Positions 1 to 64,000 of a stretch of 64,000 nt of DNA are shown in pieces. Under the pieces are notes generated by a model, which did not search any database, was not told the DNA's origin, and saw nothing but the letters and a program-made list of their open reading frames with translations. Both the position numbers and the translations under genes were made by a program. Each line of letters starts with the position of its first letter. Position 1 is the first letter of the stretch. Origin of the DNA: Verrucomicrobium sp. BvORR034 (lineage in GTDB: Bacteria; Verrucomicrobiota; Verrucomicrobiia; Verrucomicrobiales; Verrucomicrobiaceae); assembly GCF_000739635.1 (NCBI RefSeq), contig NZ_BATQ01000008.1:1-64000 (forward strand), read 5' to 3'.

Positions 1-20
1 GATCCAGCGCGTGACCTGTT

Positions 21-85
21 GTAGGGCGAGCGCTCCGCTTGCCGCGTATGTCTCCTGATGTGGCAACCGGAGCGGTCGCCCTACA
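21..85. repeat. REP-like inverted repeat (family A)
   Basis: Imperfect inverted repeat. The left arm begins GTAGGGCGAGCGCTCCGCTT and the right arm ends AGCGGTCGCCCTAC, with about 20 nt between. The same arms recur near 7661-7724, 23745-23890, 25806-25880, 25959-25981, 63318-63353 and 63708-63773. The last copy also shares the flanking words 'cagcg(t/c)gtgacctg'. It resembles bacterial REP/BIME elements, and no RAYT transposase is visible in the window. It lies just downstream of the leftward gene ending at 151, so it could also act at the 3' end of that transcript. Confidence 0.75.
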
Positions 86-150
86 CCCCAGGTTTTTTTG
101 ACAGCGCGGGAGAGAGGCAGCCTCATGGGGCGCTTGCACCGGACCTGGAC

Positions 151-933
151 CTAAAAATCCGTGTCCGCCTTCTTCAAATCCAGCTCCTTGATCCACGTAT
201 TCCGATATCTCACATCGTGCCCTTCGCACTGGAGCTTCAACCCCTGTGGGGTGTCTGTGATGCCGAAGCCGTTGTTGTTTCCTCCGTCCACCCCGGAGTT
301 GGGGCCGCCCCAGACCTTGCTGATGGCCACGTTCTTGTGCACCTTTTTCCCGTTGAAATACATCGTGACCAGCGGCTTCTCCACCAGCTTGCCGTCCACG
401 AACCGGGCCGCGCGGAAGACGATGTCGTAGCTGTTCCACTTGCCCACGCCGAGGTAGGCTTCATAGGGCGATTCGGTCTCATTGATCACCGCCCCCATGC
501 CGTGCTTGGTCTTGTCCCCGTCCAGCACCTGGATTTCGTAGCGGTTCTGCAGATACACCCCGCTGTTGCCGCCGGGTTTGGCGATGTAGAACTCGATGTG
601 CAGACGGAAGTCGCGGTACGGCTTCTTCGTCACAATGTCTGCCGCGCCGTACTTTCCTTTGTCCGCCGCCCGGTCATCGGTCATGATGGCGGTGCCGCCG
701 TCCACCGGGTCTTCCACGGCCTTCCACTTGATGGGCAGGGCGGAGGCGAAGCGGGGCCCCTCCCAGTAGGTCCATTTGTCATCCAGCATCTGGCGGGATC
801 CGTCCAGGATGACCTCCGCACCCTCTTCGGGCTTGGCACCCGCACCCAGATGGGGAGCCGGGCTTTGAGAGAAGGCGGCAGTGGCGAGCGCCAGGGGCAG
901 CAGGCAGGAGAGGAGGGTGCGTTTGCGTTTCAT
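151..933 (-). CDS. Secreted DUF1080 (3-keto-disaccharide hydrolase-like) protein
   Basis: 260 aa. The ATG at 933 is chosen because it is followed directly by a signal peptide (MKRKRT, hydrophobic core LLSCLLPLALATAAF, cleavage near AFSQS). The body carries the DUF1080 beta-jelly-roll hallmarks: FYIAKPGGNSGVYLQNRYEI near residue 120, a 'GAVINETESPYEAYLGVGKWN' region and a C-terminal 'HDVRYRNTWIKEL' strand. DUF1080 proteins are abundant in Verrucomicrobia and Planctomycetes. They are linked to sugar breakdown, with a 3-keto-glycoside hydrolase activity shown for some members. The substrate cannot be read from the sequence. An upstream in-frame extension to 1116 exists but overlaps the divergent gene and lacks coding character. 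Confidence 0.85.
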   Translation of the reverse strand: MKRKRTLLSCLLPLALATAAFSQSPAPHLGAGAKPEEGAEVILDGSRQMLDDKWTYWEGPRFASALPIKWKAVEDPVDGGTAIMTDDRAADKGKYGAADIVTKKPYRDFRLHIEFYIAKPGGNSGVYLQNRYEIQVLDGDKTKHGMGAVINETESPYEAYLGVGKWNSYDIVFRAARFVDGKLVEKPLVTMYFNGKKVHKNVAISKVWGGPNSGVDGGNNNGFGITDTPQGLKLQCEGHDVRYRNTWIKELDLKKADTDF

Positions 934-1072
934 GAAGCGGAAAAATGCAAAAACTGTGCAGGCAGGGTTACTGACGTATCGCCGGTCTTCTTGCCCGCCA
1001 GTCCGTATTTGCGCATGACGGGTGCGTATCCATCCGCTAGCTGTGGGTTGGCGCAGGCCACTTCTCAGCTCC

Positions 1073-1612
1073 ATGTCATACCCCGCTTTTTTCTTTGATC
1101 GTGATGGTGTCGTCAATGTCTCGCCCGGTGCGGGCTATGTGCTGAGCTGGGAGGCGTTCCATTTTTCCGAGGGCATCATCGAGGCTCTCGCCCGACTCAA
1201 GGCGGCCGGATTCAAACTCGTCGTCGTGACCAGCCAGCAAGGAGTCGGCAAAGGCCTCATGACCCAGGCCACGCTCGATGACATTCACGCCCGCATGCAG
1301 GCTGCCCTGGAGCCGCATGGGGCCGCGTTTGACGCCATCTATGCCTGCACTTGCCTCTCCAGCGATCCCGACTGCACCTGTCGCAAGCCCTCTCCAGAGA
1401 TGATTGAGCAGGCGGCAGCGGCCCATGATCTGGACCTCAACCGCTCTTGGTTGATCGGCGATCACGACCGCGACATTCAGATGGCGGTGAACGCTGGGGT
1501 GCCTTGCACGATCCGAGTCCTAGGCGAAAAGGAGGCCACGGTCGCAGCTTCGCACACGCTGCAGAGCGTATCGGAGCTGCCAGCCTTGCTGGAGCGCGTC
1601 CTCCCCGCCTGA
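1073..1612 (+). CDS. gmhB: HAD-IIIA phosphatase, GmhB-like (heptose 1,7-bisphosphate phosphatase)
   Basis: 179 aa. HAD motif I is FFFDRDGVVN near residues 6-15, motif II VVVTSQQG near 63-70, and the C-terminal acidic motif is LIGDHDRDIQMA. Between them lie two Cys-x-Cys pairs (CTC...CTCRKP) matching the structural zinc loop of GmhB and histidinol-phosphatase-type HAD-IIIA enzymes. In LPS heptose synthesis GmhB removes the 1-phosphate of D-glycero-D-manno-heptose 1,7-bisphosphate. No other heptose genes are nearby, so the assignment rests on motifs alone. The ATG at 1073 is preferred over an upstream alternative because MSYPAFFFDRDG is the family's normal N-terminus. Confidence 0.82.
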   Translation: MSYPAFFFDRDGVVNVSPGAGYVLSWEAFHFSEGIIEALARLKAAGFKLVVVTSQQGVGKGLMTQATLDDIHARMQAALEPHGAAFDAIYACTCLSSDPDCTCRKPSPEMIEQAAAAHDLDLNRSWLIGDHDRDIQMAVNAGVPCTIRVLGEKEATVAASHTLQSVSELPALLERVLPA

Positions 1613-1643
1613 TCCGATCCGTCATTGTCATCTCCCCCCCTCC

Positions 1644-2231
1644 ATGACTCTCCATCGCGCTTTGTTCCTCCTCGCACCCCTGGCGTTCGGTCTCGGGCTT
1701 CTATCCTCTTGTTCCTCCGCACCCACCCGGGCCTTCTACGTGCTCACGGCGGATGGTCCCGCGCCCTCTGGCAGTGGCGTGGGCATTGGCGTCGGGCCCG
1801 TGGCTCTGGCAGGGTACCTGGACCGGCCCAATCTTGTGATGCAGGAAAACGGCACCCGCATCGCCGTGGCGGAGTCTCATCGCTGGGCCGGCAAGCTGGA
1901 GGACAACTTCGCCCGCGTCCTAGCCACCAATCTGGGGCGTCAGCTCAAGACAGGCAATCTCCGCACCTATCCGTGGGAGACGGATGAAGGGCTCAAGTAC
2001 CAGATCTCCGTGGATCTCACCCACCTGCACGGCACCTCAGAGGGAGATGCCGTCCTGGAAGCCACCTGGCGGGTCTATTCCCTCCCAGACCGCAAGCTCA
2101 TCGCCACCCGCTCCTGGTCCGGCACCGAGGCCCTCAGCAAAGACGGCTACGATGAACTGGTGGCGGCAGAGAGTCGCCTGATTGCGCGATTCGCCGCAGA
2201 GGTGGGGAGGACGTTAGGCGCTAAACGTTAG
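1644..2231 (+). CDS. ABC-type transport auxiliary lipoprotein (PqiC/DUF330-like)
   Basis: 195 aa. A lipoprotein signal peptide ends in the lipobox LLSSC (Cys about residue 23), and mature start CSSAPTRAFYVL fits the PqiC/DUF330 family ('...YYxL...' just after the lipidated Cys). The 'VGIGVGPVALAGYLDRPNLV' region matches the conserved 'ixvgpvxlpxyLdrpqiv' stretch. In characterised relatives this outer-membrane lipoprotein partners with MCE-domain proteins in lipid transport between membranes. No MCE or permease gene is in the window, so it is either an orphan or its partners are elsewhere. The stop TAG (2229-2231) lies inside the left arm of the inverted repeat at 2227-2319. Confidence 0.75.
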   Translation: MTLHRALFLLAPLAFGLGLLSSCSSAPTRAFYVLTADGPAPSGSGVGIGVGPVALAGYLDRPNLVMQENGTRIAVAESHRWAGKLEDNFARVLATNLGRQLKTGNLRTYPWETDEGLKYQISVDLTHLHGTSEGDAVLEATWRVYSLPDRKLIATRSWSGTEALSKDGYDELVAAESRLIARFAAEVGRTLGAKR

Positions 2232-2319
2232 AAGTTAAGCGTTAAGAGTTATGGGTGATGAGCATTGCCCCGCTCAATCCCGCCTCATAACCCTTCACTC
2301 ATAACATCTAACTCCTAAC
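2227..2319. repeat. Heptad-phased inverted repeat between convergent genes
   Basis: Two 36-nt arms (2227-2262 and 2284-2319) flank 21 nt. Both arms, read inwards, are built on a GTTANNN 7-bp periodicity and agree at roughly 26 of 36 positions. The upstream gene's stop TAG (2229-2231) and the convergent rpiB stop (TAG, complement of 2315-2317) are both supplied by the terminal GTTAG of each arm. The hairpin would be symmetrical for transcription from either side, so a bidirectional terminator role is plausible. Inferred from sequence only. Confidence 0.8.
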
Positions 2320-2749
2320 CTTTCCCCTCGATCGCCTGCACCCGGGCCAGATGCCGGCCGGCGGTGAACTCAGTCTCCAGCCAGATCTTCACGATCTCGA
2401 TCGTCAGTTCCGGGGAGATGGTGCGCTCGCCGATGGCGAGGACGTTGGCGTCATTGTGTTCGCGGGCCCAGCGGGCGGTGTCGTGGCTCCAGCAGAGGGA
2501 GCAGCGCACGCCGCGCACCTTGTTGGCCACGATGGCCTCTCCGTTGCCGGAACCGCCCAGCACGATCCCACGGTCAGCCTCCCCCCTGGCCACCGCCTCG
2601 GCGGCCGGTCGCACGTAGGTGGGGTAGTCCACCGGATCGGCACTATAAGTACCGAAGTCCAGCACCTCATGCCCCAGGGATTGGAGGAAGGTCTTGATCT
2701 TCTCTTTGTAAGCGAATCCGGCGTGGTCAGAGCCAATGGAAATCTTCAT
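2315..2749 (-). CDS. rpiB: Ribose-5-phosphate isomerase B
   Basis: 144 aa, normal length for RpiB (LacAB_rpiB family). It interconverts ribose-5-phosphate and ribulose-5-phosphate in the pentose phosphate pathway. Asp8-His9 are in the ISIGSDHAG start motif, GGSGNGEAIVANK spans 65-77 and WAREHNDANVLAIG follows. The Cys of E. coli-type RpiB (in CGTG) is replaced by Gly65, while Glu71 is present. This is the arrangement of the mycobacterial subtype, in which a Glu serves as the catalytic base. Start ATG at 2749. It is convergent with the upstream lipoprotein gene and divergent from hisG. Confidence 0.93.
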   Translation of the reverse strand: MKISIGSDHAGFAYKEKIKTFLQSLGHEVLDFGTYSADPVDYPTYVRPAAEAVARGEADRGIVLGGSGNGEAIVANKVRGVRCSLCWSHDTARWAREHNDANVLAIGERTISPELTIEIVKIWLETEFTAGRHLARVQAIEGKG

Positions 2750-3095
2750 GGGGAGGGGAGAAAAGGGGGAAGGAGTTGGGGGCTATTTATCATAGCATGC
2801 GCACGATGCCCGGCAAAAAACACTGCTGTGGTAGGAGGAAGGGTTTTCTGAACGTCCGTCCCGCGTGCGGGACAGAACTCCAACCCTCTTCGTTCCTTGC
2901 AGGGCTCGAGTTCGCGTATGTGCGGATCGGTTCATTTTTACCGACCCTAATCCGCTCCTGAACCCCCTCTGTGTTCTCTGTGGTTTTACCTTCTCTTACG
3001 CCACCTCACTGACCCCTCTCCACCCTTGATTGAAATTTCCATTCGCCAAGCTGCCCCCCCTGTGTATCCTCTCCGCCCTTTTGCAAAATCGCACC
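2750..3095. other. Intergenic region between divergent rpiB and hisG
   Basis: 346 nt without a credible gene, which should hold both promoters. A perfect 7-bp hairpin (GTCCCGC / GCGGGAC, 2-nt loop) lies at 2858-2873. A 'CTCTGTGTTCTCTGTGG' word sits at about 2967-2986. It belongs to the (A)CCACAGAG-type low-complexity words that recur near 21684, 21845, 31928 and 52782. I see no confident -35/-10 pair. Confidence 0.5.
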
Positions 3096-3983
3096 ATGGC
3101 GGAAGCCCCGAAAAACATCCTCCGAATCGGTCTGCCCAAAGGCAGCCTGCAGGATCCGACGCTTGATCTTTTTAAGCGATCGGGCTTCAACATCATCGTC
3201 AACTCGCGGTCCTACCGGCCCACCGTGGATGACGCCGAGCTGGAGATCCGCCTGCTGCGCGCCCAGGAAATTGGCCGCTATGTGGACCATGGGTTCCTGG
3301 ACTGCGGCATCACCGGCCGCGACTGGATCGCTGAGAACCAGGCGGACATCGAGGTCATCACCGACCTGCGCTACAGCAAGGCCACCTCCCTGCCCACCCG
3401 CTGGGTGCTTGTGGTGCCTGAGGACTCCCCGATCAAGAGCGTCAAGGATCTGGAAGGCAAGCGCATCTCCACCGAGGCCGTGGGCCTGACCAAGACCTAT
3501 CTGGAAAAGAACGGCGTCAACGCCGAGGTGGAATTCAGCTGGGGTGCCACCGAGGTGAAAGTGCCTGAGCTGGTGGACGCCATCGTGGACATCACGGAGA
3601 CCGGCTCCTCCCTCCGCGCGAACAAGTTGCGCATCGTGGACACGCTCATGGAGAGCTATCCGCAGTTCGTCTCCAGCAAGAACGCGTACGTCGATCCCTG
3701 GAAGCGGGAGAAGATGCAGCGTCTCGCCCTGCTCCTGAACGGCGCCCTTGAGGCCCGCTACAAGGTGGGCATCAAGATGAACCTGCCGGACCACAAGCTG
3801 GAAAACCTGCTGCACGCACTGCCTTCCCTGCGTCGTCCGACCATTTCCAACCTGGCCGGTGGCGGCTGGGTCGCGGTGGAAACGATCATTGACGAATCCG
3901 TCGTTCGTGAGATGATACCCGCCCTCAAAGCCTTGGGTGCTGAGGGAATCATTGAGTATCCATTGAACAAAGTCGTCCACTGA
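3096..3983 (+). CDS. hisG: ATP phosphoribosyltransferase, long form
   Basis: 295 aa, the length of HisG(L), which carries its own C-terminal ACT-like regulatory domain and does not need HisZ. It catalyses the first step of histidine synthesis (ATP + PRPP). Visible hallmarks are [11 protein letters not shown] near the N-terminus, [10 protein letters not shown] near 75-84, the PRPP-binding region [17 protein letters not shown] near 155-171 and a C-terminal domain with [18 protein letters not shown]. The ATG at 3096 is chosen because [16 protein letters not shown] fits the family N-terminus. Stand-alone: no other his genes are adjacent. Confidence 0.95.
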
Positions 3984-4036
3984 CCGCTTTTTTTAAGACC
4001 AGACTCTACTCCAACTAAAACCAAAAACATACAGAC

Positions 4037-4141
4037 ATGGGCTCGCTCAAGAAGCGTCGTAAGACGAAGATCAACAAACACAAGCGTAAGAAGCGCATGA
4101 AGGCCAACCGCCACAAGAAGCGCTTGCGTTACAAGAGCTAG
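4037..4141 (+). CDS. Tiny basic ribosomal-type protein (AURKAIP1/COX24 C-terminal domain)
   Basis: 34 aa, starting MGSLKKRRKTKINKHKRKKR and ending RLRYKS. About half of the residues are Lys or Arg. The 'GSxKKRRKxKxxKHKxxKRxKxNRHKKR' pattern is that of the short bacterial COX24/AURKAIP1-domain proteins. These are related to mitochondrial small-subunit protein mS38 and resemble actinobacterial bS22. The likely role is binding to the small ribosomal subunit; this is inferred from family resemblance. The start ATG follows an A-rich leader and the gene lies 53 nt after hisG, so co-transcription is possible. Its length makes it easy to miss. Confidence 0.82.
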   Translation: MGSLKKRRKTKINKHKRKKRMKANRHKKRLRYKS

Positions 4142-4210
4142 AGCCCGCAGGGAGGTGCGCCCAGGCCGCCTTCCGCTGCCCGTTCGTTTCTTTATCTCAG
4201 TTTGTCCTGC

Positions 4211-4241
4211 AAAGCGTCGGTGCCCAGTGCATCGACGCTTT
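4211..4241 (+). terminator. Candidate hairpin downstream of the small basic protein gene
   Basis: Perfect 9-bp inverted repeat AAAGCGTCG / CGACGCTTT with a 13-nt loop, 70 nt after the stop codon at 4141. No U-tract follows, so an intrinsic terminator is only possible. A second short inverted repeat (TTTCCAA / TTGGAAA) follows at about 4248-4267. Confidence 0.4.
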
Positions 4242-4266
4242 CGGTGTTTCCAAGAGGAGCTTTGGA

Positions 4267-4350
4267 AATTAGGAATGATGAATTAGGAATTATGAATGAG
4301 GCTTCCAAAGCCCCTTCCTTGTGGAGCTAGGCAATTCATTCCTAATTTTT
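4267..4350. repeat. AATTAGG-type heptad array with partial inverted copy
   Basis: Five 7-bp units in phase from 4267 to 4301 (AATTAGG, AATGATG, AATTAGG, AATTATG, AATGAGG). A shorter reverse-complement copy lies at about 4332-4350 (CAATTCATTCCTAATTTTT). The same unit family is found at 21720-21832, 31836-31870 and 48718-48766. It lies immediately upstream of the acetyltransferase start at 4356. Confidence 0.7.
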
Positions 4351-4355
4351 GCTCT

Positions 4356-4952
4356 GTGTCTCTTTCCCCTGACGCCCCCTCCCTCCGTCTTGCCTGTGCC
4401 GAGGATGCTCCGGTTTTGGGAGAGCTGATCGAGCTCTCGGTGAACACCCTGCAAGCGGCCCAGTACACGGAGGCGCAGCGGCAGGCGGCGCTGGGGCCGG
4501 TGTTTGGGGTGGATCGGCAGTTGATCGATGACGGCACCTATTTTGTGATCGAAACCGCCGACGCAGAAATTGTGGCTTGCGGAGGCTGGAGTCGGAGGAG
4601 GGCTCTTTTTGGTGGGAGCACGGATCGCTCCGCTGCAGCGGGTGATGAGTCGCTGCTGGATCCTGCCAGGGAAGCGGCGCGCGTTCGGGCGTTCTTTGTG
4701 CACCCCCAGTGGGCCCGGCGTGGCTTGGGGCGACGTTTGCTTGAGGCGTGTGAAGCGGCCGCGCTGGCACAAGGTTTCCAGCGGGCCGACTTGGTCGCCA
4801 CCCTGGCCGGGGAGCCTCTCTATGCCGCTGGCGGTTATGAGGTGGTGGAGCGGTCAGAAATCCCTCTGGGGAACGATTTGACCCTGCCTGTGGTCAAAAT
4901 GACCCGGGGGCTCGCACATTCCCTGCTCGTAACGGATAGCAACTCCCGCTAG
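4356..4952 (+). CDS. GNAT-family N-acetyltransferase
   Basis: About 198 aa from the GTG at 4356 (first residues VSLSPDAPSLRLACAEDAP). This start is preferred to the in-frame ATG at 4296 because the upstream stretch is the AT-rich repeat at 4267-4350. The acetyl-CoA-binding motif A is VRAFFVHPQWARRGLGRRLL, with the R/Q-x-x-G-x-G/A type loop (RRGLGRR). Motif B is seen as PLYAAGGYEVVER. Transfers an acetyl group from acetyl-CoA to an unidentified amine or amino group. A stop at 4952 leaves 21 nt to the next gene. Confidence 0.8.
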   Translation: MSLSPDAPSLRLACAEDAPVLGELIELSVNTLQAAQYTEAQRQAALGPVFGVDRQLIDDGTYFVIETADAEIVACGGWSRRRALFGGSTDRSAAAGDESLLDPAREAARVRAFFVHPQWARRGLGRRLLEACEAAALAQGFQRADLVATLAGEPLYAAGGYEVVERSEIPLGNDLTLPVVKMTRGLAHSLLVTDSNSR

Positions 4953-4973
4953 TGTCCGTGTTACATTACCGTC

Positions 4974-6764
4974 ATGAAGATGCATTCCGCGGTCAGATTC
5001 AGCATCAGCCTGGGGCTGATGGCTTCCGGATTGATCCCCGCCACCCTCGGTGCCGCCGTGCCGGCGCTGGCTGATCTTGACGCCAACGCGCCTGCGCAAC
5101 CGGGGCAGCAGCTGGCCGGAGCAGCCGAGCAGCACGCCATCGCATTGGCCCACTATCTGACAGCGCGGAATCTTGAAGCTTCGGGCAAGGTCCGCGATGC
5201 CCTGCCGCACTATTTGAGCTTCCTGAAAGGGGATGCGGGCGAGCCGGAACTCGTCGCGCACATCGCAGAGCTCACCTTGAATTTCCAGGGGGAAGAGGCC
5301 GCCGTGGCGCTCCTGGAGCAGGGGATCAAGGCCCACCCCAAGTCGCCCGAGCCCTCCGCCAATTTCATCCAGTTCTGCCTCACGCATGGCTCGGCAGAGA
5401 ACGGCCTGCTGGCGCGGGCGGCGAAGGTCGCGGAGCAGGCCCTGACCAGCTTCCCGCAGGATGCCGCAGCCTATGAGACGGCGGTGCGTCTCCACCTTAC
5501 CCAGGGGCGGCGCAATGAGGCCAGTGCTGTTCTGGAGCGGGCGTTGGCTCCTGACTTTGCCAAACCCTCGTCTGCCACCTTCTGGCTGCAGCTGGCCCGC
5601 ATGGCCCAGGAGGTGTGGCCTCTCGCCGACCAGGAACGTCGCGCCGATCATCTTGGCAAGGTGAATGCCTTCATCACGAAAGCCCGAGAGCAGGCCCAAG
5701 GTTCCCGCGATCCTGACGCGCTCATCCAAGTGGCGGACTATTACCTCTTCAGCAACCAGCTCGATCAGGCGGCAGCGATCTGCGAGGACATGGTGGCCCA
5801 TTCCAACAGCCTCGATGCCCGCAAGCGGCTGGTTCGGCTCTATGAAGCCTTGGAGCGGCCGGACGAATCGTTCAAAGCTCTTCAGGACCTCGTGGAGGCT
5901 TATCCCAGTGACGTGGAGCACCGCCGCTTGCTGGGTGCCCACCTCGTGCAGAAGCAGGAGATCGGCCCTGCGGCGGACCAGTTCGAGGCCGCCCTCCAAG
6001 CGGGCGGGGGCGACCTCAATGATTACCTGAACCTCTGCAAGCTGCTGCGTTTTGCCAACAATGCGGAGCGGTTCGAGAAGTTCACCCAGCGCGCCCAGCA
6101 GCTCTTCCCCGGAGAGCCCCGCATCACCTACCACCGGGCCATCGCGTTGACTCAGGGGGACAAGTATGCCGATGCGGCGAAGCTCTTTGAGCAGGCGTCC
6201 CGCCAGGCGGAGACCAATGCTGCGGAGCTCCTGGATGACCAGTTTCACTTCCACTGGGGCGTGGCGCTGGAGCGCAGCCACCAGTTCGACGCAGCTGCCC
6301 GTCAGTTTGAAAAGAGCATCACCCTGACGCCCGCGCACGATCCTCCCCGGGCCGCCAACACGATGAACTATCTGGGCTACATGTGGCTGGATCAGGGGCA
6401 GCATCTGGACAAGGCAGAGCAGCTCATTCGCAAGGCCAACGAGCTGGAACAGAACAATCCTGCCTTTGTGGACAGCCTGGGCTGGCTGCTCTTCAAGCGC
6501 GGCAAAGCCAAGGAAGCGCTTACGGAACTGCTTCGCGCTGAGCACCTCATGAAGGAGTTCTCGGACTCCGGAGCCGATGCGGAAATCCTCGACCACATCG
6601 CTCAGACCTATGAGCAGCTCGGCCAGACGGAGGACGCCAAGTCCTACTGGAAGCGGGTGCTGGAGTCTAAAACCGACGTCGAAGAAGTAAAAGCGAGGGC
6701 GCAAAAGGCCCTGGGGGTGACCCCGCCTCCACCTGCCAAGAGCGCCCCGACGGACAAGGAGTAG
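4974..6764 (+). CDS. Secreted/periplasmic TPR-repeat protein
   Basis: 596 aa. The N-terminal signal peptide (MKMHSAVRFSISLGLMAS..., Ala-rich cleavage region near residues 22-35) is followed by an almost entirely alpha-helical protein with many degenerate tetratricopeptide repeats. Clear units include 'DALPHYLSFLKGDAGEPEL', 'EAVALLEQGIKAHPKSPEP', 'FDAAARQFEKSITLTPAHDP' and 'EALTELLRAEHLMKEF'. The C-terminus ends PPPPAKSAPTDKE. TPR proteins act as protein-protein scaffolds and the partner is unknown. A large open frame on the opposite strand of this gene is a GC-rich shadow. The stop at 6762-6764 is followed at once by heptad repeats. Confidence 0.88.
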   Translation: MKMHSAVRFSISLGLMASGLIPATLGAAVPALADLDANAPAQPGQQLAGAAEQHAIALAHYLTARNLEASGKVRDALPHYLSFLKGDAGEPELVAHIAELTLNFQGEEAAVALLEQGIKAHPKSPEPSANFIQFCLTHGSAENGLLARAAKVAEQALTSFPQDAAAYETAVRLHLTQGRRNEASAVLERALAPDFAKPSSATFWLQLARMAQEVWPLADQERRADHLGKVNAFITKAREQAQGSRDPDALIQVADYYLFSNQLDQAAAICEDMVAHSNSLDARKRLVRLYEALERPDESFKALQDLVEAYPSDVEHRRLLGAHLVQKQEIGPAADQFEAALQAGGGDLNDYLNLCKLLRFANNAERFEKFTQRAQQLFPGEPRITYHRAIALTQGDKYADAAKLFEQASRQAETNAAELLDDQFHFHWGVALERSHQFDAAARQFEKSITLTPAHDPPRAANTMNYLGYMWLDQGQHLDKAEQLIRKANELEQNNPAFVDSLGWLLFKRGKAKEALTELLRAEHLMKEFSDSGADAEILDHIAQTYEQLGQTEDAKSYWKRVLESKTDVEEVKARAQKALGVTPPPPAKSAPTDKE

Positions 6765-6767
6765 TTC

Positions 6768-6890
6768 GGTAAGAGGTGAGAGGTAAAAAGGTAAGCGGTG
6801 ACCGGAACCGTGTGGCGCGCCATGCATGAACCCGGAGGTTTCGCCATGGTAACCCGGGCGGAGAAGGCTACCGCGGAGCGGAAGGCCCAT
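6768..6890. repeat. GGTAAGA-type heptads plus family D fragment
   Basis: 7-bp units (GGTAAGA, GGTGAGA, GGTAAAA, then AGGTAAGC and GGTGACC) at 6768-6805, 4 nt after the TPR gene stop. Each contains TAA or TGA. A downstream stretch (about 6826-6885: 'catgaacccggagg...taacccgg...ctaccgcgg') matches the element at 41882-42005. The 6765-7017 gap contains no gene. Confidence 0.6.
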
Positions 6891-7017
6891 AGCGGCCAAG
6901 CGCCGAGTGGATGAAATGCGTTCGCGCAAGGCAGCCCACCCAAGGGGGCTTCTGTCATTGTCCAAAATTTCCTGTACGACCGGTTTTCTTCCGTCGTAGC
7001 GTTGGATTGACATCCCC

Positions 7018-7503
7018 ATGAACTCGAGCCCGTCCCTCTCCTCATCTGCGACCCGCCTGGGTCGTCACTCCGTCTGTGTCATTGCTGGTGCCGCGTTGTC
7101 GGTTTTACTTCTGCCCGGCTGCAAGATCCCGGAGTTCTCCGCCCCTGAGAATTACGAGTGGCGGAACCACGGCTACGACTATGCGGCCGATGCCCGCAGC
7201 CTGAGCGACGAGAGATACTACGGAGGCGGTGGTCGAACCCAGTCCAAATCATCGCAGGGAAAGTCGGAGCACGGCAAGGCTGAGCGCAGTGGCTCGCGGT
7301 CTTCTGGCTCGGATTCGGGATCGAGCTCCAGCAGCAGTGACACTTCCTCCTCGTCGTCCTCATCTGATGCGGTCAGCAGCCGGGAAAGCAGCGGCGGTGG
7401 AAGCGACGACAAAGGGAGCAGCAGCGACAGCAAGAGCGACAACAGTTCCAACGACAAGGACAGCAGCCCCTCCGGTGGCATCGGAGGCAGGGAGCGCAAC
7501 TAG
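7018..7503 (+). CDS. Ser-rich lipoprotein, first of a tandem set of three
   Basis: 161 aa. Signal peptide with lipobox LLLPGC (Cys about residue 37). The mature protein starts CKIPEFSAPENYEWRNHGYDYAAD, then becomes low-complexity Ser/Asp/Lys/Gly (runs of S from about residue 95) and ends GGIGGRERN. The terminal G-G-x-x-G-R-E-R signature recurs in the next two lipoproteins (ends at 8493 and 9228). This indicates a shared family or shared handling of the C-terminus. The polyserine region could be a flexible tether in the periplasm or on the surface. No enzymatic domain is seen. Confidence 0.75.
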   Translation: MNSSPSLSSSATRLGRHSVCVIAGAALSVLLLPGCKIPEFSAPENYEWRNHGYDYAADARSLSDERYYGGGGRTQSKSSQGKSEHGKAERSGSRSSGSDSGSSSSSSDTSSSSSSSDAVSSRESSGGGSDDKGSSSDSKSDNSSNDKDSSPSGGIGGRERN

Positions 7504-7974
7504 TGCTCGCGCAGGGGGCCTGGTGAACTGTTTAGGGGGCGAAGTGAAAAAGTTGAGAGTGAAAAGTGCAGCCCAGCCGCCTTCTGGGACGCTTTGCCCG
7601 GACTGGGGCGGGCATGTCCCCGCTCCATTCACTGATTTGCGCGCCCAGGGTGTGAAGCTGTGGGGCGATCGCTCCGCTTGCTACGCGCATCCCTGACTGC
7701 GCGTAATCAGGGCGATCGCCCTACGGGACCCCAGTGAAAAGTGCAGTGCAGCAGTCTCACGGCTCGCAGGAGAGTTGGCGGTGTCAACGCCTCAAGAAGA
7801 TCAGCCGAAGCGGAGCAGTTCATCCGATACACGGGTAGGAAGTAGGCTGCCGTGCCTCCTTCAATCCTGCTCCACCATCCATCGCCGCCAGCGGCAGCCC
7901 ATGCAGAACTTTCTCCATTCTTTGAATGGACGAGCTGCCCGCTGCGTCAGAACATCCCGAGCCTCTATCATCTC
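7504..7974. other. Intergenic region with family A inverted repeat
   Basis: 471 nt without a credible gene. It contains AGTGAAA-type heptads (about 7541-7567 and again near 7733-7750). A family A REP-like element lies at about 7661-7724 (GGGGCGATCGCTCCGCTTGC ... GGGCGATCGCCCTAC). The promoter of the 7975 gene should lie in the last 100-200 nt; none can be called with confidence. Confidence 0.6.
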
Positions 7975-8493
7975 ATGAACCTCCGCGCTTCCCTTCCCGT
8001 TGTTTCTGCTGCCGTGGCCCTGCCCCTCCTGCTTTCCAGTTGTGTGGTGGACGACGGGTATGGCTACTCCGACTCCCCCGGCGGCTACTATGAAGGCTCC
8101 TCCTACCCGCGACGCTACAGCAGCGGTTATGGGAACTACTATGGTGGAAACTACGGGAACTACTACGGCTCGGGGTACGGGTCCTCGTACAACCGCCGGC
8201 GTTACTACGACAATCATGATCATGACCACGACCATGATCATGACCACAATCGCAAGTACAGCTCCTCCTCCAGCAAGAAGTACTCGTCCTCCAGTTCGTC
8301 CCGGTCCTCGCAGGTGCAACATGGGGATCACTACCATTCGAGCCAGAGGAAGAAGTCGGAGCACCAGTCCATGATCCGTCGTGGGGATGATGACGATCGC
8401 AAGTCTTCCTCCTCCAGCCGCAGCTCCTCATCCAAGAAAAAGGATGACGATGACAACAAGAAGGGCGGCATCCACGGGCGGGAGAGGCGTTAA
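7975..8493 (+). CDS. Tyr/Gly/His/Ser-rich lipoprotein, second of the tandem set
   Basis: 172 aa from the ATG at 7975. Lipobox LLSSC (Cys about 22) followed by CVVDDGYGYSD, then Gly-Tyr-rich repeats (GNYYGGNYGNYYGSGYGS). A (DH)n tract starts at about residue 80, then polyserine, 'HGDHYHSSQRKKSEHQSMIRRGD' and the C-terminal GGIHGRERR. The CVVD start, the HGDHYHSSQ-RK-xxH-xMIRRGD block and the tail are shared with the next gene, so the two are clear paralogues. The Asp-His run could bind metal ions; that is speculation. No known domain recognised. The stop TAA lies inside the repeat at 8489. Confidence 0.8.
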   Translation: MNLRASLPVVSAAVALPLLLSSCVVDDGYGYSDSPGGYYEGSSYPRRYSSGYGNYYGGNYGNYYGSGYGSSYNRRRYYDNHDHDHDHDHDHNRKYSSSSSKKYSSSSSSRSSQVQHGDHYHSSQRKKSEHQSMIRRGDDDDRKSSSSSRSSSSKKKDDDDNKKGGIHGRERR

Positions 8494-8577
8494 GAGTTAG
8501 ACGTTAAGGGTTAAGAGATGGGAGGGGCATCAAGCGTGTCTCTCGCCTCTCTTAACATCTAACTTTTAACACCTAAC
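8489..8577. repeat. Heptad-phased inverted repeat after the second lipoprotein gene
   Basis: Left arm from 8489 and right arm about 8540-8577, both with GTTANNN 7-bp phasing read inwards (for example GTTAAGA GTTAGAC GTTAAGG GTTAAGA against GTTAGGT GTTAAAA GTTAGAT GTTAAGA). The stop TAA (8491-8493) of the upstream gene is part of the first unit. Same family as 2227-2319. Confidence 0.8.
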
Positions 8578-8694
8578 ATCGCCCTCGTTCGCGCCTCGGC
8601 ACGGCGGTGGATTCAAGAAATGATCAGCAGCGCTGATTATAGTTTGTCGCGTCTTTGAATGATTGGGCAGAGGGGGACGTCAAACCTCTTTGCC

Positions 8695-9228
8695 ATGACT
8701 CCTTTAGCAAAAATCCCCCTTTTGGCCACCGCGCTGGGTCTGGCGATGCTCCTGTCCAGCTGCGTAGTGGATGGTTATGCCTACCGCGAACCCTATGGCG
8801 GTGGGTATTACGATGATGACGACTACTATCCCGTGCGCTCCCGGGGCTCCTACTATGGAGGCTACCCGTCGTACTCCTCCTCTTATTACGGGGGGTACCC
8901 GTATGGATACGGGTATCCTTACGCCTACGGTGGCGGTGCATTGGTCGGCAGTTCGTACTACTATCGGAACCGGTACTACGACAACCATCGCCACCATGAT
9001 CACGACGGCAATCACCGACGGTACTATGCGAACCGCAGTGGAGGATCCTACTCGAACCGGCAGGTGCCGCACGGAGATCACTACCACTCCAGTCAGCTGA
9101 GGAAGAACCAGCACAACGCTATGATTCGCCGTGGCGACAGCACGCTGAACACCCGCACCATCTCCAGCCGGAGTAGCAGCTCCAGCAAGAGCAAAGGCGG
9201 TACCAGCGGGCGTGAACGGAGAAGGTAA
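8695..9228 (+). CDS. Tyr/Gly-rich lipoprotein, third of the tandem set
   Basis: 177 aa from the ATG at 8695, which directly precedes the signal peptide (MTPLAKIPLLATALGLAMLL, lipobox LLSSC). Mature start CVVDGYAYREPYGGG, followed by about 80 residues dominated by Tyr, Gly and Ser, a short His/Asp stretch (NHRHHDHDGNH), HGDHYHSSQLRKNQHNAMIRRGD and the C-terminal GGTSGRERRR. Paralogue of the preceding gene. The aromatic Gly-Tyr repeats look like a structural or cell-surface coat segment. Function unknown. Confidence 0.8.
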   Translation: MTPLAKIPLLATALGLAMLLSSCVVDGYAYREPYGGGYYDDDDYYPVRSRGSYYGGYPSYSSSYYGGYPYGYGYPYAYGGGALVGSSYYYRNRYYDNHRHHDHDGNHRRYYANRSGGSYSNRQVPHGDHYHSSQLRKNQHNAMIRRGDSTLNTRTISSRSSSSSKSKGGTSGRERRR

Positions 9229-9283
9229 TCCGGCCAGCTACGCGGGAGACAGACGGCTTTAAGACACAAGACCAGATGTCAGA

Positions 9284-9424
9284 GGCGGAGCAAAGTAGTG
9301 CGGCATTTTAGTGAGTCAGTCGCGTAGCCGAGCGCGAACAACGCGAGCTAAAGCTCTGCACTACTTTAGGCTACCGCCTGCCTCGTAATCCGGTTGTCCC
9401 AACCGGCTTTGGGAGCGAAGCGGG
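9284..9424. repeat. Family B repeat (CCGGTTG-TCC-CAACCGG element)
   Basis: Contains 'GGCGGAGCAAAGTAGTGC' (from 9284), its inverted partner 'GCACTACTTTAGGC' (about 9356-9370) and a perfect 7-bp hairpin CCGGTTG-TCC-CAACCGG at about 9390-9406, followed by 'CTTTGGGAGCGAAGCGGG'. Further copies lie at about 23627-23800, 44998-45060 (reversed) and 63358-63600. The 9229-9541 gap holds this element and no gene; it is downstream of both neighbouring genes (convergent), so a terminator role is possible. Confidence 0.75.
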
Positions 9425-9541
9425 ATGCGTGTGGGGTGATTGGACATAGTGATCGTCTGCCGCCCCAGGAATGGCGTGGCAAAGGAGTGTGTCAGTCGTG
9501 GGTTCGAGCGCGAACAACACGAGCTAAAGCTCTGGACGAGT

Positions 9542-10837
9542 TTAAGATGCCACCCCGAAAGGAGACTCCAGTACGATGGTGTCGTCCCGATGCGCTCCTG
9601 TAGAGACCATGGTGACCGGGACGTCCACGAGCTCTTCGATGCGACGGACAAAGTTCCGGGCCTCCTCCGGCAGTTCTTGGAAATCACGAATACCGGCGGT
9701 GGGCCGTCGCCAGCCGGGCAGGGTTTCATAAACCGCATTCAGTTCTTCGGAGAGACTGGCTGGTGGTTCTTTGAGGAGTTGGCCCTTGAACCGGTAGCCC
9801 GTGGCCACTTTCACCTCCACCATGCCGTCCAGCACATCCAGCTTGGTCAGCGCCAGGGATTGAATGCCTCCGGCACGGATGCCCGCGCGGACCGTGACCG
9901 CATCGAACCAGCCACAACGTCGCGGCCGGCCGGTGTTCACCCCATACTCGCCACCGCGCTCGCGCAAGGCGTCGCCTTCCGGACCGCTCAGTTCCGTGGG
10001 GAAGAGGCCGTTACCCACCCGGGTGGTGTAGGCCTTGCAGACGCCCAGCACCGTGGCCTGCACGGCCGCCCCATAGCCTGTGCCCAGCGCGGCCTGGGCG
10101 GCGGCGGTATGGGAGGAGGTGACGTACGGATAGGTGCCGTGATCCACATCCAGGAGGATGGCCTGAGCGCCCTCGTACAACAGACGTTCACCTGTCCGGG
10201 CGGAGGCCTCCAGCAGCGGGGGTACGGCGGCGACATAGGGGAGAAGGCGGGGAGCCAGAGCCAGCAACTGCTGGAGCAGCGTTTCCTTCTTCACTGTCGG
10301 CTCACCCCAGCCAGTGAGGAGGGCGTTGTGGTAGGAGAGCAAATCTTCCACCCGCTCCTCCAGCAGGGCGGCATCGGCCAGATCCCCAGCGCGGATGGCG
10401 CGCCGACCAGCCTTGTCCTGGATCGCGGGACCGATCCCCCGGAGGGTGGTGCCGATCGGCCGACGCCGTCGGGATTCCTCCGCTGCCTCCACTTGGTGGT
10501 GCACCGGCAAAACGAGCGCCGTCCGGTCTGACACGATGAGTTGATCAGGGCTCACATCAAGACCCTGTTGCTGCACCGCATCCATCTCGCGAAACAGGGC
10601 CTCCGGATTCAGCACCACGCCGCTGCCGATGATCCCGGGTCGCCCATGGAGCAGACCGCAGGGCAGGAGGTTCAGTTTCCACATCTTGCCGCGGGCCACC
10701 AGGGTGTGTCCCGCGTTGTTTCCGCCGTTGAACCGGATCACCCGGTCGGCCTGGGCTGCCAGCAGGTCCACGATCTTGCCTTTCCCTTCATCGCCCCATT
10801 GGGCTCCCATCACGATGCATTGTTGATTCGTTTTCAT
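9542..10837 (-). CDS. purA: Adenylosuccinate synthetase
   Basis: 431 aa. Catalyses GTP-dependent condensation of IMP and aspartate to adenylosuccinate in AMP synthesis. Signature GAQWGDEGKGKIVDLLA at the N-terminus (residues 11-27), NNAGHT with the catalytic His near 40, GTTLRGIGPAIQDKAGR near 130-145, YEGAQAILLDVDHGTYPYVTSS near 220-241 and TGRPRRCGWFDAV near 305. The ATG at 10837 gives the standard N-terminus. It is divergent from the LysR-type gene with only about 90 nt between start codons. Confidence 0.97.
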   Translation of the reverse strand: MKTNQQCIVMGAQWGDEGKGKIVDLLAAQADRVIRFNGGNNAGHTLVARGKMWKLNLLPCGLLHGRPGIIGSGVVLNPEALFREMDAVQQQGLDVSPDQLIVSDRTALVLPVHHQVEAAEESRRRRPIGTTLRGIGPAIQDKAGRRAIRAGDLADAALLEERVEDLLSYHNALLTGWGEPTVKKETLLQQLLALAPRLLPYVAAVPPLLEASARTGERLLYEGAQAILLDVDHGTYPYVTSSHTAAAQAALGTGYGAAVQATVLGVCKAYTTRVGNGLFPTELSGPEGDALRERGGEYGVNTGRPRRCGWFDAVTVRAGIRAGGIQSLALTKLDVLDGMVEVKVATGYRFKGQLLKEPPASLSEELNAVYETLPGWRRPTAGIRDFQELPEEARNFVRRIEELVDVPVTMVSTGAHRDDTIVLESPFGVAS

Positions 10838-10913
10838 GCCGCAGAAGCTCTCCGCTTGGCGGAGGGTGACAATCGACTTAAGATGACCCTGTGCGTCAGG
10901 AAAACTCACAGCA

Positions 10914-10920
10914 AGGGGAG
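10914..10920 (+). promoter_or_regulatory. Shine-Dalgarno that favours a TTG start for the LysR gene
   Basis: AGGGGAG at 10914-10920, 6 nt before a TTG at 10927. The alternative in-frame GTG at 10891 has no such motif, and the protein from the TTG (LNRQLPPLNALRVFEAAA) matches the usual LysR/GcvA N-terminus. Confidence 0.6.
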
Positions 10921-10926
10921 ACCCGT

Positions 10927-11910
10927 TTGAACCGGCAGCTGCCTCCGCTCAATGCCCTGCGGGTCTTTGAAGCCGCTGCCCGGCTCGAAAGTTTCTCCCG
11001 GGCTGCGGAGGGGCTGCACGTCACTCACGGGGCCGTGAGCCGACAGATCCAGCAGCTGGAGGACTGGCTGGGCCGCCTGCTCTTTGAACGGCGACATCGC
11101 GGGGTGGCGCTCACCGCTGCCGGGCAGGAGTATCTGCGGGAGGTGATGCCTGCGCTGGAGCGGATCGAGGAAGCAACGCTCCGCCAACTCGCGCAGAATC
11201 CCCGCCGGGTGCTGCGCGTCAATGCACCGGCCACGTTCACCCTGCGGTGGCTCATCCCGCGTCTGTCCGGCTTTCACACGCAGCACCCGCATCTGGAGAT
11301 TCACCTCTCTTCCTCCAATGAGGAGGTGGGGTTCTTGCGGGAGAGCTTTGATCTCGTGATCCGGGGTGGGCCCCGTCTCTGGAAGGGCTACGTGGGGCAC
11401 GAGTTCCTCACGGAACATCGTCTTCCGGTCTGCAGCCCCGCAGTGCTTGCAGCCTTGCCGCTCAAGCATCCCGCGGACTTGCGGAAGCACACACTGCTTC
11501 ACACCTCCAGTCAGCCAGATGCATGGAGTGAATGGCTGGAGCTGGCCGGGGTGCCGCGCCTGGAGGCCCGGGCCGTGGTGACGTTTGATCACTTCTACCT
11601 CACGCTCCAGGCGGCGCTGGACGGTCTGGGCGTGGCCATGGGGCCCATGCTGCTGGTGGCAGAGGACCTCGCCAGCGGTCGTCTGGTGGCCCCGTTCGAA
11701 GGGCCCCGTCTCTCCACCTGGCATTACTTCGCCTACGTTCCGGAAGCGCTGGCGGAGCAGGCAGGGGTGCAGAGCCTGCTGGCTTGGCTGGATGGCGAGG
11801 CGGGGCAGGGGGCCGCCATGCCAGACCCGCCTAAGCCGGCGCGGGATAAAAGCTCTGCTCCGGCAGCACCTGGGCGATCGAGGCGTTCCACCGGAAGTCG
11901 TCTGGGTTGA
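10927..11910 (+). CDS. LysR-type transcriptional regulator (GcvA/AmpR-like)
   Basis: About 327 aa from the TTG at 10927. The N-terminal winged helix (PLNALRVFEAAARLESFSRAAEGLHVTHGAVSRQIQQLEDWLG, residues 7-50) is typical of the GcvA/AmpR branch. The effector-binding domain (about 85-295) contains 'FDLVIRGG' and 'TLQAALDGLGVAMGPMLL'. It probably controls an adjacent or divergent promoter; purA is divergent, but no physiological link is evident. The final 26 codons overlap the end of the convergent methyltransferase gene (11831-11910). Confidence 0.88.
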   Translation: MNRQLPPLNALRVFEAAARLESFSRAAEGLHVTHGAVSRQIQQLEDWLGRLLFERRHRGVALTAAGQEYLREVMPALERIEEATLRQLAQNPRRVLRVNAPATFTLRWLIPRLSGFHTQHPHLEIHLSSSNEEVGFLRESFDLVIRGGPRLWKGYVGHEFLTEHRLPVCSPAVLAALPLKHPADLRKHTLLHTSSQPDAWSEWLELAGVPRLEARAVVTFDHFYLTLQAALDGLGVAMGPMLLVAEDLASGRLVAPFEGPRLSTWHYFAYVPEALAEQAGVQSLLAWLDGEAGQGAAMPDPPKPARDKSSAPAAPGRSRRSTGSRLG

Positions 11911-14890
11911 TGTCTCGAACCTTGCACACCAGGATGTTGCTTTCTGCATAGTTCGGGTGGGCGGGGCTCTGGCCGATGTTTGCGTCCAACACCCCCTCCA
12001 TGTGCATGCGGCAGGGGCCGGTCATCCCAAGGGTGATCACCTCGAACCCAAGGGCCGGGGAGAAGAGGACCCGCAGTCCCTCGTGCGAGAACCGCCAGAA
12101 GTCCCAGGGGGATTCATGCAGCGGCCAGGTGAAGACGGTGGAATGATAGGCCAGGCCACCCACAGGCAGCAGCTTGTTGATCTCCATCGCCACCACCCAG
12201 GGCATCGCGATGTGTTCCAGCACAGAGAGGGAGAAGATGGCGTCAAACGTGGTGCCTTCAGGGAAATAACTGCTGAGCCGGTGCGCATCCCCCGTGACGT
12301 CCGTGTTCGCATCCGGGTAATAGTCGAAGCCCGTGTACTGCACATGCGGCTGGAAGAACCTCCGCTTGCTGGCGCTGTCCGGGCACACCACGCGGGAGCC
12401 AATCTCCATCACGCTGCGGCACGCGCGATTCACCCGTCCGGCAAACTCCGCCAGCGTGAGGCCCGGCGGGACGGCCGGTGGCAGAGGAGGGAATCCGGTG
12501 GCCGCCAGATGCAGCCTTTGGAAATCGGGCGCATCTGGACCGGAGCGCATGCGGACCGCCAGCGGATGCACGGCGCGCCGTTGGTACCGTGCGCGGAACC
12601 CGCAACGCGGCTGGCGTGTGTAGCTGGCGAACACCTCGTGCTCATAGACGTCCGGGCGGTCGTGCCACTGAATGTCCAGCAGGGTGGCACCCTCGTACAC
12701 GATCTGCACGTCCTCTGGCAGGCCGGTCTGCACCAGGACAAATCCGCTGATGCCTACGAACTGGTCGTCAGACCACGTGGTCTCGATTTGCACGTGGGTC
12801 CCTTCCGCCTGCAGGGCCCCGGCTTGATAATCGAAGAGCCTGGAGGTCTGCGGTTCGATCATACCAGACCCAGGGTCCGAGGAGCCATCTATCGCCGTTG
12901 CGAGGGCCATCTCCGCCAGACGTTCGCTGGCCAGGGTCGCCCAGTGCCTGGCACGCTCCAGCTCCGGCCGGGCGGCAGGCTCCAGTGCGGCCAGGTTCGT
13001 GTACAGCTGTTGGGCCTCCGTCTTGAGCCAGAGCCGTACGCACAGCTCCGCCTGGCAAAAGCGGCTTTCCTGGCGGAAGACATCCGCCACCGGTGTCTGG
13101 CCTGCCAGCAGATCACAGGCGCGACCGAGTTGTCGGAAGTGATCCAGCCCCGCGGTCCACTGGTCTGGCGTTGTCTCGTCCACCTTGCCCCGCGCGTACA
13201 GGTACCACAAGGGCTCGGCGGGCACGGCGCTCCCCAGTCCGTTGGTGACAATGCTGGCGACCAGTTCCCCCGGCCCTTGGGGCAGCCGCAGTTTCAGCGT
13301 CGCACAAGTGCTCTCCAGCGCCTCAAGCTCACGGCGGGCTGCCTCCCACTCGTTGCGGAAGACAAAAACCTTGAGCCGCTCCACATGCGCGCGGGTGCAC
13401 AGCGGTGCCGGTGCCGGTACCAGCGCATAGTCCCTCTGGCGCTCCTGACCGCTGGCGGCGATCTTTTCCATCAGCTTCATCCCTTCCGCCAGGCGGTCGC
13501 CTCCCTCTGCCAGCATCGTGTTCGCTTCCTCGAACCGTGCCTGCCAGACGACCGGGGCCACCAGGGGGTAGATGACATCGTCACCGGGCAGCAGTCGCAC
13601 TGCCAGCAGATGGGCTTGATGGAAGTGCCGTCGTGCCATCTTGCGCTCGCCCAGGTGCAGCAGGGCGATCAGGCCCAGCAGATGCTCCAGCGCGGCGATG
13701 AAGGTGGGCACCTTCCCCCGCAGTTCCGCTGCCTTGCGGCCCCGCTTCACGCGGCGGAGTTGCTCCTTGGGATCCAGCACTTCCGGGCCGAATGCCGCCA
13801 TCAGCGCCTGCTCCAGCGACCTCCAGACCTCCATGGCCGCGGCGAAGTCACCCCGGTGCACCAGCGTCTCCAGCAGGCGGAAGGCCATGCCGCGCCGTAG
13901 CGCAGACGTCTCAGGAGCGGAGCGCACCCGCAAGCGCAGGTATTGCTCATGCACCTGCTCCACGGTCGTCGCATCCGCGTCACGCAGCTCGAATGGATGT
14001 CGCGAGGCATAGCAGACGATTTGAGAGGCCGTGGTGCGGAAGTAGAAGTGGGTGAGTCCCGCCTTTCGCAGAAGGCTCTCCAGGCTGTCCTCATTGAACA
14101 AGAGGGTGTGCTTGCCCGGACTGAGTGCGCTCCAGAGCTCATGCGGCGCGGCGTGCTCATCCTCCAGCAGCTTCGCATTGGGGGTGGTCAGCACCAGCAC
14201 GCCGGTCTCATGAAGATGGCTCACTGCCGTCTTCGCGAACGCCAGGGGATCCGCCACATGCTCGATGATCTCCACCGCCACCACGTGGTCGAAGCCCTCC
14301 TCCCCGCCGGGCAGCTGCAATCCCGGCTTCAGAAACTGGCGCACGATGTTGACTCCTAGGTCCTTCATCCCGGCCGCCGCCAGGGGCGAGGGCTCCACCC
14401 CCACCCCCGTGCCGCCGAACTGGGTCTGCCACACATCCAGCAGCAGGCCGTAGCCGCTCCCGATCTCCAGTAGCCGCGGCGACTTTCTGCGGGGCAGGCG
14501 GCTCAGGAGCTGGCAGATGAAGCGGGGTGCTCCCACGGACTCCACGTAGAAATCCAGCGAGGCCATCAGCGCCTCCGCCCCATACTCGGCGAGGTCGATG
14601 GGATCGTAGAAATAGGAGCGGCAATCCAGACAGTGGCGGATGAGCAGGGTCTCTCCTGGATCAGAGGGGGCTGTCACCCGGTAGGCCTCCGCCTTGGGCC
14701 CTGAGCCGCAGCAGACGGGGCAGTTGCGTTCCGCTTTCTCGGCGGCGTTCTGCTTCTTGACGGCCCAGGGGTTGGCCTGGTCCGCCTTGGACCGCTTACC
14801 GGGGCCAGATCGGGTGCTGGACCGGGATCCGGACCTTGAGTGGACTTTGGAAAAGGGGAAGAGACTCTCGACGATTCGGGGGAGTTCCAT
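11831..14890 (-). CDS. Large protein with N- and C-terminal SAM methyltransferase domains
   Basis: 1019 aa. Residues about 57-90 form a four-Cys zinc ribbon (Cys57, Cys60, Cys87, Cys90). A class I methyltransferase follows, with SAM motif LEIGSGYG at 141-148 and VEIIEHVADP near 207. A helical, TPR-like region of about 500 residues contains many Leu/Ala/Glu/Arg helices. A second methyltransferase-like domain (from about residue 830) has YTGFDYYPDANTDVTGD, FSLSVLEHIAMPW and LLPVGGLAYHSTVF. The N-terminal zinc ribbon plus methyltransferase resembles sugar/cell-surface C-methyltransferases. Substrate unknown. The final codons overlap the convergent LysR gene by 80 nt. Confidence 0.8.
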   Translation of the reverse strand: MELPRIVESLFPFSKVHSRSGSRSSTRSGPGKRSKADQANPWAVKKQNAAEKAERNCPVCCGSGPKAEAYRVTAPSDPGETLLIRHCLDCRSYFYDPIDLAEYGAEALMASLDFYVESVGAPRFICQLLSRLPRRKSPRLLEIGSGYGLLLDVWQTQFGGTGVGVEPSPLAAAGMKDLGVNIVRQFLKPGLQLPGGEEGFDHVVAVEIIEHVADPLAFAKTAVSHLHETGVLVLTTPNAKLLEDEHAAPHELWSALSPGKHTLLFNEDSLESLLRKAGLTHFYFRTTASQIVCYASRHPFELRDADATTVEQVHEQYLRLRVRSAPETSALRRGMAFRLLETLVHRGDFAAAMEVWRSLEQALMAAFGPEVLDPKEQLRRVKRGRKAAELRGKVPTFIAALEHLLGLIALLHLGERKMARRHFHQAHLLAVRLLPGDDVIYPLVAPVVWQARFEEANTMLAEGGDRLAEGMKLMEKIAASGQERQRDYALVPAPAPLCTRAHVERLKVFVFRNEWEAARRELEALESTCATLKLRLPQGPGELVASIVTNGLGSAVPAEPLWYLYARGKVDETTPDQWTAGLDHFRQLGRACDLLAGQTPVADVFRQESRFCQAELCVRLWLKTEAQQLYTNLAALEPAARPELERARHWATLASERLAEMALATAIDGSSDPGSGMIEPQTSRLFDYQAGALQAEGTHVQIETTWSDDQFVGISGFVLVQTGLPEDVQIVYEGATLLDIQWHDRPDVYEHEVFASYTRQPRCGFRARYQRRAVHPLAVRMRSGPDAPDFQRLHLAATGFPPLPPAVPPGLTLAEFAGRVNRACRSVMEIGSRVVCPDSASKRRFFQPHVQYTGFDYYPDANTDVTGDAHRLSSYFPEGTTFDAIFSLSVLEHIAMPWVVAMEINKLLPVGGLAYHSTVFTWPLHESPWDFWRFSHEGLRVLFSPALGFEVITLGMTGPCRMHMEGVLDANIGQSPAHPNYAESNILVCKVRDINPDDFRWNASIAQVLPEQSFYPAPA

Positions 14891-15033
14891 CGGCGCATAG
14901 TGAGTTCAAACTCAAGCCGTGGCAACATCCTTTGAGCGGGTGGAAACTTAATGCAAATTCCCACATCCAGAAGCGTTGTGCCCTGCGTTGGAGTGGTCGG
15001 TTTGCAGGGCGGCGGAACTCCCCGGTGGCCGGC

Positions 15034-15510
15034 TCAGGGCCGCCGATCAGGAGTACTGGCTTGCAACATCCGGTTCAGACGGCCCATCGTCCGATTGACG
15101 TGTTTCGCGGTCAGCGTGCACTCCCAGAGTCGCAGAACCCGCCAGTTGGCCTTCCGGAGCTGCCGCGTCACTTTGGTATCCCGTGCTCGGTTGGCCACGA
15201 CTTTGGTGTCCCAGAATTTCCGGTTCTGCTTGGGCCGCACATAGCAGCGCGGGCACCCGTGCCAGAAACAGCCGTCTACAAACACCGCCACCCGCAGCTT
15301 CCAGAACACAAAGTCCGGCTTCACCTTGAGCATCGGCCGAGTCGCATGGCGGGAAGTGTCCGGCACGGTGATGAGCGCATGCCTCCGCCACCCTTTGATC
15401 CCCGCCGCGCGCAGCAGCAGCATGAGCCGCAGCTCCGTGTCCTTGTTGCCCGTGGACCGGATCAAGGACATCACCTGCGAGCGCTTTTCGGGCGTGAAGA
15501 CGTCAGGCAT
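15034..15510 (-). CDS. vsr: Very short patch repair endonuclease
   Basis: 158 aa, standard Vsr length. Vsr nicks DNA 5' of the T in T:G mismatches produced by deamination of 5-methylcytosine. Conserved features are DVFTPEKRSQVMSLIRSTGNK at residues 3-23, the catalytic Asp66 in KPDFVFW, FVDGCFWHGCPRCY (77-90, catalytic/metal His and zinc Cys) and NWRVLRLWECTL (122-133). vsr is normally next to a dcm-type cytosine methyltransferase, but none is present here. Instead it is divergent from a DUF3883 putative nuclease, 72 nt apart. Confidence 0.93.
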   Translation of the reverse strand: MPDVFTPEKRSQVMSLIRSTGNKDTELRLMLLLRAAGIKGWRRHALITVPDTSRHATRPMLKVKPDFVFWKLRVAVFVDGCFWHGCPRCYVRPKQNRKFWDTKVVANRARDTKVTRQLRKANWRVLRLWECTLTAKHVNRTMGRLNRMLQASTPDRRP

Positions 15511-15582
15511 GAAGTGGATTCGGCTTGATTGCGGGTGTCAGACGTGGATGACTCTTTCATCCGGCAACGTCCGGTTCACTGA

Positions 15583-16431
15583 ATGTCTGAAAACTGGTCA
15601 GAACCAGAGGTGGAAGCAGTAGTCTCAGACTATCTGCAGATGCTCCTGCTCGAACGCAATGGCATCCCTTTCAACAAGGCTGAGAACAACCGGCTGTTGA
15701 GAAACATCGTCACGACGCGCACCCGGGGATCGGTGGAGCGGAAACACCAGAACATCAGCGCTGTCTTGTTGGAGTTGGGGTATCCCTACATCGACGGCTA
15801 CAAGCCCTTGGGAAACTACCAGGAGATGCTTGGCAGAGTTGTTCGAGAGAGGCTGGAAGCGCTGGGCGAGCTTGATGCCGTTCTGCTGAATGAGGTTCAG
15901 CAAACGGTTGAAGTGGCGGCCGTGAATAACATAGTGGCCATTCAAGTGGCTCCGCCAGAGCGCAAGGACCGAAAGAATGCTCTGTACGAAAGAACGGTCA
16001 GTGCACCACCCCGACCCTGCCGTCGCAATTTCATCGAAATGGAATCACGCAATCGATCCCTTGGATTGGCAGGGGAGCAGTTGGCTCTGGCCTTCGAGCA
16101 TCGTCGGCTGTGGGAAGCAGGGGAACGTCGACTTGCGGAAAAGATCGAGCACGTCTCCCTGACCCAGGGCGATGGTCTCGGCTATGATATCCATTCCTTT
16201 GAAGTGGATGGACGCGACCGCTTCATTGAGGTGAAAACGACCCGTTTCGGACTTTGGACCCCATTTTTCGCCTCTCGAAATGAGGTGCGAGTTTCAGAGG
16301 ATCGCGAAGAAGAGTATCAAGTGTATCGCGTCTTCGGGTTTGAGAAAGCACCGCAGTTCTTCGCACTGCGTGGTTCGCTGAGGAAGTCGTGTCTTCTCGA
16401 TGCGACGGAATATGCTGCTGTGCCGAGGTAG
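15583..16431 (+). CDS. DUF3883 domain protein, putative PD-(D/E)xK nuclease
   Basis: 282 aa. The N-terminal half (1-145) is helical with no recognised domain. The C-terminal DUF3883 domain (about 155-270) contains SLGLAGEQLAL (Glu165), GLGYDIHSFE (Asp202) and RFIEVKTTRFG (Glu216-Val-Lys218). This is the D...ExK arrangement of restriction-like nucleases. DUF3883 is common in defence genes. By eye the gene is less GC-rich than its neighbours, which together with the divergent vsr suggests a small transferred defence/repair module. Start ATG at 15583. Confidence 0.75.
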   Translation: MSENWSEPEVEAVVSDYLQMLLLERNGIPFNKAENNRLLRNIVTTRTRGSVERKHQNISAVLLELGYPYIDGYKPLGNYQEMLGRVVRERLEALGELDAVLLNEVQQTVEVAAVNNIVAIQVAPPERKDRKNALYERTVSAPPRPCRRNFIEMESRNRSLGLAGEQLALAFEHRRLWEAGERRLAEKIEHVSLTQGDGLGYDIHSFEVDGRDRFIEVKTTRFGLWTPFFASRNEVRVSEDREEEYQVYRVFGFEKAPQFFALRGSLRKSCLLDATEYAAVPR

Positions 16432-16745
16432 AGCTCGTAAGCATTGCGAGTTTCGCGACCTGAAGGGTCGCGAGAGAGGGTCGCTTGATGCGCGGATGGC
16501 CAGAGTCTGTCGCGGTGAATCGCCGCAAAGGGCAGTCACATTCGCTCCCTCCCTTCCCGCAGCTGGTTGGCACAACAGGACTACTGTGCTCCGCCCTACC
16601 ATACGTCAGCCAGCTTAGGCTTTATAGTCCTTCTGTCCCCCGCGCAGCGGGTCGGGCCTGAAACGCCACGGGAGCGCAAAAAAAGGGATGACCTTTCGGC
16701 CACCCCTTTTGCGTTAGGTTAGGTGCTAGAACTTGGCGTTGCTGC
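16432..16745. other. Intergenic repeat remnants between convergent genes
   Basis: 314 nt without a gene. It contains a degenerate family B piece (about 16558-16600, 'cagctggttggcacaacaggactactgtgctccgcc'). It also has a 'ctgaagggtcgcgaga' word shared with about 20336-20352, and a 'tgtcccccgcgcagcgg' word shared with about 23997-24013. The last 70 nt hold the intrinsic terminator of the leftward gene. Confidence 0.55.
16678..16713 (-). terminator. Intrinsic terminator of the inverse-autotransporter gene
   Basis: Read on the minus strand: GCAAAAGGGGTGGCC, a GAAA tetraloop, then GGTCATCCC followed by a run of seven to eight T. The stem has a few mismatches but is GC-rich and is followed by the U-tract (complement of 16678-16684). 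It begins about 33 nt after the stop codon at 16746. Confidence 0.8.
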
Positions 16746-19700
16746 TTACGGCAGGTCCACTTGGCTGCCGTTCAGGAAGAAGCTGCCGGCTGGATCATTG
16801 CCCGGGATGTAGATGAGGTCGAAGTTGACATCTAGAATCTCGTTGGAGGCGGCGGGGTTGAGGGTGCCGTCGATTCTGATCCGGCTGGTGCCGTATTCAC
16901 CCAATGACAGACCGTCATCCACGTTGCCGCGGATCAGGTTGCGGTTGAAGTTTTGGATCACGACGTTGGAGTCGTCGTAGGACTCGATGTGGAGGAAGTC
17001 CCCGGCTGCAGTTGCCACATTGCGCATGCGGTTGTCTGAGATGGTGGCCTCGATCCGGGAGTCGTCAGCGGCGTACAGGTCGAAGATGCTAGCCCCGAAG
17101 CTGCCCTCGAAGATGTTGTCGGTGATGACGGCGTCCAGTTTGGAGTCAACGTGGGAATCAAGAACGATGGCTCCATAACCGCCGTTGGTGTTGTGTTCTC
17201 CGCGGAACTGGTTGCCGGTGATCGAGGCGATCATCCGGTTTTCCGGGCCCTCGCCACCTGAGGTGTAGAGGTTGATGGTGTCGTTCTCGAACTCACCCTG
17301 GAAGCGGTTGTCCCGGATGGTGATGTCCACCAGAGCGTTGTCCAGCTTGTCGACATCAATGGCTATGCCCTCGAAGTATCCGTTGAACACGTTGTCACCG
17401 AGCACAGCCACCAGCTTGGAGCCGTTGGTATGACCGTTGTGGGCATTGAGCTCGATAGCGCTGCTGTTGTATTCACCGTTCAGGACGTTGTTGGTGAAGG
17501 TCACGTCCAAGGTCGATTGACCGTATTTTTCACCCTTCAGCACCTGGTTGAGCTCGCCGGGGAAGTTGTTGCCGGAGATGGTGGCGATGAGTTTGGACTG
17601 GTTGGAGGTATTCAGGTCAATGGTCTCGTCGGAAACGTAGCCACCGAACCGGTTCTCCTGCACCAAGAGAGTTCCATTGGCAGCCGCTTCCAAGTAGAAC
17701 GCGACGGCGCTGTCACCGAACGTGCCTGCAAAGAAGTTGCCCACGACGACTGCGTTGAGGGTGGCATCGTCCGCAAAGAGGTCGACGCCGTCTTCAATGT
17801 CACTGGAGCTGTCGAACCGGTTGCCGACGAAGTTGAAGTCAACGGTGCCGTCCAGTGCCCTTACCCAGGCTCCTCTGCCTCCGAAGGTGCCTTCGAAGTT
17901 GTTGTTGTAAACATTGGCCGTGAGCAGCTCGTCGCTGTTGCTTTCAATCAAGAGAGCCGTTCCATCACCACCGAAATCAAGGCCGACGAACTGGTTGCCG
18001 GAAACGTTGGCGGTCAAGGAAGAGTCGCCAAAGGTCACGAGTCTGGCCCCGACGGTTTCACCCAGTGTGTAGAGCTGGTTGTTCACGAGGTCGAGGCGCA
18101 TGCGGGCATCGTCACGCAGCTCGACTTCAACCGCCGAGGTGGCGAGTCCGGCAATGTTGTTCGCGATGCGCGTGTAGTAGTCTGCATCTTCAGTGGCTTC
18201 CACGTAGATGGCCGCATCAGGCGTGAACCCGACGATGTTGTCCTCAATGACCACATTTTTCACGTCGTAGGCCTCAATGAGGGACCCGAAGCCGCCGAAG
18301 CCTTCACCGAATAGGGTGTAGCCGCGCACCACCAGGGTGTCGACGTCTTCCGCGTGCACCGCCCCGTTCCAGAAGGGTCTCTCGGTATTGCCGCCGAACT
18401 TGGTGCCATTCAGACCATTGATGGGAGTGTAGGAGCTGATGAAACGGGTGCTGCCCGTCGTGTCGAAGGTGTCTTCGTAGAGGTTCCCCGTGTCGCCCTG
18501 GGCGTACACACTCCAGAGGCGGGTGCTGGTGTTGCTGTTGTTCCCTGCAACCACGGCGCCTTCGGTGATGGTATTGAAGGGGTGCTCGGCAGTGCCGTCG
18601 GCACCGTTGGCCTCGGTGTCCCCGGCCTGGATGCCATTGCCCACCGCGCCGCCGTTGTTCACGAAGACGATGTCATCTGCCAGGATGATCTGGCCCTGAC
18701 GCTGGGAGACTACCTTGGTCACACGTTTGACCTTGGTGCTGGTGGTGGTGTCCACATCCACGCTGTTGGCGATCTTGATCGCGGCGTTCTGGCGGTGCAC
18801 GGGCTCAGCCATGCGCTCGGCCAGGTGGCGGCGGCGGGGCTTGAAGGCGTCGCCCATGCGACCCCAAAAACCTTTGCCATCGCCAATGTCGCCCAATTCA
18901 AAGGGAAGCTGAAGCTGGACACCTGCCGTCCAGTCGCTGCCAGTGAGGCGGTCGTCCTCATACCAGGTGCCGGTCAGAATGACGGCCGGCACGGGGCGGA
19001 TTTCCACGCCGGCCTTCCAGCCTTCCACATTGCCCGTGCCGCCCACCTGGGGGCCAAAGGGCTGGTTGTCGAAGCTGTAGTAACCACCGATCAGACGGAG
19101 GTCGAAGTACTTGTCGAGCCCGGGAACCAGAACGGCCACCTCAGCGTCCCAACCTTCCATTCCCTCTTCATAACGGCGGAAGAGCCGGTCAATCGTCGTG
19201 GTACGGGTGGTGGTGGTGGCGCGGGTGGTGAAGAGCGCGTCCTGGGCCACCGTGTTGCCCGTCGCGTACGGATCGCTCAGCGGGGTGGTGCTGCTGGACT
19301 GGCGGGTGTTCGAATTCCGGATGATCTCGCGGGTGCGCGTCTGCTCGGCCAGCTGCTTGTCGGAGAGGGGAATGTAGTAATTGCCGCGAACTTCGACATA
19401 GCGGGTGCCGGCTTCCACGCCGACGCCAAGCTGCCAGAACTGGTTGTTGGCCTCGGTGTCGAGCATGTCCACGAAGACGTTCGCACCGATGAAGAAGCCT
19501 TCCTCAAGGAACCCGGCCTGGCCGGCATCCCTGCGGGTAAGGGCCGAGACAGGCTGCGAGCCGAAGAGGTGACGCCAGCCCAGGCCGAGAGAGGCCGCGA
19601 CCTCGCCGCCCTCACCCCAGGAGGTGTAGGGTTCGAGGTAAAAGACGTCACCTGAGAGGGTGGCGTCGGCACCCAGGGTGCTGTACACCGGGGCGACGAT

Positions 19701-19973
19701 GGAGAAGTTGCCCTCCGTGTACACATCGCTGGTCTTTACGCCCCCCGTAATCGTGCCGAGGTACATGGGGTGTGCTTCCTGAACCGGATCCAGGTTCGGG
19801 TTCTTCACCGGATTCTTGTCGAGAGGACCGGCGAGGGCTGCTACAGGGGAAAGGGAACTCAGGAGCAGCGCAAGCGATGCCAGCCTGAATCCCGCACGAC
19901 GAGCGTGTTGAGTCGGAGTTTTCAAGAGAGGATGGATGGTACTGTTCTTCTTAAGTGCGGCTTCCGTCCGCAC
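16746..19973 (-). CDS. Inverse-autotransporter-like outer membrane protein with beta-helix passenger
   Basis: 1075 aa from a GTG at 19973. Signal peptide about 1-48 (…LASLALLLSSLSPVAALAG). Residues about 65-390 resemble the inverse autotransporter (intimin/invasin, type Ve) beta-barrel: alternating strands, 'GEGGEVAASLGLGWRHLFG', 'EEGFFIGANVFVDML', 'GTRYVEVRGNYYIPLSD', 'RYEEGMEGWDAEVAVLVPG' and a 'DLRLIGGYYSFDNQPFG' strand. After a linker, residues about 440-1075 form a right-handed beta-helix made of repeated 'SxLxATISxNxFxGEF...IDL' turns. Barrel-first, passenger-second is the type Ve order. The likely role is a surface adhesin or glycan-binding protein; no lectin or Ig domains are seen. 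Confidence 0.75.
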   Translation of the reverse strand: MRTEAALKKNSTIHPLLKTPTQHARRAGFRLASLALLLSSLSPVAALAGPLDKNPVKNPNLDPVQEAHPMYLGTITGGVKTSDVYTEGNFSIVAPVYSTLGADATLSGDVFYLEPYTSWGEGGEVAASLGLGWRHLFGSQPVSALTRRDAGQAGFLEEGFFIGANVFVDMLDTEANNQFWQLGVGVEAGTRYVEVRGNYYIPLSDKQLAEQTRTREIIRNSNTRQSSSTTPLSDPYATGNTVAQDALFTTRATTTTRTTTIDRLFRRYEEGMEGWDAEVAVLVPGLDKYFDLRLIGGYYSFDNQPFGPQVGGTGNVEGWKAGVEIRPVPAVILTGTWYEDDRLTGSDWTAGVQLQLPFELGDIGDGKGFWGRMGDAFKPRRRHLAERMAEPVHRQNAAIKIANSVDVDTTTSTKVKRVTKVVSQRQGQIILADDIVFVNNGGAVGNGIQAGDTEANGADGTAEHPFNTITEGAVVAGNNSNTSTRLWSVYAQGDTGNLYEDTFDTTGSTRFISSYTPINGLNGTKFGGNTERPFWNGAVHAEDVDTLVVRGYTLFGEGFGGFGSLIEAYDVKNVVIEDNIVGFTPDAAIYVEATEDADYYTRIANNIAGLATSAVEVELRDDARMRLDLVNNQLYTLGETVGARLVTFGDSSLTANVSGNQFVGLDFGGDGTALLIESNSDELLTANVYNNNFEGTFGGRGAWVRALDGTVDFNFVGNRFDSSSDIEDGVDLFADDATLNAVVVGNFFAGTFGDSAVAFYLEAAANGTLLVQENRFGGYVSDETIDLNTSNQSKLIATISGNNFPGELNQVLKGEKYGQSTLDVTFTNNVLNGEYNSSAIELNAHNGHTNGSKLVAVLGDNVFNGYFEGIAIDVDKLDNALVDITIRDNRFQGEFENDTINLYTSGGEGPENRMIASITGNQFRGEHNTNGGYGAIVLDSHVDSKLDAVITDNIFEGSFGASIFDLYAADDSRIEATISDNRMRNVATAAGDFLHIESYDDSNVVIQNFNRNLIRGNVDDGLSLGEYGTSRIRIDGTLNPAASNEILDVNFDLIYIPGNDPAGSFFLNGSQVDLP

Positions 19974-20612
19974 GGTCAGCCGCAGTGCCGCAGAGAGGGA
20001 GTACCCTGCGGCGACAATATAACTGTTTCAGATCGCATGGAATTTCCTGAAGTGTGTGAAAAACTTCAGAATCGCAGTAATACTATCCTAAAGAATAGTT
20101 GCTCTTTGCATTAGTATCCGCATGAAATAATATTTCCTCGACGTTCGCGATGAGGGGGCGGCAGAAGTTGCTTCACCACAGTTGAAGAAACTAGAATGAT
20201 GGACTGGGAGTAACATCCGTGAGTCAGCAGATGCGCGGGCCTCGCGCCCGTCTCTCCCTCGGGCCTAAAGGGCCCAGACAGCCCCGCCCAGGGCGGAGGG
20301 CAGACCCTGGGCTTATGTCTCCTTCGGATTGCGGCCTGAAAGGTCGCGAGAAGGGTGCGCGTGCCGTTGAAGTTCGTTGGGCGGTGGATGAACCCCAACT
20401 CGACCATCTCAAACGAGACCGCCAAATCCCCGGGGCAGCGACCGTTTCGCGGTCTGACCTCGGGCTGTTCTGTATCACGCCGTGGGCGTGAACTTCTGTT
20501 TTGGAATAGGAAATCTGGCTCTTCTTCGACCCCTGACCTCAGGTCTTGTGCCTAGAGCCCTCTCGTCCTGTGTCTCTGATTGTGTCTCTAGTTTTGCCGC
20601 CTACTATCCCGC
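19974..20612. other. Long intergenic/leader region between divergent genes
   Basis: 639 nt with no credible gene. On the leftward leader of the 19973 gene are two hairpins: CTGAAGT/ACTTCAG at 20047-20069 and ACTAT/ATAGT at 20082-20099. A TATATT-like -10 lies near 20018 on the minus strand, with a poor -35. The right half (about 20250-20560) holds dispersed-repeat words ('gacctcaggtcttgtg', 'ctgaaaggtcgcgaga') also seen near 23610 and 16458. Confidence 0.45.
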
Positions 20613-21725
20613 ATGTCCGAAACCCACAGCGCCTCCCCCTCTGACCTCGATCTGCTGACCGTGCGTCAGCTCAAGACGGTGGCGGGGCCGCAGCCGCAGC
20701 CTTACCGGGTGCATGTGCAGGTGGAGGGGAACCTGGTGAAGGAGACTTCGCAGGGGAAGCCGTACCACGACATCAAGCTGACGGACGGGACAGAATCGCT
20801 GACCTGGCGGGTGTTTGATGGCAGCCCGCTCTTTCTGGAGGCGCAGGCGCTCAAGCGCGGAAACTGGATCGAGCTGGGGGCCCACTGGGTGGACACGGGC
20901 AAGTTTGGCATGGAGCCGCGCAACCCTGCCATGCGGTTGCTGGATGACCAGGAGGTGCAGTCCCTCCTGGCGGGCGATGAGGAAACCCGGGAACGGCAGC
21001 GGGTGGACTACCAGACCATTGTGGAACTCGTGGCCAGCATGAACGATCCGCGTTTGCGCGGGCTGGCCTCTTTGTTTCTCCAGCAGCATGGCGACCGCTT
21101 TAAGCGGGCGGCAGCGGCGCGGGACTATCATCACGCCCGCCGGGGCGGGCTGGTGGAGCACGTGTCCCAGATGATGCGCAGCGCGGCCAAGATCTGTGAA
21201 GCCTATGCGGAACTCAATCGCGACCTGTTGCTGACCGGTGTGTTGTTTCATGACTGCGGGAAGTTGTGGGAGAACAACTACCCGGAGGGCGGCTTTACCA
21301 TGCCCTACACGCTGCATGGCGAACTCATCGGCCACATCTCCCTGGGCATGGAGCTGGTGAACAAGCTCTGGCGGCAGCTCATTGAAAGCGATGCCGCCTC
21401 CGCCTGGGCGACCCTGCAGCCGCAGAGCGAACTGGTGCGGCTGCATCTCCTGCACCTGGTAGGCTCCCACCACGGGGAGATGCAGTTCGGCTCACCGGTG
21501 ATCCCCAAGACCCCCGAGGCCGTGGCCCTGCATTATGTGGACAATCTGGATGCCAAGCTGGAGATGTTCCGCAAGGGCTACAGCACGAGCACCGAGCTCG
21601 GCAACGGCATCCTGGAACGGGTGCGGCCGCTTACCTCGAACCTGGTCAGGCCGTTGGAGGTGGTGGTGCGGAATGCGTTGGAAAACCACAGAGACGAAGA
21701 GGGCGCGGAGGAAAACGAAAATTAG
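20613..21725 (+). CDS. YhaM-like 3'-5' exoribonuclease (OB-fold plus HD domain)
   Basis: 370 aa. An N-terminal OB-fold (about 30-105: YRVHVQVEGNLVKETSQGKPY...LTDGTESLTWRVFDG) is followed by an HD phosphohydrolase domain. That domain has HHARRGGLVEHV (173-184), the HD pair His213-Asp214 in GVLFHDCGKLWE, and HGELIGHISLG and VGSHHGEMQFGSP further on. This is the architecture of the YhaM/CbfA family of metal-dependent 3'-5' nucleases. The last residues (HRDEEGAEENEN) are encoded by the left arm of the repeat at 21684-21863, so the tail is repeat-derived. Confidence 0.85.
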   Translation: MSETHSASPSDLDLLTVRQLKTVAGPQPQPYRVHVQVEGNLVKETSQGKPYHDIKLTDGTESLTWRVFDGSPLFLEAQALKRGNWIELGAHWVDTGKFGMEPRNPAMRLLDDQEVQSLLAGDEETRERQRVDYQTIVELVASMNDPRLRGLASLFLQQHGDRFKRAAAARDYHHARRGGLVEHVSQMMRSAAKICEAYAELNRDLLLTGVLFHDCGKLWENNYPEGGFTMPYTLHGELIGHISLGMELVNKLWRQLIESDAASAWATLQPQSELVRLHLLHLVGSHHGEMQFGSPVIPKTPEAVALHYVDNLDAKLEMFRKGYSTSTELGNGILERVRPLTSNLVRPLEVVVRNALENHRDEEGAEENEN

Positions 21726-21863
21726 GAATTAGGAATGATGAATTAGGAATGAGCTGCGGTTCCTTCAATCCGGAGCGTCCTGACAGGGTGATGGTGGAAG
21801 TTTCATTCCTAATTTCTAATTCATAATTTTCGTTTTCGAAAGGTCTGTGCGTCTGTGGTAAAA
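21684..21863. repeat. About 180-bp mosaic palindrome overlapping a gene's 3' end
   Basis: Left arm: 'ACCACAGAGACG...' (from 21684), then 'GAAAACGAAAATTAGG' and AATTAGG-type heptads (21720-21754). Right arm in reverse complement: heptads at 21800-21832, then 'TTTTCGAAAGG' and 'TCTGTGCGTCTGTGGT' to about 21861. Both the ACCACAGA word and the heptad block are therefore inverted. The YhaM-like stop (TAG, 21723-21725) is in the first heptad. The AAA ATPase gene begins 17 nt beyond. Confidence 0.78.
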
Positions 21864-21879
21864 CTTCATTCCCCAACCG

Positions 21880-23025
21880 ATGCTGAAGATCCTTCACCTC
21901 CGAGGTTACCGGTCGTTGTTGGACTTTCGGCTGAGCCTCTCCCGGCTGACGGTGATCACTGGGGAGAACGGGGCGGGGAAGTCGAATGTGTACCGCTCCC
22001 TGGCGATGTTGCAGCGGCTGGCAGAGGGGCGGTTTGCTGAGGCCATTGCCGCGGAGGGCGGGATGCCCAGTCTGGTGTGGTCGGGCAAGCGGTTGCAGAA
22101 CGAGCCGGTCCGGGTGAAGTGGTCACTGGAGCATGAACGCTTCCTCTATGAAATGGAGTGTGGACTGGTGCCGCTCGCACCCGGCGCGCCCACGGCGTTT
22201 CGTACGGATCCCGATGTGAAGCGGGAGGAGCTCTCCCTGGTGCCCTTGAGCGGAGGCAGCAAGAGCAACAAGGTGCATCTGGTGGCCAGGCGCAAGGGGC
22301 CCATGGTGGAGCTGCGCAGCTTCGACAGCGGATGGGAGAAGTCACCGCTGCCCCTGCACACCCCTGAGTCTCTGATCTCTGAAGTTCGAGATGCCAACCG
22401 CCACCCTGGTCCGGCGCTGGTTCGGGAGACGCTGTTGTCTTGGCGGTTCTACCACCAGTTCCGCACGGATTCGGAGTCGCCACTGCGGCGTCCTTTGACG
22501 GGGGCGTGGTCACCCGTGCTGGCGCATGACGGCTCAAACCTGGCGGCCACGCTGCAAACGATCATGGAATCCGGCCGGGGCCATCTGTTGGAAGAAGCGG
22601 TGCAAACCGCATTTCCGGATCTGCAATGGCGTCCTGTGGATGACCAGGGGAGGTTTCAGCTTCAGATCGGTCGCGGTTCGCTGAAACGCTGGCTGGACGC
22701 GCACGAACTCTCCGATGGGACGCTGCGCTACTTCTGCCTCTGTGCCGCCCTGCTGGGTCCCAAGCCGCCTCCGCTTCTGGTGTTGAACGAGCCCGAAACG
22801 AGCCTCCATGCGGAGCTCATGCCGGCGGTGGCCCAGCTCATTGCCCAAGTCCCGGAGGAAACGCAGATCATCGTCGTCACCCATTCCCAAGCTCTGGCCG
22901 CAGCCATTGAGGAGCGCTGCTCACCCTGCCGCCGTCTCGACCTCGTCAACGCCCATGGCGAAACCCGCCGTGCCGGGGATGAAGGTGCGAAAAGAGTGTG
23001 GGTGTTTGAAGAGAATGACGAATAG
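21880..23025 (+). CDS. AAA_21/SMC-like ATPase
   Basis: 381 aa. Walker A TGENGAGKS at 27-35 follows 'LHLRGYRSLLDFRLSLSRLTVI', the typical start of RecF/OLD-like AAA_21 proteins. Near the C-terminus are the signature-like ELSDGTLRYFCLCAALL, Walker B PPLLVLNEPETSLH and the H-loop IVVTHSQALAAAI. Single-chain, with no TOPRIM or nuclease domain, so it resembles COG4637-type predicted ATPases rather than OLD nucleases. Such ATPases occur alone or in defence loci, and nothing nearby decides which. Its stop TAG is immediately followed by the next heptad palindrome. Confidence 0.85.
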   Translation: MLKILHLRGYRSLLDFRLSLSRLTVITGENGAGKSNVYRSLAMLQRLAEGRFAEAIAAEGGMPSLVWSGKRLQNEPVRVKWSLEHERFLYEMECGLVPLAPGAPTAFRTDPDVKREELSLVPLSGGSKSNKVHLVARRKGPMVELRSFDSGWEKSPLPLHTPESLISEVRDANRHPGPALVRETLLSWRFYHQFRTDSESPLRRPLTGAWSPVLAHDGSNLAATLQTIMESGRGHLLEEAVQTAFPDLQWRPVDDQGRFQLQIGRGSLKRWLDAHELSDGTLRYFCLCAALLGPKPPPLLVLNEPETSLHAELMPAVAQLIAQVPEETQIIVVTHSQALAAAIEERCSPCRRLDLVNAHGETRRAGDEGAKRVWVFEENDE

Positions 23026-23140
23026 TAAAAAGTTAAGAGTGAAAAGTGAAAAGTTGAAAACGGGCAAGGCAGTAGGTGGTCCTTGGGTCGCGTCGAGTCA
23101 GCAGCTCCACTTTTTACTTTTCACTTATGACTTTTTACTG
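23024..23140. repeat. AGTRAAA heptad inverted repeat between convergent genes
   Basis: Left arm 23024-23060 (units AGTAAAA, AGTTAAG, AGTGAAA, AGTGAAA, AGTTGAA). The right arm at 23108-23140, read in reverse, gives AGTAAAA, AGTCATA, AGTGAAA, AGTAAAA. The stop codons of both convergent genes (TAG at 23023-23025 and TAA at 23135-23137) lie at the outer ends of the arms. Same architecture as 2227-2319 and 59891-60032 but with different unit sequences. Confidence 0.8.
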
Positions 23141-23578
23141 TGCCTTTGCCTTCACCAAATGCGCATACCTCTTTGCCCAGTCATCCGGCAGGCGCAGGGG
23201 GCGACCTTGAGGCATTTGAACGAGCGCCAGTGACTGGCGGCAGGTGATGAGGAGGGTGTTGTCCACCACGCGACGCATCTCAAAGGCGCACCAGAAGCGG
23301 ACGCGTTCCACGCTGTCGAGGCGGCCGTGGATGACGAGTTCATCGGCCAGCACAGCCGGCTTGCGGTAGTCGATCTCCGTGCGCAGCACGACGGGGAACA
23401 CCTGGGTCTGCGCCATTTCCTTGAGCGCCATGCCCAGCTTGGCCGCCAAACGGGTGCGGGCGGTCTCGATCATCCGCAGATACGCGATGTTGTGCACCAC
23501 GCCACCGCAGTCGGTGTCAAAGAACATGACTTCTTCACGGGTCTCGATGGTGGGCGTTTGGGGATCGGGGGAGGACAT
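23135..23578 (-). CDS. YbgC/FadM-type acyl-CoA thioesterase (hotdog fold)
   Basis: 147 aa from the ATG at 23578. The 4HBT signature is EEVMFFDTDCGGVVHNIAYLRMIETAR near residues 15-37, including the catalytic Asp and the following His-Asn. A beta-strand pattern 'VFPVVLRTEIDYRKPAVLADELVIHGRL' follows. Members hydrolyse acyl-CoA or acyl-ACP thioesters; in many Gram-negatives YbgC sits with tol-pal, but that context is absent here. Substrate not predictable. Confidence 0.85.
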   Translation of the reverse strand: MSSPDPQTPTIETREEVMFFDTDCGGVVHNIAYLRMIETARTRLAAKLGMALKEMAQTQVFPVVLRTEIDYRKPAVLADELVIHGRLDSVERVRFWCAFEMRRVVDNTLLITCRQSLALVQMPQGRPLRLPDDWAKRYAHLVKAKAQ

Positions 23579-24061
23579 AAAAAGACACAAGACTACAAGA
23601 CACAAGACGCCAGACCTGAGGTCAGGGGCGGAGCAAAGTAGTGCAGAGCTTTAGCTCGTCAGTCAAGCTGCCCCGCTGCATGGGAGATCCCAGGCTGTTA
23701 GACATCAGAATGCCAGGTTCCAAATAGGAGGACGAAAGCCGTCTGTAGGGCAAACGCTCCGCTCGCGACGTAGTCCGGTTGTCCCAACCGGCATTGGGAG
23801 CGGAGAGAAGCCGCGTGCCGGGTGGTTGAGTGTGATGGGGGCTGAAACGTCAGGGGCGGCGCGCGGCAAGCGGGGCGCTTGCCCTACAGCGTTGGGGGCA
23901 GAGCAAAGTAGTCACAGGCCCGCTGCGTCGTCCTCCAACGCCAGGCTAAAGCCCAGCACTACTTTCATTTGGCCTCCTCAGGTCTTGCAGTCTTCTGTCC
24001 CCCGCGCAGCGGACAGAATTCACATTTGCACCGTTGCGTTCTCCAAGCGGCGACCTCTAGC
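23579..24061. repeat. Composite of family A and B repeats
   Basis: 483 nt without a gene, mostly dispersed repeats. It has ACAAGAC-type short repeats (23585-23612). A family B start lies at 23627-23664 (GGCGGAGCAAAGTAGTGCAG, TTTAGCTCGTCAGTC). A family A half-arm follows (about 23745-23769), then the CCGGTTG-TCC-CAACCGG hairpin (about 23774-23790). An inverted family A piece lies at about 23856-23888, and a second AAAGTAGT/ACTACTTT inverted pair at about 23900-23966. Copies have apparently inserted into or next to one another. Confidence 0.7.
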
Positions 24062-25600
24062 ATGCGTTCCATGCAAGGTGAAGAACGTCCTGATCAATTG
24101 GTGGATGACGAAGGCAACCTGCTGGAAGGGGACTATGGATGGCGTCAGCGGATCGGACTGCTGCTGGGGGTGGCGCTGTTGTTGGCGACCTTCTTGAGCC
24201 CACCCTTGCTGGGCTTGTCTCCCAGTGCCACAAAGGTGGCCTGGCTGGCCGTGACCATGGCGGTCTTCTGGGTCACGGAGGCGCTGCCCATTCCGGCGAC
24301 GGCGTTGTTTCCGCTCGTGTTGCTGCCCATACTCGGCATCTCGCCCATGAAGGAGGCGGCCGCAGCGTACGCGGACCCCATCATCTACCTTTTCATGGGT
24401 GGATTTATGCTCGCCATTGCGATGGAGCGCTGGGACCTGCACCGGCGCATCGCCTTGAACATCATTCATGCCGTGGGCACAAAGCCGAGGGCGCTGATCA
24501 TGGGTTTCCTGCTGGCGGGCACGTTCATCAGCATGTGGACGAGCAATTCCGCCACCGCCATGATGCTGCTGCCCATCGGCATCAGTGTGCATGGGCTGCT
24601 TCGTGCCAGTCAGGGCGCGAAAGGCGGCACGGTGGAGATGGGTGCGGCGTTGGTGCTGGCGATTGCCTACGGAGCCAACATCGGCGGCATGGGCACGCTC
24701 ATTGGCACACCGCCCAATGCAATTTTGAAGGCCTTCCTGGCCAAGACGTATGGTGTCGAAGTGGGCTTTGGGCAGTGGATGCTGGTGGGGGTGCCGCTCA
24801 TTCTGCTGGCCCTGCCCCCGGTGTACTTCATCCTCACGCGTTTGAGCTTCAAGGTGGGTAATGAGGAAGTGCCCGGCGTGAAGGACGAACTCACCACACA
24901 GAGGCTGAAGCTGGGCCGCATCACCGGGCCTGAATGGGTGGTGATCGGGGCCTTTTCCCTCGCCATCGTCCTCTGGGTATCCCGGGAGGCCTGGAAGGCG
25001 GAGGTGCCCAAGGCTCCTGGGGCCAACTGGCCGCTGGGTGCGCTCCTCACCGATGAGGTCATTGCCATGGGCTGCGCTTCGTTGCTGTTTTTCATTCCGG
25101 TGGATCTGAAAAAGGGCGTCTTCGTCCTCGACTGGCAGAGCCTGAAAAAGCTGCCTTGGGATGTGCTGGTGCTCTTCGGCGGTGGTCTGAGCCTCGCGGC
25201 GTCGTTTGAGAAGACCCAGCTCGTCAAAGCCATGGCCAGCGGTCTTTCAGTGATGGCCTCCTGGCCCGCGCTGGCCATCGTGTTTCTGGTGGTGGCGGTC
25301 ATGATCGGGGCCACCGCTCTCACCAGCAACACCGCCACCACCACGGCATTCCTCCCTGTGATCGGGGCTCTGGCCGTGGGGATCGATCAACCGGCAGTGC
25401 TGCTCTGCGTGCCGGTGGCCATTGCCGCCAGTGCGGACTTTGCCCTGCCAGTGGGAACGCCTCCTAATGCAATTGCCTTTGGTTCCGGACTGGTGAGTCT
25501 GCCTCGCATGGTGAAGGCGGGCCTGGTGGTGGACCTGCTCTTTGCCTTGCTCATTCCGCTGGTGATGTGGACCTTTGGGCGTTGGGCCTTTGGTTTGTGA
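24062..25600 (+). CDS. SLC13/DASS-family sodium-carboxylate symporter
   Basis: About 512 aa, 11-13 hydrophobic segments. The two SNT motifs that form the substrate/Na+ site are visible (TSNSATAMMLLPIG near 160 and TSNTATTTAFLPVIG near 420), each followed later by GTPPNAI. These duplicated features define DASS transporters, which import dicarboxylates, citrate or sulfate with Na+. The specific substrate is not predictable. ATG 24062 or 24071 are both possible. The DctA-like transporter downstream suggests this region serves organic-acid uptake. Confidence 0.9.
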   Translation: MRSMQGEERPDQLVDDEGNLLEGDYGWRQRIGLLLGVALLLATFLSPPLLGLSPSATKVAWLAVTMAVFWVTEALPIPATALFPLVLLPILGISPMKEAAAAYADPIIYLFMGGFMLAIAMERWDLHRRIALNIIHAVGTKPRALIMGFLLAGTFISMWTSNSATAMMLLPIGISVHGLLRASQGAKGGTVEMGAALVLAIAYGANIGGMGTLIGTPPNAILKAFLAKTYGVEVGFGQWMLVGVPLILLALPPVYFILTRLSFKVGNEEVPGVKDELTTQRLKLGRITGPEWVVIGAFSLAIVLWVSREAWKAEVPKAPGANWPLGALLTDEVIAMGCASLLFFIPVDLKKGVFVLDWQSLKKLPWDVLVLFGGGLSLAASFEKTQLVKAMASGLSVMASWPALAIVFLVVAVMIGATALTSNTATTTAFLPVIGALAVGIDQPAVLLCVPVAIAASADFALPVGTPPNAIAFGSGLVSLPRMVKAGLVVDLLFALLIPLVMWTFGRWAFGL

Positions 25601-26168
25601 GGGGCGGCGGTGATGGATGCGGGCACGTTGGTGCATCGAACCCCGTCCGTGAGCGCGCCCGCACACGTCTGATTCGATCCGCCGTCCCATCCGGGACGAA
25701 GGTAATGGGGGCGGGCTGGTCCGGTGGTTCCCGGCCTGATGACAGGCCCTCACCCCCGGCTAATTTCCGGCGTCCCTCCGGGACCAGAGGCCAAGTGCAG
25801 TGGGTTGTAGGGTGACTGCCGCGGTTGTGCCGAGTCAGGGGTAGCGCGCGGCAATCCCGACTCGTCGGGATTGCCCTACAGCGTGTCATGGGCAGAGGCC
25901 ACGTACAAAGCGACTTTGTTTGTTCAATTCCCGAACCCTCACCCTAACACCTTGGGTTGTAGGGCGACCGCCTCGGTTGCCAAGGGGTTGGGAATGCACA
26001 GGAACGTCTCGCCACTTCCGCTGAAACCTTCGGCCCGGGACGGCGTTGGAGTCAGCCGTCCATTTTCTTTAATGGAAAAGTTTTACGCCTCACCTATCTG
26101 ATGCGGCCCCGGCTTCTCCCCCGGCCGAATCTTCGTTTCCTCACCCTCCCTGCTCAACACTGCCAACC
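25601..26168. other. Intergenic region with two family A elements
   Basis: 568 nt, no credible gene. A family A repeat lies at about 25806-25880, containing a perfect hairpin GGCAATCCCGA-CTCG-TCGGGATTGCC at about 25849-25875. A partial copy (GTAGGGCGACCGCCTCGGTTGCC) lies at about 25959-25981. The promoter of the next gene should be in 26050-26168. Confidence 0.6.
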
Positions 26169-27554
26169 ATGACCAGCCCTGCCGCCGCCCTCCCCACGCC
26201 GGGAGCCAGGAAACCGTTCTACAAGATCCTCTACGTCCAGGTCATCATCGCCATCGCCCTCGGGGTGCTGCTCGGACATTATTTCCCGGGCGCAGGTGTC
26301 GCGATGAAACCCCTCAGCGAGGGCTTCATCCGGCTGATAAAAATGCTGATCGCTCCCATCATTTTCTGCACCGTGGTGGTGGGGATCGCCGGTATGGAAG
26401 ACATGAAGAAGGTGGGCAAGACGGGTGGTCTGGCCCTGCTCTACTTTGAGGTCGTCAGTACCGTGGCTCTCATTCTGGGGCTTGTGATCATCAATGTGGT
26501 GAAACCTGGTGTGGGCATGAATTCAGTGCCCACTGCGGCCAATGTCGCCTCGGTGGCGCAGTACACCGAGCCTGGGAAAATGAAATCCACCACGGAGTTT
26601 CTCCTCAACATTGTTCCGAGCAGTGTGGTGGACGCCTTTGCGAAAGGGGAGATTTTGCAGGTGTTGCTCTTCTCAATCTTGTTTGGGTTTGCCCTTCACC
26701 GGTTCGGTGGGCGCGGCACTTTGGTGTTCGACTTTATTGAGAAGACCTCACACGTGCTCTTTGGCATCGTGGGTATTGTCATGAAGGTGGCCCCCATCGG
26801 GGCCTTCGGGGCCATGGCCTTCACCATCGGTGAGCACGGGTTGGACTCCCTGTATTCCCTTGGGAAATTGATGGCGACCTTCTATGCCACCTGTCTCCTC
26901 TTCATCTTTGGGGTGCTGGGACTCATCACCAAGTATCACGGCTTCAGCATCTGGAAGTTCATCAAGTACATCAAGGAAGAGCTCCTCATCGTGCTGGGCA
27001 CCTCCTCTTCGGAGTCCGTGCTGCCCCGTATCATGGCCAAGCTGGAGAATCTGGGGGTGCAGAAGTCCACGGTGGGTCTCGTGGTGCCTACGGGCTACTC
27101 CTTCAACCTGGATGGCACCTCCATTTACCTGACCATGGCGGCGGTTTACATCGCCCAGGCCACGAACACTCCGTTGGACCTTCAGCACCAGATCACCCTG
27201 CTGCTCGTGCTGCTCCTGACTTCCAAGGGAGCCGCCGGAGTCACCGGGAGCGGATTCATCGTCCTCGCCGCTACGCTCTCGGCCGTCGGTCATGTGCCGG
27301 TGGCCGGACTGGCGTTTATCTTGGGGATTGACCGCTTCATGTCCGAGGCCCGGGCGCTGACCAATCTTGTGGGCAACGGCGTGGCCGCCATCGTGGTGGG
27401 CAAGTGGTGCGGCGAGGTGGACGAGACCATCCTGCACCGCCGCCTGAACAACGAGACCGAGGTGGAGGCAAGTACCCCTGAGGTGGTCCTGGACCGGAAA
27501 GAGGCCCACATGGCCGCGGATGATGCCGTGCCCCCCACGGCCCCGCAGCCGTAA
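26169..27554 (+). CDS. Dicarboxylate/amino acid:cation symporter (DctA/GltP family)
   Basis: 461 aa. SLC1 fold hallmarks: eight hydrophobic segments and two re-entrant loops, the Ser-rich HP1 motif [13 protein letters not shown] near 280, the NMDGT-like TM7 motif [12 protein letters not shown] near 310 and the HP2 region [20 protein letters not shown] near 355. It takes up C4-dicarboxylates (succinate, fumarate, malate) or acidic amino acids with Na+ or H+. DctA is somewhat favoured by length and the '[17 protein letters not shown]' motif. Cytoplasmic C-terminal tail of about 40 charged residues. Confidence 0.92.
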
Positions 27555-27793
27555 GCTGAGGTGGGAGGCGACGCGATTCAGTGGGCGTCCGAAAAATGGC
27601 CCCCCAGTCCCCTTTCTGGCATCCGATCAATGAACACAATGCCCGATGAAGGCTCCAACTCCGGCGTGACACCCCTCCCAGACCGGGCTGGGGACGGCTC
27701 ACTTGGCCCCTTGATAACCCTGCTGCTCCCCCTGAACTCCTGCTTTGCACGCCCCCAGCGCGGGTGCTAGACTCCCTTTCCCCTCATCCTTCT

Positions 27794-29302
27794 ATGGAAT
27801 CAGTCCTCAACGCCCTCCATTACGCCGGCATCATCTTCCTCGTCATCATGGTGTTCAACCTGATGATCCTCGTCCACGAGTGGGGCCACTTCCTGGCAGC
27901 ACGCTGGCGCGGGCTGAAGGTGGACAAGTTCCAGATCTGGTTTGGTGCGCCCATCTGGAAGAAAACCTACAACGGCGTGCAGTACGGCCTGGGCTGGATC
28001 CCCGCCGGCGGTTTCGTGGCCCTGCCGCAGATGGCACCCATGGAGGCCATTGAAGGCGGTAGCGGTGAGCGCGAGCAGCTTCCCCCGATCAGCCCGCTGG
28101 ACAAGATCATCGTCGCTTTCGCCGGTCCTCTCTTCAGTTTCATGCTCGCCTGTTTGTTCGCCGTCGTGGTGTTCAATGTGGGCAAACCAGAGCAGGAAGG
28201 CATGGTCACCACCACAATCGGCTGGGTGGCCCCTGACAGCAACGCGGACAAGGGCGGACTCAAGCCCGGTGACAAGATCCTCGAAATCGACGGTCGTCCG
28301 GTGAAGACCTTCGGCGGCTTGGTGGACAGCGTCCGCTGGAACGTGGTCTCCAGTGAGAACAACCCCATCCCCTTCCTTGTGGAGCGTCCGGGCGAACCCA
28401 AGCCGCTGCTGGTGCCGGTGACCGCAGAGATCGTGGAGAAAGAAAAGACCTCCTTCTTCTCCTTCCTCTTCAAGCGCAAGCAGCTTCGTGAGGTGGGCAT
28501 CGCCGGGAAGCAGACGCCGATGGTGGCGGGCACCCAGGAAAACAGCCCGGCCGCCGAGGCGGGCATCCAGGCCACGGACCTCATCACCTCTGTGGACGGG
28601 AAGGAACTGCTGAGCCTCTACCAACTGGGCGACTACATTGAGAAGAACCCCAGCAAGCAGCTGGAGCTGGGCATTCTGCGCGACAAAGGCAAGCCGACCG
28701 AGAAGTCGCTGACCGTGCACGTCACGCCCCGCCAGCCGGACATCCGCCCGGATGACGACAAGGGCCGCCAGCTCATCGGCGTGATCTGGGACCAAAACGG
28801 TCTGCGTCAGATCTCCCACCCGCGTCCATGGACGCAGATCCGGGACGCGCTCAAGACCATGGGCGCCACCATCTCCGCCATCATCTCCCGCAAGTCGGAG
28901 ATCAACATGGGCCATCTGAGCGGCCCTATTGGTATCGGCCGCGCCTATTACACCCTGTTGGACGATCCGTATGGCCTGCAGCGCGTGCTCTGGTTCAGCG
29001 TCGTGCTGAACGTGAACCTCGCCGTCATGAACCTGCTGCCCTTCCCTGTGCTGGACGGTGGACACATCACCATGGCGCTCTTTGAGTGGATCCGTCGCCG
29101 CCCGATCAACATCCGCATTCTGGAGGTGGTGCAGATGGCCTGCGTCTTCCTTCTCCTAGGCTTCATGGTCTTCGTGAGCATGAAGGACGCTGGCGACATG
29201 GTCGGTGGAGGCAAAGGAGACAAACGGGAGGCCAAGCAGGAATATCGCTTCCTCCCAGCCAATCAGCGCCAGACCGGTGCCGCTCCCGCTCCTGGCCAGT
29301 AG
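27794..29302 (+). CDS. rseP: Site-2 protease RseP (M50 RIP metalloprotease)
   Basis: 502 aa, slightly longer than usual. The active-site motif HEWGH (His28, Glu29, His32) is in the first TM helix, two PDZ domains are in the middle (GWVAPDSNADKGGLKPGDKI and AGTQENSPAAEAGIQATDLI), and the second zinc-ligand region LLPFPVLDGGH is near the C-terminus. RseP cleaves anti-sigma factors and signal-peptide remnants within the inner membrane. It lies 45 nt upstream of ispG, a common rseP-ispG neighbourhood. Start ATG 27794 is chosen because it directly precedes TM1. Confidence 0.93.
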   Translation: MESVLNALHYAGIIFLVIMVFNLMILVHEWGHFLAARWRGLKVDKFQIWFGAPIWKKTYNGVQYGLGWIPAGGFVALPQMAPMEAIEGGSGEREQLPPISPLDKIIVAFAGPLFSFMLACLFAVVVFNVGKPEQEGMVTTTIGWVAPDSNADKGGLKPGDKILEIDGRPVKTFGGLVDSVRWNVVSSENNPIPFLVERPGEPKPLLVPVTAEIVEKEKTSFFSFLFKRKQLREVGIAGKQTPMVAGTQENSPAAEAGIQATDLITSVDGKELLSLYQLGDYIEKNPSKQLELGILRDKGKPTEKSLTVHVTPRQPDIRPDDDKGRQLIGVIWDQNGLRQISHPRPWTQIRDALKTMGATISAIISRKSEINMGHLSGPIGIGRAYYTLLDDPYGLQRVLWFSVVLNVNLAVMNLLPFPVLDGGHITMALFEWIRRRPINIRILEVVQMACVFLLLGFMVFVSMKDAGDMVGGGKGDKREAKQEYRFLPANQRQTGAAPAPGQ

Positions 29303-29347
29303 CGGCCACTTGTCCCTCGCCCCTCTTCCCTTATCCCTCTACCCGTA

Positions 29348-31138
29348 ATGCACCCGCTTCAGTACTGCCCCGATCTCTACCACTACCAGCGCCGTGAAAC
29401 CCGGGAAGTCCGGGTGGGCAAGGTGGGCATCGGTGGCGGTAACCCGATCCGGGTGCAGTCCATGCTTACCTCCGACACGCGCGATACGGAGGCCTGCATC
29501 CAGCAGACGCTGGAGCTCGTGGCCGTGGGGTGTGAGATCGTCCGCATCACCGCCCAGACGCGGCCCATTGCGGAGAATCTCCAGAACATCAAAGCAGGCC
29601 TTCTGGCCGCTGGCTGCGATGTGCCGCTGGTCGCGGACATCCACTTCAAGCCCGACGCCGCCATGGAGGCCGCCAAGTGGGTGGAAAAGGTGCGCGTGAA
29701 CCCCGGCAACTTCGTGGACAAGAAGAAGTTCGCGATCCGCGAGTACACGGATGACCAGTACGCAGAGGAGCTGGGCCGCATCGAGGAGGAGTTCATCCCC
29801 CTCGTGGAGCTCTGCAAGTCCAAGGATCGGGCCATGCGCATCGGCACCAATCACGGCTCCCTGAGCGACCGCATCATGAACCGGTACGGCGACACGCCGC
29901 TGGGCATGGTGGAGAGCGCCCTCGAGTTCGCCCGTGTGGCGCGCCAGCAGGACTATCACAACTTCGTCTTCTCCATGAAGGCGAGCAATCCCAAGGTCAT
30001 GATCGAGGCCTACCGCCTCCTCGTGGCCCGGCTCAATGATCTGGGCGGCGACTGGAACTACCCCATCCATCTGGGCGTGACCGAGGCGGGCGATGGCGAG
30101 GACGGCCGCATCAAGAGCGCTATCGGCATCGGCTCTCTCCTGGCGGACGGCATTGGCGACACCGTGCGCGTGAGCCTGACCGAGGACGCGGTGTATGAGA
30201 TCCCCGTGGCCCAGACCCTGGTGCAGCCGTACAATGACGGCGTGCCCGCCCGTTTTGAAGGTGTGGCCAATCCGCCTTCGGTCAGCTACGATCCCTTTGA
30301 GTTCGAGCGCCGCCAGTCCTCCGTGCTCAAGGTGAATGGCGTGAGCGTCGGCGGCCACGAGACCATGGCCGTCTTCACCAGCCGACGGAAGTGGGATGCC
30401 GTGGCGCACAAGATCGACAAGCTCGGCGACTTCAAGCCCGAGGTGGTGGTGGAGGACAGCGAGGCTGTTGCACTCGATCCCCGCGACGATGCCGCCATCG
30501 CGTATGTCAACAGCTCCACGAGTCCCTGTCTCGTGACGGTGAAGGACGGTGTGAACCTTCCGGTGATCGCTGCGTTCCGTCTGCTTTCCTCACGATTGGA
30601 GCCCCGGCATCCGATCCTGCTCAAGGACACGTTTGAGCCTGCCACGGAGCCCAAGACGGACTTCGTGCCCACGCTGCTCAGCGCTGCCACGAACATCGGG
30701 TCCCTTCTGTGCGACGGCATTGGCGATGCCATCCTGGTGCAGGGTGAGGAGGCCCCCGGTCAGTCCTTCCGCATCTCCTACAACATCCTCCAGGCCGCTG
30801 GCACCCGTATTTTCAAGACGGACTATGTGGCCTGCCCGAGCTGCGGCCGCACGCTTTTCAATCTGCAGACCACCACGCAGAAGATCCGCGCCGCCACCGG
30901 TCACCTCAAGGGCGTGCGCATCGCCGTCATGGGCTGCATCGTGAACGGTCCTGGTGAAATGGCGGATGCCGATTTCGGCTACGTGGGCGGTGCGCCGGAC
31001 AAGATCAACCTCTACGTCGGCAAGACCGCCGTGAAGTTCAACATCCCGGAAGGTGAGGCTGTGGAGCGCCTGATCGATCTGATCAAGGAGCACAATCGCT
31101 GGGTGGATGCCCCCACGGCCCCGGTGGAAGCGGCCTGA
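29348..31138 (+). CDS. ispG: 4-hydroxy-3-methylbut-2-enyl diphosphate synthase, long type
   Basis: 596 aa; the long (plant/Chlamydia/Bacteroidetes-like) form with an extra central domain between the TIM barrel and the Fe-S domain. It reductively converts MEcPP to HMBPP, the penultimate step of the MEP isoprenoid pathway. The N-terminal barrel contains NPIRVQSMLTSDTRD and DIHFKP. The [4Fe-4S] ligands are in VACPSCGRTLF and MGCIVNGPGEMADADFGYVGG near the C-terminus. Directly downstream of rseP and upstream of trmB. Confidence 0.96.
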   Translation: MHPLQYCPDLYHYQRRETREVRVGKVGIGGGNPIRVQSMLTSDTRDTEACIQQTLELVAVGCEIVRITAQTRPIAENLQNIKAGLLAAGCDVPLVADIHFKPDAAMEAAKWVEKVRVNPGNFVDKKKFAIREYTDDQYAEELGRIEEEFIPLVELCKSKDRAMRIGTNHGSLSDRIMNRYGDTPLGMVESALEFARVARQQDYHNFVFSMKASNPKVMIEAYRLLVARLNDLGGDWNYPIHLGVTEAGDGEDGRIKSAIGIGSLLADGIGDTVRVSLTEDAVYEIPVAQTLVQPYNDGVPARFEGVANPPSVSYDPFEFERRQSSVLKVNGVSVGGHETMAVFTSRRKWDAVAHKIDKLGDFKPEVVVEDSEAVALDPRDDAAIAYVNSSTSPCLVTVKDGVNLPVIAAFRLLSSRLEPRHPILLKDTFEPATEPKTDFVPTLLSAATNIGSLLCDGIGDAILVQGEEAPGQSFRISYNILQAAGTRIFKTDYVACPSCGRTLFNLQTTTQKIRAATGHLKGVRIAVMGCIVNGPGEMADADFGYVGGAPDKINLYVGKTAVKFNIPEGEAVERLIDLIKEHNRWVDAPTAPVEAA

Positions 31139-31233
31139 TTCTGACCCTGATCCCGATTCTGATTTTGTAAAAGCTTGCTGCTCCGCCCGCCGCCCCTTTG
31201 TGGGACCGGGCCAAGGCAGCTCTGACATCCGGC

Positions 31234-31827
31234 ATGACCCCTGTTTTTGTTCCCGAAGACTACTTCCAGCATCACGATCCCCATGCGCTCTTCCCCGAGA
31301 CGGGAGACCGCCCCCTCGAGCTGGATCTGGGCTGTGGTGACGGCACGTTTCTGATCGAAATGGCCACCGCCCACCCGGAGCGCAACTTCCTGGGAGTGGA
31401 GCGCCTGATTGGCCGCGTGGAGAAGACCGCCCGCCGGATTGAGCAGCGGGGGCTGAAGAACGCCCGCGTGCTCCGGCTGGAGACCACCTACACCCTCGGC
31501 TGGCTGCTCGCGGCGGGCAGTGTGAGCCGCCTGCACCTCCTCTGCCCGGACCCCTGGCCCAAGAAGAAACATCACGGCCGCCGCCTGCCCAACAGCACCG
31601 CCTTTCTAGAGTCCATCGAGCGAGTCCTCGTCCCGGGAGGGGAATTCCTCCTCAAGTCCGACGACCTCCCGTACTACGAAAACGCCCTCGAAGCCCTGAC
31701 CCAACGTCCCGCCATGACCCGCCTGGACTGGCCAGACGGGGCGTTCTTCTATCCCATCACCGATTTTGAGAAACAGTGGATGGCCCTCGGGAAACCGATT
31801 TTTCGGGCGAGATGGAGAAGGGCATAG
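31234..31827 (+). CDS. trmB: tRNA (guanine-N7-)-methyltransferase
   Basis: 197 aa. Methylates G46 of tRNA with SAM. SAM-binding LDLGCGDGTFLIEMA near 30-44, GVERLIGRVEKTARR near 56-70, and the family signature LLCPDPWPKKKHHGRR near 105-120 followed by 'FLLKSDDLPYYE'. The ATG at 31234 is preferred to an upstream TTG (31198). About 95 nt after ispG. Confidence 0.95.
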   Translation: MTPVFVPEDYFQHHDPHALFPETGDRPLELDLGCGDGTFLIEMATAHPERNFLGVERLIGRVEKTARRIEQRGLKNARVLRLETTYTLGWLLAAGSVSRLHLLCPDPWPKKKHHGRRLPNSTAFLESIERVLVPGGEFLLKSDDLPYYENALEALTQRPAMTRLDWPDGAFFYPITDFEKQWMALGKPIFRARWRRA

Positions 31828-31835
31828 AACTCAAC

Positions 31836-31870
31836 AATTAGGAATGGTGAATTAGGAATTAGGAAGGAGC
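31836..31870. repeat. AATTAGG-type heptad array after trmB
   Basis: Five 7-bp units in phase (AATTAGG, AATGGTG, AATTAGG, AATTAGG, AAGGAGC), 8 nt after the trmB stop. Only a weak inverted partner is seen near 31912-31930 (…CATTCATCATTTTCA…), followed by a CTCTGTGGTTGAACTTC word. This is the same order of modules as at 21684-21863 but more degenerate. Confidence 0.65.
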
Positions 31871-32099
31871 TACCCTGACCGGAGCTTCCACGCAGACGGG
31901 AAGGCGGTTCGGCATTCATCATTTTCACTGCCTCTGTGGTTGAACTTCAACGTTCTCCCACCCTGTCTCTCCAAAGTTGCCCGAAAGAGGCGGGTTATGC
32001 GTACCTTGGCCCAATCCATGCTTGGCATATCGCAAGCGACGCTCCCACGTCTGCGCAAGCACCGCAAAAGTGCATGCGTAATTCAACTTATGCCTCAAC

Positions 32100-32582
32100 A
32101 TGGAACTCAGCCGTTTCAGCGACTACTCCCTGCGCGTACTGATGTATGCCGCAGCGCGCGAGCATGAAAAGGTAACCCTAAGTGAACTGACCCAGGCTTA
32201 TCGAGTCTCACACCACCATCTCGTCAAGATCGTCCACTACCTCGGCAAGCTGGGATACCTCAGCAACCGCCGCGGCCGGAGTGGGGGAATTCGTCTGGGC
32301 CGGGCACCGCGCGACATCAAGGTCGGCGATGTGATCCGCAGCACAGAGACTCATTTCAATCTTGTCGAATGCTTCGACCCCGCCAACGATCTCTGCAAGC
32401 TCTCCCCCACCTGCCGTCTGCGCGGGGTGTTCCGGGAGGCGCGGGATGCGTTTCTGGACGTGCTGGATCACTACACGCTCGAGGACCTGGTGATGGACGG
32501 CAAGCCGATCCTGCGCCTGCTCAGCCCCAGTCCGGGTCATGGCTACGTCGCGGGCGCGACACTGAACGGCACGCATCCCTGA
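32100..32582 (+). CDS. Rrf2-family Fe-S transcriptional regulator (NsrR-like)
   Basis: 160 aa. Winged helix MELSRFSDYSLRVLMYAA...RVSHHHLVKIVHYLGKLGYL (1-54) is typical of the Rrf2 family. Cys91, Cys99 and Cys105 match the three-Cys cluster of NsrR (C-x7-C-x5-C here, against 4 and 5 in E. coli). NsrR senses nitric oxide via an Fe-S cluster and represses detoxification genes. The leader (32068-32098) contains a GCAT...ATGC inverted pair spaced like an operator, but it is not a good match to the classical NsrR site. The c-type haem gene downstream is a likely target. Confidence 0.85.
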   Translation: MELSRFSDYSLRVLMYAAAREHEKVTLSELTQAYRVSHHHLVKIVHYLGKLGYLSNRRGRSGGIRLGRAPRDIKVGDVIRSTETHFNLVECFDPANDLCKLSPTCRLRGVFREARDAFLDVLDHYTLEDLVMDGKPILRLLSPSPGHGYVAGATLNGTHP

Positions 32583-32629
32583 GGACTGCGGCGGCGGGCT
32601 GGCGCGCGCGAGTTGTTTCCTCATGCTGC

Positions 32630-33910
32630 GTGGTGTTTCTCGCCTGCAATTTACCGCTTTCTGCTGCGGAGCCTGCGCCGGCGGAACCGTGGAAGACATC
32701 TTCGGATCCCGTGGCCAGGCTCTGGCAGCGGGTGCAGGGTGGGCAGGTGAAGCTCCTGGTGGAGGGGGATGAGAAGACCTTTCTACAGGCTGTGCTCAAG
32801 GAGCTGGATGTGCCGGTGGCCTCGCAGGTGCTGGTATTCTCCAAGACCAGCCTGCAGAACGCGCTGATCGGACCGATGCGGCCGCGGGCGGTTTATTTCT
32901 CTGAAGAGGTGTATGTCGGTTGGGTGCAGGGCGGCCTGATTGAGATCATCGGCATGGATCCGGAGACGGGGCCGCATTTCTACACCTTGAGCCAGAGAGG
33001 TGGCGCGGCAGTGGGTTATCGCCCGGAACTTGCAACGGATGAGCAGTGCCTGAGCTGCCATGAGAGCTCGCGCACCGGCGGGGTGAAGGGCATGCTGGTG
33101 CGCTCGGTGTTTGCCGATGCCTCCGGGCAGCCCATCCTGAGTGAAGGGAGCCACGTCACCACGCATGAGAGTCCGCTTTCGGAACGCTGGGGTGGCTGGT
33201 ATGTGACGGGTCGCCATGGCAAGGATAGGCACATGGGCAATGCCATTGCCAAGGAGACCGGGGCGGGCGTGCAACTGGACCGGGAGCGAGGAGCTAACAT
33301 CACCTCCCTGCAGGACATCATCTCCACGCAGCCTTATCTGACGAAGACGAGCGATCTCGTGGCCCTCATGGTGCTGGAGCACCAGTGCAGCACCCACAAC
33401 CTCCTGACGGAGGCGGCCCGCAGCACGCGTGCCGCCATGGCCCGCCAGCGGGATCTGCAGAAGGCTTTCAATGAACCCGTGACAGAGGTGCCGCAGGGCT
33501 CGGCCCAGAGCGTGATCCGCAGCCTGGCGGAAAAGCTGCTGCGTCAGATGCTCTTCGTCGATGAGTACACCTTGCAGGATGATGGCGTGGAAGGGGACGT
33601 GTCGTTTCAGGACGCCTTCCGGCGCAACCGCCAGGAGACAGAAGAGGGTCGCTCGCTCAAGGACTTTCAGCTCCGCACCCGCCTCTTCAAACACCGCTGC
33701 AGTTACATGATCTACTCGCGGGCATTTGAGGCCCTGCCCCAGCAGATGAAGGACGAATTCTACTCCCAGCTCTGGCAGGTTCTGCGCGGGCACGATGGGC
33801 GGGAGAAGGAGTTCGCCAGCCTGTCTGAGAGCGAGCGGGGGCACATCCGTACCATCCTGCTGGCCACCAAGAAAGACCTGCCTGCGTACTGGCGCGAGCA
33901 GACGCCCTGA
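32630..33910 (+). CDS. Periplasmic c-type haem protein of unknown function
   Basis: About 426 aa from GTG 32630. The frame is open upstream, but the export signal (…SSCCVVFLACNLPLSAAEP, cleavage near SAAEP) limits sensible starts. The exact start is uncertain and a GTG 3 nt further is equally possible. A single CxxCH haem-attachment motif occurs in DEQCLSCHESSRTGGVKG. Other features are conserved-looking His/Met residues (HVTTHESPLSERWGGWYVTGRHGKDRHMG) and a helical C-terminal half. It lies 47 nt after the Rrf2 regulator, suggesting a redox- or NO-responsive operon. The family is unnamed to me. Confidence 0.7.
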   Translation: MVFLACNLPLSAAEPAPAEPWKTSSDPVARLWQRVQGGQVKLLVEGDEKTFLQAVLKELDVPVASQVLVFSKTSLQNALIGPMRPRAVYFSEEVYVGWVQGGLIEIIGMDPETGPHFYTLSQRGGAAVGYRPELATDEQCLSCHESSRTGGVKGMLVRSVFADASGQPILSEGSHVTTHESPLSERWGGWYVTGRHGKDRHMGNAIAKETGAGVQLDRERGANITSLQDIISTQPYLTKTSDLVALMVLEHQCSTHNLLTEAARSTRAAMARQRDLQKAFNEPVTEVPQGSAQSVIRSLAEKLLRQMLFVDEYTLQDDGVEGDVSFQDAFRRNRQETEEGRSLKDFQLRTRLFKHRCSYMIYSRAFEALPQQMKDEFYSQLWQVLRGHDGREKEFASLSESERGHIRTILLATKKDLPAYWREQTP

Positions 33911-33928
33911 GTCATACTCGCGCCCATC

Positions 33929-34384
33929 ATGCGCCGTTTTGCCCTCTATGCTTTTGTTATCACCCTGCTATGGCTGGGGTTTGTGTGTGCCATCAGTTTT
34001 GTGGAAGCCCCGTTGAAGTTCAAAGCGCCGGGCGTGGAGTTGAAGCATGCTCTGAGCATCGGGCGGCTGGTGTTTCATGCGCTGAATCGGGTCGAGTTGA
34101 TTTGTTGTGCGTTCTCCTGGTTCCTGATGTTGCGGCTGCGGGTGGTGCGCACGCGGGGCAGCGTGGTGTTGCTGGCGATCATCACCGCCGTGCTGGCGTT
34201 TCAAGTTTGGGGCCTCATGCCCGCCCTGGATGTGCGGGCCAAAGCGGTGCTGGCAGGGGAGATCGTGGCTGCCTCCTGGCATCACAACGCCTACATCGGT
34301 CTGGAGTTTTTGAAGGCCGCGTTGCTGGGCGTGCTCGCTGCTGCGCAGATTCAGTCTTTTGCTCGTGCGGTGTTGTCTGAGTAG
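33929..34384 (+). CDS. Small four-helix integral membrane protein (DUF4149-like)
   Basis: 151 aa with four hydrophobic segments (about 5-25, 45-70, 78-98, 120-142). 'WLGFVCAISFVEAPLKFKAPGV' near the N-terminus resembles the DUF4149 pattern (F...P..F). It starts 18 nt after the haem protein gene, so the three genes 32100-34384 probably form one transcript. Possibly an inner membrane partner of the haem protein; function unknown. Confidence 0.65.
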   Translation: MRRFALYAFVITLLWLGFVCAISFVEAPLKFKAPGVELKHALSIGRLVFHALNRVELICCAFSWFLMLRLRVVRTRGSVVLLAIITAVLAFQVWGLMPALDVRAKAVLAGEIVAASWHHNAYIGLEFLKAALLGVLAAAQIQSFARAVLSE

Positions 34385-34522
34385 ATAGGAGTCTGGCCCG
34401 CTAGACAAAGTAGAAGCGCCGTCCCGGCTCTTTTGAGGTAGTAGGGAGAGGAAGAGGCGGTTGTGGAGACGTGTGAAGACCAGACCGCCGCAACTCCTTC
34501 GGAGTAAAAACCTCCAACACCG

Positions 34523-34718
34523 TACCCAACGTAGACTCGCTGGAAGCTCGCCAACGTTGGGCTTGTAGCCCCATCCTCTTCGAGGAAGAACTTCGACTGA
34601 GCAAGTGGCCGCCAAGGAACCACCTGGAGGTTCCCATCTCAGTTCGAAGTTGATCCCCAGCGGGGATCTCTAACACAGCCCAACGTTGGACGAGCCCTAA
34701 GCGAGTCAACGTTGGGTA
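34523..34718. repeat. About 196-bp nested palindrome in an 819-nt gene-free region
   Basis: The gap 34385-35203 has no credible gene. Arms 34523-34563 and 34677-34718 are inverted (about 36 of 42 positions match) and each carries CCAACGTTGG-type palindromic cores. The enclosed sequence is itself partly inverted (AACTTCGA-CTGAG near 34589 against CTCAGTTCGAAGTT near 34639-34652). A family E word (GTAGAAGCGCCGTCCCGGCTCTT) lies at about 34410-34432, with a copy at 54831. A 171-codon open frame across the palindrome on the minus strand is not considered a gene. Confidence 0.75.
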
Positions 34719-35107
34719 CCTCCGCGGAGGAGGATCAGGTGGGGAGGCCGACAGCATCCGCTTTCTCCCCTCTGCCATCAACGCCTCCACGTCAGGCGGA
34801 TGCGATGTCATGCACTGCGCCTGACATTCGCGGCAAGATGCCGCGAACAGCACGCAGGGATGCGTGCGCTCCCCGAGCTTCCCAGGCAAGGCCATTTTGA
34901 GAAACGGCCAGACCACGTTTCACCACCCCCGAGGTTCCTTGGCAGGCACTAGCTGAAGCGTCTGCAAGCTTCGCCTATCTCGCCGATGTCGCCATGTTTC
35001 GACAGACCCTAGTCATCCCGCGCAGGACGCTGCGGCCTGCCCAAAGGCCCGAGCACGTCTAACCCCACCCTTGAGACGCCTGTACGGAGCGCTCTCTTCA
35101 CACCAAC

Positions 35108-35139
35108 AAAAAAGCAGGCCCCTTTCGAGACCTGCTTTT
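35108..35139 (-). terminator. Intrinsic terminator downstream of clpP
   Basis: Minus-strand hairpin AAAAGCAGG / CCTGCTTTT with a 12-nt loop, running into TTTTTT. Perfect 9-bp stem starting 65 nt after the clpP stop at 35204. The A-tract on the other side makes it potentially bidirectional. Confidence 0.85.
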
Positions 35140-35203
35140 GCATGTTTGAATAAACTTCGTTCGTTGAAACAACTTCAACTCCCGACGGAGCATTAAACCA
35201 AGA

Positions 35204-35917
35204 CTACACGGAGGTCTGCGGAGACACATCGCCGCCGCCATTGCCGCCGCCGGTGGCTTCTTTCACGACTTCCATGACGGGAGTGAACTCCTTCTTGTTG
35301 TCGAGCACCTTGTCCACCAGGCCGTAGGCCGCGGCTTCCTCACCGCTCATGTAGTAGTCGCGGTCGGCGTCACGCTCGACGGCTTCCACAGTTTTGCCGG
35401 TGTGGTGGGAGATGATCTTGTTCAGACGGCGCTTGAGGCGGTACATGAACTCCACGGTGCGCTCCACATCGCTGGCCGTGCCCTGGGCACCGCCGCTGAC
35501 TTGGTGGATCATGATGTGGGAGTTCGGGAGTGCGTAGCGCTTGCCTTTGGTGCCGGCGGTCAGGAGCACGGCGCCCATGCTGGCAGCGATGCCGATGCAA
35601 TAGGTGTTCACGTCACAGGTGACGAACTGCATGGTGTCGTAGATGGCCAGGCCCGCGGTCACGGAACCGCCAGGGGAGTTGATGTAGATGTTGATGTCCT
35701 TCTTCGGATCCTGCATCTGCAGGAACAGAAGCTGGGCGATCACGATATTGGCCACCTGGTCATCAATGGGGGTGCCGATGAAAATGATGCGGTCCTTGAG
35801 GAGGCGTGAGTAGATGTCATACGCCCGCTCCATGCGTCCCTCTGCCTCAATCACGGTAGGGATGATGTAGTTGGTCGGACGCTGAATCATGGTGGGGAAA
35901 TTGGCGGTGGTTGACAT
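35204..35917 (-). CDS. clpP: ATP-dependent Clp protease proteolytic subunit
   Basis: 237 aa, longer than the usual ~200 because of a C-terminal Gly-rich tail ([18 protein letters not shown]). The catalytic triad is Ser113 (GIAASMGA), His138 ([13 protein letters not shown]) and Asp187 (DADRDYYMS). '[19 protein letters not shown]' forms the substrate-aligning strand/handle region. It assembles into the tetradecameric barrel used by ClpX or ClpA. No clpX or tig is adjacent, so this may be one of several clpP paralogues, as is common in this phylum. Start ATG at 35917. Confidence 0.95.
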
Positions 35918-36059
35918 GGTGACGAATGAAGGGGGTGGTGGAGGTTTTGTCAAACCCAGCGGAATCGGGTCTGGGCTCTGGAGAGAGCCCTTCATCTAGC
36001 AGTACGCCGGGCTCGCGTCCACGGACGGGAGGGGCACAAATTCCCCTCCCGGGCCGGAT

Positions 36060-39000
36060 TTACTGCCCGCTGGCCGGGGCCTCCTCCCATTGCAGCGGCG
36101 GATTCCACGAGCGGCGTGCGGCCTCCCAGGCGTCATGAAATGCGCCGTAGTCCGAGGCCGGGAATTCTCCCGTCCTCGCCTGAAAATCAAAGTCCATCGT
36201 GACGGTGCCGTCGTCCGCGACCGCAGAAGCGAGATTCCAGGTGGTGAATTTGGAGTCTCCCTTTTGCGCCAGGGCCGCCATCGTCTCTGTGCGGAGCTTG
36301 GCAGGGAGCTTCCAGGTCAGCCGGGACTTCATCTGCATCGGGTAGAGGAATTCGAACCTGGTCTTGCGGTCTTTCACATACTTCGTCGCGAGGTAGTCGT
36401 CCTCCCAGCAGGAAGGCAGCGTGGCCTGCCGCCCTGTTCCCGTGATGGAAATGGCATCGCGCACGCGATAGGTGGTGAAGAGCCGGGCCGGCATCTCCGG
36501 ATCCTCTAGCGCCTCAAAGCGGAACGATTCCACCTGGATGGGGCCAAACTGTGCGAGGATGGCCTGGATCCTGTCACGTTGCTCCTTGGTTGTCAGGCCG
36601 GTGAAGTCGTCCCGGATGGCAGAGGCATAGTAGCCGGTGAGTTCCAACTGATCCTCCACCAGCCAGTCGCGATCACTGATGGAGACGTTCCGGCGATTCT
36701 CCACGACGCAGCTTCCTGCGGGCACGAAACCCCGCTTGGCAATCAGTCGGGGCCCGGCCGGGTCCAGGATCAAGGCGGCACTGTGGATGGCTACATTGGA
36801 CGGGTATTTGGAAAGGCTAAGCGTCTTGTTTGTGGGATCCAGCAGCCAGTCTTTCCCCAGGGCAGGCACGTGCACCACCATGTGGTTGAACTGGTCCAGC
36901 GAAGGCAGGCTGGGCTCTGTTTCCCAGTCGGTGTTCACCAGGGCCAGGTGACTGGGCACATCGGCCGCTTTTAGGAGCAGATGCAGCAGCAGGGCGTGGT
37001 CCTTGCAGTCTCCGTAGCGGGAGCGGAGCGTGTCCGCGCCGGTATTGGGCCGCCGGGCCCGCACACCGAACTCGATGGCCTTGTAGCCGATCTCTTTCTG
37101 GACATGTCGTGCCAGGGCCGCCACCCGGGCCTTGGGATCTTTGATCCCCTCCACCAGACTTGCCGCCAGTTCTTTGATCTCCTTGCTCACTTCCAGGCGG
37201 TCCTGGATCTGCTTGAGGTAGTCTTTGCCCACAGTGGACCAGTCGCCTTCCTCGCCGCCGAGCCAGAGCATGGGGCAGAGCTGCTCGACCCACAGCGAGT
37301 AGCTCTCCGTTTCGGTGATGCCTTGGGGCGGCACGACCCACGCCAGGAACTTGTCGTCCTTCATGGTCTGCACGTTTTCGCCCTGGGCGAAACGGAACTT
37401 CACACCAGGGGTCTCACCCGTGACGAAGACGGCCTCTCTAGCGACCGGGGCTGAGCTGGCGAACACCCGGCGGGCGAACTCGAAGTGCGTGGCGGTGGAG
37501 AGGTCCTCGATGGTGATTTCACACTCGATGGTGCAGCCGGGCTTCACTCCTTCCACCTGGAGATGCAACACCCGGTCGGAACTGGCCGTCCCGTCGTGAA
37601 GGTCACGCACATAGGCGTCATCCACCGTCGCCCGGGAGACCAGTGCGCCGGCACTGTCCCGCACTTCCAGCCGGTTCATGAAAATACGCTCGGCCAGCGG
37701 GTTGAAGGAATACTGCAGCGAGCTGAGATCCTTGGCCCCCTGGTTGTCCAGGACCTTCACCTTCCGGTACAGCGTGCGACGGGCGGGCTTGCCCTTCGTG
37801 TAGTGGTACCCGGTGGTCCGTACCAGGGAGATGGTGGACTGACCCTCTTCGAAGTCGTCGGGCACCTTCAGCTGATCCAGCGCAGAGAGGACCTCCGGCG
37901 GGGTCTCCACCGGTGGCAGCATCTGCTTGATGTCGGAGTTGTCGCCCTGGCCGAGCGCCGCGGAGGCGGAGCGGATGGCGTTCTGCACCTCGCTGTCTTT
38001 GGGGTTCTTCTGCGCGGCCCGCTCAAAGGTCTGCTTGGCATCCTTGTACCACTTCCGGCCCATCTGGCTCCAGCCCAGGGCCATGAGGGCGCGGGAGGAT
38101 CCAGCCTCGTCCTTCAGCACCTTCTCCGCCACCTCGGCCGCCCGGGTGTGTTCCCCCGCCTCATTGCAGTATTCGGCCAGGTCGTACGCAGAGCGTTTGT
38201 TGGCAGGATCAGCCGCGAGTATTTCCTCAAACTGCTGCAGGGCCAGTTTGTGATCGCCACTGGTGAAGACGGTCTGCGCCAGCCAGCGTCGCACGTTCAG
38301 GCTGGGGCGTCGGGCCAGCCAGGCTTCACCGGAGTGGATTGCGGTCTTGTAGTCCTCCTGCTCGATCAGCAGGTTGATCCAGGCCAGCAGTTCGTCTTCA
38401 TCCTTCAGCCCTTTGTTGAGCAGCCCCAGAAAGTGTTTTTCTGCCTGCTCGGTCTTTCCTGTCAGGACGGCGAGCCGTGCCCTCCGGACCTCCAGTGGCA
38501 GGTGGTCGGTGAACTTTCCATCATAGGCTTTGTAGTATTCCAGAGCTTCCGCAGCTTGTTTCGCCTTTTCCAGGGCGTTCCCCATGTTCTCCAACATCAC
38601 GGGGTCGGTGTGTGTTTGCTCGAACCCTTTCTTAAACCACCGCACGGACTCGGGGTATTCCTCCCGGGTAAAGTGGTACAGGCCGATCTGGTTGCAGGCG
38701 GTCCCGTAGTCGGCCAGGGCTTCTTTGGCCACAGCTGGGGCGGCCCCCCGCGGTTCATGCAGCTCCACCGCAGACACCGCCGTCTCCACCTTCTGGAAGT
38801 CTCCCTTGTCCTCGGTGGCCCAGCCAGCGACCATCACCGCGCCAGTCGGCCAGTGGGCTACTCGAACCAGGTAGCGGTACCCGGTACCATCGTCCTGTTT
38901 CATCTGGTGCCTTATCTCCAGTCCCGAAGCAGAACTGCCGGCGTCCGGGGGAGTCCACGACTTCTCCGAGCTGTTCTGGTTTTCACTGTCCGTAGGGTAG

Positions 39001-40169
39001 GTCAGATTGATGGTGGCGAGCAGGGCTCTGGCCGCGGCATCGAGATTGACCGTCCCTTCCTCAAACCGCAGGGGCACCACCACAAACGCCTCCAGATGCC
39101 GTTGGGCGGAGAAATCGGCAAGACGCGTCAGCTCTGAGGGGACGGACCACTTGTTCCACATGCCGGGCTCCAGGTGGGTGGCGTATCCCAGCTCTGGTCT
39201 GGTCTGGTCCTTGGCCGCCTCGCCCAGGATTTGTTCTTTGTTGAGCACGCGGAAGGAGCTCATCATCGTGCTGGCCTGCGCCTTCACTTTTTTCTCATGG
39301 TGGTCCATCCCCCAAAAGAGAACCTGCCAGCAGCGGCCGCCATGCACGGCCACCCATTGGTCGTAGTACAGATTCATCTGTACTCCCTCGGGCCTGCTGA
39401 CGGTTTGAATCCGTGCAAACTCCAGCCCGTTCAGCTGAACTTTCTCCTGAGTTTGCGTTGAGTTCTTGGCACCGGAAAGGGCCCCGATCTTCACCGTCTC
39501 GCTCAGATCCTCCAGGGTGAGCCCCATACCTGTTTCTTCCGCGATCACGATCATGAAGACCTCCGAATTTTTGAGCCGGAGGGCCATGCAGGACAGCTTG
39601 TTGAGTTGCTTGGGATTCGGGATTTCCCACCAGGATTCGTCAGCGGTGACGGAAAAGTTGAACTGCTCGTTTTTTATCTCGCGGGGGCCTCCTGTGGCAA
39701 TGCCCGAGGGTGAGTCCCCGTCACGGTCTTGAATCTGTTTCGCAACGTTGATGGCCGTGGTGACGCCTATGCTCAGGACGATCACGGTGGACAGGACAAT
39801 GGCCCAGATCGCCTGGGCCCGCCCTTGCCGGTAGCGGCTGGAATCATAGAGGCAGAGGCCAACGATCCCGACCGCCAGGCCGCCGATCATGATCACCGCC
39901 ACCGTGAAGCTGACGATCATCTGCAGCACATCGTTCCTGATGCCTGTCAGCAGAGTGACAAACCGGATGCCAGACGAGAGCGCCCAGGCGATCATGACGA
40001 GCAGGAGCGCGGTGACGCACAGCGTGCTGGTGGTGGGGCGGCGCATGATCTGGGTGCACCGGATCACGCCGAACGCCGTCCCGAGTGCCGCAAACACAGA
40101 ACCGGCGATGGCACCTGCCTTTTCCGCAGTCTCAAAAGTCTCCGTCAGTAGGAAGGGGGTAAATTCCAT
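36060..40169 (-). CDS. Membrane-anchored TPR / DUF3857 / transglutaminase-like protein
   Basis: 1369 aa. The N-terminus has about four TM helices within residues 1-150. A soluble region with a mostly beta domain ('NFSVTADESWWEIP') and a TPR block (roughly 480-760) follow. A DUF3857 domain is then seen ('SLVRTTGYHYTKGKPARRTLYRKVKVLDNQG'). Next is a transglutaminase-like fold with the catalytic Cys in RYGDCKDHALL (near residue 1055), His in QFNHMVVHVPA and Asp in WLLDPTNK. The C-terminal beta domain resembles DUF3858. These proteins are proposed cysteine proteases or amidases of the envelope; substrate unknown. ATG 40169 is chosen just before TM1. Confidence 0.82.
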   Translation of the reverse strand: MEFTPFLLTETFETAEKAGAIAGSVFAALGTAFGVIRCTQIMRRPTTSTLCVTALLLVMIAWALSSGIRFVTLLTGIRNDVLQMIVSFTVAVIMIGGLAVGIVGLCLYDSSRYRQGRAQAIWAIVLSTVIVLSIGVTTAINVAKQIQDRDGDSPSGIATGGPREIKNEQFNFSVTADESWWEIPNPKQLNKLSCMALRLKNSEVFMIVIAEETGMGLTLEDLSETVKIGALSGAKNSTQTQEKVQLNGLEFARIQTVSRPEGVQMNLYYDQWVAVHGGRCWQVLFWGMDHHEKKVKAQASTMMSSFRVLNKEQILGEAAKDQTRPELGYATHLEPGMWNKWSVPSELTRLADFSAQRHLEAFVVVPLRFEEGTVNLDAAARALLATINLTYPTDSENQNSSEKSWTPPDAGSSASGLEIRHQMKQDDGTGYRYLVRVAHWPTGAVMVAGWATEDKGDFQKVETAVSAVELHEPRGAAPAVAKEALADYGTACNQIGLYHFTREEYPESVRWFKKGFEQTHTDPVMLENMGNALEKAKQAAEALEYYKAYDGKFTDHLPLEVRRARLAVLTGKTEQAEKHFLGLLNKGLKDEDELLAWINLLIEQEDYKTAIHSGEAWLARRPSLNVRRWLAQTVFTSGDHKLALQQFEEILAADPANKRSAYDLAEYCNEAGEHTRAAEVAEKVLKDEAGSSRALMALGWSQMGRKWYKDAKQTFERAAQKNPKDSEVQNAIRSASAALGQGDNSDIKQMLPPVETPPEVLSALDQLKVPDDFEEGQSTISLVRTTGYHYTKGKPARRTLYRKVKVLDNQGAKDLSSLQYSFNPLAERIFMNRLEVRDSAGALVSRATVDDAYVRDLHDGTASSDRVLHLQVEGVKPGCTIECEITIEDLSTATHFEFARRVFASSAPVAREAVFVTGETPGVKFRFAQGENVQTMKDDKFLAWVVPPQGITETESYSLWVEQLCPMLWLGGEEGDWSTVGKDYLKQIQDRLEVSKEIKELAASLVEGIKDPKARVAALARHVQKEIGYKAIEFGVRARRPNTGADTLRSRYGDCKDHALLLHLLLKAADVPSHLALVNTDWETEPSLPSLDQFNHMVVHVPALGKDWLLDPTNKTLSLSKYPSNVAIHSAALILDPAGPRLIAKRGFVPAGSCVVENRRNVSISDRDWLVEDQLELTGYYASAIRDDFTGLTTKEQRDRIQAILAQFGPIQVESFRFEALEDPEMPARLFTTYRVRDAISITGTGRQATLPSCWEDDYLATKYVKDRKTRFEFLYPMQMKSRLTWKLPAKLRTETMAALAQKGDSKFTTWNLASAVADDGTVTMDFDFQARTGEFPASDYGAFHDAWEAARRSWNPPLQWEEAPASGQ

Positions 40170-40407
40170 GGTGCCCCTTCTAGCGTGACCCTGTGTGCGT
40201 AGGCAACTTGGTTTTTCCGTCTTTTTAACAATCACCATCCTGTTCCGGGCCGGTGAATTGACAGGGTCAGCGGCATCTGCCGCTGCACGACCCAGCGGTG
40301 CCCGCAGGCATCAGGATGAAAGATTTGCCGTCTTGGCGGTGATGACTCCCTGGCCGGCGGGCGCTGACTCCGTCCGGTCGTCTGCAACCTCTGGCTTCTC
40401 CCCCCCA

Positions 40408-41709
40408 ATGCACCACCGGTTCACTCCTGCTTCTCGTTCGCTGTCACTGCTGGCCCTGGTGGCGGCGGTGAACCTTTGCGTCGCTGCCATTCACCCCGTC
40501 AGGGCCAGTGGCACGGAGGAGTGGCCCCGCTTCCGTGGACCGGAAGGCAATGGCACATGGAATCCGGCAGGACGTCCTGTAGATCTGGCGGAGTCTGAGC
40601 CCCGGCTGCTCTGGAAGGCAACGCTGGGCGGCGGCTACGGCGGTGTGACCGTGGCCCAGGGGAATGTGTACGTGATGGACCGCCAGTCCGGCTCCGGCAA
40701 GGCGGAGGTGGAGCGCATTCTCTGCTTTGACGGGGCGACCGGCAAGGCGCGCTGGGAACACTCCTATCCGACGAGCTACGACTCCATGGACTACGGCAAC
40801 GGACCGCGGGCCTCGGTGACGGTGCACGAAGGACGCGCCTATACCCTGGGTGCCCGAGGAGTGGCCGTGTGCCTGGATGCGATCACCGGCAAGGTGCACT
40901 GGCAGGTGGATCTGGTGAAGGACCACGGGGGCGTCATTCCCACCTGGGGGTTTTTGCGGCCTCCCCCCTTCCTCTGGAAAGACACCGTGCTGCTGCACTG
41001 CGGCGCCCAACCGAGTGGCAGTGTCGTGGCCCTGGACCGCCACAGCGGGCGCGAGCGCTGGCGCGGTGGCAGCGATCCCGCCGGTTACTGCACTCCCATG
41101 GTGATCCAATCGCCCACGGGTCCGCAGCTCATCCAGTGGGGGCCCAAGCATATCACCAGCCTGAACCCGGACTCAGGGGCGGAGCACTGGCGCTTCCCCT
41201 ATGAGATCACCTACGGCGTCTCCATCGCCCAGCCCTTGTACCATGAGGGGCTGCTCTTCGTGTCCGGCTACTGGCACGGCTCCCGCGCCCTGCGTCTGGG
41301 GGAGAAGGACGTCAAAGAGGTGAACCTCGCCTGGAGCGAGGAAAAAACTCTGTGCGGCCTCATGAGTCAGCCCCTCTACAAGGACGGATACGTGTATCTC
41401 CTGACCAAGGCGGAGGGCGTCATTTGCTTCCGCCTCCAGGATGGCAAGGTGCAGTGGAAGGACGGTCATCAGCTGACGCCCAAAGACCGCAACCCCCAGA
41501 TCAGCCTCGTCTGGCTGGACGAAAAACAAAACCTCGCCTGCGGCCTCAATGCCAGCGGCGAGCTCTTCTACGCCCGCTTCACCCCCGAGAAGATGGAGGA
41601 ACTCGCCCGTCATCAGATCATCGGCAAGACCTGGGCGCATCCCGCCTTTGCCGGGAACCGCGTGTTCGCCAGGAGCGACTCTGAGTTGCGGGCCTGGCAG
41701 GTTTGGTAG
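40408..41709 (+). CDS. Secreted PQQ-like beta-propeller protein
   Basis: 433 aa from the ATG at 40408. Signal peptide (LSLLALVAAVNLCVAAIHPVRASG), then 'EEWPRFRGPEGNGTW', the hallmark opening of the planctomycete/verrucomicrobial outer-membrane-type PQQ-like family. Repeats with the A-x-D-x-x-T-G-x-x-x-W pattern follow (CFDGATGKARWEHS, CLDAITGKVHWQV, ALDRHSGRERWRGG, SLNPDSGAEHWRFP). Probably a seven/eight-bladed propeller; whether it binds PQQ or is only structural cannot be told. Followed 4 nt later by the heptamer array. Confidence 0.88.
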   Translation: MHHRFTPASRSLSLLALVAAVNLCVAAIHPVRASGTEEWPRFRGPEGNGTWNPAGRPVDLAESEPRLLWKATLGGGYGGVTVAQGNVYVMDRQSGSGKAEVERILCFDGATGKARWEHSYPTSYDSMDYGNGPRASVTVHEGRAYTLGARGVAVCLDAITGKVHWQVDLVKDHGGVIPTWGFLRPPPFLWKDTVLLHCGAQPSGSVVALDRHSGRERWRGGSDPAGYCTPMVIQSPTGPQLIQWGPKHITSLNPDSGAEHWRFPYEITYGVSIAQPLYHEGLLFVSGYWHGSRALRLGEKDVKEVNLAWSEEKTLCGLMSQPLYKDGYVYLLTKAEGVICFRLQDGKVQWKDGHQLTPKDRNPQISLVWLDEKQNLACGLNASGELFYARFTPEKMEELARHQIIGKTWAHPAFAGNRVFARSDSELRAWQVW

Positions 41710-41713
41710 GTTG

Positions 41714-41867
41714 GTTTGAAGTTTGAAGTTTGAAGTTTGAAGTTTGAAGTTTGAAGTTTGAAGTTTGAAGTTTGAAGTTTGAAGTTTGAAGTTTGAAGTT
41801 TGAAGTTTGAAGTTTGAAGTTTGAAGTTTGAAGTTTGAAGTTTGAAGTTTGAAGTTTGAAGTTTGAA
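41714..41867. repeat. 22 perfect tandem copies of GTTTGAA
   Basis: 154 nt composed of 22 identical 7-bp units (41714-41867), starting 4 nt after the stop codon of the beta-propeller gene. Every unit contains TGA, and the 7-nt period rotates the stop through all frames. It is the purest member of the heptad class seen at other gene ends in the window. Perfect identity implies recent slippage expansion, so copy number is likely to vary between strains or cultures. Confidence 0.97.
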
Positions 41868-41881
41868 GTGGCGCGTTATCT

Positions 41882-42005
41882 CATGAACCCGGAGGGTTCG
41901 TCATACCCTACCGCTCCGCGGTAGAATGTGAACCTTTGCAACCACAGGTAACCCTCGCTACACTCGGTCGACCTGTGGCTATTCATGTTGAACCCTCCGG
42001 GTTCG
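41882..42005. repeat. Family D element: three nested hairpins
   Basis: Outer arms GAACCCGGAGGGTTC (about 41885-41899) and GAACCCTCCGGGTTC (about 41990-42004) are inverted. Inside are TACCGC-TCC-GCGGTA (about 41909-41923) and CCACAGGT...ACCTGTGG (about 41942-41978). A related fragment lies at about 6826-6885. It sits between convergent genes (41709 and 42039). Confidence 0.75.
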
Positions 42006-42038
42006 GATCCCACAACTTACCTCTAACCATCCTGCCAC

Positions 42039-42482
42039 TTACCACTCAAGATCGCCCCGCAACATGAGCCGCTGCTCCGCGTCCTGCACCTGGGACGCGA
42101 GAGCCCGGGCTTCCCTTAAATGCTCCTCCAAGGCCTGTTGTCGTCTCAGGCCTTTCGCGGCACGGGCCAGGGCCTCGTGGGCGTAGCCGAGGTAGAAGGG
42201 AGTGTCCTCCCTGGCGAACTCCAGGGCCTGGAGACCGTGTTCCCAAGCCTCGGCATGCCGGCCGGCCACCGCGCAGGCCCGTGAGACCAGCCAGTGGCCG
42301 ATGGAACGGTTGCGATCCGTCACGTCCGCACGCTGGACCCAGTGTTCCAGCGACTCCTGGGCCAGACGGACCATCTCGGCGTCCTCCTCCTTGCTGCGTT
42401 CCGGTTTGACCAGCAGGTCCCACGTGAGATTGAAGCACTCCGCGGAGCGCCGGATGCGATCCTGTTCTTCGCTGGGTTCCAT
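42039..42482 (-). CDS. Small helical (TPR-like) protein, unknown function
   Basis: 147 aa from the ATG at 42482 (MEPSEEQDRIRRSAECFNL). Composition and periodic Ala/Leu/Glu pattern indicate an all-helical, TPR- or SEL-like fold ('AEAWEHGLQALEFAREDTPFYLGYAHEALARAA'). No signal peptide and no catalytic motif. Divergent from the TIGR02587 gene with about 100 nt between starts. The open frame continues further upstream, but the extra residues are not credible protein. Confidence 0.7.
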   Translation of the reverse strand: MEPSEEQDRIRRSAECFNLTWDLLVKPERSKEEDAEMVRLAQESLEHWVQRADVTDRNRSIGHWLVSRACAVAGRHAEAWEHGLQALEFAREDTPFYLGYAHEALARAAKGLRRQQALEEHLREARALASQVQDAEQRLMLRGDLEW

Positions 42483-42586
42483 GGATGAACCAGGTCCACC
42501 ACAACGGTGCGGAGGTGACAAGGGTGTTTTGCGCCAGCCTGCATCCATGCTGGAGCTTGTCCGCGATGTGTAGGTGAACAGGAGAA

Positions 42587-43468
42587 ATGGTCCGCCGCGG
42601 CCCCAAAACACTTATGAGCCGTCGTGCCAGTGCAACGCACAAGCCCGCCCCCCGTGGTACAAGCCGCCATTTTCTCCGTGCACTGGCCCGGGCCTTTGCG
42701 GGGGCGATCGTGTTTGGACTGCCTCTGCTCATGACCATGGAGATGTGGTGGCTGGGCTTTCACGCAGATCGTGGGCGCATGGCTCTCCTCTTCATTCTGT
42801 CCCTCCCACTGCTGGTGGGACTGTCGCACTACTCGGGTTTCGAGCCCACTTTCGGCTGGGTGGATGATGTGGTGGACACCTTTGTGGCCTGCGCCGTGGG
42901 TTTTGTCTCCAGCGGGGTGATCCTGCTGCTCTTCGGGCTCATTGAGCCCGGCATGGCGGCCAGCGAGGTCATCGGGAAGATCGGCCTGCAGACCCTCCCC
43001 GCCAGCATCGGCGCCCTCCTCGCCACCGGACAGTTCGCCTCCCCGGAGGAGCGGGAGGCGGATCAAAAAAGATTCAGGAAATATCAGGGCGAGCTCTTCC
43101 TCATGATGGTGGGGGCGATCTTCCTGGCCCTGAGCATGGCCCCCACGGATGAGATGATGCTCATTGCTTACATGATGACCCCGACTCACGTGCTAGGATT
43201 GATCTTCCTTTCCCTGGTGGTGATGCACGCGTTCGTGCATGCCGTGGAGTCTTCTGGGAAAGCCTATGTACCCTCCGGCACGCCGTTCTGGAGCGTGTTC
43301 CTGCGCATCACCATTCCCGGGTATGTCATCGCCCTGCTCATCAGTGCCCTCATCTTGTGGGCGTTTGAGCGCACCGACTCCTGTGGCCCTGCCACATTGA
43401 TGGGCAGTGTCATTGTACTGGGCTTCCCTGCCGCCATTGGAGCAGGTGCCTCCCGGCTCATTATTTGA
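42587..43468 (+). CDS. TIGR02587-family (DUF2391) integral membrane protein
   Basis: 293 aa, 7-8 hydrophobic segments. The signature segment 'YQGELFLMMVGAIFLALSMAPTDEMMLIAYMMTPTHVLGLIFLSLVVMHAFVHAVE' near the middle is characteristic of the family (shown in part: MAPTDEMMLIA, TPTHVLGL, VMHAFVHAVE). An AGGAGA lies only 1-2 nt before the ATG at 42587, so the ATG at 42614 (MSRRASATHK) is an alternative start. It is followed 48 nt later by its usual partner, a TIGR02588 protein. Function unknown. Confidence 0.88.
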   Translation: MVRRGPKTLMSRRASATHKPAPRGTSRHFLRALARAFAGAIVFGLPLLMTMEMWWLGFHADRGRMALLFILSLPLLVGLSHYSGFEPTFGWVDDVVDTFVACAVGFVSSGVILLLFGLIEPGMAASEVIGKIGLQTLPASIGALLATGQFASPEEREADQKRFRKYQGELFLMMVGAIFLALSMAPTDEMMLIAYMMTPTHVLGLIFLSLVVMHAFVHAVESSGKAYVPSGTPFWSVFLRITIPGYVIALLISALILWAFERTDSCGPATLMGSVIVLGFPAAIGAGASRLII

Positions 43469-43516
43469 CGGGTTCATCTTGCCGCCACCCCATCATCCCA
43501 AGCTCAATCCGAATCC

Positions 43517-43909
43517 ATGAATGCCAAAACTTCGTCGCCCATCCCGCCCGCTGAGTGGATCGTCGCCGGCATGGGGCTCCTTGTCTTCACCGCTGTCCTG
43601 GGGCTTATGGTGTGGGATGCGGTGGCCGGAGATCAATCGCCACCCCGCATTACGGTCGAGGTGGACTCCATCACCCGCAGCGGGGACGGCCACCTGCTGA
43701 AGTTCCGCGCTCGCAATGACGGTGGCGAGACCGCCGCTGAAGTGGTAGTGGAAGGGGAGCTGCCTGCGTCAGGGGGTGAGACTGAGACGGCCAGTGCCAC
43801 GCTGGACTTCCTGCCCGCCCACTCAGAGAGGAAGGGCGGGTTCTTCTTCAAAGCCCAACCGGAGCGGGAAACGGTGCGCCTGCGGGCGAGTTCGTTCCGC
43901 GAACCCTGA
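43517..43909 (+). CDS. TIGR02588-family single-pass membrane protein
   Basis: 130 aa. One N-terminal TM helix (about 12-34: WIVAGMGLLVFTAVLGLMVWDA) and an extracytoplasmic beta domain ('SPPRITVEVDSITRSGDGHLLKFRARNDGGETAAEVVVEGEL'). The family is known to occur next to TIGR02587, exactly as seen here. Probably the two form a membrane complex; the role is unknown. Confidence 0.85.
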   Translation: MNAKTSSPIPPAEWIVAGMGLLVFTAVLGLMVWDAVAGDQSPPRITVEVDSITRSGDGHLLKFRARNDGGETAAEVVVEGELPASGGETETASATLDFLPAHSERKGGFFFKAQPERETVRLRASSFREP

Positions 43910-43935
43910 CGCTGGGCCGCCGTTTCCCCGGCACA

Positions 43936-44574
43936 TCAGTCCGCGGCCCGGGTGATCGTGTAGCCTGCAGGTGCCCGGAAGGCGGAGTCGGGAATCTCCT
44001 CGAACCGCACCGATTTCACGGTGGTGATGCAGGGGAAGCTTTCACTGCCGGTGCAGCTTTTCAGGATCATGCCATCCATTTCCGGCGGCAGGGCGGTGGT
44101 GTCGCTTGCAGATTTCACGGTGGCCAGCTCGGCCTTGATGCGGTCGTAGTCCGGGTAGGACTTGGCCACCCAGAAGGTGGACTTCATGCCGAGCACTTCC
44201 ATGGTGACCACGACGCAGTCGTAGCCATTGACCTTCTCGGTCAGCCCGGTGACGGTGTACTTTGGGACCATCGGCGGTGTGGTGGTGTTGTCAGCCGCCG
44301 CTGCGGGCTGGCGCATGACGGTCACCTCGCGTGCCGGGTGCATGACCGTCATCACTTCCCGGTCCTTGGTGTTGGCAATTGTGCTCAGCTCTTCGCAGAT
44401 GTCAGCGCGGACCATGCCGCCCTGGATGCGCATCACCGTCTCATTGCGGGCTTCAGATCCCTCCACCGTCTGCTCAAGCACCAGCCCGGCCCGCAGAGGA
44501 CCAGCGGTGCAGAGAATCGCGGCACTGGCCACAGCCATGCCGAGCAGGGGGCGGAGGATTGGGCTCGTCTTCAT
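43936..44574 (-). CDS. Secreted DUF4412-like protein, copy 1
   Basis: 212 aa from the ATG at 44574. Signal peptide (…LLGMAVASAAILCTAGPLRAG), then 'GLVLEQTVEGSEARNETVMRIQGGMVRADI', a DUF4412-like beta-rich domain with 'VNGYDCVVVTMEVLGMKSTFWVAKSYPDYDRIKAEL'. A close paralogue, well over half identical by eye across the length, lies at 54958-55590. This copy has two extra Cys (SCTGSESFPCITT) that could form a disulfide. Function unknown. Confidence 0.78.
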   Translation of the reverse strand: MKTSPILRPLLGMAVASAAILCTAGPLRAGLVLEQTVEGSEARNETVMRIQGGMVRADICEELSTIANTKDREVMTVMHPAREVTVMRQPAAAADNTTTPPMVPKYTVTGLTEKVNGYDCVVVTMEVLGMKSTFWVAKSYPDYDRIKAELATVKSASDTTALPPEMDGMILKSCTGSESFPCITTVKSVRFEEIPDSAFRAPAGYTITRAAD

Positions 44575-45086
44575 ACTCCTTGCATTTGGGTTTTCCGTGG
44601 TTTGTGACGGATTACGTCTGGCCATGGATCGCGGATGGAGAAAAGGGCGGCAGATCCTCTGTAGGTTTCTGATCAGTCTCCCCGGAGGTCGGAGTCCATC
44701 GATGAGCTCGGCATCAACGTGTTATATAGGAGGATGCGGCCGCTTTGACATCGTCGTTCGGCTGTCCCAGCCGTTCAGGAGGTCGGAGGGAAATGCGCAC
44801 TGAGTCCAATGCGGAAACTGGACAAGCATGAAGCTGACGGGCCAACCCTTCGCTCCCACGCGGGGCTGGGAACCCCCGCCTCCTTTCAGCTTCCAGGCCT
44901 GCGGTACGTAAAAGGAGGGAGGGGCATTCCTATCCCGGTCGGACGTGCGGTCCTGACGCAGCAGACCTCATTGCGATCAAGAGCCCAACGCGGCGGCCTC
45001 CTCCGCTTCCAAAGCCGGTTGGCACAACCGGACTACGCGGCGGGTGGCAGCTGAAAGTAGTGCTAGTCTCGTATGCGGGACTGTGA
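44575..45086. other. Intergenic region with an inverted family B copy
   Basis: 512 nt without a credible gene. Near 44748-44775 is a 'cgttcggctgtcccagccgttcagg' word. At about 44998-45060 a reversed family B element occurs (CGAAGCGGAGG-type end, CCGGTTGGCACAACCGGACTACG, then AAAGTAGTGC). It lies at the 3' end of the leftward nadR operon, so it may act as its terminator. Confidence 0.55.
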
Positions 45087-46124
45087 CTACCTTGCTTGGC
45101 GCAGGCACGCATCTACCTGCTCCATCCGCTCCTGCACATCTCCCCGCACCTCCACCCATGTCGCGCCCATGGCGGTAAGTTGTTCCTCGTACCAATCATG
45201 CTGTTGTTGCCGAAACGCCGTGTCCCGCCGTGTCCCATCCTGGTCAAAGGGGATGTCCGGGGCACAGAGCACGTACAAGTCGTACTTCCGCTTCGCCAGA
45301 GTCCGCAGCTCTGGTTCGGCACGGCCGTGATCTTCCAGGCAGTAAAACAAGGTGGTCAACGGTGAGGTGTCGCAGAACAAATAACGGTTTGCCCTGCCGG
45401 CGGCCTCTGCTTCCCGGGCCACCTGCACCACTCCGATATGCAACAGATCCTCATACGACAGGTGCCCGCCCTGGTCCACCCAGAGCTCGCGGCCGTACTC
45501 CGTGACATGCAGCGTGTCATATTTCTGCGCCAGCGCGGTGGCCAGCGTGCTTTTGCCGGAGGATTCCCCGCCCAGGAGGCAGATGCGTTTCACAAAGGAG
45601 GCATAGACCACGGGGGACAACCACTGCCGCAGGCCATGGGGATCTGCCCGCAAGGCGGTGCCGCTCACGGGCAAGATGCTGCGACCTGGATCCACGGGCA
45701 CGTGAACCACCTCGGCATGGTCGGCATCAACTTCATCTCGGAAATAACACGTGAGCTCCGCGGCGAAGCCGTCGCCATAGCTTTCGCTTGTGAACACGGC
45801 ATCCACGGTAGTGTGCAGCACCTCCCGGCACCCCTGGCCGACAAACCGGCGGTGCCGCGATTCATCGGGATCGTCATTGGGCGGCGGCACCAGACCCCAG
45901 GGGTTGTCCGCTCCCAGCACGATGCGGGTGGTTTCTGGAAACAAGCTCTCCAGCCACACCGCCCGCTTCTCTGGTTCACAGCCCGGGAACTCCGGTACGG
46001 TGTAGCTCAGTACCACCACGGTTTCGCATTCCGCCAGGGCACGGCGGATCACAGCCTCATGACCCTTGTGCAGCGGGCAGAGCTTGCCCACCACCAGACC
46101 ACGCTGAAAGCGGCGCGTGATCAT
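45087..46124 (-). CDS. nadR: NadR-type NMN adenylyltransferase / ribosylnicotinamide kinase
   Basis: 345 aa from the ATG at 46124. The N-terminal nucleotidyltransferase has GKLCPLHKGH (13-22) and SGTALR (154-159). The C-terminal kinase P-loop is GGESSGKST (185-193), followed by ELRTLAKRKYDLYVLCAPDIPFDQDGTR. It converts nicotinamide riboside to NMN and NMN to NAD. The N-terminal DNA-binding repressor domain of enterobacterial NadR is absent. It overlaps pnuC by 4 nt (ATGA), so uptake and phosphorylation are coupled. Last gene of the eight-gene leftward cluster. Confidence 0.94.
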   Translation of the reverse strand: MITRRFQRGLVVGKLCPLHKGHEAVIRRALAECETVVVLSYTVPEFPGCEPEKRAVWLESLFPETTRIVLGADNPWGLVPPPNDDPDESRHRRFVGQGCREVLHTTVDAVFTSESYGDGFAAELTCYFRDEVDADHAEVVHVPVDPGRSILPVSGTALRADPHGLRQWLSPVVYASFVKRICLLGGESSGKSTLATALAQKYDTLHVTEYGRELWVDQGGHLSYEDLLHIGVVQVAREAEAAGRANRYLFCDTSPLTTLFYCLEDHGRAEPELRTLAKRKYDLYVLCAPDIPFDQDGTRRDTAFRQQQHDWYEEQLTAMGATWVEVRGDVQERMEQVDACLRQAR

Positions 46125-46753
46125 GCGACAGCAGAGGCAGAACCGGCCTCCGGATTGGATGTCGCCCCGCTGGCTTGTTGCGTCCGCAGCAACTGGTGCC
46201 AGTACCGCAGGGAAATCACCGCATTGATCCAGAAGGCGAAGTACAGGCCTGCGGTCACATAGAGTCCGCGGCTTGCAAAGAGCGGTACGGAGATCGTGTT
46301 CACCACCAGCCAGCACCACCAGTTCTCCACCCGACGGCCCACCAGAAGGAACTGCGCCACCACGCTGAAGGTCAGCACGGTGGAGTCCCAGTAGGGCGCA
46401 TAGGCATCGGTGTAATGGTGCAGCATGAGCCCGTAGGCCCCCGCCACGGCCAGGGCTGCCATCACCAGGACCAGACCCATCATGGGCGGCGTGCGGCGGA
46501 TCGGCAACTCGGTTGGGGACAGGCCCTTGTTTCCTCCACGCAGCCATCGCCACCAGCCCAGGGCACTGGCGGCGATGAAGAAGAACTGCAGCGCCACGTC
46601 GGCATACAGTCTCGCATCATAGAACACCTGGGCAAACAGCGCGCAGCCCAGGATGCCCGTCCACCAGGTGTGTACGCTGTTGCGTCCCGCCAGCAGGATG
46701 GACAGGGCGTTGACGGTGTTGGCGGCGATTTCCAGGATCAGATCCAGATTCAT
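46121..46753 (-). CDS. pnuC: Nicotinamide riboside transporter PnuC
   Basis: 210 aa from the ATG at 46753 (MNLDLILEIAANTVNALSIL). Seven hydrophobic segments, with the PnuC-type features 'NSVHTWWTGILGCALFAQVFYDARLYADVALQFFFI' and 'ENWWCWLVVNTISVPLFASRGLYVTAGLYFAFW' (parts: WWTGILG, NWWCWLVVN). Facilitates nicotinamide riboside entry, trapped by the NadR kinase. Overlaps both neighbours by 4 nt. Confidence 0.93.
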   Translation of the reverse strand: MNLDLILEIAANTVNALSILLAGRNSVHTWWTGILGCALFAQVFYDARLYADVALQFFFIAASALGWWRWLRGGNKGLSPTELPIRRTPPMMGLVLVMAALAVAGAYGLMLHHYTDAYAPYWDSTVLTFSVVAQFLLVGRRVENWWCWLVVNTISVPLFASRGLYVTAGLYFAFWINAVISLRYWHQLLRTQQASGATSNPEAGSASAVA

Positions 46754-48111
46754 GAGGTAGCGGGATCGGCGAGATCCGAGGTGTATTGGATGACCTTGCC
46801 ATCCAGGAAGTCTTGTTGTTCGATGTGCAACCGCAGGCCGTCGCCAAGAATCGATTGCAGGATCTGCCGCAGTTGGGTGTTCAGAGAGTCCATGCCGGCA
46901 TGACGGAATGTCACGGCTCCGTCCGTTCCCTGATGCACCGTCCACTGGGGCAGGGCCAGCGGGCGGAGGGCGTGGGTGATCTCGATATTGTTGATCCACG
47001 AACCCGAGGTGGTTCGATACCTCACCGGGGGCCGCCCCTGCAAGCCCACCAGCACTGGCTCCGGGCCGCGGAAGTCCAGCGCCGCGTGATCGCCGGTGCG
47101 ATATCTCAGCAGCGGCAGACAGAAGTTGAAGCCGCCCGTCAGCGTCACCTCGCCGCGTTCGCCTGGGGGCAGGGGGCGGTCTTCGTCATCCAGGATCTCC
47201 ACATACATGCGCGGTTGCAGCAGCACATGCCCGCCTGAGTTGGGATCTGCCACGGCAATAGGTCCTGCCTCGTTCATGGAGTACAAATCCAGCACTGGGC
47301 ACTGGAAGCGCGCCTCCAGTCGCTGACGGAGACCGGGCAGCAGCGTCATGGAGGTGCTCAGGAGCGCACGCGGCCGCCAGGTCACCGGCAGGGTGAGGAG
47401 CTCGGCAAAGGAAATGGGATCTCCTGTGTACACCTCCGCCTTCAGGTCATCCAGATACTTCGCCCGGTCTTCAGGATCACGCCAGTCGTCCGGGTGGAGG
47501 TTGATCTTGGCCAGCCCCGCCTCATTCATCGTGGGCGTCACGGAGACATAGGTGAAGCACTTCTTCTGGTGACCGATCAGCACCACCCCCACCTCACCCG
47601 CGCCGGCCAGGAGCGTGATGCCAACGCGGCGCAGCGCCCGCTTGTGAAAGGCCAGGTACGAGGCCGCCACCACGGGGTGGGAGGCCAGCAGCAGGGGGTG
47701 CCCGCTCGTGCCGCTGGTGCGGAAGTTGATCATCCGCTCCACCGGCACGCTGTCCGGCACGAAGGCCGCAATGTCCCGGCTCAGGTCGGCGCGGGAGACG
47801 GAGGGAATGTCCTCGAACCTTACGGGTGGCACCCCCTGCCTGCGGTAGTGCGGCACGTCGGCATAGGTGCTGGCGGTGAACTCCTCCAGCCAGCGCGGCG
47901 GTTTCCCAGCGCGCCAGTCGATGGCGGCCGCGGCGACCTCGCTTTCAAAGGCCCGCACGCGCGCCACTTCCTCGGGCAGCAGGCGGTTGCCGCTTTCATT
48001 GCGGTAGATGGGAGCATGGGGATGCTCTTTCAGAAAACTCAGCAGGCGCTGCCCCGCCGGTGTCAGGGTGGGGTAGCGGTCCAGATCAGTGGGCTGGGGA
48101 TCGGCGTCCAT
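46750..48111 (-). CDS. Adenylate-forming ligase (CapK / phenylacetyl-CoA ligase type)
   Basis: 453 aa. ANL-superfamily motifs: the phosphate-binding loop RTSGTSGHP (131-139), aromatic-x3-Glu motif LYSMNEAGPI (YSMNE), and YRTGDHAALD (the Asp contacting ribose). Overall it resembles PaaK/CapK-like enzymes, which activate a carboxylate as the acyl-adenylate. The C-terminal subdomain is present ('SGSWINNIEITHALR...'). Substrate unknown. It overlaps pnuC by 4 nt and begins 9 nt after the 194-aa gene, so it belongs to the same transcript. A CoA or amine acceptor cannot be inferred. Confidence 0.82.
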   Translation of the reverse strand: MDADPQPTDLDRYPTLTPAGQRLLSFLKEHPHAPIYRNESGNRLLPEEVARVRAFESEVAAAAIDWRAGKPPRWLEEFTASTYADVPHYRRQGVPPVRFEDIPSVSRADLSRDIAAFVPDSVPVERMINFRTSGTSGHPLLLASHPVVAASYLAFHKRALRRVGITLLAGAGEVGVVLIGHQKKCFTYVSVTPTMNEAGLAKINLHPDDWRDPEDRAKYLDDLKAEVYTGDPISFAELLTLPVTWRPRALLSTSMTLLPGLRQRLEARFQCPVLDLYSMNEAGPIAVADPNSGGHVLLQPRMYVEILDDEDRPLPPGERGEVTLTGGFNFCLPLLRYRTGDHAALDFRGPEPVLVGLQGRPPVRYRTTSGSWINNIEITHALRPLALPQWTVHQGTDGAVTFRHAGMDSLNTQLRQILQSILGDGLRLHIEQQDFLDGKVIQYTSDLADPATS

Positions 48112-48120
48112 GCGGAGAGA

Positions 48121-48705
48121 TTATTCGCGGGTGTATTTGTCGGCCGATTCCTCCGCCGCCTTCTTGGCCAGCGCCTCGCGAATGGCCCGGGCCCTCAACT
48201 CGGCAGCCCGGGCGGCAGCGATGACGCGGGACCGTTCCGTGGCACTGAGGCTGGTGAGGCGGTCCTGTGCCTGGGCGGGTGACTCGCCCTCTGGGCGGAA
48301 GTCCAGCCGCGCCAGGGTGATGCGGGTGATTTCCTCGCTCCGGTCCGGATCGGTGAGGAATGCATGGGCCACTGTCTGCTCCGCCAGATCACGGGCCGTG
48401 CCTTCCAGCAGGGGCAGGAGGGTCCCGGCACTGAACCGGTGTTTGATGAACCACTCATCCGCTGCCAGCCAGGTAAGCAGCAGGGTGACAGCCAGCCGGT
48501 TGCGGTCCCGGGAGGCGTCCTTGCCGGTGAAGGCCGCCATCTCGGAGGGTGTGGGGGCGGCACCATGCAGCCGCAGCAGATCTGCCACCACGGAGTCCAC
48601 ATGCACTCGTCCCTTGGAGCCGATCTTCGGTTCATCCAGAAACTCAGCCGGCGTCTCCGCGAGCCGGTGCAGCAGGGTTTCGAGTGGAGGGCCTTCGTGG
48701 GTCAT
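48121..48705 (-). CDS. Helical protein of unknown function in the MoxR cluster
   Basis: 194 aa. Ala/Leu/Arg/Glu-rich, predicted helical throughout. 'VADLLRLHGAAPTPSEMAAFTGKDASRDRNRLAVTLLLTWLAADEWF' (parts) looks like a compact helical bundle. The charged C-terminus (RAAELRARAIREALAKKAAEESADKYTRE) is coiled-coil-like. No signal peptide, cysteines or catalytic motifs. Likely a cytoplasmic partner of the neighbouring enzymes; I do not recognise the family. Confidence 0.65.
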   Translation of the reverse strand: MTHEGPPLETLLHRLAETPAEFLDEPKIGSKGRVHVDSVVADLLRLHGAAPTPSEMAAFTGKDASRDRNRLAVTLLLTWLAADEWFIKHRFSAGTLLPLLEGTARDLAEQTVAHAFLTDPDRSEEITRITLARLDFRPEGESPAQAQDRLTSLSATERSRVIAAARAAELRARAIREALAKKAAEESADKYTRE

Positions 48706-48717
48706 GGGGGAGAGAGA

Positions 48718-48766
48718 AATTATGAATTATGAATTATGAATTATGAATGCGGAATGCGGAATGCGG
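48718..48766. repeat. 4 x AATTATG plus 3 x AATGCGG heptad array
   Basis: 49 nt: four perfect AATTATG units (48718-48745) followed in phase by three perfect AATGCGG units (48746-48766). It lies within the leftward cluster, between the radical SAM stop (48788) and the start of the 194-aa gene (48705). On the transcribed strand the first type carries TAA. Confidence 0.9.
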
Positions 48767-48787
48767 GGCGGGAGGTTCGGGCTTGGC

Positions 48788-49819
48788 TCACAACCCGTAA
48801 GTCCCAACTTTGACCTTGGCCGTTGTGAACTTCGCACACACTTGGGTGCTGTGACAATCCTCGCACGCGGCGGCACGATGACCGTTGCGAAGCTGACGAA
48901 AGCGGTCCGGCAGGGACAACAGATCGCCTACAGTACGCAATGCTGAGATGGGCACGCCATAGGCCTCCGGGGTGTAGCTGCACGGCGCGATGCGACCGGC
49001 TTCGTCCACGAAAAGGAAGCTCTGCCCCGGGTGGCAGTCTGCCACGGACAGATGGCGGCCCTGGGCGGTCATGGCCAGCCGCTGCAGGTAGGCGGCCCCA
49101 CCCAGCAGGTGTACCCCTTGATCAGCCAGTCGTTGTTGCCAGCCAAGCCAGCGGTCGGCCAGCCAGTCCACCTGGGCGGGGAGGAGCCGGTGGGCGGGGT
49201 AATACTCCGGCCGGTCCAGGCCGCCGAGCTGGTTGCAAGTGATTTCCTCGATTCCCCAGTCCGCGAGACTCTGGCAGAGAGCGGGAAAGGCGGTCACTGT
49301 TTCGCGAAAGAGCACCACATTCGCCCGCAGCAGGGGGCCTTGGCCCGTCAGGTTCTTTTGTCGCGCCAGCGTCTGCACGCCCTCCCGCAGACCGTCATGC
49401 AGACCGGATTGTCCGCGCAGGGCATCGTGCACCGCCGCAGTGCCGTCCACGCTCACGGTCAGCTCCGCATAGTATTCCTGAAGGTGCGACTGCACCTCCG
49501 CGCGATGCAAGGTGGTGCCGTTCGTCGTGGTGCTGAGGCGCAGGTGCAGATCATCCCGGCAATGGCGGGTGAGCGCCTCCAGCGGCTTCCACAGCAGCGG
49601 TTCCCCGCCCAGCCAGCTCAGCAGCACCGGGCGGCCCGTGACTTGGGACCAGGCGGCCAGCACGGCGGCAAAACGGCGTATCTCAGCCGGATCCGCCACA
49701 CCCCGGGGGCGCTCCAGCCGGGCGTCATAGGCGCAGAAAGGGCACCGCAGATTGCAGCGCTCAGTCACACGCCACACCACCACCAGGGGATCCTGTGAAA
49801 CTGACGCCAGCGGGTTCAC
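48788..49819 (-). CDS. Radical SAM protein with C-terminal Cys cluster (SPASM-like)
   Basis: 343 aa. The [4Fe-4S]-SAM motif is CNLRCPFC (Cys22, Cys26, Cys29), followed by LSWLGGEPLLWKPLE (GGE motif) and STTTNGT. The C-terminal region has CHPGQSFLFVDEAGRIAPCSY and CEDCHSTQVC (Cys319, 322, 328), consistent with auxiliary Fe-S cluster ligands of the SPASM/twitch type. Such enzymes modify peptides or proteins (sactipeptide, PQQ or maturase families). The start overlaps the VWA gene stop by 4 nt, arguing for coupled expression. No precursor peptide gene is apparent nearby. Confidence 0.88.
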   Translation of the reverse strand: MNPLASVSQDPLVVVWRVTERCNLRCPFCAYDARLERPRGVADPAEIRRFAAVLAAWSQVTGRPVLLSWLGGEPLLWKPLEALTRHCRDDLHLRLSTTTNGTTLHRAEVQSHLQEYYAELTVSVDGTAAVHDALRGQSGLHDGLREGVQTLARQKNLTGQGPLLRANVVLFRETVTAFPALCQSLADWGIEEITCNQLGGLDRPEYYPAHRLLPAQVDWLADRWLGWQQRLADQGVHLLGGAAYLQRLAMTAQGRHLSVADCHPGQSFLFVDEAGRIAPCSYTPEAYGVPISALRTVGDLLSLPDRFRQLRNGHRAAACEDCHSTQVCAKFTTAKVKVGTYGL

Positions 49820-51705
49820 AATTGGATCGGAGGGCGGGGTGCGCCGTGGCCGGCGGTCCCGCTGGTGAAGGTTCGAGGTTTTACCGAGCGGGTGACCTGC
49901 TGACCCCGGCCGTAGTGCTGCCGGCTGAAGGCCCGGGCAAAGGCCACCAGATCCTCCCAGGTGGCCACCCGGTGCACGTTCCAGCCTTGTTCATCGCGCG
50001 CTCTTTTGATGGCGGCAAACGAGGCATAGGTTCCCGCATGCTGCTCCCAGTTCTGGGCCAGGTTCAGCACCATGGTGCCGCCGCCGCGCGCCTTCTCCAG
50101 CGCCATGGCACTCACATCCCAGCCGGAGTTGCCCTTTTCATCCTGTTGGAAGAGCGTGTCCACCCCATCGTCTGAGATGATGAGGATGTGCGCAGGCCGG
50201 GCATCCGGCGGACGTGGGCCAAAGGTGTCGCGGAGCTGGTGGATGGGGAAGGCCGTGCCGCCGCCGAAGTAGCCGGTAAGCACGCGCAGGATGGACACCT
50301 CATCCCTCACAAAGCCCGGGGTCGTGGTGTATTGCTGCTTCCAGCTCCACAGGGTGGCCTGTACCCGTGCGCCGGTGCGCAGGGCGGAGAGGCAGATGAT
50401 CGCCCCCGCCAGCGCCGGGTAGGAGATGAGCATCTGTGGATTGGCCATGGAGCCGGAGCTGTCCACATAGATATCCAGATCCAGGGGTTCCTTGCGCGGT
50501 TCCACCCCCTCGCTCTCGCCCCAGATGCGTTGCACCGTGGTCACGCCGGGGATGACCTTGGGGCTGATCAGCACACTTTGCATCCAGTCCAGGGCATCCA
50601 TGGGATCGCCCAGTGCCCAGGGCTCCAGCCCCTCCGGCAGGGGATCAGAACTGCGGGGCAGCTCCCGCGTGGGGAAGGGGATGAGGTGGGGCAGCGCCTG
50701 TTCGCGGTAATAACGCACTGCAGCATCGTGATCACTGATGGGCACACCGGCTGCGCGCAGGATTTCACCATATTCAAACGGCTGCCGTGCCTGACCCCGC
50801 GCCTGCTGGTTGGCGGGCACCATCGTGGGCAGGACGTCCCCTGCGACCTCGGTGTCTGCGTCCGCTCCCATGGACTCGCCGTTCAGCTCCGGATCCAGCG
50901 CGGGATGGATTGCACCCTCCTTTTCGCCCGGTTCCATTTCGGTGAGGCCGGTGATCTCGCCACCCACGGCTGCGCCCTTGGTGTCGAAGAACTTCGCCAG
51001 CAGCTCCTGGGACTTCTTGTCCTCCAGCAGATGCGGCAGGAGCAGGGCGGCAAAGCGGCCGCTGCCCTGCAGCCAGTCCCGGGAGTACACGCGGATGAGC
51101 CGCGCCCCCAGCCAGGCATCGCCATCGCTGCGGTCATCCACCGTGCCCGCCAGCGACCCGCGCTCCAGCCGCCAGAGTATTTCATAGATCCGCATGTAGA
51201 GCTTCCACACTGCGCCATCGGCGGAGCCCTCCTGCTGTTTGCGGATGCGGCGGTAAACCTCGTCCATGCGCAGGCCCGCGCTGCGTTGCAGGCGGTCGTT
51301 GATGAGGAGATCCGTGTACAGATTGGCCACCATGGGGGCCTGGTGCTCCAGGGTGGGCAGGCCCCAGCGCATGCGGGAGAGCATGCGGCCGTGGTCGGTG
51401 AGGTTGGCCGGGGCCAGCACGTGGTGGCCGATCTCGTGGGCCAGGATTTCGACCCCCAGGTCCGACACATCGGAGGCCATCACCTCTGCCAAGCTCACCA
51501 CCACCGCCTGATCCGCGAGGCGGATCATCGCGAAGCTGCCCGCGAGCCCCTCGCGGCGCTCCTCGTCCGGCGTCACGCAGAGCCGGGGCGGGCTCAACCG
51601 GGTGAAGCGGCTCCATGCCTCCAGCGCGGCCGGCCATTGTTCCTCCCACCGGAGGCGCAGGGCCTCCAGCTGTTGGGGATCGAACCGATGCGGCTTGCGT
51701 TTCAT
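49816..51705 (-). CDS. Zincin-like metallopeptidase / von Willebrand A domain protein
   Basis: 629 aa. Residues 87-100 contain ILAHEIGHHVLAP with HEIGH (90-94), a zincin motif. The following helices resemble the DUF2201-type metallopeptidase-like domain that precedes VWA domains. The C-terminal VWA domain carries the MIDAS DSSGS at 415-419 (DLDIYVDSSGSMANPQ) with later Thr/Asp positions (GGGTAFP, IISDDGVD). It is the VWA partner expected for the MoxR ATPase, as in ViaA-RavA, CbbO-CbbQ or NorD-NorQ pairs. 4-nt overlaps with both flanking genes. Confidence 0.85.
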   Translation of the reverse strand: MKRKPHRFDPQQLEALRLRWEEQWPAALEAWSRFTRLSPPRLCVTPDEERREGLAGSFAMIRLADQAVVVSLAEVMASDVSDLGVEILAHEIGHHVLAPANLTDHGRMLSRMRWGLPTLEHQAPMVANLYTDLLINDRLQRSAGLRMDEVYRRIRKQQEGSADGAVWKLYMRIYEILWRLERGSLAGTVDDRSDGDAWLGARLIRVYSRDWLQGSGRFAALLLPHLLEDKKSQELLAKFFDTKGAAVGGEITGLTEMEPGEKEGAIHPALDPELNGESMGADADTEVAGDVLPTMVPANQQARGQARQPFEYGEILRAAGVPISDHDAAVRYYREQALPHLIPFPTRELPRSSDPLPEGLEPWALGDPMDALDWMQSVLISPKVIPGVTTVQRIWGESEGVEPRKEPLDLDIYVDSSGSMANPQMLISYPALAGAIICLSALRTGARVQATLWSWKQQYTTTPGFVRDEVSILRVLTGYFGGGTAFPIHQLRDTFGPRPPDARPAHILIISDDGVDTLFQQDEKGNSGWDVSAMALEKARGGGTMVLNLAQNWEQHAGTYASFAAIKRARDEQGWNVHRVATWEDLVAFARAFSRQHYGRGQQVTRSVKPRTFTSGTAGHGAPRPPIQL

Positions 51706-52760
51706 GGTGCGTCGTCTTCTCCTCCATGGCCCGGCACCGCGTAGAGCAGCACCGCATGGGTCAGCGCGCCGGTGATGGCCACGGTGTGGTCCAGCCGGGC
51801 CACACTGGTCACGGGGCCGATGTCCGCGGGCACTTCCACGCCGGCCGGTACCTGTGGGATCTGCGGGCGGGCGGCGGCCAGCTCCTCCGGAGTGGCCCGG
51901 TGGAAGGTCGCGCCAAAGGCATCCGCGGTGAGCAGCCAGCCATCATTGCCGCTGCGCACATAGAGCTGGTCCTGTGCCACCACCAGGCGCGGTGGTTCAG
52001 GAAACAGGCCGCCGAATCCGCGAAAAGCCCCAGTGCGCCGTATCAGCCGCGAGGTGCTCGGGTCCCTCCCGTTGGAATGGCCTCTGCCGTTGTTTCCCAG
52101 TCCCCGGGTCCAGCGCCCGTCTTGCAGTCGCTGACGAATCTCTGGCCAGGTGGAGATGTCCGGCGCGTGGGATGCCGGATAGCCGTTGGAGGTCTCAGGC
52201 ATGGTCAGCGCCGCCAGCGCCAGTTCGGGAGGCAACGTGTCCGCCACCGACAGCGCGCTCTCCCGGTAGTGAGCCAGTCCGCAACGCCAGGCCGCCACCT
52301 GCCCCGCTTTGAGAAAGGTCTCGGGCGATTCTGCCAAGGGGGCGAGACGGGTCAGAATTCCCAGCCAGTCCTGTGGCCGGGCGCCGGGCACGGTGCCCAG
52401 TTGATGCGCAGCATTGCTCAGGGCCCCGATAACCTCACGAGGCGCGGCCATGACATGAGTCAGTGCGACGGGCAGCCCTTCTTCCCAGAGCCGCTGGATC
52501 CACGGGTGCCGGGCCTGGGCTCCCACCAGTCGTTGGGCCACCAGCTCCAGGCCCACCTCATAGCCCGCCTGCGCCACGGCCACCGCTGCCTCCGGGTTCG
52601 TGGAATGCACCTTCACCACCAGCGGATCCAGCGTGATCTGCAGGAAGTTTGAGAACGACTCCGCCTCCAGCGCCGGGAACTGTTTCTTCGCCAGCGCGTA
52701 CTGGGCGTTGAACTCCTCGCGACCGGACTTGAGGATGGCGGTGAAAACGGCGGAGATCAT
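51702..52760 (-). CDS. Unknown protein between MoxR and VWA genes
   Basis: 352 aa from the ATG at 52760. The N-terminal ~190 residues are helical ('AVAVAQAGYEVGLELVAQRLVGAQARHPWIQRLWEEGLPVALTHVMAAP', in part). A basic low-complexity linker follows (RGLGNNGRGHSNGRDPSTSRLIRRTG). The C-terminus is beta-rich ('PRLVVAQDQLYVRSGNDGWLLTADAFG'). No known motif recognised. By position it would be the third component of a MoxR/VWA ternary set. Overlaps the VWA gene by 4 nt. Confidence 0.72.
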   Translation of the reverse strand: MISAVFTAILKSGREEFNAQYALAKKQFPALEAESFSNFLQITLDPLVVKVHSTNPEAAVAVAQAGYEVGLELVAQRLVGAQARHPWIQRLWEEGLPVALTHVMAAPREVIGALSNAAHQLGTVPGARPQDWLGILTRLAPLAESPETFLKAGQVAAWRCGLAHYRESALSVADTLPPELALAALTMPETSNGYPASHAPDISTWPEIRQRLQDGRWTRGLGNNGRGHSNGRDPSTSRLIRRTGAFRGFGGLFPEPPRLVVAQDQLYVRSGNDGWLLTADAFGATFHRATPEELAAARPQIPQVPAGVEVPADIGPVTSVARLDHTVAITGALTHAVLLYAVPGHGGEDDAP

Positions 52761-52849
52761 GGGGGAAAGAGGTCCATTCTGTTTAACCACAGAGACGCAG
52801 AGAGCACAGAGGAAGGGAAGATTTTTGATTCAACGACTCGCCCGCATCC

Positions 52850-52907
52850 CGGTTCACTGAATCACTGAGCTACTGAATTACTGGTTTACCGAATGACTGA
52901 ATTACCG
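52850..52907. repeat. Octad array at the 3' end of the MoxR gene
   Basis: Read on the minus strand, seven 8-bp units: CGGTAATT, CAGTCATT, CGGTAAAC, CAGTAATT, CAGTAGCT, CAGTGATT, CAGTGAAC. All but one contain a stop triplet, and the stop codon of the ATPase (TAA, complement of 52902-52904) is in the first unit. Same unit family as 59891-60032. An ACCACAGAGACGCAGAGAGC word lies near 52786-52805. Confidence 0.8.
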
Positions 52908-54485
52908 ACTCTTCAACCAGCGCAGGTAGTTCGTGTACCGTTGGTGCAGGTACTTCAGCTTCAGCATGTCATCGTAGAGATGGCCGTACATCTTGTTGCC
53001 CCGGGCCCAGTCGGTGATGAGGCGCTCGATCTTCACCAGGCGGGAGGCCACTTCGGATTCGCCCACCCCGTCCAGGCCCACGCGGAACTCGCTGGCCAGC
53101 TGGGCCACGGGATCGTCGCGATCCAGGTTCAGGCGGTCGTACTCGGCGCAGCTCAGGTCAAACACCCGGCGCAGCCAGCCCACGCGGTCGGAGCGGAAGG
53201 CGGTGTTGCCCGGGCTTTCGAAGAACGGCGCATCCACGTCCTGCACCAGCTTGTCGAACAGCACAAATGGCAGGATCTGCCGCAGGTCCTCCAGTTCCAC
53301 TTCGGGATTCCCACGGAAGTAGGCGATCGCCTTGGCGTAGTGGATGATCGTCATGAGCGCGCGAACAGAGAGACCGTTGCGCGTCTGGCAGCCCAGGTCC
53401 TTGATCTTGTCACGCCCCGTGTCGCGGGCGGTGAGCGTGGCCCATTCCACCCCGGCAAGGCGGGCGGTGTCTTTCGTCTTGTACTCGAACTGTTCGCCCG
53501 CCACCTCGCAGAACTCAAACTGGCTGGTGAAGAACTCCAGCCGCCGCCGCACCTGTACAGGCAGCGCCACGGCACGGATCTCATCCTGCAGACGGTCGAT
53601 CTCCGTCTCGGTGAAGATGATCTGCTTGGGCACCACTTCCTCGGGGCGGATCCTTTCCTCGATCCGTGTCACCAGATCGGACAGGAAGCGGGGGTTGAAG
53701 GCCAGCGCCTGCACCACCACGTCGATACGGTCGCGCAGCGCCTCGATGACCTGGTACGTGCCACCGCCCTGGTCGTCGTTCGCCGTCAGGAACCACGCCG
53801 CTTCCGGGCACTCATGGATGTGGTCCATGATCTCCGCGTAGTTGTCGCCCATCACCGTCAGCAGGGCGCTCTGCGTGCGGGTGGGGATGCGGTTGTATTC
53901 GTCGATGATCTTCACCCGCATGTCCAGCCACCCGCGCCAGGCGATCCGGATGTCCTTGATGTCCTGGGCATTCACCAGGTCGGCTGGCAGCGGATTGCCC
54001 AGCAGATCGGCGATGGTCATCTGCGGATGTCCGTGCAGCATGGCCCGTCGGACCTCCCGCACCGGGTAACCACCTAGCACTCCCATGAGCAGCGCGCTCG
54101 CCGTCTTGCCCCGGCCCGGTCCGCCGATGAAGAGGCACTTGCGCCGCGTGGCGAAGGTCAACAGCGGTAGGAGGACGAAGCTGGAGTAGCTCTGCGAGGA
54201 AGGGAGCGTCAGCCGGCTCTTGGAGTCCCCCAGCAGGAAGGAGCGGGGCGGCTCGGTGTTGTACTCCACATCATAGTGCGGGCTGATGATCGCCGTGTTG
54301 ACGATCCAGAAGTACGCCTGCCGCAGCTTCTCATCCAGCGGCAGCCCTCCACCTGTGCCGGTCGCGGCGGTGTCGGAGACCGGCCCCCGGTAGAGATCAG
54401 CCACATCAAACTGCCGGCTGACCGGGGCGGTATGGGGGTTCGTAGGAGCCTGGGACAGGCGCTGAAAGAGATCTCGCAAGGCCAT
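52902..54485 (-). CDS. MoxR-family AAA+ ATPase
   Basis: 527 aa, longer than typical MoxR (~320) because of N- and C-terminal extensions. Walker A GGPGRGKT at 121-128, Walker B VKIIDEYNR near 191-199, sensor I AAWFLTANDD, and an arginine-finger-type region ALRDRIDVVVQALAF. MoxR ATPases are hexameric AAA+ chaperones that act with VWA proteins to remodel or metallate target complexes. First gene of the leftward cluster, 141 nt before the next gene, with a repeat in the gap. Confidence 0.9.
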   Translation of the reverse strand: MALRDLFQRLSQAPTNPHTAPVSRQFDVADLYRGPVSDTAATGTGGGLPLDEKLRQAYFWIVNTAIISPHYDVEYNTEPPRSFLLGDSKSRLTLPSSQSYSSFVLLPLLTFATRRKCLFIGGPGRGKTASALLMGVLGGYPVREVRRAMLHGHPQMTIADLLGNPLPADLVNAQDIKDIRIAWRGWLDMRVKIIDEYNRIPTRTQSALLTVMGDNYAEIMDHIHECPEAAWFLTANDDQGGGTYQVIEALRDRIDVVVQALAFNPRFLSDLVTRIEERIRPEEVVPKQIIFTETEIDRLQDEIRAVALPVQVRRRLEFFTSQFEFCEVAGEQFEYKTKDTARLAGVEWATLTARDTGRDKIKDLGCQTRNGLSVRALMTIIHYAKAIAYFRGNPEVELEDLRQILPFVLFDKLVQDVDAPFFESPGNTAFRSDRVGWLRRVFDLSCAEYDRLNLDRDDPVAQLASEFRVGLDGVGESEVASRLVKIERLITDWARGNKMYGHLYDDMLKLKYLHQRYTNYLRWLKSR

Positions 54486-54957
54486 GGGGAGTCAGTTGTC
54501 GAGGGGGGCTTGGCGTGAAATGCCGCGCCGTGGGGGCGCGGCAGGCACGGCAGAATTCAACACGGAACGGCGGGCGGAGGCAAATGGGAAGCGTTGCTTC
54601 TCCTACATCGCCCAAGGTCTGTGCGACCCCAAGGAGCGGCGGTTTGTGCTTCAAGCACAACCGCCGGAGGTGGCCGGAGGAATGTCACCCTCAAGTCAGA
54701 CCGCAGCGATGGGGTCGCATACGGCGAAGGGCCGTTGAGGATCGCTCACTCCGCTTTCCCTCGGCGGTTGTGCAAGCACAAACCGCCGCTCCTTGGGGCT
54801 GCCAGACCAAGTGAGGACGCCCCGGGCAAGGTAGAAGAGCCGTCCCGGCTCTTGGGAGCGCTGGGTGAGGCGGGGGCAAGAACCGAGACGGTTCTTCTAC
54901 ACTGGCTGCATGCGAGCGCGTCAACCAGGCCTGCCCCCTTCAGGCCTCAACCTCACC
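54486..54957. repeat. Families C and E hairpin elements upstream of the MoxR cluster
   Basis: 472 nt without a gene. Two family C hairpins in inverted orientation lie at about 54630-54665 and 54763-54797 (GGCGGTTGTGC-AA-GCACAAACCGCC core plus GCTCCTTG). A family E inverted repeat is at 54831-54900 (GTAGAAGAGCCGTCCCGG against AAGAACCGAGACGGTTCTTC, with compensating substitutions). 54721-54795 is near-identical in layout to 58321-58395. The promoter of the cluster must lie to the right of 54485, within or beside these repeats. Confidence 0.75.
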
Positions 54958-55590
54958 TCACTGGCGGCTCACCGTGTACCCGGCCGGAGCCTTGAACACA
55001 TCCGCCGGTATTTCCTCGATCTTCACAGACTTGATCGTGACGATGCCCAGGTACTTCGGGCCCACGGTGCTGGTTTTCAGGATCAGCCCGTCCAGTTCCT
55101 TCGGCGTCTCGGGCGCACCACTGGCCGGCTTGATCGTGGCCATCTCGGCCTTGATCTTGTCATAGTCGGGATACGACTTGGCCACCCAGAACGTGGATTT
55201 CATCTCCCCCATCTCCATGCTCACGACGTTGCATTCGTAGCCGTTCACCTTCTCGGTCATGCCGAGCACCTTGTACTTGGGGGTGGGCAGGTTCGGAATC
55301 TTCGGCGCCGCTTCGCCCTTGGGCTGGCTGATCACCGACACCATCTTGGCCGGGTGGATGATGGTCATCACCTCTCCCGCCTTTGTGTCCGCAATCGTGG
55401 AAAGCTCCTCACTGATATCCGTCCGGATCATCCCATTCTGAATGCGCATCGTCGTCTGGCTCGGCGCCTCCGAGCCCTCCATGGTCTGTTCCATGATCAG
55501 GCCAGCCTGGGTGGCGGCCGGGGTCAGAAGCGCGGTGGTTGTCAGGGCGAGCCCGAAGAGAGGGGAAAGGAACTTGTGGGTGTGAGTCAT
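54958..55590 (-). CDS. Secreted DUF4412-like protein, copy 2
   Basis: 210 aa from the ATG at 55590. Signal peptide MTHTHKFLSPLFGLALTTTALLTPAATQAG, then the same domain as the protein at 43936-44574: 'EGSEAPSQTTMRIQNGMIRTDISEELSTIADTK', 'VNGYECNVVSMEMGEMKSTFWVAKSYPDYDKIKAEM' and the end 'EEIPADVFKAPAGYTVSRQ' (given in part). Lacks the two extra Cys of copy 1. The two paralogues are in the same orientation and bracket the MoxR-NadR cluster. Confidence 0.78.
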   Translation of the reverse strand: MTHTHKFLSPLFGLALTTTALLTPAATQAGLIMEQTMEGSEAPSQTTMRIQNGMIRTDISEELSTIADTKAGEVMTIIHPAKMVSVISQPKGEAAPKIPNLPTPKYKVLGMTEKVNGYECNVVSMEMGEMKSTFWVAKSYPDYDKIKAEMATIKPASGAPETPKELDGLILKTSTVGPKYLGIVTIKSVKIEEIPADVFKAPAGYTVSRQ

Positions 55591-55728
55591 GCTGGATGCA
55601 TTTGGGTTGAGACCAGATTGTGACGGAAAACCTCAGCTAACATTGCCTGCAAAAATGACGCAATCGACAAAATGATTGCTCGTCAAGAGCGAGATCCAGT
55701 AGCGTATGCAGGTCTTCCACTCGTTGTG

Positions 55729-56205
55729 ATGAAAAAACTCCTTTTTAGTTTGCTGCTGGTTCAACTGACAGTCCTCCCCTCCCAGGCCCGCCTGGGGGAA
55801 ACGAAGGCTGAATGCGAGAAGCGCTACGGAACGCCGACCGAATCCGGCCGCGAAGATGGCACGTTCTCTCATTTGAAAAACGGGGTGACGATCATCGCGA
55901 GGTTCCGAGAGGACAAGTGTGTCTCCATCACCTATCGCAACTCGGCGAGACCGTCAGCTGGGTCGGCCACGCCATTCACCAACATCGAAATTGGCATCCT
56001 GAGAGCTGCCAATGAAGGCGGGCAAATTTGGGAGCTTGTGCCTCCCAGTGCGCCGGAATCTGTCTGGGAAACGACGACCCCTCCCGCAAAAGTCGCACGT
56101 CTGAGCTCCAACCACTCCGTACTCAACTTTACCACCAAGGCAGAGGAGCTGCGGTTAAAAACAGAGAAGGCAGAGAAGGAGAAGGAACGGCTGAAGGATT
56201 TTTGA
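55729..56205 (+). CDS. Small secreted protein of unknown function
   Basis: 158 aa from the ATG at 55729. Signal peptide MKKLLFSLLLVQLTVLPSQA, then ARLGETKAECEKRYGTPTESGREDGTFSHLKNGVTIIARFREDKCVSITY in part. This 'LGet..qc..RYG.p' opening is a common pattern of small periplasmic proteins in this phylum. Two Cys may pair. The C-terminus is a charged helix (TKAEELRLKTEKAEKEKERLKDF). Divergent from the DUF4412-like gene and convergent with the next gene. Confidence 0.72.
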   Translation: MKKLLFSLLLVQLTVLPSQARLGETKAECEKRYGTPTESGREDGTFSHLKNGVTIIARFREDKCVSITYRNSARPSAGSATPFTNIEIGILRAANEGGQIWELVPPSAPESVWETTTPPAKVARLSSNHSVLNFTTKAEELRLKTEKAEKEKERLKDF

Positions 56206-56225
56206 TGGGCGAGGAACTGGCACCC

Positions 56226-57947
56226 CTACAAGTCGGATCGCACGGCTGTCCGCAGCGTTGGTGAAGTGTTGCCAACATCAGTTCTCCCGGGGAACTCATA
56301 CCGCGCCCGAGAGCCGTCCTCCCAGAGGCAATCGAGCTTGCGTTCAGAGGTGAACTTCGCCTGCAGCAGTTGGGCGACGTTGAGGTCATCCAATTTCGCT
56401 TCATCTGTCAATGGCCAGCCCCGGACTGAGGGCGATGGTGCAAAACGCCAGTACTCGGGTTGTCCGCCAGGACCGATCACCACGAACTCTGCGGACAGGT
56501 GATCGGACCTTCCTGTGAGAAAACGCCAGGGTCCTTGGCCGAGGACATCGTCTTTCCCTGTAAGAGCGACGACTCGCGGACTTCCCGGATGCAGGATCAA
56601 CCTGGCCACGGTGTCCCCGTTTTTCGGGGCACGGACAATGCGGACCTCCGAGGTGCCGAGGGGAAGGGAGTCGATGTAGGGATAGGCGTTGATGCCCGAT
56701 GTTCTGAGTTGCTCGACGGTCAGGGGAATGGGACCCCAGTTCTGCAAATGATGGGGGATCAGCTCACCGGCGGAGGTGATCAACGGGACCTGTTCGCCAG
56801 CAGGGGAGGCTTGGTCCAATACCTCGAACCGATCTGGCGGCTGGCCTCCATGCTCGTTCCCTTTGATGCGGGAGAAACTCCGGATGCCCGTGAACCGGGT
56901 TTCCCAAGGTTCATAGGTGGAGGAGGAGCCCACGGCAATGCCAAGGAGCGTGGAGTATAAGGGAGAGGTGGCAAAAGGGGTACAGGCGGTTTGGTGCCAC
57001 TCTTCCTGAGTTTTCGTGAAACTCTGGTAGTAGAGCGTTCCTCGTTCGTCGCGCCGCAGGAGGGCGACCTGGCGATCCGTCGCAAAGCCGACAGAAGGCG
57101 TTTGCCACGTCGTCAAGAGATCCATGCTAGAACCGCGTTGGAGCACTTCTGGGTGGCCGCCATCGGGTAGCCAGACCAGCGGCTCCTCGGGCTCTCCTGG
57201 TTGAGTGGGGGCGTTGATGATGTAAATCAAGCCATTGTTCAGCCGACAGTACTTGGAGACTTTCAGATCATAGCCAGGAGACGGTAGTGCGGGTTTCGTT
57301 CCATCCAGGGGCAAGCCAAGATGAGTCACGTCGATCGCCGAACCGCCCGGCTCCCGGGAGGCTTTCAAGGTGTGGGTCTCCTCCTTGCTCACCGTTACCA
57401 ACAGCGGAGGCTGCGAGGAGGAATAGGTCAGCTCCAGTTCCCGGGCCGACTTGAGGGTGATCTTGCGATCCCTGGCGTGTGTGACCTGATGCAGCAGGGC
57501 TGATACGATGACGACGTTAGTTGGAGTGGATGCACCGGGCTTCCACGCAAGGAGGAGATGATGCGAGTGCTCTTGCTCAAGCAGGGCCAGAACCTGATCG
57601 CCTACGCGGTTTACGGTGATGAGGTGGCCAGGGAGTGGGCTCGCATAGTTCCCGCTGTATCGCGGTGGATTGTCCCAAAGCCGGATCGTTTTGCCCTCAG
57701 GGGAATGATAGATGAGTTCGCCCCGAAAGCCTCCGAAATGCTCCCTTGCACTCAGAACCACCTTTCCGCCGCCAGGGAGGGGCATCTCGGTGGAGCGGGG
57801 GCCTGAGGCGTCTGCGGATGGCGGGGCCGCTGGAGGAGGAGTTATAGCAGGCTGCGAAGACGGCTCTGCCGCAACGGCAGGTGGAAGCAAGGGACTGGCC
57901 AGGACGCAGGCGCAGCCAACCAGGGAGAGGAGGGATTTAGGGGGCAT
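56226..57947 (-). CDS. Secreted protein of unknown function, possible beta-propeller
   Basis: 573 aa from the ATG at 57947. Signal peptide (MPPKSLLSLVGCACVLASPLLPPAVAA), a Pro/Ser-rich linker to about residue 55, then a beta-rich body with repeated 'GDQVLALLEQEHSHHLLLAWK' / 'DRQVALLRRDERGTLYYQSF'-type strands, suggesting a propeller-like fold. No catalytic motif recognised. The ATG at 57965 is a less likely start. Ends 20 nt from the convergent gene. Confidence 0.65.
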   Translation of the reverse strand: MPPKSLLSLVGCACVLASPLLPPAVAAEPSSQPAITPPPAAPPSADASGPRSTEMPLPGGGKVVLSAREHFGGFRGELIYHSPEGKTIRLWDNPPRYSGNYASPLPGHLITVNRVGDQVLALLEQEHSHHLLLAWKPGASTPTNVVIVSALLHQVTHARDRKITLKSARELELTYSSSQPPLLVTVSKEETHTLKASREPGGSAIDVTHLGLPLDGTKPALPSPGYDLKVSKYCRLNNGLIYIINAPTQPGEPEEPLVWLPDGGHPEVLQRGSSMDLLTTWQTPSVGFATDRQVALLRRDERGTLYYQSFTKTQEEWHQTACTPFATSPLYSTLLGIAVGSSSTYEPWETRFTGIRSFSRIKGNEHGGQPPDRFEVLDQASPAGEQVPLITSAGELIPHHLQNWGPIPLTVEQLRTSGINAYPYIDSLPLGTSEVRIVRAPKNGDTVARLILHPGSPRVVALTGKDDVLGQGPWRFLTGRSDHLSAEFVVIGPGGQPEYWRFAPSPSVRGWPLTDEAKLDDLNVAQLLQAKFTSERKLDCLWEDGSRARYEFPGRTDVGNTSPTLRTAVRSDL

Positions 57948-58564
57948 GGCGTGGAGAAAAAGCATGCCAGTGCCGTAAGGGGAATGCCAGCGCGAAATGC
58001 AGTGGGGTGGGAGTGATGAGAGAGGGCGACGGTTTGTAGAACTCGCTTCGGAGTTCCCAGCTTCTTGGCAAGCGTACCCAGGGTGGCGGCTCGTGCCTCG
58101 CCTGACCCTGGGCTTGGTTGTATGACGCCTTTGGCGTCGGGTCTGGAGACGGCTGACGAGATAGCGCGGATCGGATGCTTACGAAGTTCTTCGCAAGGAC
58201 ACGTTGCTGTCACCCCTCGCGGGGTGAGAGAACGGGGAGCAATCCGGGGGTATCGCTACGCTCAACCCCCGGCTAAGGGCTGGGATGCCTCCGGCATCGA
58301 ATGCGGTCGTGTGCCCACATACGGCGAAGGGAATTTGGCGGTCAATCGCTCCGTTTCCCATAGGCGGTTGTGCAAGCACAAACCGCCGCTCCTTGTCCTG
58401 GCGGTGATCAACGGGGATGCTTTGGTTCTCAGGCACTTGATCTGACGCTGGCGATTCCTCTGAGAAATCCACGAGCGAATGCGTTTCATCCCGGCGCTTG
58501 TGAGCATGGATCTATGAACTTGGGATTCTGCCCGCGACTGCTCGCCCTGGCCTGCCCTTCCACC
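57948..58564. other. Intergenic region with a family C copy
   Basis: 617 nt without a credible gene, between divergent genes. A family C block at 58321-58395 repeats the layout of 54721-54795 (ACGGCGAAGGG start, GGCGGTTGTGCAAGCACAAA hairpin, GCTCCTTG end). Around 58135-58300 are further short palindromic words. Translated segments of this region have been open by chance only. Confidence 0.6.
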
Positions 58565-59902
58565 ATGAACGCCTTCTCCAGCCTCCTCAAGAGCCGCTTC
58601 TGCTGGCTTGCGCAGACCCTTGCCGCCCTCGGCACCGCGTTCCTGCCGCTCTCCGCTCACGCCTGGGGGGAGCCGCATCTGGTCATCACGAAGGCGGCCA
58701 CGGAGGTGCTGCCTGACTGGCAAAAGGAACTGCTGGGTCCCGAAATGGAAAAGCTGGCCAGCAAGTACTGCCTGATCCCTGACGAGGTGTACACGGACAA
58801 GGAGAACGCCAAGTACGCGGCGATGCCGGAGACCAGGCCGGGCGAGGTGTACCTGCTCAACCTGCACCTGCCGGACGCCTCCCAGGCGGTGAACCTGGAC
58901 ACGCTGCGTTATTTCATGGGCCGGGCGGTGGCGGCGCTCAAGGCGGGGCAGACGACCGATGCGGCCAAGTACCTGGGCACGATCTGCCACCAGGTGGAGG
59001 ACTACGGCAGCCCTTCGCACACGGTTCCGGGTGATAACATGTTCACCCTGCTCACCCAGTTCCTGCCGCCGCCGGATGACATGAAGGGGCAGCCCATGCA
59101 TGGCCCGATCGAAAACGGGACGCTGGAGGTGAAGATCCCCGGTTACAAACCGCAACTGCTGGGCTTGAGCGTGGAGGAGGCTTCCTGGCGTCTGCTGCAT
59201 CGCATGCACGAGGGCATCCTCAATGCCCGGCAGACCACCATCCCCATCCTGCAGGCGCTCTATGCCAAAGATCCGGAGACTGTGAAGACCTGGCAGATGA
59301 AGGCGGCGGTGGTGGACGCCCAGGTCACGGCGGATGCCCTCTACACCGTGCTCTGTCTGGGGCAGGAGCGTGGCGAGCCTGCCGAACTGACCGCGCTGCG
59401 CGATGTGGATATCGCGGGCTTCTTTCCCATTGAGGCGGTGAACCTCTACTACCCTCAGTCGCAGTTCGCCGGCTCACCGAACTGGGGCTGCGCCCGCAGC
59501 GGTTTCCTCATGGAAAAAGGCACGCGTCCCGTTCCGCTGACGCTGAAGGCACCTGCCGCCACGGGTGACGCCGCAGCGACAGAGACTCGCGAACTCGCCC
59601 GGGGCATCAGCGTGGTGATGGGCAAGACCTTGACCTTCCCTCTGCCCAAGAACGTCTATGGCCGTTTCACCGTGCTGGCTGGGTTACACCCTGAACTCGG
59701 AGCCAAGGGAAGGGTCGAGTTCACGGTGCTGGGCGATGGCAAACCGCTCGCCAGCGTCACGGTCAACGGCACCGATCCCGCCCAACTCATGACTTGCGAC
59801 CTTGCCGGTGTTTCGTCCCTGCAACTTCTCGCCAAAGCCCGCGGCCTGGATCCCAAGGCGAACTACGCCATCTGGGGAGAACCGAGGCTCAGTAAAAGGT
59901 GA
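58565..59902 (+). CDS. Secreted zinc-dependent phospholipase C-like protein with C-terminal NPCBM-like domain
   Basis: 445 aa from the ATG at 58565. The signal peptide ends …LPLSAHA|WGEPHLVITKAATE. The mature Trp (residue 34) plus the nearby His match the N-terminal Trp/His zinc ligands of the phospholipase C/S1-P1 nuclease fold. 'GTICHQVEDYGSPSHTVPGDN' carries the His-x3-Asp...His zinc ligands, and 'LLHRMHEGI' further ones. Residues from about 335 form a beta-sandwich resembling NPCBM carbohydrate-binding domains ('GRVEFTVLGDGKPLASVTVNG'). Substrate (lipid or nucleic acid) not decidable. Confidence 0.72.
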   Translation: MNAFSSLLKSRFCWLAQTLAALGTAFLPLSAHAWGEPHLVITKAATEVLPDWQKELLGPEMEKLASKYCLIPDEVYTDKENAKYAAMPETRPGEVYLLNLHLPDASQAVNLDTLRYFMGRAVAALKAGQTTDAAKYLGTICHQVEDYGSPSHTVPGDNMFTLLTQFLPPPDDMKGQPMHGPIENGTLEVKIPGYKPQLLGLSVEEASWRLLHRMHEGILNARQTTIPILQALYAKDPETVKTWQMKAAVVDAQVTADALYTVLCLGQERGEPAELTALRDVDIAGFFPIEAVNLYYPQSQFAGSPNWGCARSGFLMEKGTRPVPLTLKAPAATGDAAATETRELARGISVVMGKTLTFPLPKNVYGRFTVLAGLHPELGAKGRVEFTVLGDGKPLASVTVNGTDPAQLMTCDLAGVSSLQLLAKARGLDPKANYAIWGEPRLSKR

Positions 59903-60032
59903 TTCGGTAATTCAGTAGAACAGCAATTCAGTAAACCCGCGGGCCGCTTGTCGAGTGTACCTTGAGATTACGTCTAACGCACTGGTTGACCGTTTTACTG
60001 AATTACCGAATCACAGAATCACTGAGTTACCG
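59891..60032. repeat. Octad-phased inverted repeat between convergent genes
   Basis: Left arm 59891-59936 (units ATTCGGTA, ATTCAGTA, GAACAGCA, ATTCAGTA) and right arm 59992-60032. The right arm, read in reverse, gives ACTCAGTG, ATTCTGTG, ATTCGGTA, ATTCAGTA. Stop codons of both genes (TGA 59900-59902; TGA complement of 60019-60021) are inside the arms. Same unit vocabulary as 52850-52907. Confidence 0.8.
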
Positions 60033-61065
60033 TTTCCCCGTTCTTCCGTGCTTGTTCAAGGTTCCGGACGCGTTCCATCAGCTCGGGGAGCTGGCGGCCG
60101 GCAACCATGCGGCGGCGTTCTTCCATCACCGGGGTGGCGGGGAAGCCCATGTAGGTTCCTGAACCGGCGGGGAGGTCCTTGGTCACCACGGTGCGGGCGG
60201 CAAGAGTGCACTGGGAGCCGATGCTGACGTGACCGGCAACGCCGGACTGGGCGGCGATGACGACGTAGTCACCCACCCGGGAGCTGCCGGCGATGCCGCA
60301 GCCGGCGATGATGATGCAATGCTTGCCCACCACCACGTTGTGCGCGATCTGCACCTGGTTGTCGATCTTGGTGCCTTCTCCAATCCAGGTGCGGCCAAAG
60401 CGGGCACGGTCCACGGTGGTGCTGGCACCGATCTCCACGTCATCGTCGAGCTGAACGATGCCGGACTGCCGCACCTTCCGGTGGCGGCCGTCCTTGAACA
60501 CATAGCCAAAGCCGTCGGCACCGATCACGGAGCTGGAGTGGAGAACGACGCGGTCACCCAGCAGGCAGCCTTCATGAACGGTGGAGTTGGCGTGCAAGCG
60601 GCAGTCTTCGCCCAGTGAGGCGCCCCGGCCGACGAAGCAGCCGGCTCCGACTACGGAGCCATCTCCGATGTGCACCCCGTCTTCGATCACCGCATGCGGG
60701 CCGATCTTCACTTTATCCAGATTCGTGTCCACGCAGTTGCCCACGACGGCGGAGGCGTGGATCCCGGGGGTGAACGTTTCAGGCTGGAGGCCAAAGCGCT
60801 CTGTGACGGTCTCAAAGGCGACCGAGGGATTCTGAACGCCCAGACAAACCACGTTTTCCGGGAACTCGGTCCAGTCCAACGGCATCAGGACGGCGGTGGC
60901 CTGGGTCTGTTCCAGCAGACGGCGATAGCGCATGTCGCTGAAGAAGCTCAGATCACCTGGACCCGCCTCCTTGAGCGAGGCGAAGCCCGAAATGCGCGTG
61001 CTGCCGCAACCGGACAACAGCTGTGCCGGAAGAAGATCCATGAGGTCCGACACGGGGATGTTCAT
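60019..61065 (-). CDS. lpxD: UDP-3-O-acylglucosamine N-acyltransferase
   Basis: 348 aa from the ATG at 61065; MNIPVSDLMDLLPAQ fits the family N-terminus better than the upstream ATGs at 61080 and 61092. The N-terminal uridine-binding domain ends at 'LKEAGPGDLSFFSDMRYR'. A left-handed beta-helix of hexapeptide repeats follows, with the catalytic His in VQIAHNVVVGKHC and the HSSSVIGADGFGYV motif. Adds the amide-linked hydroxyacyl chain in lipid A synthesis, direct evidence for a Gram-negative LPS outer membrane. Not in an lpx-fab cluster here. Confidence 0.96.
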   Translation of the reverse strand: MNIPVSDLMDLLPAQLLSGCGSTRISGFASLKEAGPGDLSFFSDMRYRRLLEQTQATAVLMPLDWTEFPENVVCLGVQNPSVAFETVTERFGLQPETFTPGIHASAVVGNCVDTNLDKVKIGPHAVIEDGVHIGDGSVVGAGCFVGRGASLGEDCRLHANSTVHEGCLLGDRVVLHSSSVIGADGFGYVFKDGRHRKVRQSGIVQLDDDVEIGASTTVDRARFGRTWIGEGTKIDNQVQIAHNVVVGKHCIIIAGCGIAGSSRVGDYVVIAAQSGVAGHVSIGSQCTLAARTVVTKDLPAGSGTYMGFPATPVMEERRRMVAGRQLPELMERVRNLEQARKNGETVTQ

Positions 61066-61304
61066 CGCCCCATTTCGCATAGTCACCGGCATAAGATAGG
61101 GATTTGACAGCAAAAGTGTATCAAGAGTTCATCTTGGAGGATTGAGAAACGGGTTGCGCATTCCGGCACAGGGCGGAAGGAACAGGGAGCCACACCGGGG
61201 TTTGCGCCTGCCGGGACGCAGCCGGCCCTTGCCAGTGGATGAGAAGAGATGGCCATGCGGTCATCGCCAGGGTGATGATCCGGCTTTTCTGTTCTGCCTG
61301 TCTG

Positions 61305-62372
61305 ATGCAACGCTTCCTCTGCCCCTGTGGCAACACCCTGTTCTTCGACAGCACTTCGTGCCTGGCCTGCCGCCGCCCGGTGGCCTGTGATCCGGCACGA
61401 AAGGCCTTCGTGGTGCTGGAGTCCACTGGACCGGCCCCCGCACGATTGTGTGCCAACGGCGTACAATATGGCGTGTGCAACTGGCTGGCCATGCCCGGAC
61501 AGCAGGGGGGCTTGTGCCTCTCCTGCCAGATGGACCGGATGATCCCCAATCTGGGTGACCGCCGCAATGTGATGCTGTGGGGCAAGGTGGAGGCCGCCAA
61601 ACGACGGTTGATCTTTGAGATGATCGGCCTGGGCATTCCCATGACGCCAGGCGGGCGCAATCTCTTTGACGGGCTGACCTTTCGCATCGTCAGCACCCGG
61701 CTGGACTCAGGCGTCACGATGGGGCATCTGAACGGATTGATCACAGTGAATCTGGAGGAGGCGGATGACACCTATCGCCAGATCAACCGCCAGACTCTGG
61801 GTGAAGAAAGCCGCACGCTTCTAGGGCATTTCCGTCACGAGAGCGGCCACTTCGTGTGGCAGCAGTGGTTTGATGCCCTGCCGTGGAATCATGCGCACCG
61901 GCTCGCATTCAGGGAGTGCTTTGGGGATGAGCGCCAGGATTACAGCTGGGCATTGTATCATCACTATGCGGTGGGGAACGCCTGCTCTCCGGACAACTTC
62001 ATCAGCGCCTATGCCTCCTGCCACCCATGGGAGGACTGGGCGGAGACCTGGGCCCACTATCTGCAGATGATGGACGGCCTGCAGACCTTTCACAGCCTGG
62101 GGCTGGACTTGTCCCAGCTGACGCTGACCTGCGACCAGTTCGAGCCCACAACGGTGGCTCTGCCCGGGGTGCTCGGTGTCCGCAAGCTGGATGATGCAGA
62201 ATTCCTCCTGAACCTTTCCGCGTGGTTGCAAGTCGCGGCGGTGCTCAATGAACTGTCTGCCAGCGCAGGACAGCCGATGCTCTATCCCTTCGTGATTGAC
62301 GGAGGCGTGGCCCGCAAGCTCCGGCTCATCCACTATTTCGTCCAAACCTGTCGCCAGGGGGTGGGACGATGA
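61305..62372 (+). CDS. Zinc-ribbon plus zincin metallopeptidase (Peptidase_Mx/DUF2248-like)
   Basis: 355 aa from the ATG at 61305. The N-terminal zinc ribbon MQRFLCPCGNTLFFDSTSCLACRR has Cys6, Cys8, Cys19 and Cys22. The zincin motif HESGH (178-182) is in GHFRHESGHFVWQQW, with a downstream 'FGDERQDY' and 'CHPWEDWAETWAHYLQMMDGLQTF' region (in part) typical of the putative zinc-binding metallopeptidase family. Cytoplasmic (no signal peptide). Physiological substrate unknown. Convergent context: divergent from lpxD, about 240 nt between starts. Confidence 0.85.
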   Translation: MQRFLCPCGNTLFFDSTSCLACRRPVACDPARKAFVVLESTGPAPARLCANGVQYGVCNWLAMPGQQGGLCLSCQMDRMIPNLGDRRNVMLWGKVEAAKRRLIFEMIGLGIPMTPGGRNLFDGLTFRIVSTRLDSGVTMGHLNGLITVNLEEADDTYRQINRQTLGEESRTLLGHFRHESGHFVWQQWFDALPWNHAHRLAFRECFGDERQDYSWALYHHYAVGNACSPDNFISAYASCHPWEDWAETWAHYLQMMDGLQTFHSLGLDLSQLTLTCDQFEPTTVALPGVLGVRKLDDAEFLLNLSAWLQVAAVLNELSASAGQPMLYPFVIDGGVARKLRLIHYFVQTCRQGVGR

Positions 62373-62610
62373 CGCAAAACAGGCCCTGTTAAAGATGATG
62401 AACCTGAGCTGTTTCCAACTTCGCAGGCATTTTAGTCAAAACTAATGCTATCTTTCGCCTGGAAGAGGACGATGGTGCGCCAGCTAGAACAGCTGTCCAA
62501 TCAAAGGCATGGTAGGTCACCCTGATGAACGTTGTGTTCGTGAGTGATTTGAAACCCGGAAAACTCGGGAACAGTCCAAGACGCAAGCAGAGGGTCCGAG
62601 CACCAATACT

Positions 62611-62913
62611 ATGAACACCAAAATGTACGTCGGCAACCTGCCATGGACTGCTACTGAAGATGACGTCCGCAGCCTTTTCTCCGCCCACGGCGAAGTTCGA
62701 GAAGTCAACATGCCCACCGACCGCACCTCCGGGCGCCCACGTGGCTTCGCGTTTGTCACCATGGACTCCGCTGATGCCATGCAGGCGGCCATCCGCGCTC
62801 TGGGCGGCAAAGACTGGATGCAGCGCAAGCTGGAGGTCTCTGAGGCCCGTCCGCGTACGGACCGTCCCGAAGGCCAGTTCAGCGGCAGCAAGAGCGGCGG
62901 CGGTCGCTGGTAA
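62611..62913 (+). CDS. RRM-domain RNA-binding protein
   Basis: 100 aa. A single RNA recognition motif with RNP2 MYVGNL (5-10) and RNP1 RGFAFVTM (44-51), and a Gly/Ser-rich tail ending GGGRW. Similar short RRM proteins (Rbp) occur in cyanobacteria and Verrucomicrobia, where some are cold-induced. The 5' untranslated stretch (62373-62610, 238 nt) is long and gene-free, which would fit post-transcriptional control. Followed by a strong intrinsic terminator. Confidence 0.92.
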   Translation: MNTKMYVGNLPWTATEDDVRSLFSAHGEVREVNMPTDRTSGRPRGFAFVTMDSADAMQAAIRALGGKDWMQRKLEVSEARPRTDRPEGQFSGSKSGGGRW

Positions 62914-62951
62914 ATAGGAACTGGGGGCAACAACCCGTCCCCTTTCGCATG

Positions 62952-62986
62952 GGAGGCTGTCATCAAGCATGACACCTCCTTTTTTT
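62952..62986 (+). terminator. Intrinsic terminator of the RRM gene
   Basis: Stem GGAGG-(C bulge)-TGTCAT paired with ATGACA-CCTCC, 5-nt loop CAAGC, followed by seven T. Starts 38 nt after the stop codon at 62913. Confidence 0.93.
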
Positions 62987-63094
62987 CCGTTCACAGTGCC
63001 CCATGGGCCCTGACGATTGATCGATCAAACCAGATGGGGCGATCCTCCCGGTGGGCGATGCCGAACCGGAAGCCGCCAGCGGCACACGCCCATC

Positions 63095-63322
63095 ATGAAA
63101 CACTTCCGCGTCTGGTTCATCTGTGGACGAGTTTGTCTGCATGACGCTGACAGCTACGCGGAGTCCGCGGGTTGCGTCACGTTTTATCGCGGACCTCAAA
63201 GCACTCCCAGCGCCTGCCATGTCATGGCAATCATTGACCGCATTGAGGAATCAGAATCCGGCTTTCCTTTTCCCGTGACTCCGTGTCCCGAGGTGGAGGG
63301 GCATATGAGGCCGCCGGTGTAG
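63095..63322 (+). CDS. Possible small protein, uncertain
   Basis: 75 codons from the ATG at 63095 (MKHFRVWFICGRVCLHDADS). The hydrophobic/basic N-terminus and balanced composition look more protein-like than other frames in this repeat-rich kilobase, but there is no Shine-Dalgarno and no recognised family. The 3' end runs into a family A repeat at 63318. It could be a degraded gene fragment. Confidence 0.25.
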   Translation: MKHFRVWFICGRVCLHDADSYAESAGCVTFYRGPQSTPSACHVMAIIDRIEESESGFPFPVTPCPEVEGHMRPPV

Positions 63323-63773
63323 TGCGCGGCAAGCGGAGCGCTCGCCCTACAGCATCGAGGGCGGAGAAAAGCAGTACAGAGCTTTAGCTCGTCAGTCGTG
63401 CCAGCTTGGCGAGAGACGGAAGACCGGCGGACAAAAGACGCTAGACATGAGGGACCTGCGCCTTCTGCAGAGCAAGCTCTCCGCTTGCCACGAGCGACAC
63501 GTCGCATCCAATACCTGAAGCGCTGGACTACTTTCAGCCGCCGCTGCGGGCGTAGTCCGGTTGTCCCAACCGGCTTGGGGAGCGAAGCGGGAGATGTGCT
63601 GTGGTGATGAGACGTGATAGCCGTCTGCCGGCTCAGGGGCAGCGCGTCCAACCGGGACAGAAATGTCGCTAGTTCCTTTCACTGATCAGCACACCCAGCG
63701 TGTGACCTGGAGGGCGGGCGCTCCGCTTGCCACGAAAGTCCCTTGATGAGGCAACCGAAGCGGTCGCCCTACA
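63318..63773. repeat. Cluster of family A and B repeats at the window end
   Basis: Family A at 63318-63353 (inverted piece GTAGTGCGCGGCAAGCGGAG...CTCGCCCTAC). Family B at about 63358-63600 (GCGGAGAAAAGCAGTACAGAGC, TTTAGCTCGTCAGTCGTG, and CCGGTTG-TCC-CAACCGG near 63558-63574). A full family A element lies at 63708-63773. An AGTGAAA heptad fragment lies near 63794-63810. Beyond 63810 I see no gene or element; 62914-64000 is otherwise gene-free apart from the terminator and the doubtful small frame. Confidence 0.7.
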
Positions 63774-64000
63774 GGAGCGCAGTGATAAGCTGAGGTGAAA
63801 AGTGAAAAGCACATGGGCTGGCCAGTTCATGAGAAGCTTGGCCCAGCCCGGAAGCGCCTCGTTGTGCGTGTCCTCTTTGGCGCGAGCTCAAGTCTTCCAT
63901 CTCCCGCGCGGCGGGCTCGCTCCTTTTGTCACGGCATCTGACATCCTGCTTGCCAGAAAACCGCCCACCGGAGTATTTTTAATTTTGTCCATTCCAATAC

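Follow-up and report, generated by a model that had tools for sequence, protein, structure and literature searches.

In NorQ-NorD, CbbQ-CbbO, RavA-ViaA and CoxD-CoxE, a MoxR ATPase is encoded together with a VWA protein bearing a MIDAS, and the two partners likely form a ring-and-plug motor, an arrangement shared with the locus described here. In the NorQ-NorD pair, an acidic client residue is bound by the MIDAS, which is dispensable for binding to the AAA+ ring (PMC9976466). A MoxR-vWA core accompanied by a third conserved protein, likewise shared with the present locus, is also known from the ternary conflict systems (VMAP, iSTAND, FtsH), one FtsH variant of which includes a radical SAM gene together with a vWA that is fused to a helical domain (PMC7159879). 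The latter publication was the only one found in the literature on MoxR with NadR/PnuC, a radical SAM enzyme and a ligase.

Gene content and organisation of the locus

The locus was found in Verrucomicrobium sp. BvORR034, in a stretch of 64,000 nucleotides referred to as the window. It comprises eight genes at 45087-54485, all on the minus strand, with ORFs confirmed at the following coordinates and listed in the direction of transcription:

52902..54485, minus strand: MoxR-type AAA+ ATPase, 527 aa, core gene 1 (AAA_3, AAA_lid_2, Walker A/B)
51702..52760, minus strand: u352, 352 aa, core gene 2 (without Pfam match; AF2 model)
49816..51705, minus strand: zincin-VWA protein, 629 aa, core gene 3 (HExxH and MIDAS motifs)
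48788..49819, minus strand: radical SAM enzyme, 343 aa, GTG start, accessory (Radical_SAM match, CxxxCxxC)
48121..48705, minus strand: u194, 194 aa, core gene 4 (family alignments, AF2 model)
46750..48111, minus strand: PaaK-like AMP-forming ligase of the ANL superfamily, 453 aa, core gene 5 (AMP-binding match, ANL motifs)
46121..46753, minus strand: PnuC nicotinamide riboside transporter, 210 aa, accessory (PF04973, TIGR01528)
45087..46124, minus strand: NadR without HTH (NMN adenylyltransferase and ribosylnicotinamide kinase), 345 aa, accessory (TIGR01526, AAA_28)

These eight genes had been named in a sequence-only reading of the window, and the ORFs, family matches and motifs agree with it. 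Its count of five tight junctions out of seven, i.e. 4-nt overlaps or a 9-nt gap, is also borne out: read off the sequence, u352 and zincin-VWA share a 4-nt ATGA overlap, zincin-VWA and the radical SAM gene a 4-nt GTGA overlap that provides the GTG start codon of the latter, u194 and the ligase are separated by 9 nt, and the ligase-PnuC and PnuC-NadR junctions are both ATGA overlaps. The two wider gaps follow the MoxR gene (141 nt) and the radical SAM gene (82 nt). Rfam families were matched neither in the window nor in six loci, so that there is no known riboswitch.

Conservation and distribution

All eight genes occur in the same order in six Verrucomicrobiaceae genomes, three of which lie outside the genus; one of the six carries an insertion in the block and a frameshifted radical SAM gene. 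Loss of genes 5-8 in genome G316 was ruled out, as the contig end carries all four behind an insertion. Among 68 genomes of the family, the ligase is present in exactly the six block-bearing genomes and NadR in those six and one more. An initial phylum sample had contained zincin-VWA and u194 each only in the window genome, which is a sampling effect according to the family-wide and all-genome searches.

The broad set consisted of 64 MoxR-anchored loci, each with at least 7 kb downstream, from at least ten bacterial phyla. All eight genes were present in 16 loci, and NadR or PnuC lay nearby in 43. With u194 as the sole bait, the system was found in 13 of the 75 genomes of a Massilia genus, and all 11 loci inspected there had u194 in the same operon; the Massilia version has six genes, in the order MoxR-u352-zincin/VWA-u194-ligase-NadR. 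Across the loci, the junction medians range from -4 to +2 nt, and the mirror-tree correlations are high for all gene pairs, which partly reflects common descent.

If only the MoxR-VWA part had been linked in other genomes, the set would have been a chance assembly of unrelated genes. This was checked and is not the case: u352, u194 and the ligase travel along with MoxR and zincin-VWA in 54/64 loci, and order, overlaps and joint presence are conserved across phyla. Given this consistent linkage, the set is not due to chance, an explanation which the neighbourhood data reject and to which we assign practically no probability. The same conserved order and overlaps strongly support the proposal that the genes are tightly co-expressed as a single unit. 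Of the eight-gene set as first proposed, the linkage is conserved, with u352, u194 and the ligase as regular partners, whereas the radical SAM gene and the two NAD genes (PnuC, NadR) are optional. The data show that a core consisting of MoxR, u352, zincin-VWA, u194 and the ligase is conserved and translationally coupled in at least ten phyla, with the radical SAM enzyme and NadR/PnuC as recurrent modules.

The patchy occurrence within genus (13/75) and family (6/68) would fit a further explanation, namely a stress or anti-phage system that depends on NTP and NAD and is akin to the MoxR-vWA conflict systems; NadR and PnuC would rebuild NAD after damage. Such ternary systems exist, one class having a radical SAM effector (PMC7159879), and there are occasional insertions beside the core, namely a YhcG nuclease, a nucleoside deoxyribosyltransferase-like gene or a TCAD9/isochorismatase/DSP gene. 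However, no effector, NADase or nuclease is conserved, the core sequences themselves are well conserved, and no PADLOC model fits, the matches being limited to a partial radical SAM-viperin likeness and a short NadR P-loop match. The flanks sampled are mostly housekeeping genes; the check for a defence island covered 136 flanking proteins without a matched control and with one nuclease gene added by hand, and yielded scattered matches. No homologue was found in the phage and viral collections; in plasmids, zincin-VWA is absent and MoxR gave one partial match (31%). A defence function therefore appears unlikely to us.

The MoxR ATPase, the zincin-VWA protein and u352

The ATPase matches AAA_3 (1.5e-7) and AAA_lid_2 (1.4e-7), both above the Pfam cut-off, and its Walker A motif GGPGRGKT and the Asp-Glu of Walker B are invariant in 82 homologues. 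The zincin-VWA protein combines an N-terminal zincin-like domain (HEIGHH...NLYTDLLIND) with a C-terminal VWA domain carrying a MIDAS (DSSGS/T/D). HExGHH and D132 are invariant in 69 homologues and the MIDAS Asp is present in 68/69; the MIDAS pattern DxSxS...D is kept, with the Thr column displaced in a divergent subgroup. The 629-aa protein from the window has no Pfam match, its zincin domain no Pfam zincin match, and VWA_2 is matched weakly in 22/68 homologues. The pair thus has the AAA+ core, the MoxR lid and the adjoining VWA domain with MIDAS of a MoxR AAA+ ATPase with a VWA co-chaperone.

u352 is without a Pfam match, and its 71 homologues give scattered weak matches at most. The AF2 model (pLDDT 91.4) predicts a helical N-terminal domain (about 1-185) and a C-terminal beta domain (about 230-345), the latter resembling two beta-propeller blades; residues 230-349 show a weak VIA match to WD40 propellers (Z about 8). 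Foldseek returned no match of the model in the PDB at E<=0.001. Neither for u352 nor for u194 did Foldseek and VIA against the PDB yield a clear fold, which does not in itself prove new folds.

u194 and the ligase

u194 is an all-helical protein with a conserved, exposed C-terminal tail ...ESADK[WY][TS]RE, which in the window reads KKAAEESADKYTRE. In the family alignments, the terminal Arg and Glu columns are each kept in 57/64 sequences. The AF2 model has a pLDDT of 94.8, falling to about 65 in the final residues. The Actinomycetota proteins end in YSQV, without the acidic end. There is no match for u194 in Pfam or NCBIfam, nor did Foldseek find its fold in the PDB or among the viral structures of BFVD.

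The ligase matches AMP-binding (1.1e-8, above the Pfam cut-off), its ANL motif residues are conserved, the C-terminal Lys in 52/60 homologues, and the closest PDB entry is the phenylacetate-CoA ligase 9s3l (E=6.7e-25). The usual substrates of PaaK-type ligases are aromatic acids. The u194 and ligase genes adjoin almost always, and one locus (L058) has two u194-ligase pairs, which suggests that u194 and the ligase work as a pair.

The radical SAM enzyme

The radical SAM enzyme was identified by a Radical_SAM match of 4.1e-12, above the Pfam cut-off. CxxxCxxC is present in 22/22 homologues, and C262, C280, C319 and C322 in 21/22. The C-terminal Cys cluster noted in the initial reading is therefore real, but the family conserves only these four residues, for which reason the enzyme is better described as Twitch-like than as full SPASM; its SPASM match (13 bits) is below the cut-off and its best NCBIfam match, TIGR04053, reaches 78 bits against a cut-off of 395. 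An assignment as a SPASM peptide maturase (RiPP) was rejected, as four rather than seven C-terminal Cys are conserved and no short precursor gene was seen conserved in the operon. Many core-bearing genomes have no close homologue, so that the core cannot depend on the chemistry of this enzyme. In the NadR-less variant, radical SAM genes of two other types adjoin the ligase.

NadR and PnuC

PnuC was assigned on the basis of PF04973 (7.2e-47, 160 bits) and TIGR01528 (78 bits), both above the cut-off. NadR matches TIGR01526 at 2e-45, yet with 155 bits against a cut-off of 341, while its kinase domain matches AAA_28 (2.5e-36) above the Pfam cut-off; with H19 and H22 of HxGH in 43/43 and the P-loop Lys of the kinase in 41/43 homologues, it has the features of a NadR. 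NadR/PnuC adjoin the core in four distinct arrangements, and their presence changes at least 14 times on the MoxR tree, so that the NAD link looks selected; it is real, re-established repeatedly and not incidental.

One explanation for this link would be a NAD-homeostasis operon, in which the core assembles or regulates a NAD-linked enzyme or transporter and the nicotinamide riboside salvage genes are the output. In its favour, the window genome has a single NadR and a single PnuC, both in this operon, and NadR tracks the core almost perfectly in the family (7 versus 6 of 68 genomes). However, the core also occurs in genomes lacking NadR or PnuC, and NadR can be encoded away from it (e.g., G463, G469, G471, G474), which makes this explanation quite unlikely in our view.

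The repeated NadR/PnuC placement, the other radical SAM genes beside the ligase in the NadR-less variant and the aromatic substrates typical of PaaK-type ligases would also fit a small-molecule pathway. NadR/PnuC, the ligase and the radical SAM enzymes would then make a nicotinamide- or pyridine-derived compound (a cofactor, siderophore-like compound or signal), and MoxR/zincin-VWA would only mature one of these enzymes. This is rather improbable, considering that no further biosynthetic enzyme, exporter or carrier is conserved, that u194 and u352 look non-enzymatic, and that the core exists without NadR (G465, G468, G470) and elsewhere without a close radical SAM homologue.

Proposed function

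We tentatively propose, at slightly less than even confidence, that the core is a remodelling machine of the MoxR-VWA type, centred on a dedicated protein-ligase pair and serving as a maturation or modification system for a client protein. The VWA domain would plug into the MoxR ring, which would pull on or remodel a client held via the VWA MIDAS. The likeliest MIDAS ligand may be the exposed acidic u194 tail (...K[WY][TS]RE-COOH), u194 being an adaptor or the client itself, with u352 as a putative scaffold and the zincin domain trimming or opening the client. The ligase would adenylate a small carboxylic acid, less likely the u194 terminus, and hand it to the u194-bound client. The radical SAM enzymes, of one type in the window and of two further types in the NadR-less variant, could make or tailor the attached group, and NadR/PnuC could secure NAD, or nicotinamide nucleotide for the chemistry.

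The conserved linkage, the preserved active-site residues, the conserved, exposed u194 tail, the two u194-ligase pairs of L058 and the NorQ-NorD precedent argue for this machine. On the other hand, no client gene lies consistently beside the core in the loci examined, and the YSQV tail of Actinomycetota, which coexists with an intact MIDAS in their zincin-VWA, argues against the contact between tail and MIDAS. Of the two hypotheses of the sequence-only reading, a maturation machine fits better, while NAD-dependent defence gained no positive support. In a more specific version, a carboxylate that is derived from nicotinamide or made by the radical SAM enzyme would be activated by the ligase and then attached by MoxR/zincin-VWA to a client that the u194 tail presents. 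The core would then be a protein-modifying, ATP-driven machine of a class not yet described, and the product a new PTM coupled to NAD salvage, but we consider this version quite doubtful.

The widespread MoxR-VWA system found here includes two regular families, u352 and u194, for which no relatives were found in Pfam or among solved structures, and is the first instance within the searchable literature of an AAA+/VWA machine tied to carboxylate activation and NAD salvage. The repeated placement of NadR/PnuC in varied orientation makes it directly testable why such a machine needs nicotinamide riboside salvage. Cultured hosts include Verrucomicrobium, Massilia, Duganella and Lysobacter; with only six genes, the Massilia version is of a size amenable to genetics.

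Comparison with known systems

The DVU_1553/PaaK-type AMP ligases share the ANL motifs and are the closest named families, but the operon ligase is far below their cut-offs: its best NCBIfam match, the DVU_1553 family, reaches 84.8 bits against 300, and an identity as PaaK phenylacetate-CoA ligase was rejected at 32.4 bits against the equivalog cut-off of 646, leaving membership of the ANL superfamily by motifs. DUF2201 metallopeptidase-VWA proteins (PF13203/PF09967) have the same motif order, with N-x3-D-x2-IN-x2-L after HExxH; however, zincin-VWA is without a Pfam match in 68 homologues, and the profile match over HExxH...D is weak (probability 16%). The FxSxx-COOH/FxsB system, which is defined by a short precursor ending in FxSxx and an FxsB-type enzyme, likewise combines an HExxH protein and a radical SAM enzyme with a partner whose C-terminal motif is conserved. 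In contrast, u194 is conserved and folded throughout, its tail is a different one, K[WY][TS]RE, it has no NCBIfam match, and the radical SAM enzyme is optional, so that this identity was rejected.

Compared with the MoxR-vWA conflict systems, the locus lacks an FtsH pair as well as any VMAP, EAD or effector domain recognised by Pfam. The VMAP systems are characterised by a helical VMAP protein, mostly carrying EAD or peptidase domains, and by an effector on the vWA protein; at the Pfam level, neither u352 nor u194 gave a convincing match. The FtsH ternary system, whose third component has two FtsH-type AAA+ domains (PMC7159879), was rejected, since the operon encodes no other AAA+ protein and NadR is the only further P-loop protein. 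NadR-based NAD salvage is absent from the description of the conflict systems (0 occurrences, PMC7159879), and the system described here occurs in many bacteria that are not known to be multicellular. In contrast to NorQ-NorD, CbbQ-CbbO, RavA-ViaA and CoxD-CoxE, the operon contains no client enzyme, but carries a zincin-like domain on the VWA partner and u352, u194 and an ANL ligase as additional components; judged from its sequences, the core is a new MoxR-VWA system.

Organisation and setting of the gene block

The window lies in a genome of 8.58 Mb, and the block under study consists of eight genes on one strand:

54485 to 45087, minus strand: eight-gene block with MoxR AAA+, u352 (352-aa family), zincin-VWA, radical SAM, u194 (194-aa family), PaaK-like AMP ligase, PnuC and NadR, in that order

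As had been read from the sequence alone, five of the seven junctions are tight, one being a 9-nt gap and the rest 4-nt overlaps; the remaining junctions are gaps of 141 and 82 nt, each with short simple repeats. In these wide junctions (52761-52901 and 48706-48787), the only two of the block, the repeats are near-tandem (TTCAGT..., CATTCATAATT...), and their width contrasts with the tight junctions typical of homologues. Pfam identifies MoxR, radical SAM, AMP-binding, PnuC and NadR kinase domains, and returned no match for the 352-, 629- and 194-aa proteins.

Two paralogous DUF4412 proteins with 57% identity flank the block, one on each side (43936-44625 and 54958-55590, both minus), in the same orientation as the block. 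The same pair is present in the homologous locus L015, while L016 shows just the right-hand copy in the sequence stretch compared; a possible origin of this layout is insertion of the block between tandem DUF4412 copies. A GC-rich intergenic palindrome with 42-nt arms (54627-54798) lies upstream of the MoxR gene, and part of it recurs 3.6 kb away as a direct repeat (58318-58395; 78 nt, 83%). In genome G345, a separate SWIM/DUF5691/MoxR (AAA_5) set is located directly downstream of the block (L019 1107-5829).

Conservation within the family and across phyla

The zincin-VWA gene is present in 6 of 68 family genomes, three from the window's own genus and the rest spread over two further genera, and the complete eight-gene order is identical in five of them. 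In the sixth, G316 (L018 1826-10055), an insertion comprising an AAA_14/DUF4143 ATPase gene and genes for DUF4132/WGR proteins divides the block, and a frameshift affects radical SAM near its C-terminus; u194, ligase, PnuC and NadR are still present beyond the insertion. The ligase occurs in exactly these six genomes and NadR in the same six and one other; within the family the block genes are jointly present or jointly absent.

A MoxR alignment used as bait against 84,980 species genomes gave at least 80 loci, which, among the matches listed, belong to Pseudomonadota, Verrucomicrobiota, Spirochaetota, Planctomycetota, Thermodesulfobacteriota, Melainabacteria, Actinomycetota, Gemmatimonadota, Myxococcota and Acidobacteriota, among others. 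Among the matches listed, the 64 loci with at least 7 kb downstream contained u352 and zincin-VWA (61 each), u194 (58), ligase (56), NadR (42), PnuC (27) and radical SAM (20), with the full five-gene core (MoxR, u352, zincin-VWA, u194, ligase) in 54 and all eight genes in 16. Overlaps of 4 nt or 1 nt were found, again among the matches listed, at u352/zincin-VWA (40/65 loci), zincin-VWA/radical SAM (16/20), ligase/PnuC (16/21) and ligase/NadR (11/14). Since MoxR had served as bait, an independent search was carried out with u194 alone, which yielded 13 matches in 75 genomes of a Massilia genus; all 11 inspected lie within MoxR-u352-zincin/VWA-u194-ligase-NadR, two of them ending at a contig edge inside u352. 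The gene linkage for which the sequence-only reading suggested searching recurs within the family and, for the core, across phyla and in the search with u194 alone.

Core and variable modules

u194 and the ligase are neighbours in nearly every locus, with two such pairs in L058. Radical SAM is a module outside the core: in ten searched genomes that have the core without it, no close homologue was found genome-wide. Downstream of the ligase, L058, L067, L078, L079, L084, L086 and L094 have genes of different radical SAM families, with proteins of about 240 and 370 aa; in L058 only the smaller is seen. Immediately upstream of MoxR, L084 (7552-9951) encodes a protein that combines isochorismatase, TCAD9 and dual-specificity phosphatase domains, and members of its family take this position in L079, L093 and L094; these variants lack NadR beside the core. 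In L069 (a planctomycete) the core genes are interrupted by a nucleoside deoxyribosyltransferase-like gene (11588-12610), and in L098 (an acidobacterium) by a gene for a YhcG-type nuclease (12630-13739).

NadR/PnuC occur in four arrangements: in line downstream, in line upstream, divergent upstream and convergent downstream. The MoxR tree requires at least 14 changes of presence and 18 of arrangement, counts to which contig-end cuts and missed starts add noise. In the window genome the block copies of NadR and PnuC are the sole copies. This recurrent, varied placement and the sole copies together indicate that the link between the core and nicotinamide riboside salvage is most likely selected, yet not obligatory. 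Neither gene was found anywhere in the searched genomes of L067, L079 and L086, three of the loci with the different radical SAM families after the ligase.

Protein features and proposed function

In homologues, the MoxR Walker residues and the zincin HExGHH with a downstream Asp do not vary, and the MIDAS, the metal site of the VWA domain, hardly does. Conservation extends to the CxxxCxxC of radical SAM, to the motifs and C-terminal Lys of the ligase, and to the two active sites of NadR. The zincin motif order, HExxH then N-x3-D-x2-IN, is common to a DUF2201 protein, with a weak profile match. The u194 structure, predicted at high confidence (pLDDT 94.8), is helical, its last helix leading the conserved tail, K[WY][TS]RE, into a lower-confidence end, which we read as exposure of the tail in the model; 57 of 64 homologues retain the terminal Arg of the tail, and the same number the terminal Glu. 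For u352, a helical N-terminus and a C-terminus resembling two propeller blades are predicted (Z about 8, which may merely reflect a common arrangement). Among the solved folds compared, none stands out for u194 or u352, nor does any viral fold compared with u194.

MoxR-VWA pairs work as ring motors into which the VWA domain is plugged. The MIDAS of NorQ-NorD takes an acidic client residue as its ligand and is dispensable for ring binding (PMC9976466). By analogy with NorQ-NorD, the acidic u194 tail would be the best candidate for a MIDAS ligand within the operon. The adjoining ligase, judged by its ANL motifs, would activate a carboxylate, and the machine may draw, as variable inputs, on radical SAM chemistry and on a supply of nicotinamide nucleotides. 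We tentatively favour a protein maturation or modification machine, one of two hypotheses of the sequence-only reading. A small-molecule pathway is less probable, the other hypothesis, a stress or defence system, is rated lower still, and a role in NAD homeostasis is the least probable of the four.

Comparison with known systems

In the open-access literature searched, no description of this gene combination was found. The nearest published work is a survey of MoxR-vWA conflict systems (PMC7159879), in which the radical SAM variant sits in a class with an FtsH-type pair, whereas that pair is absent from the present block. We class the block among the MoxR-VWA systems, as a new form of them.
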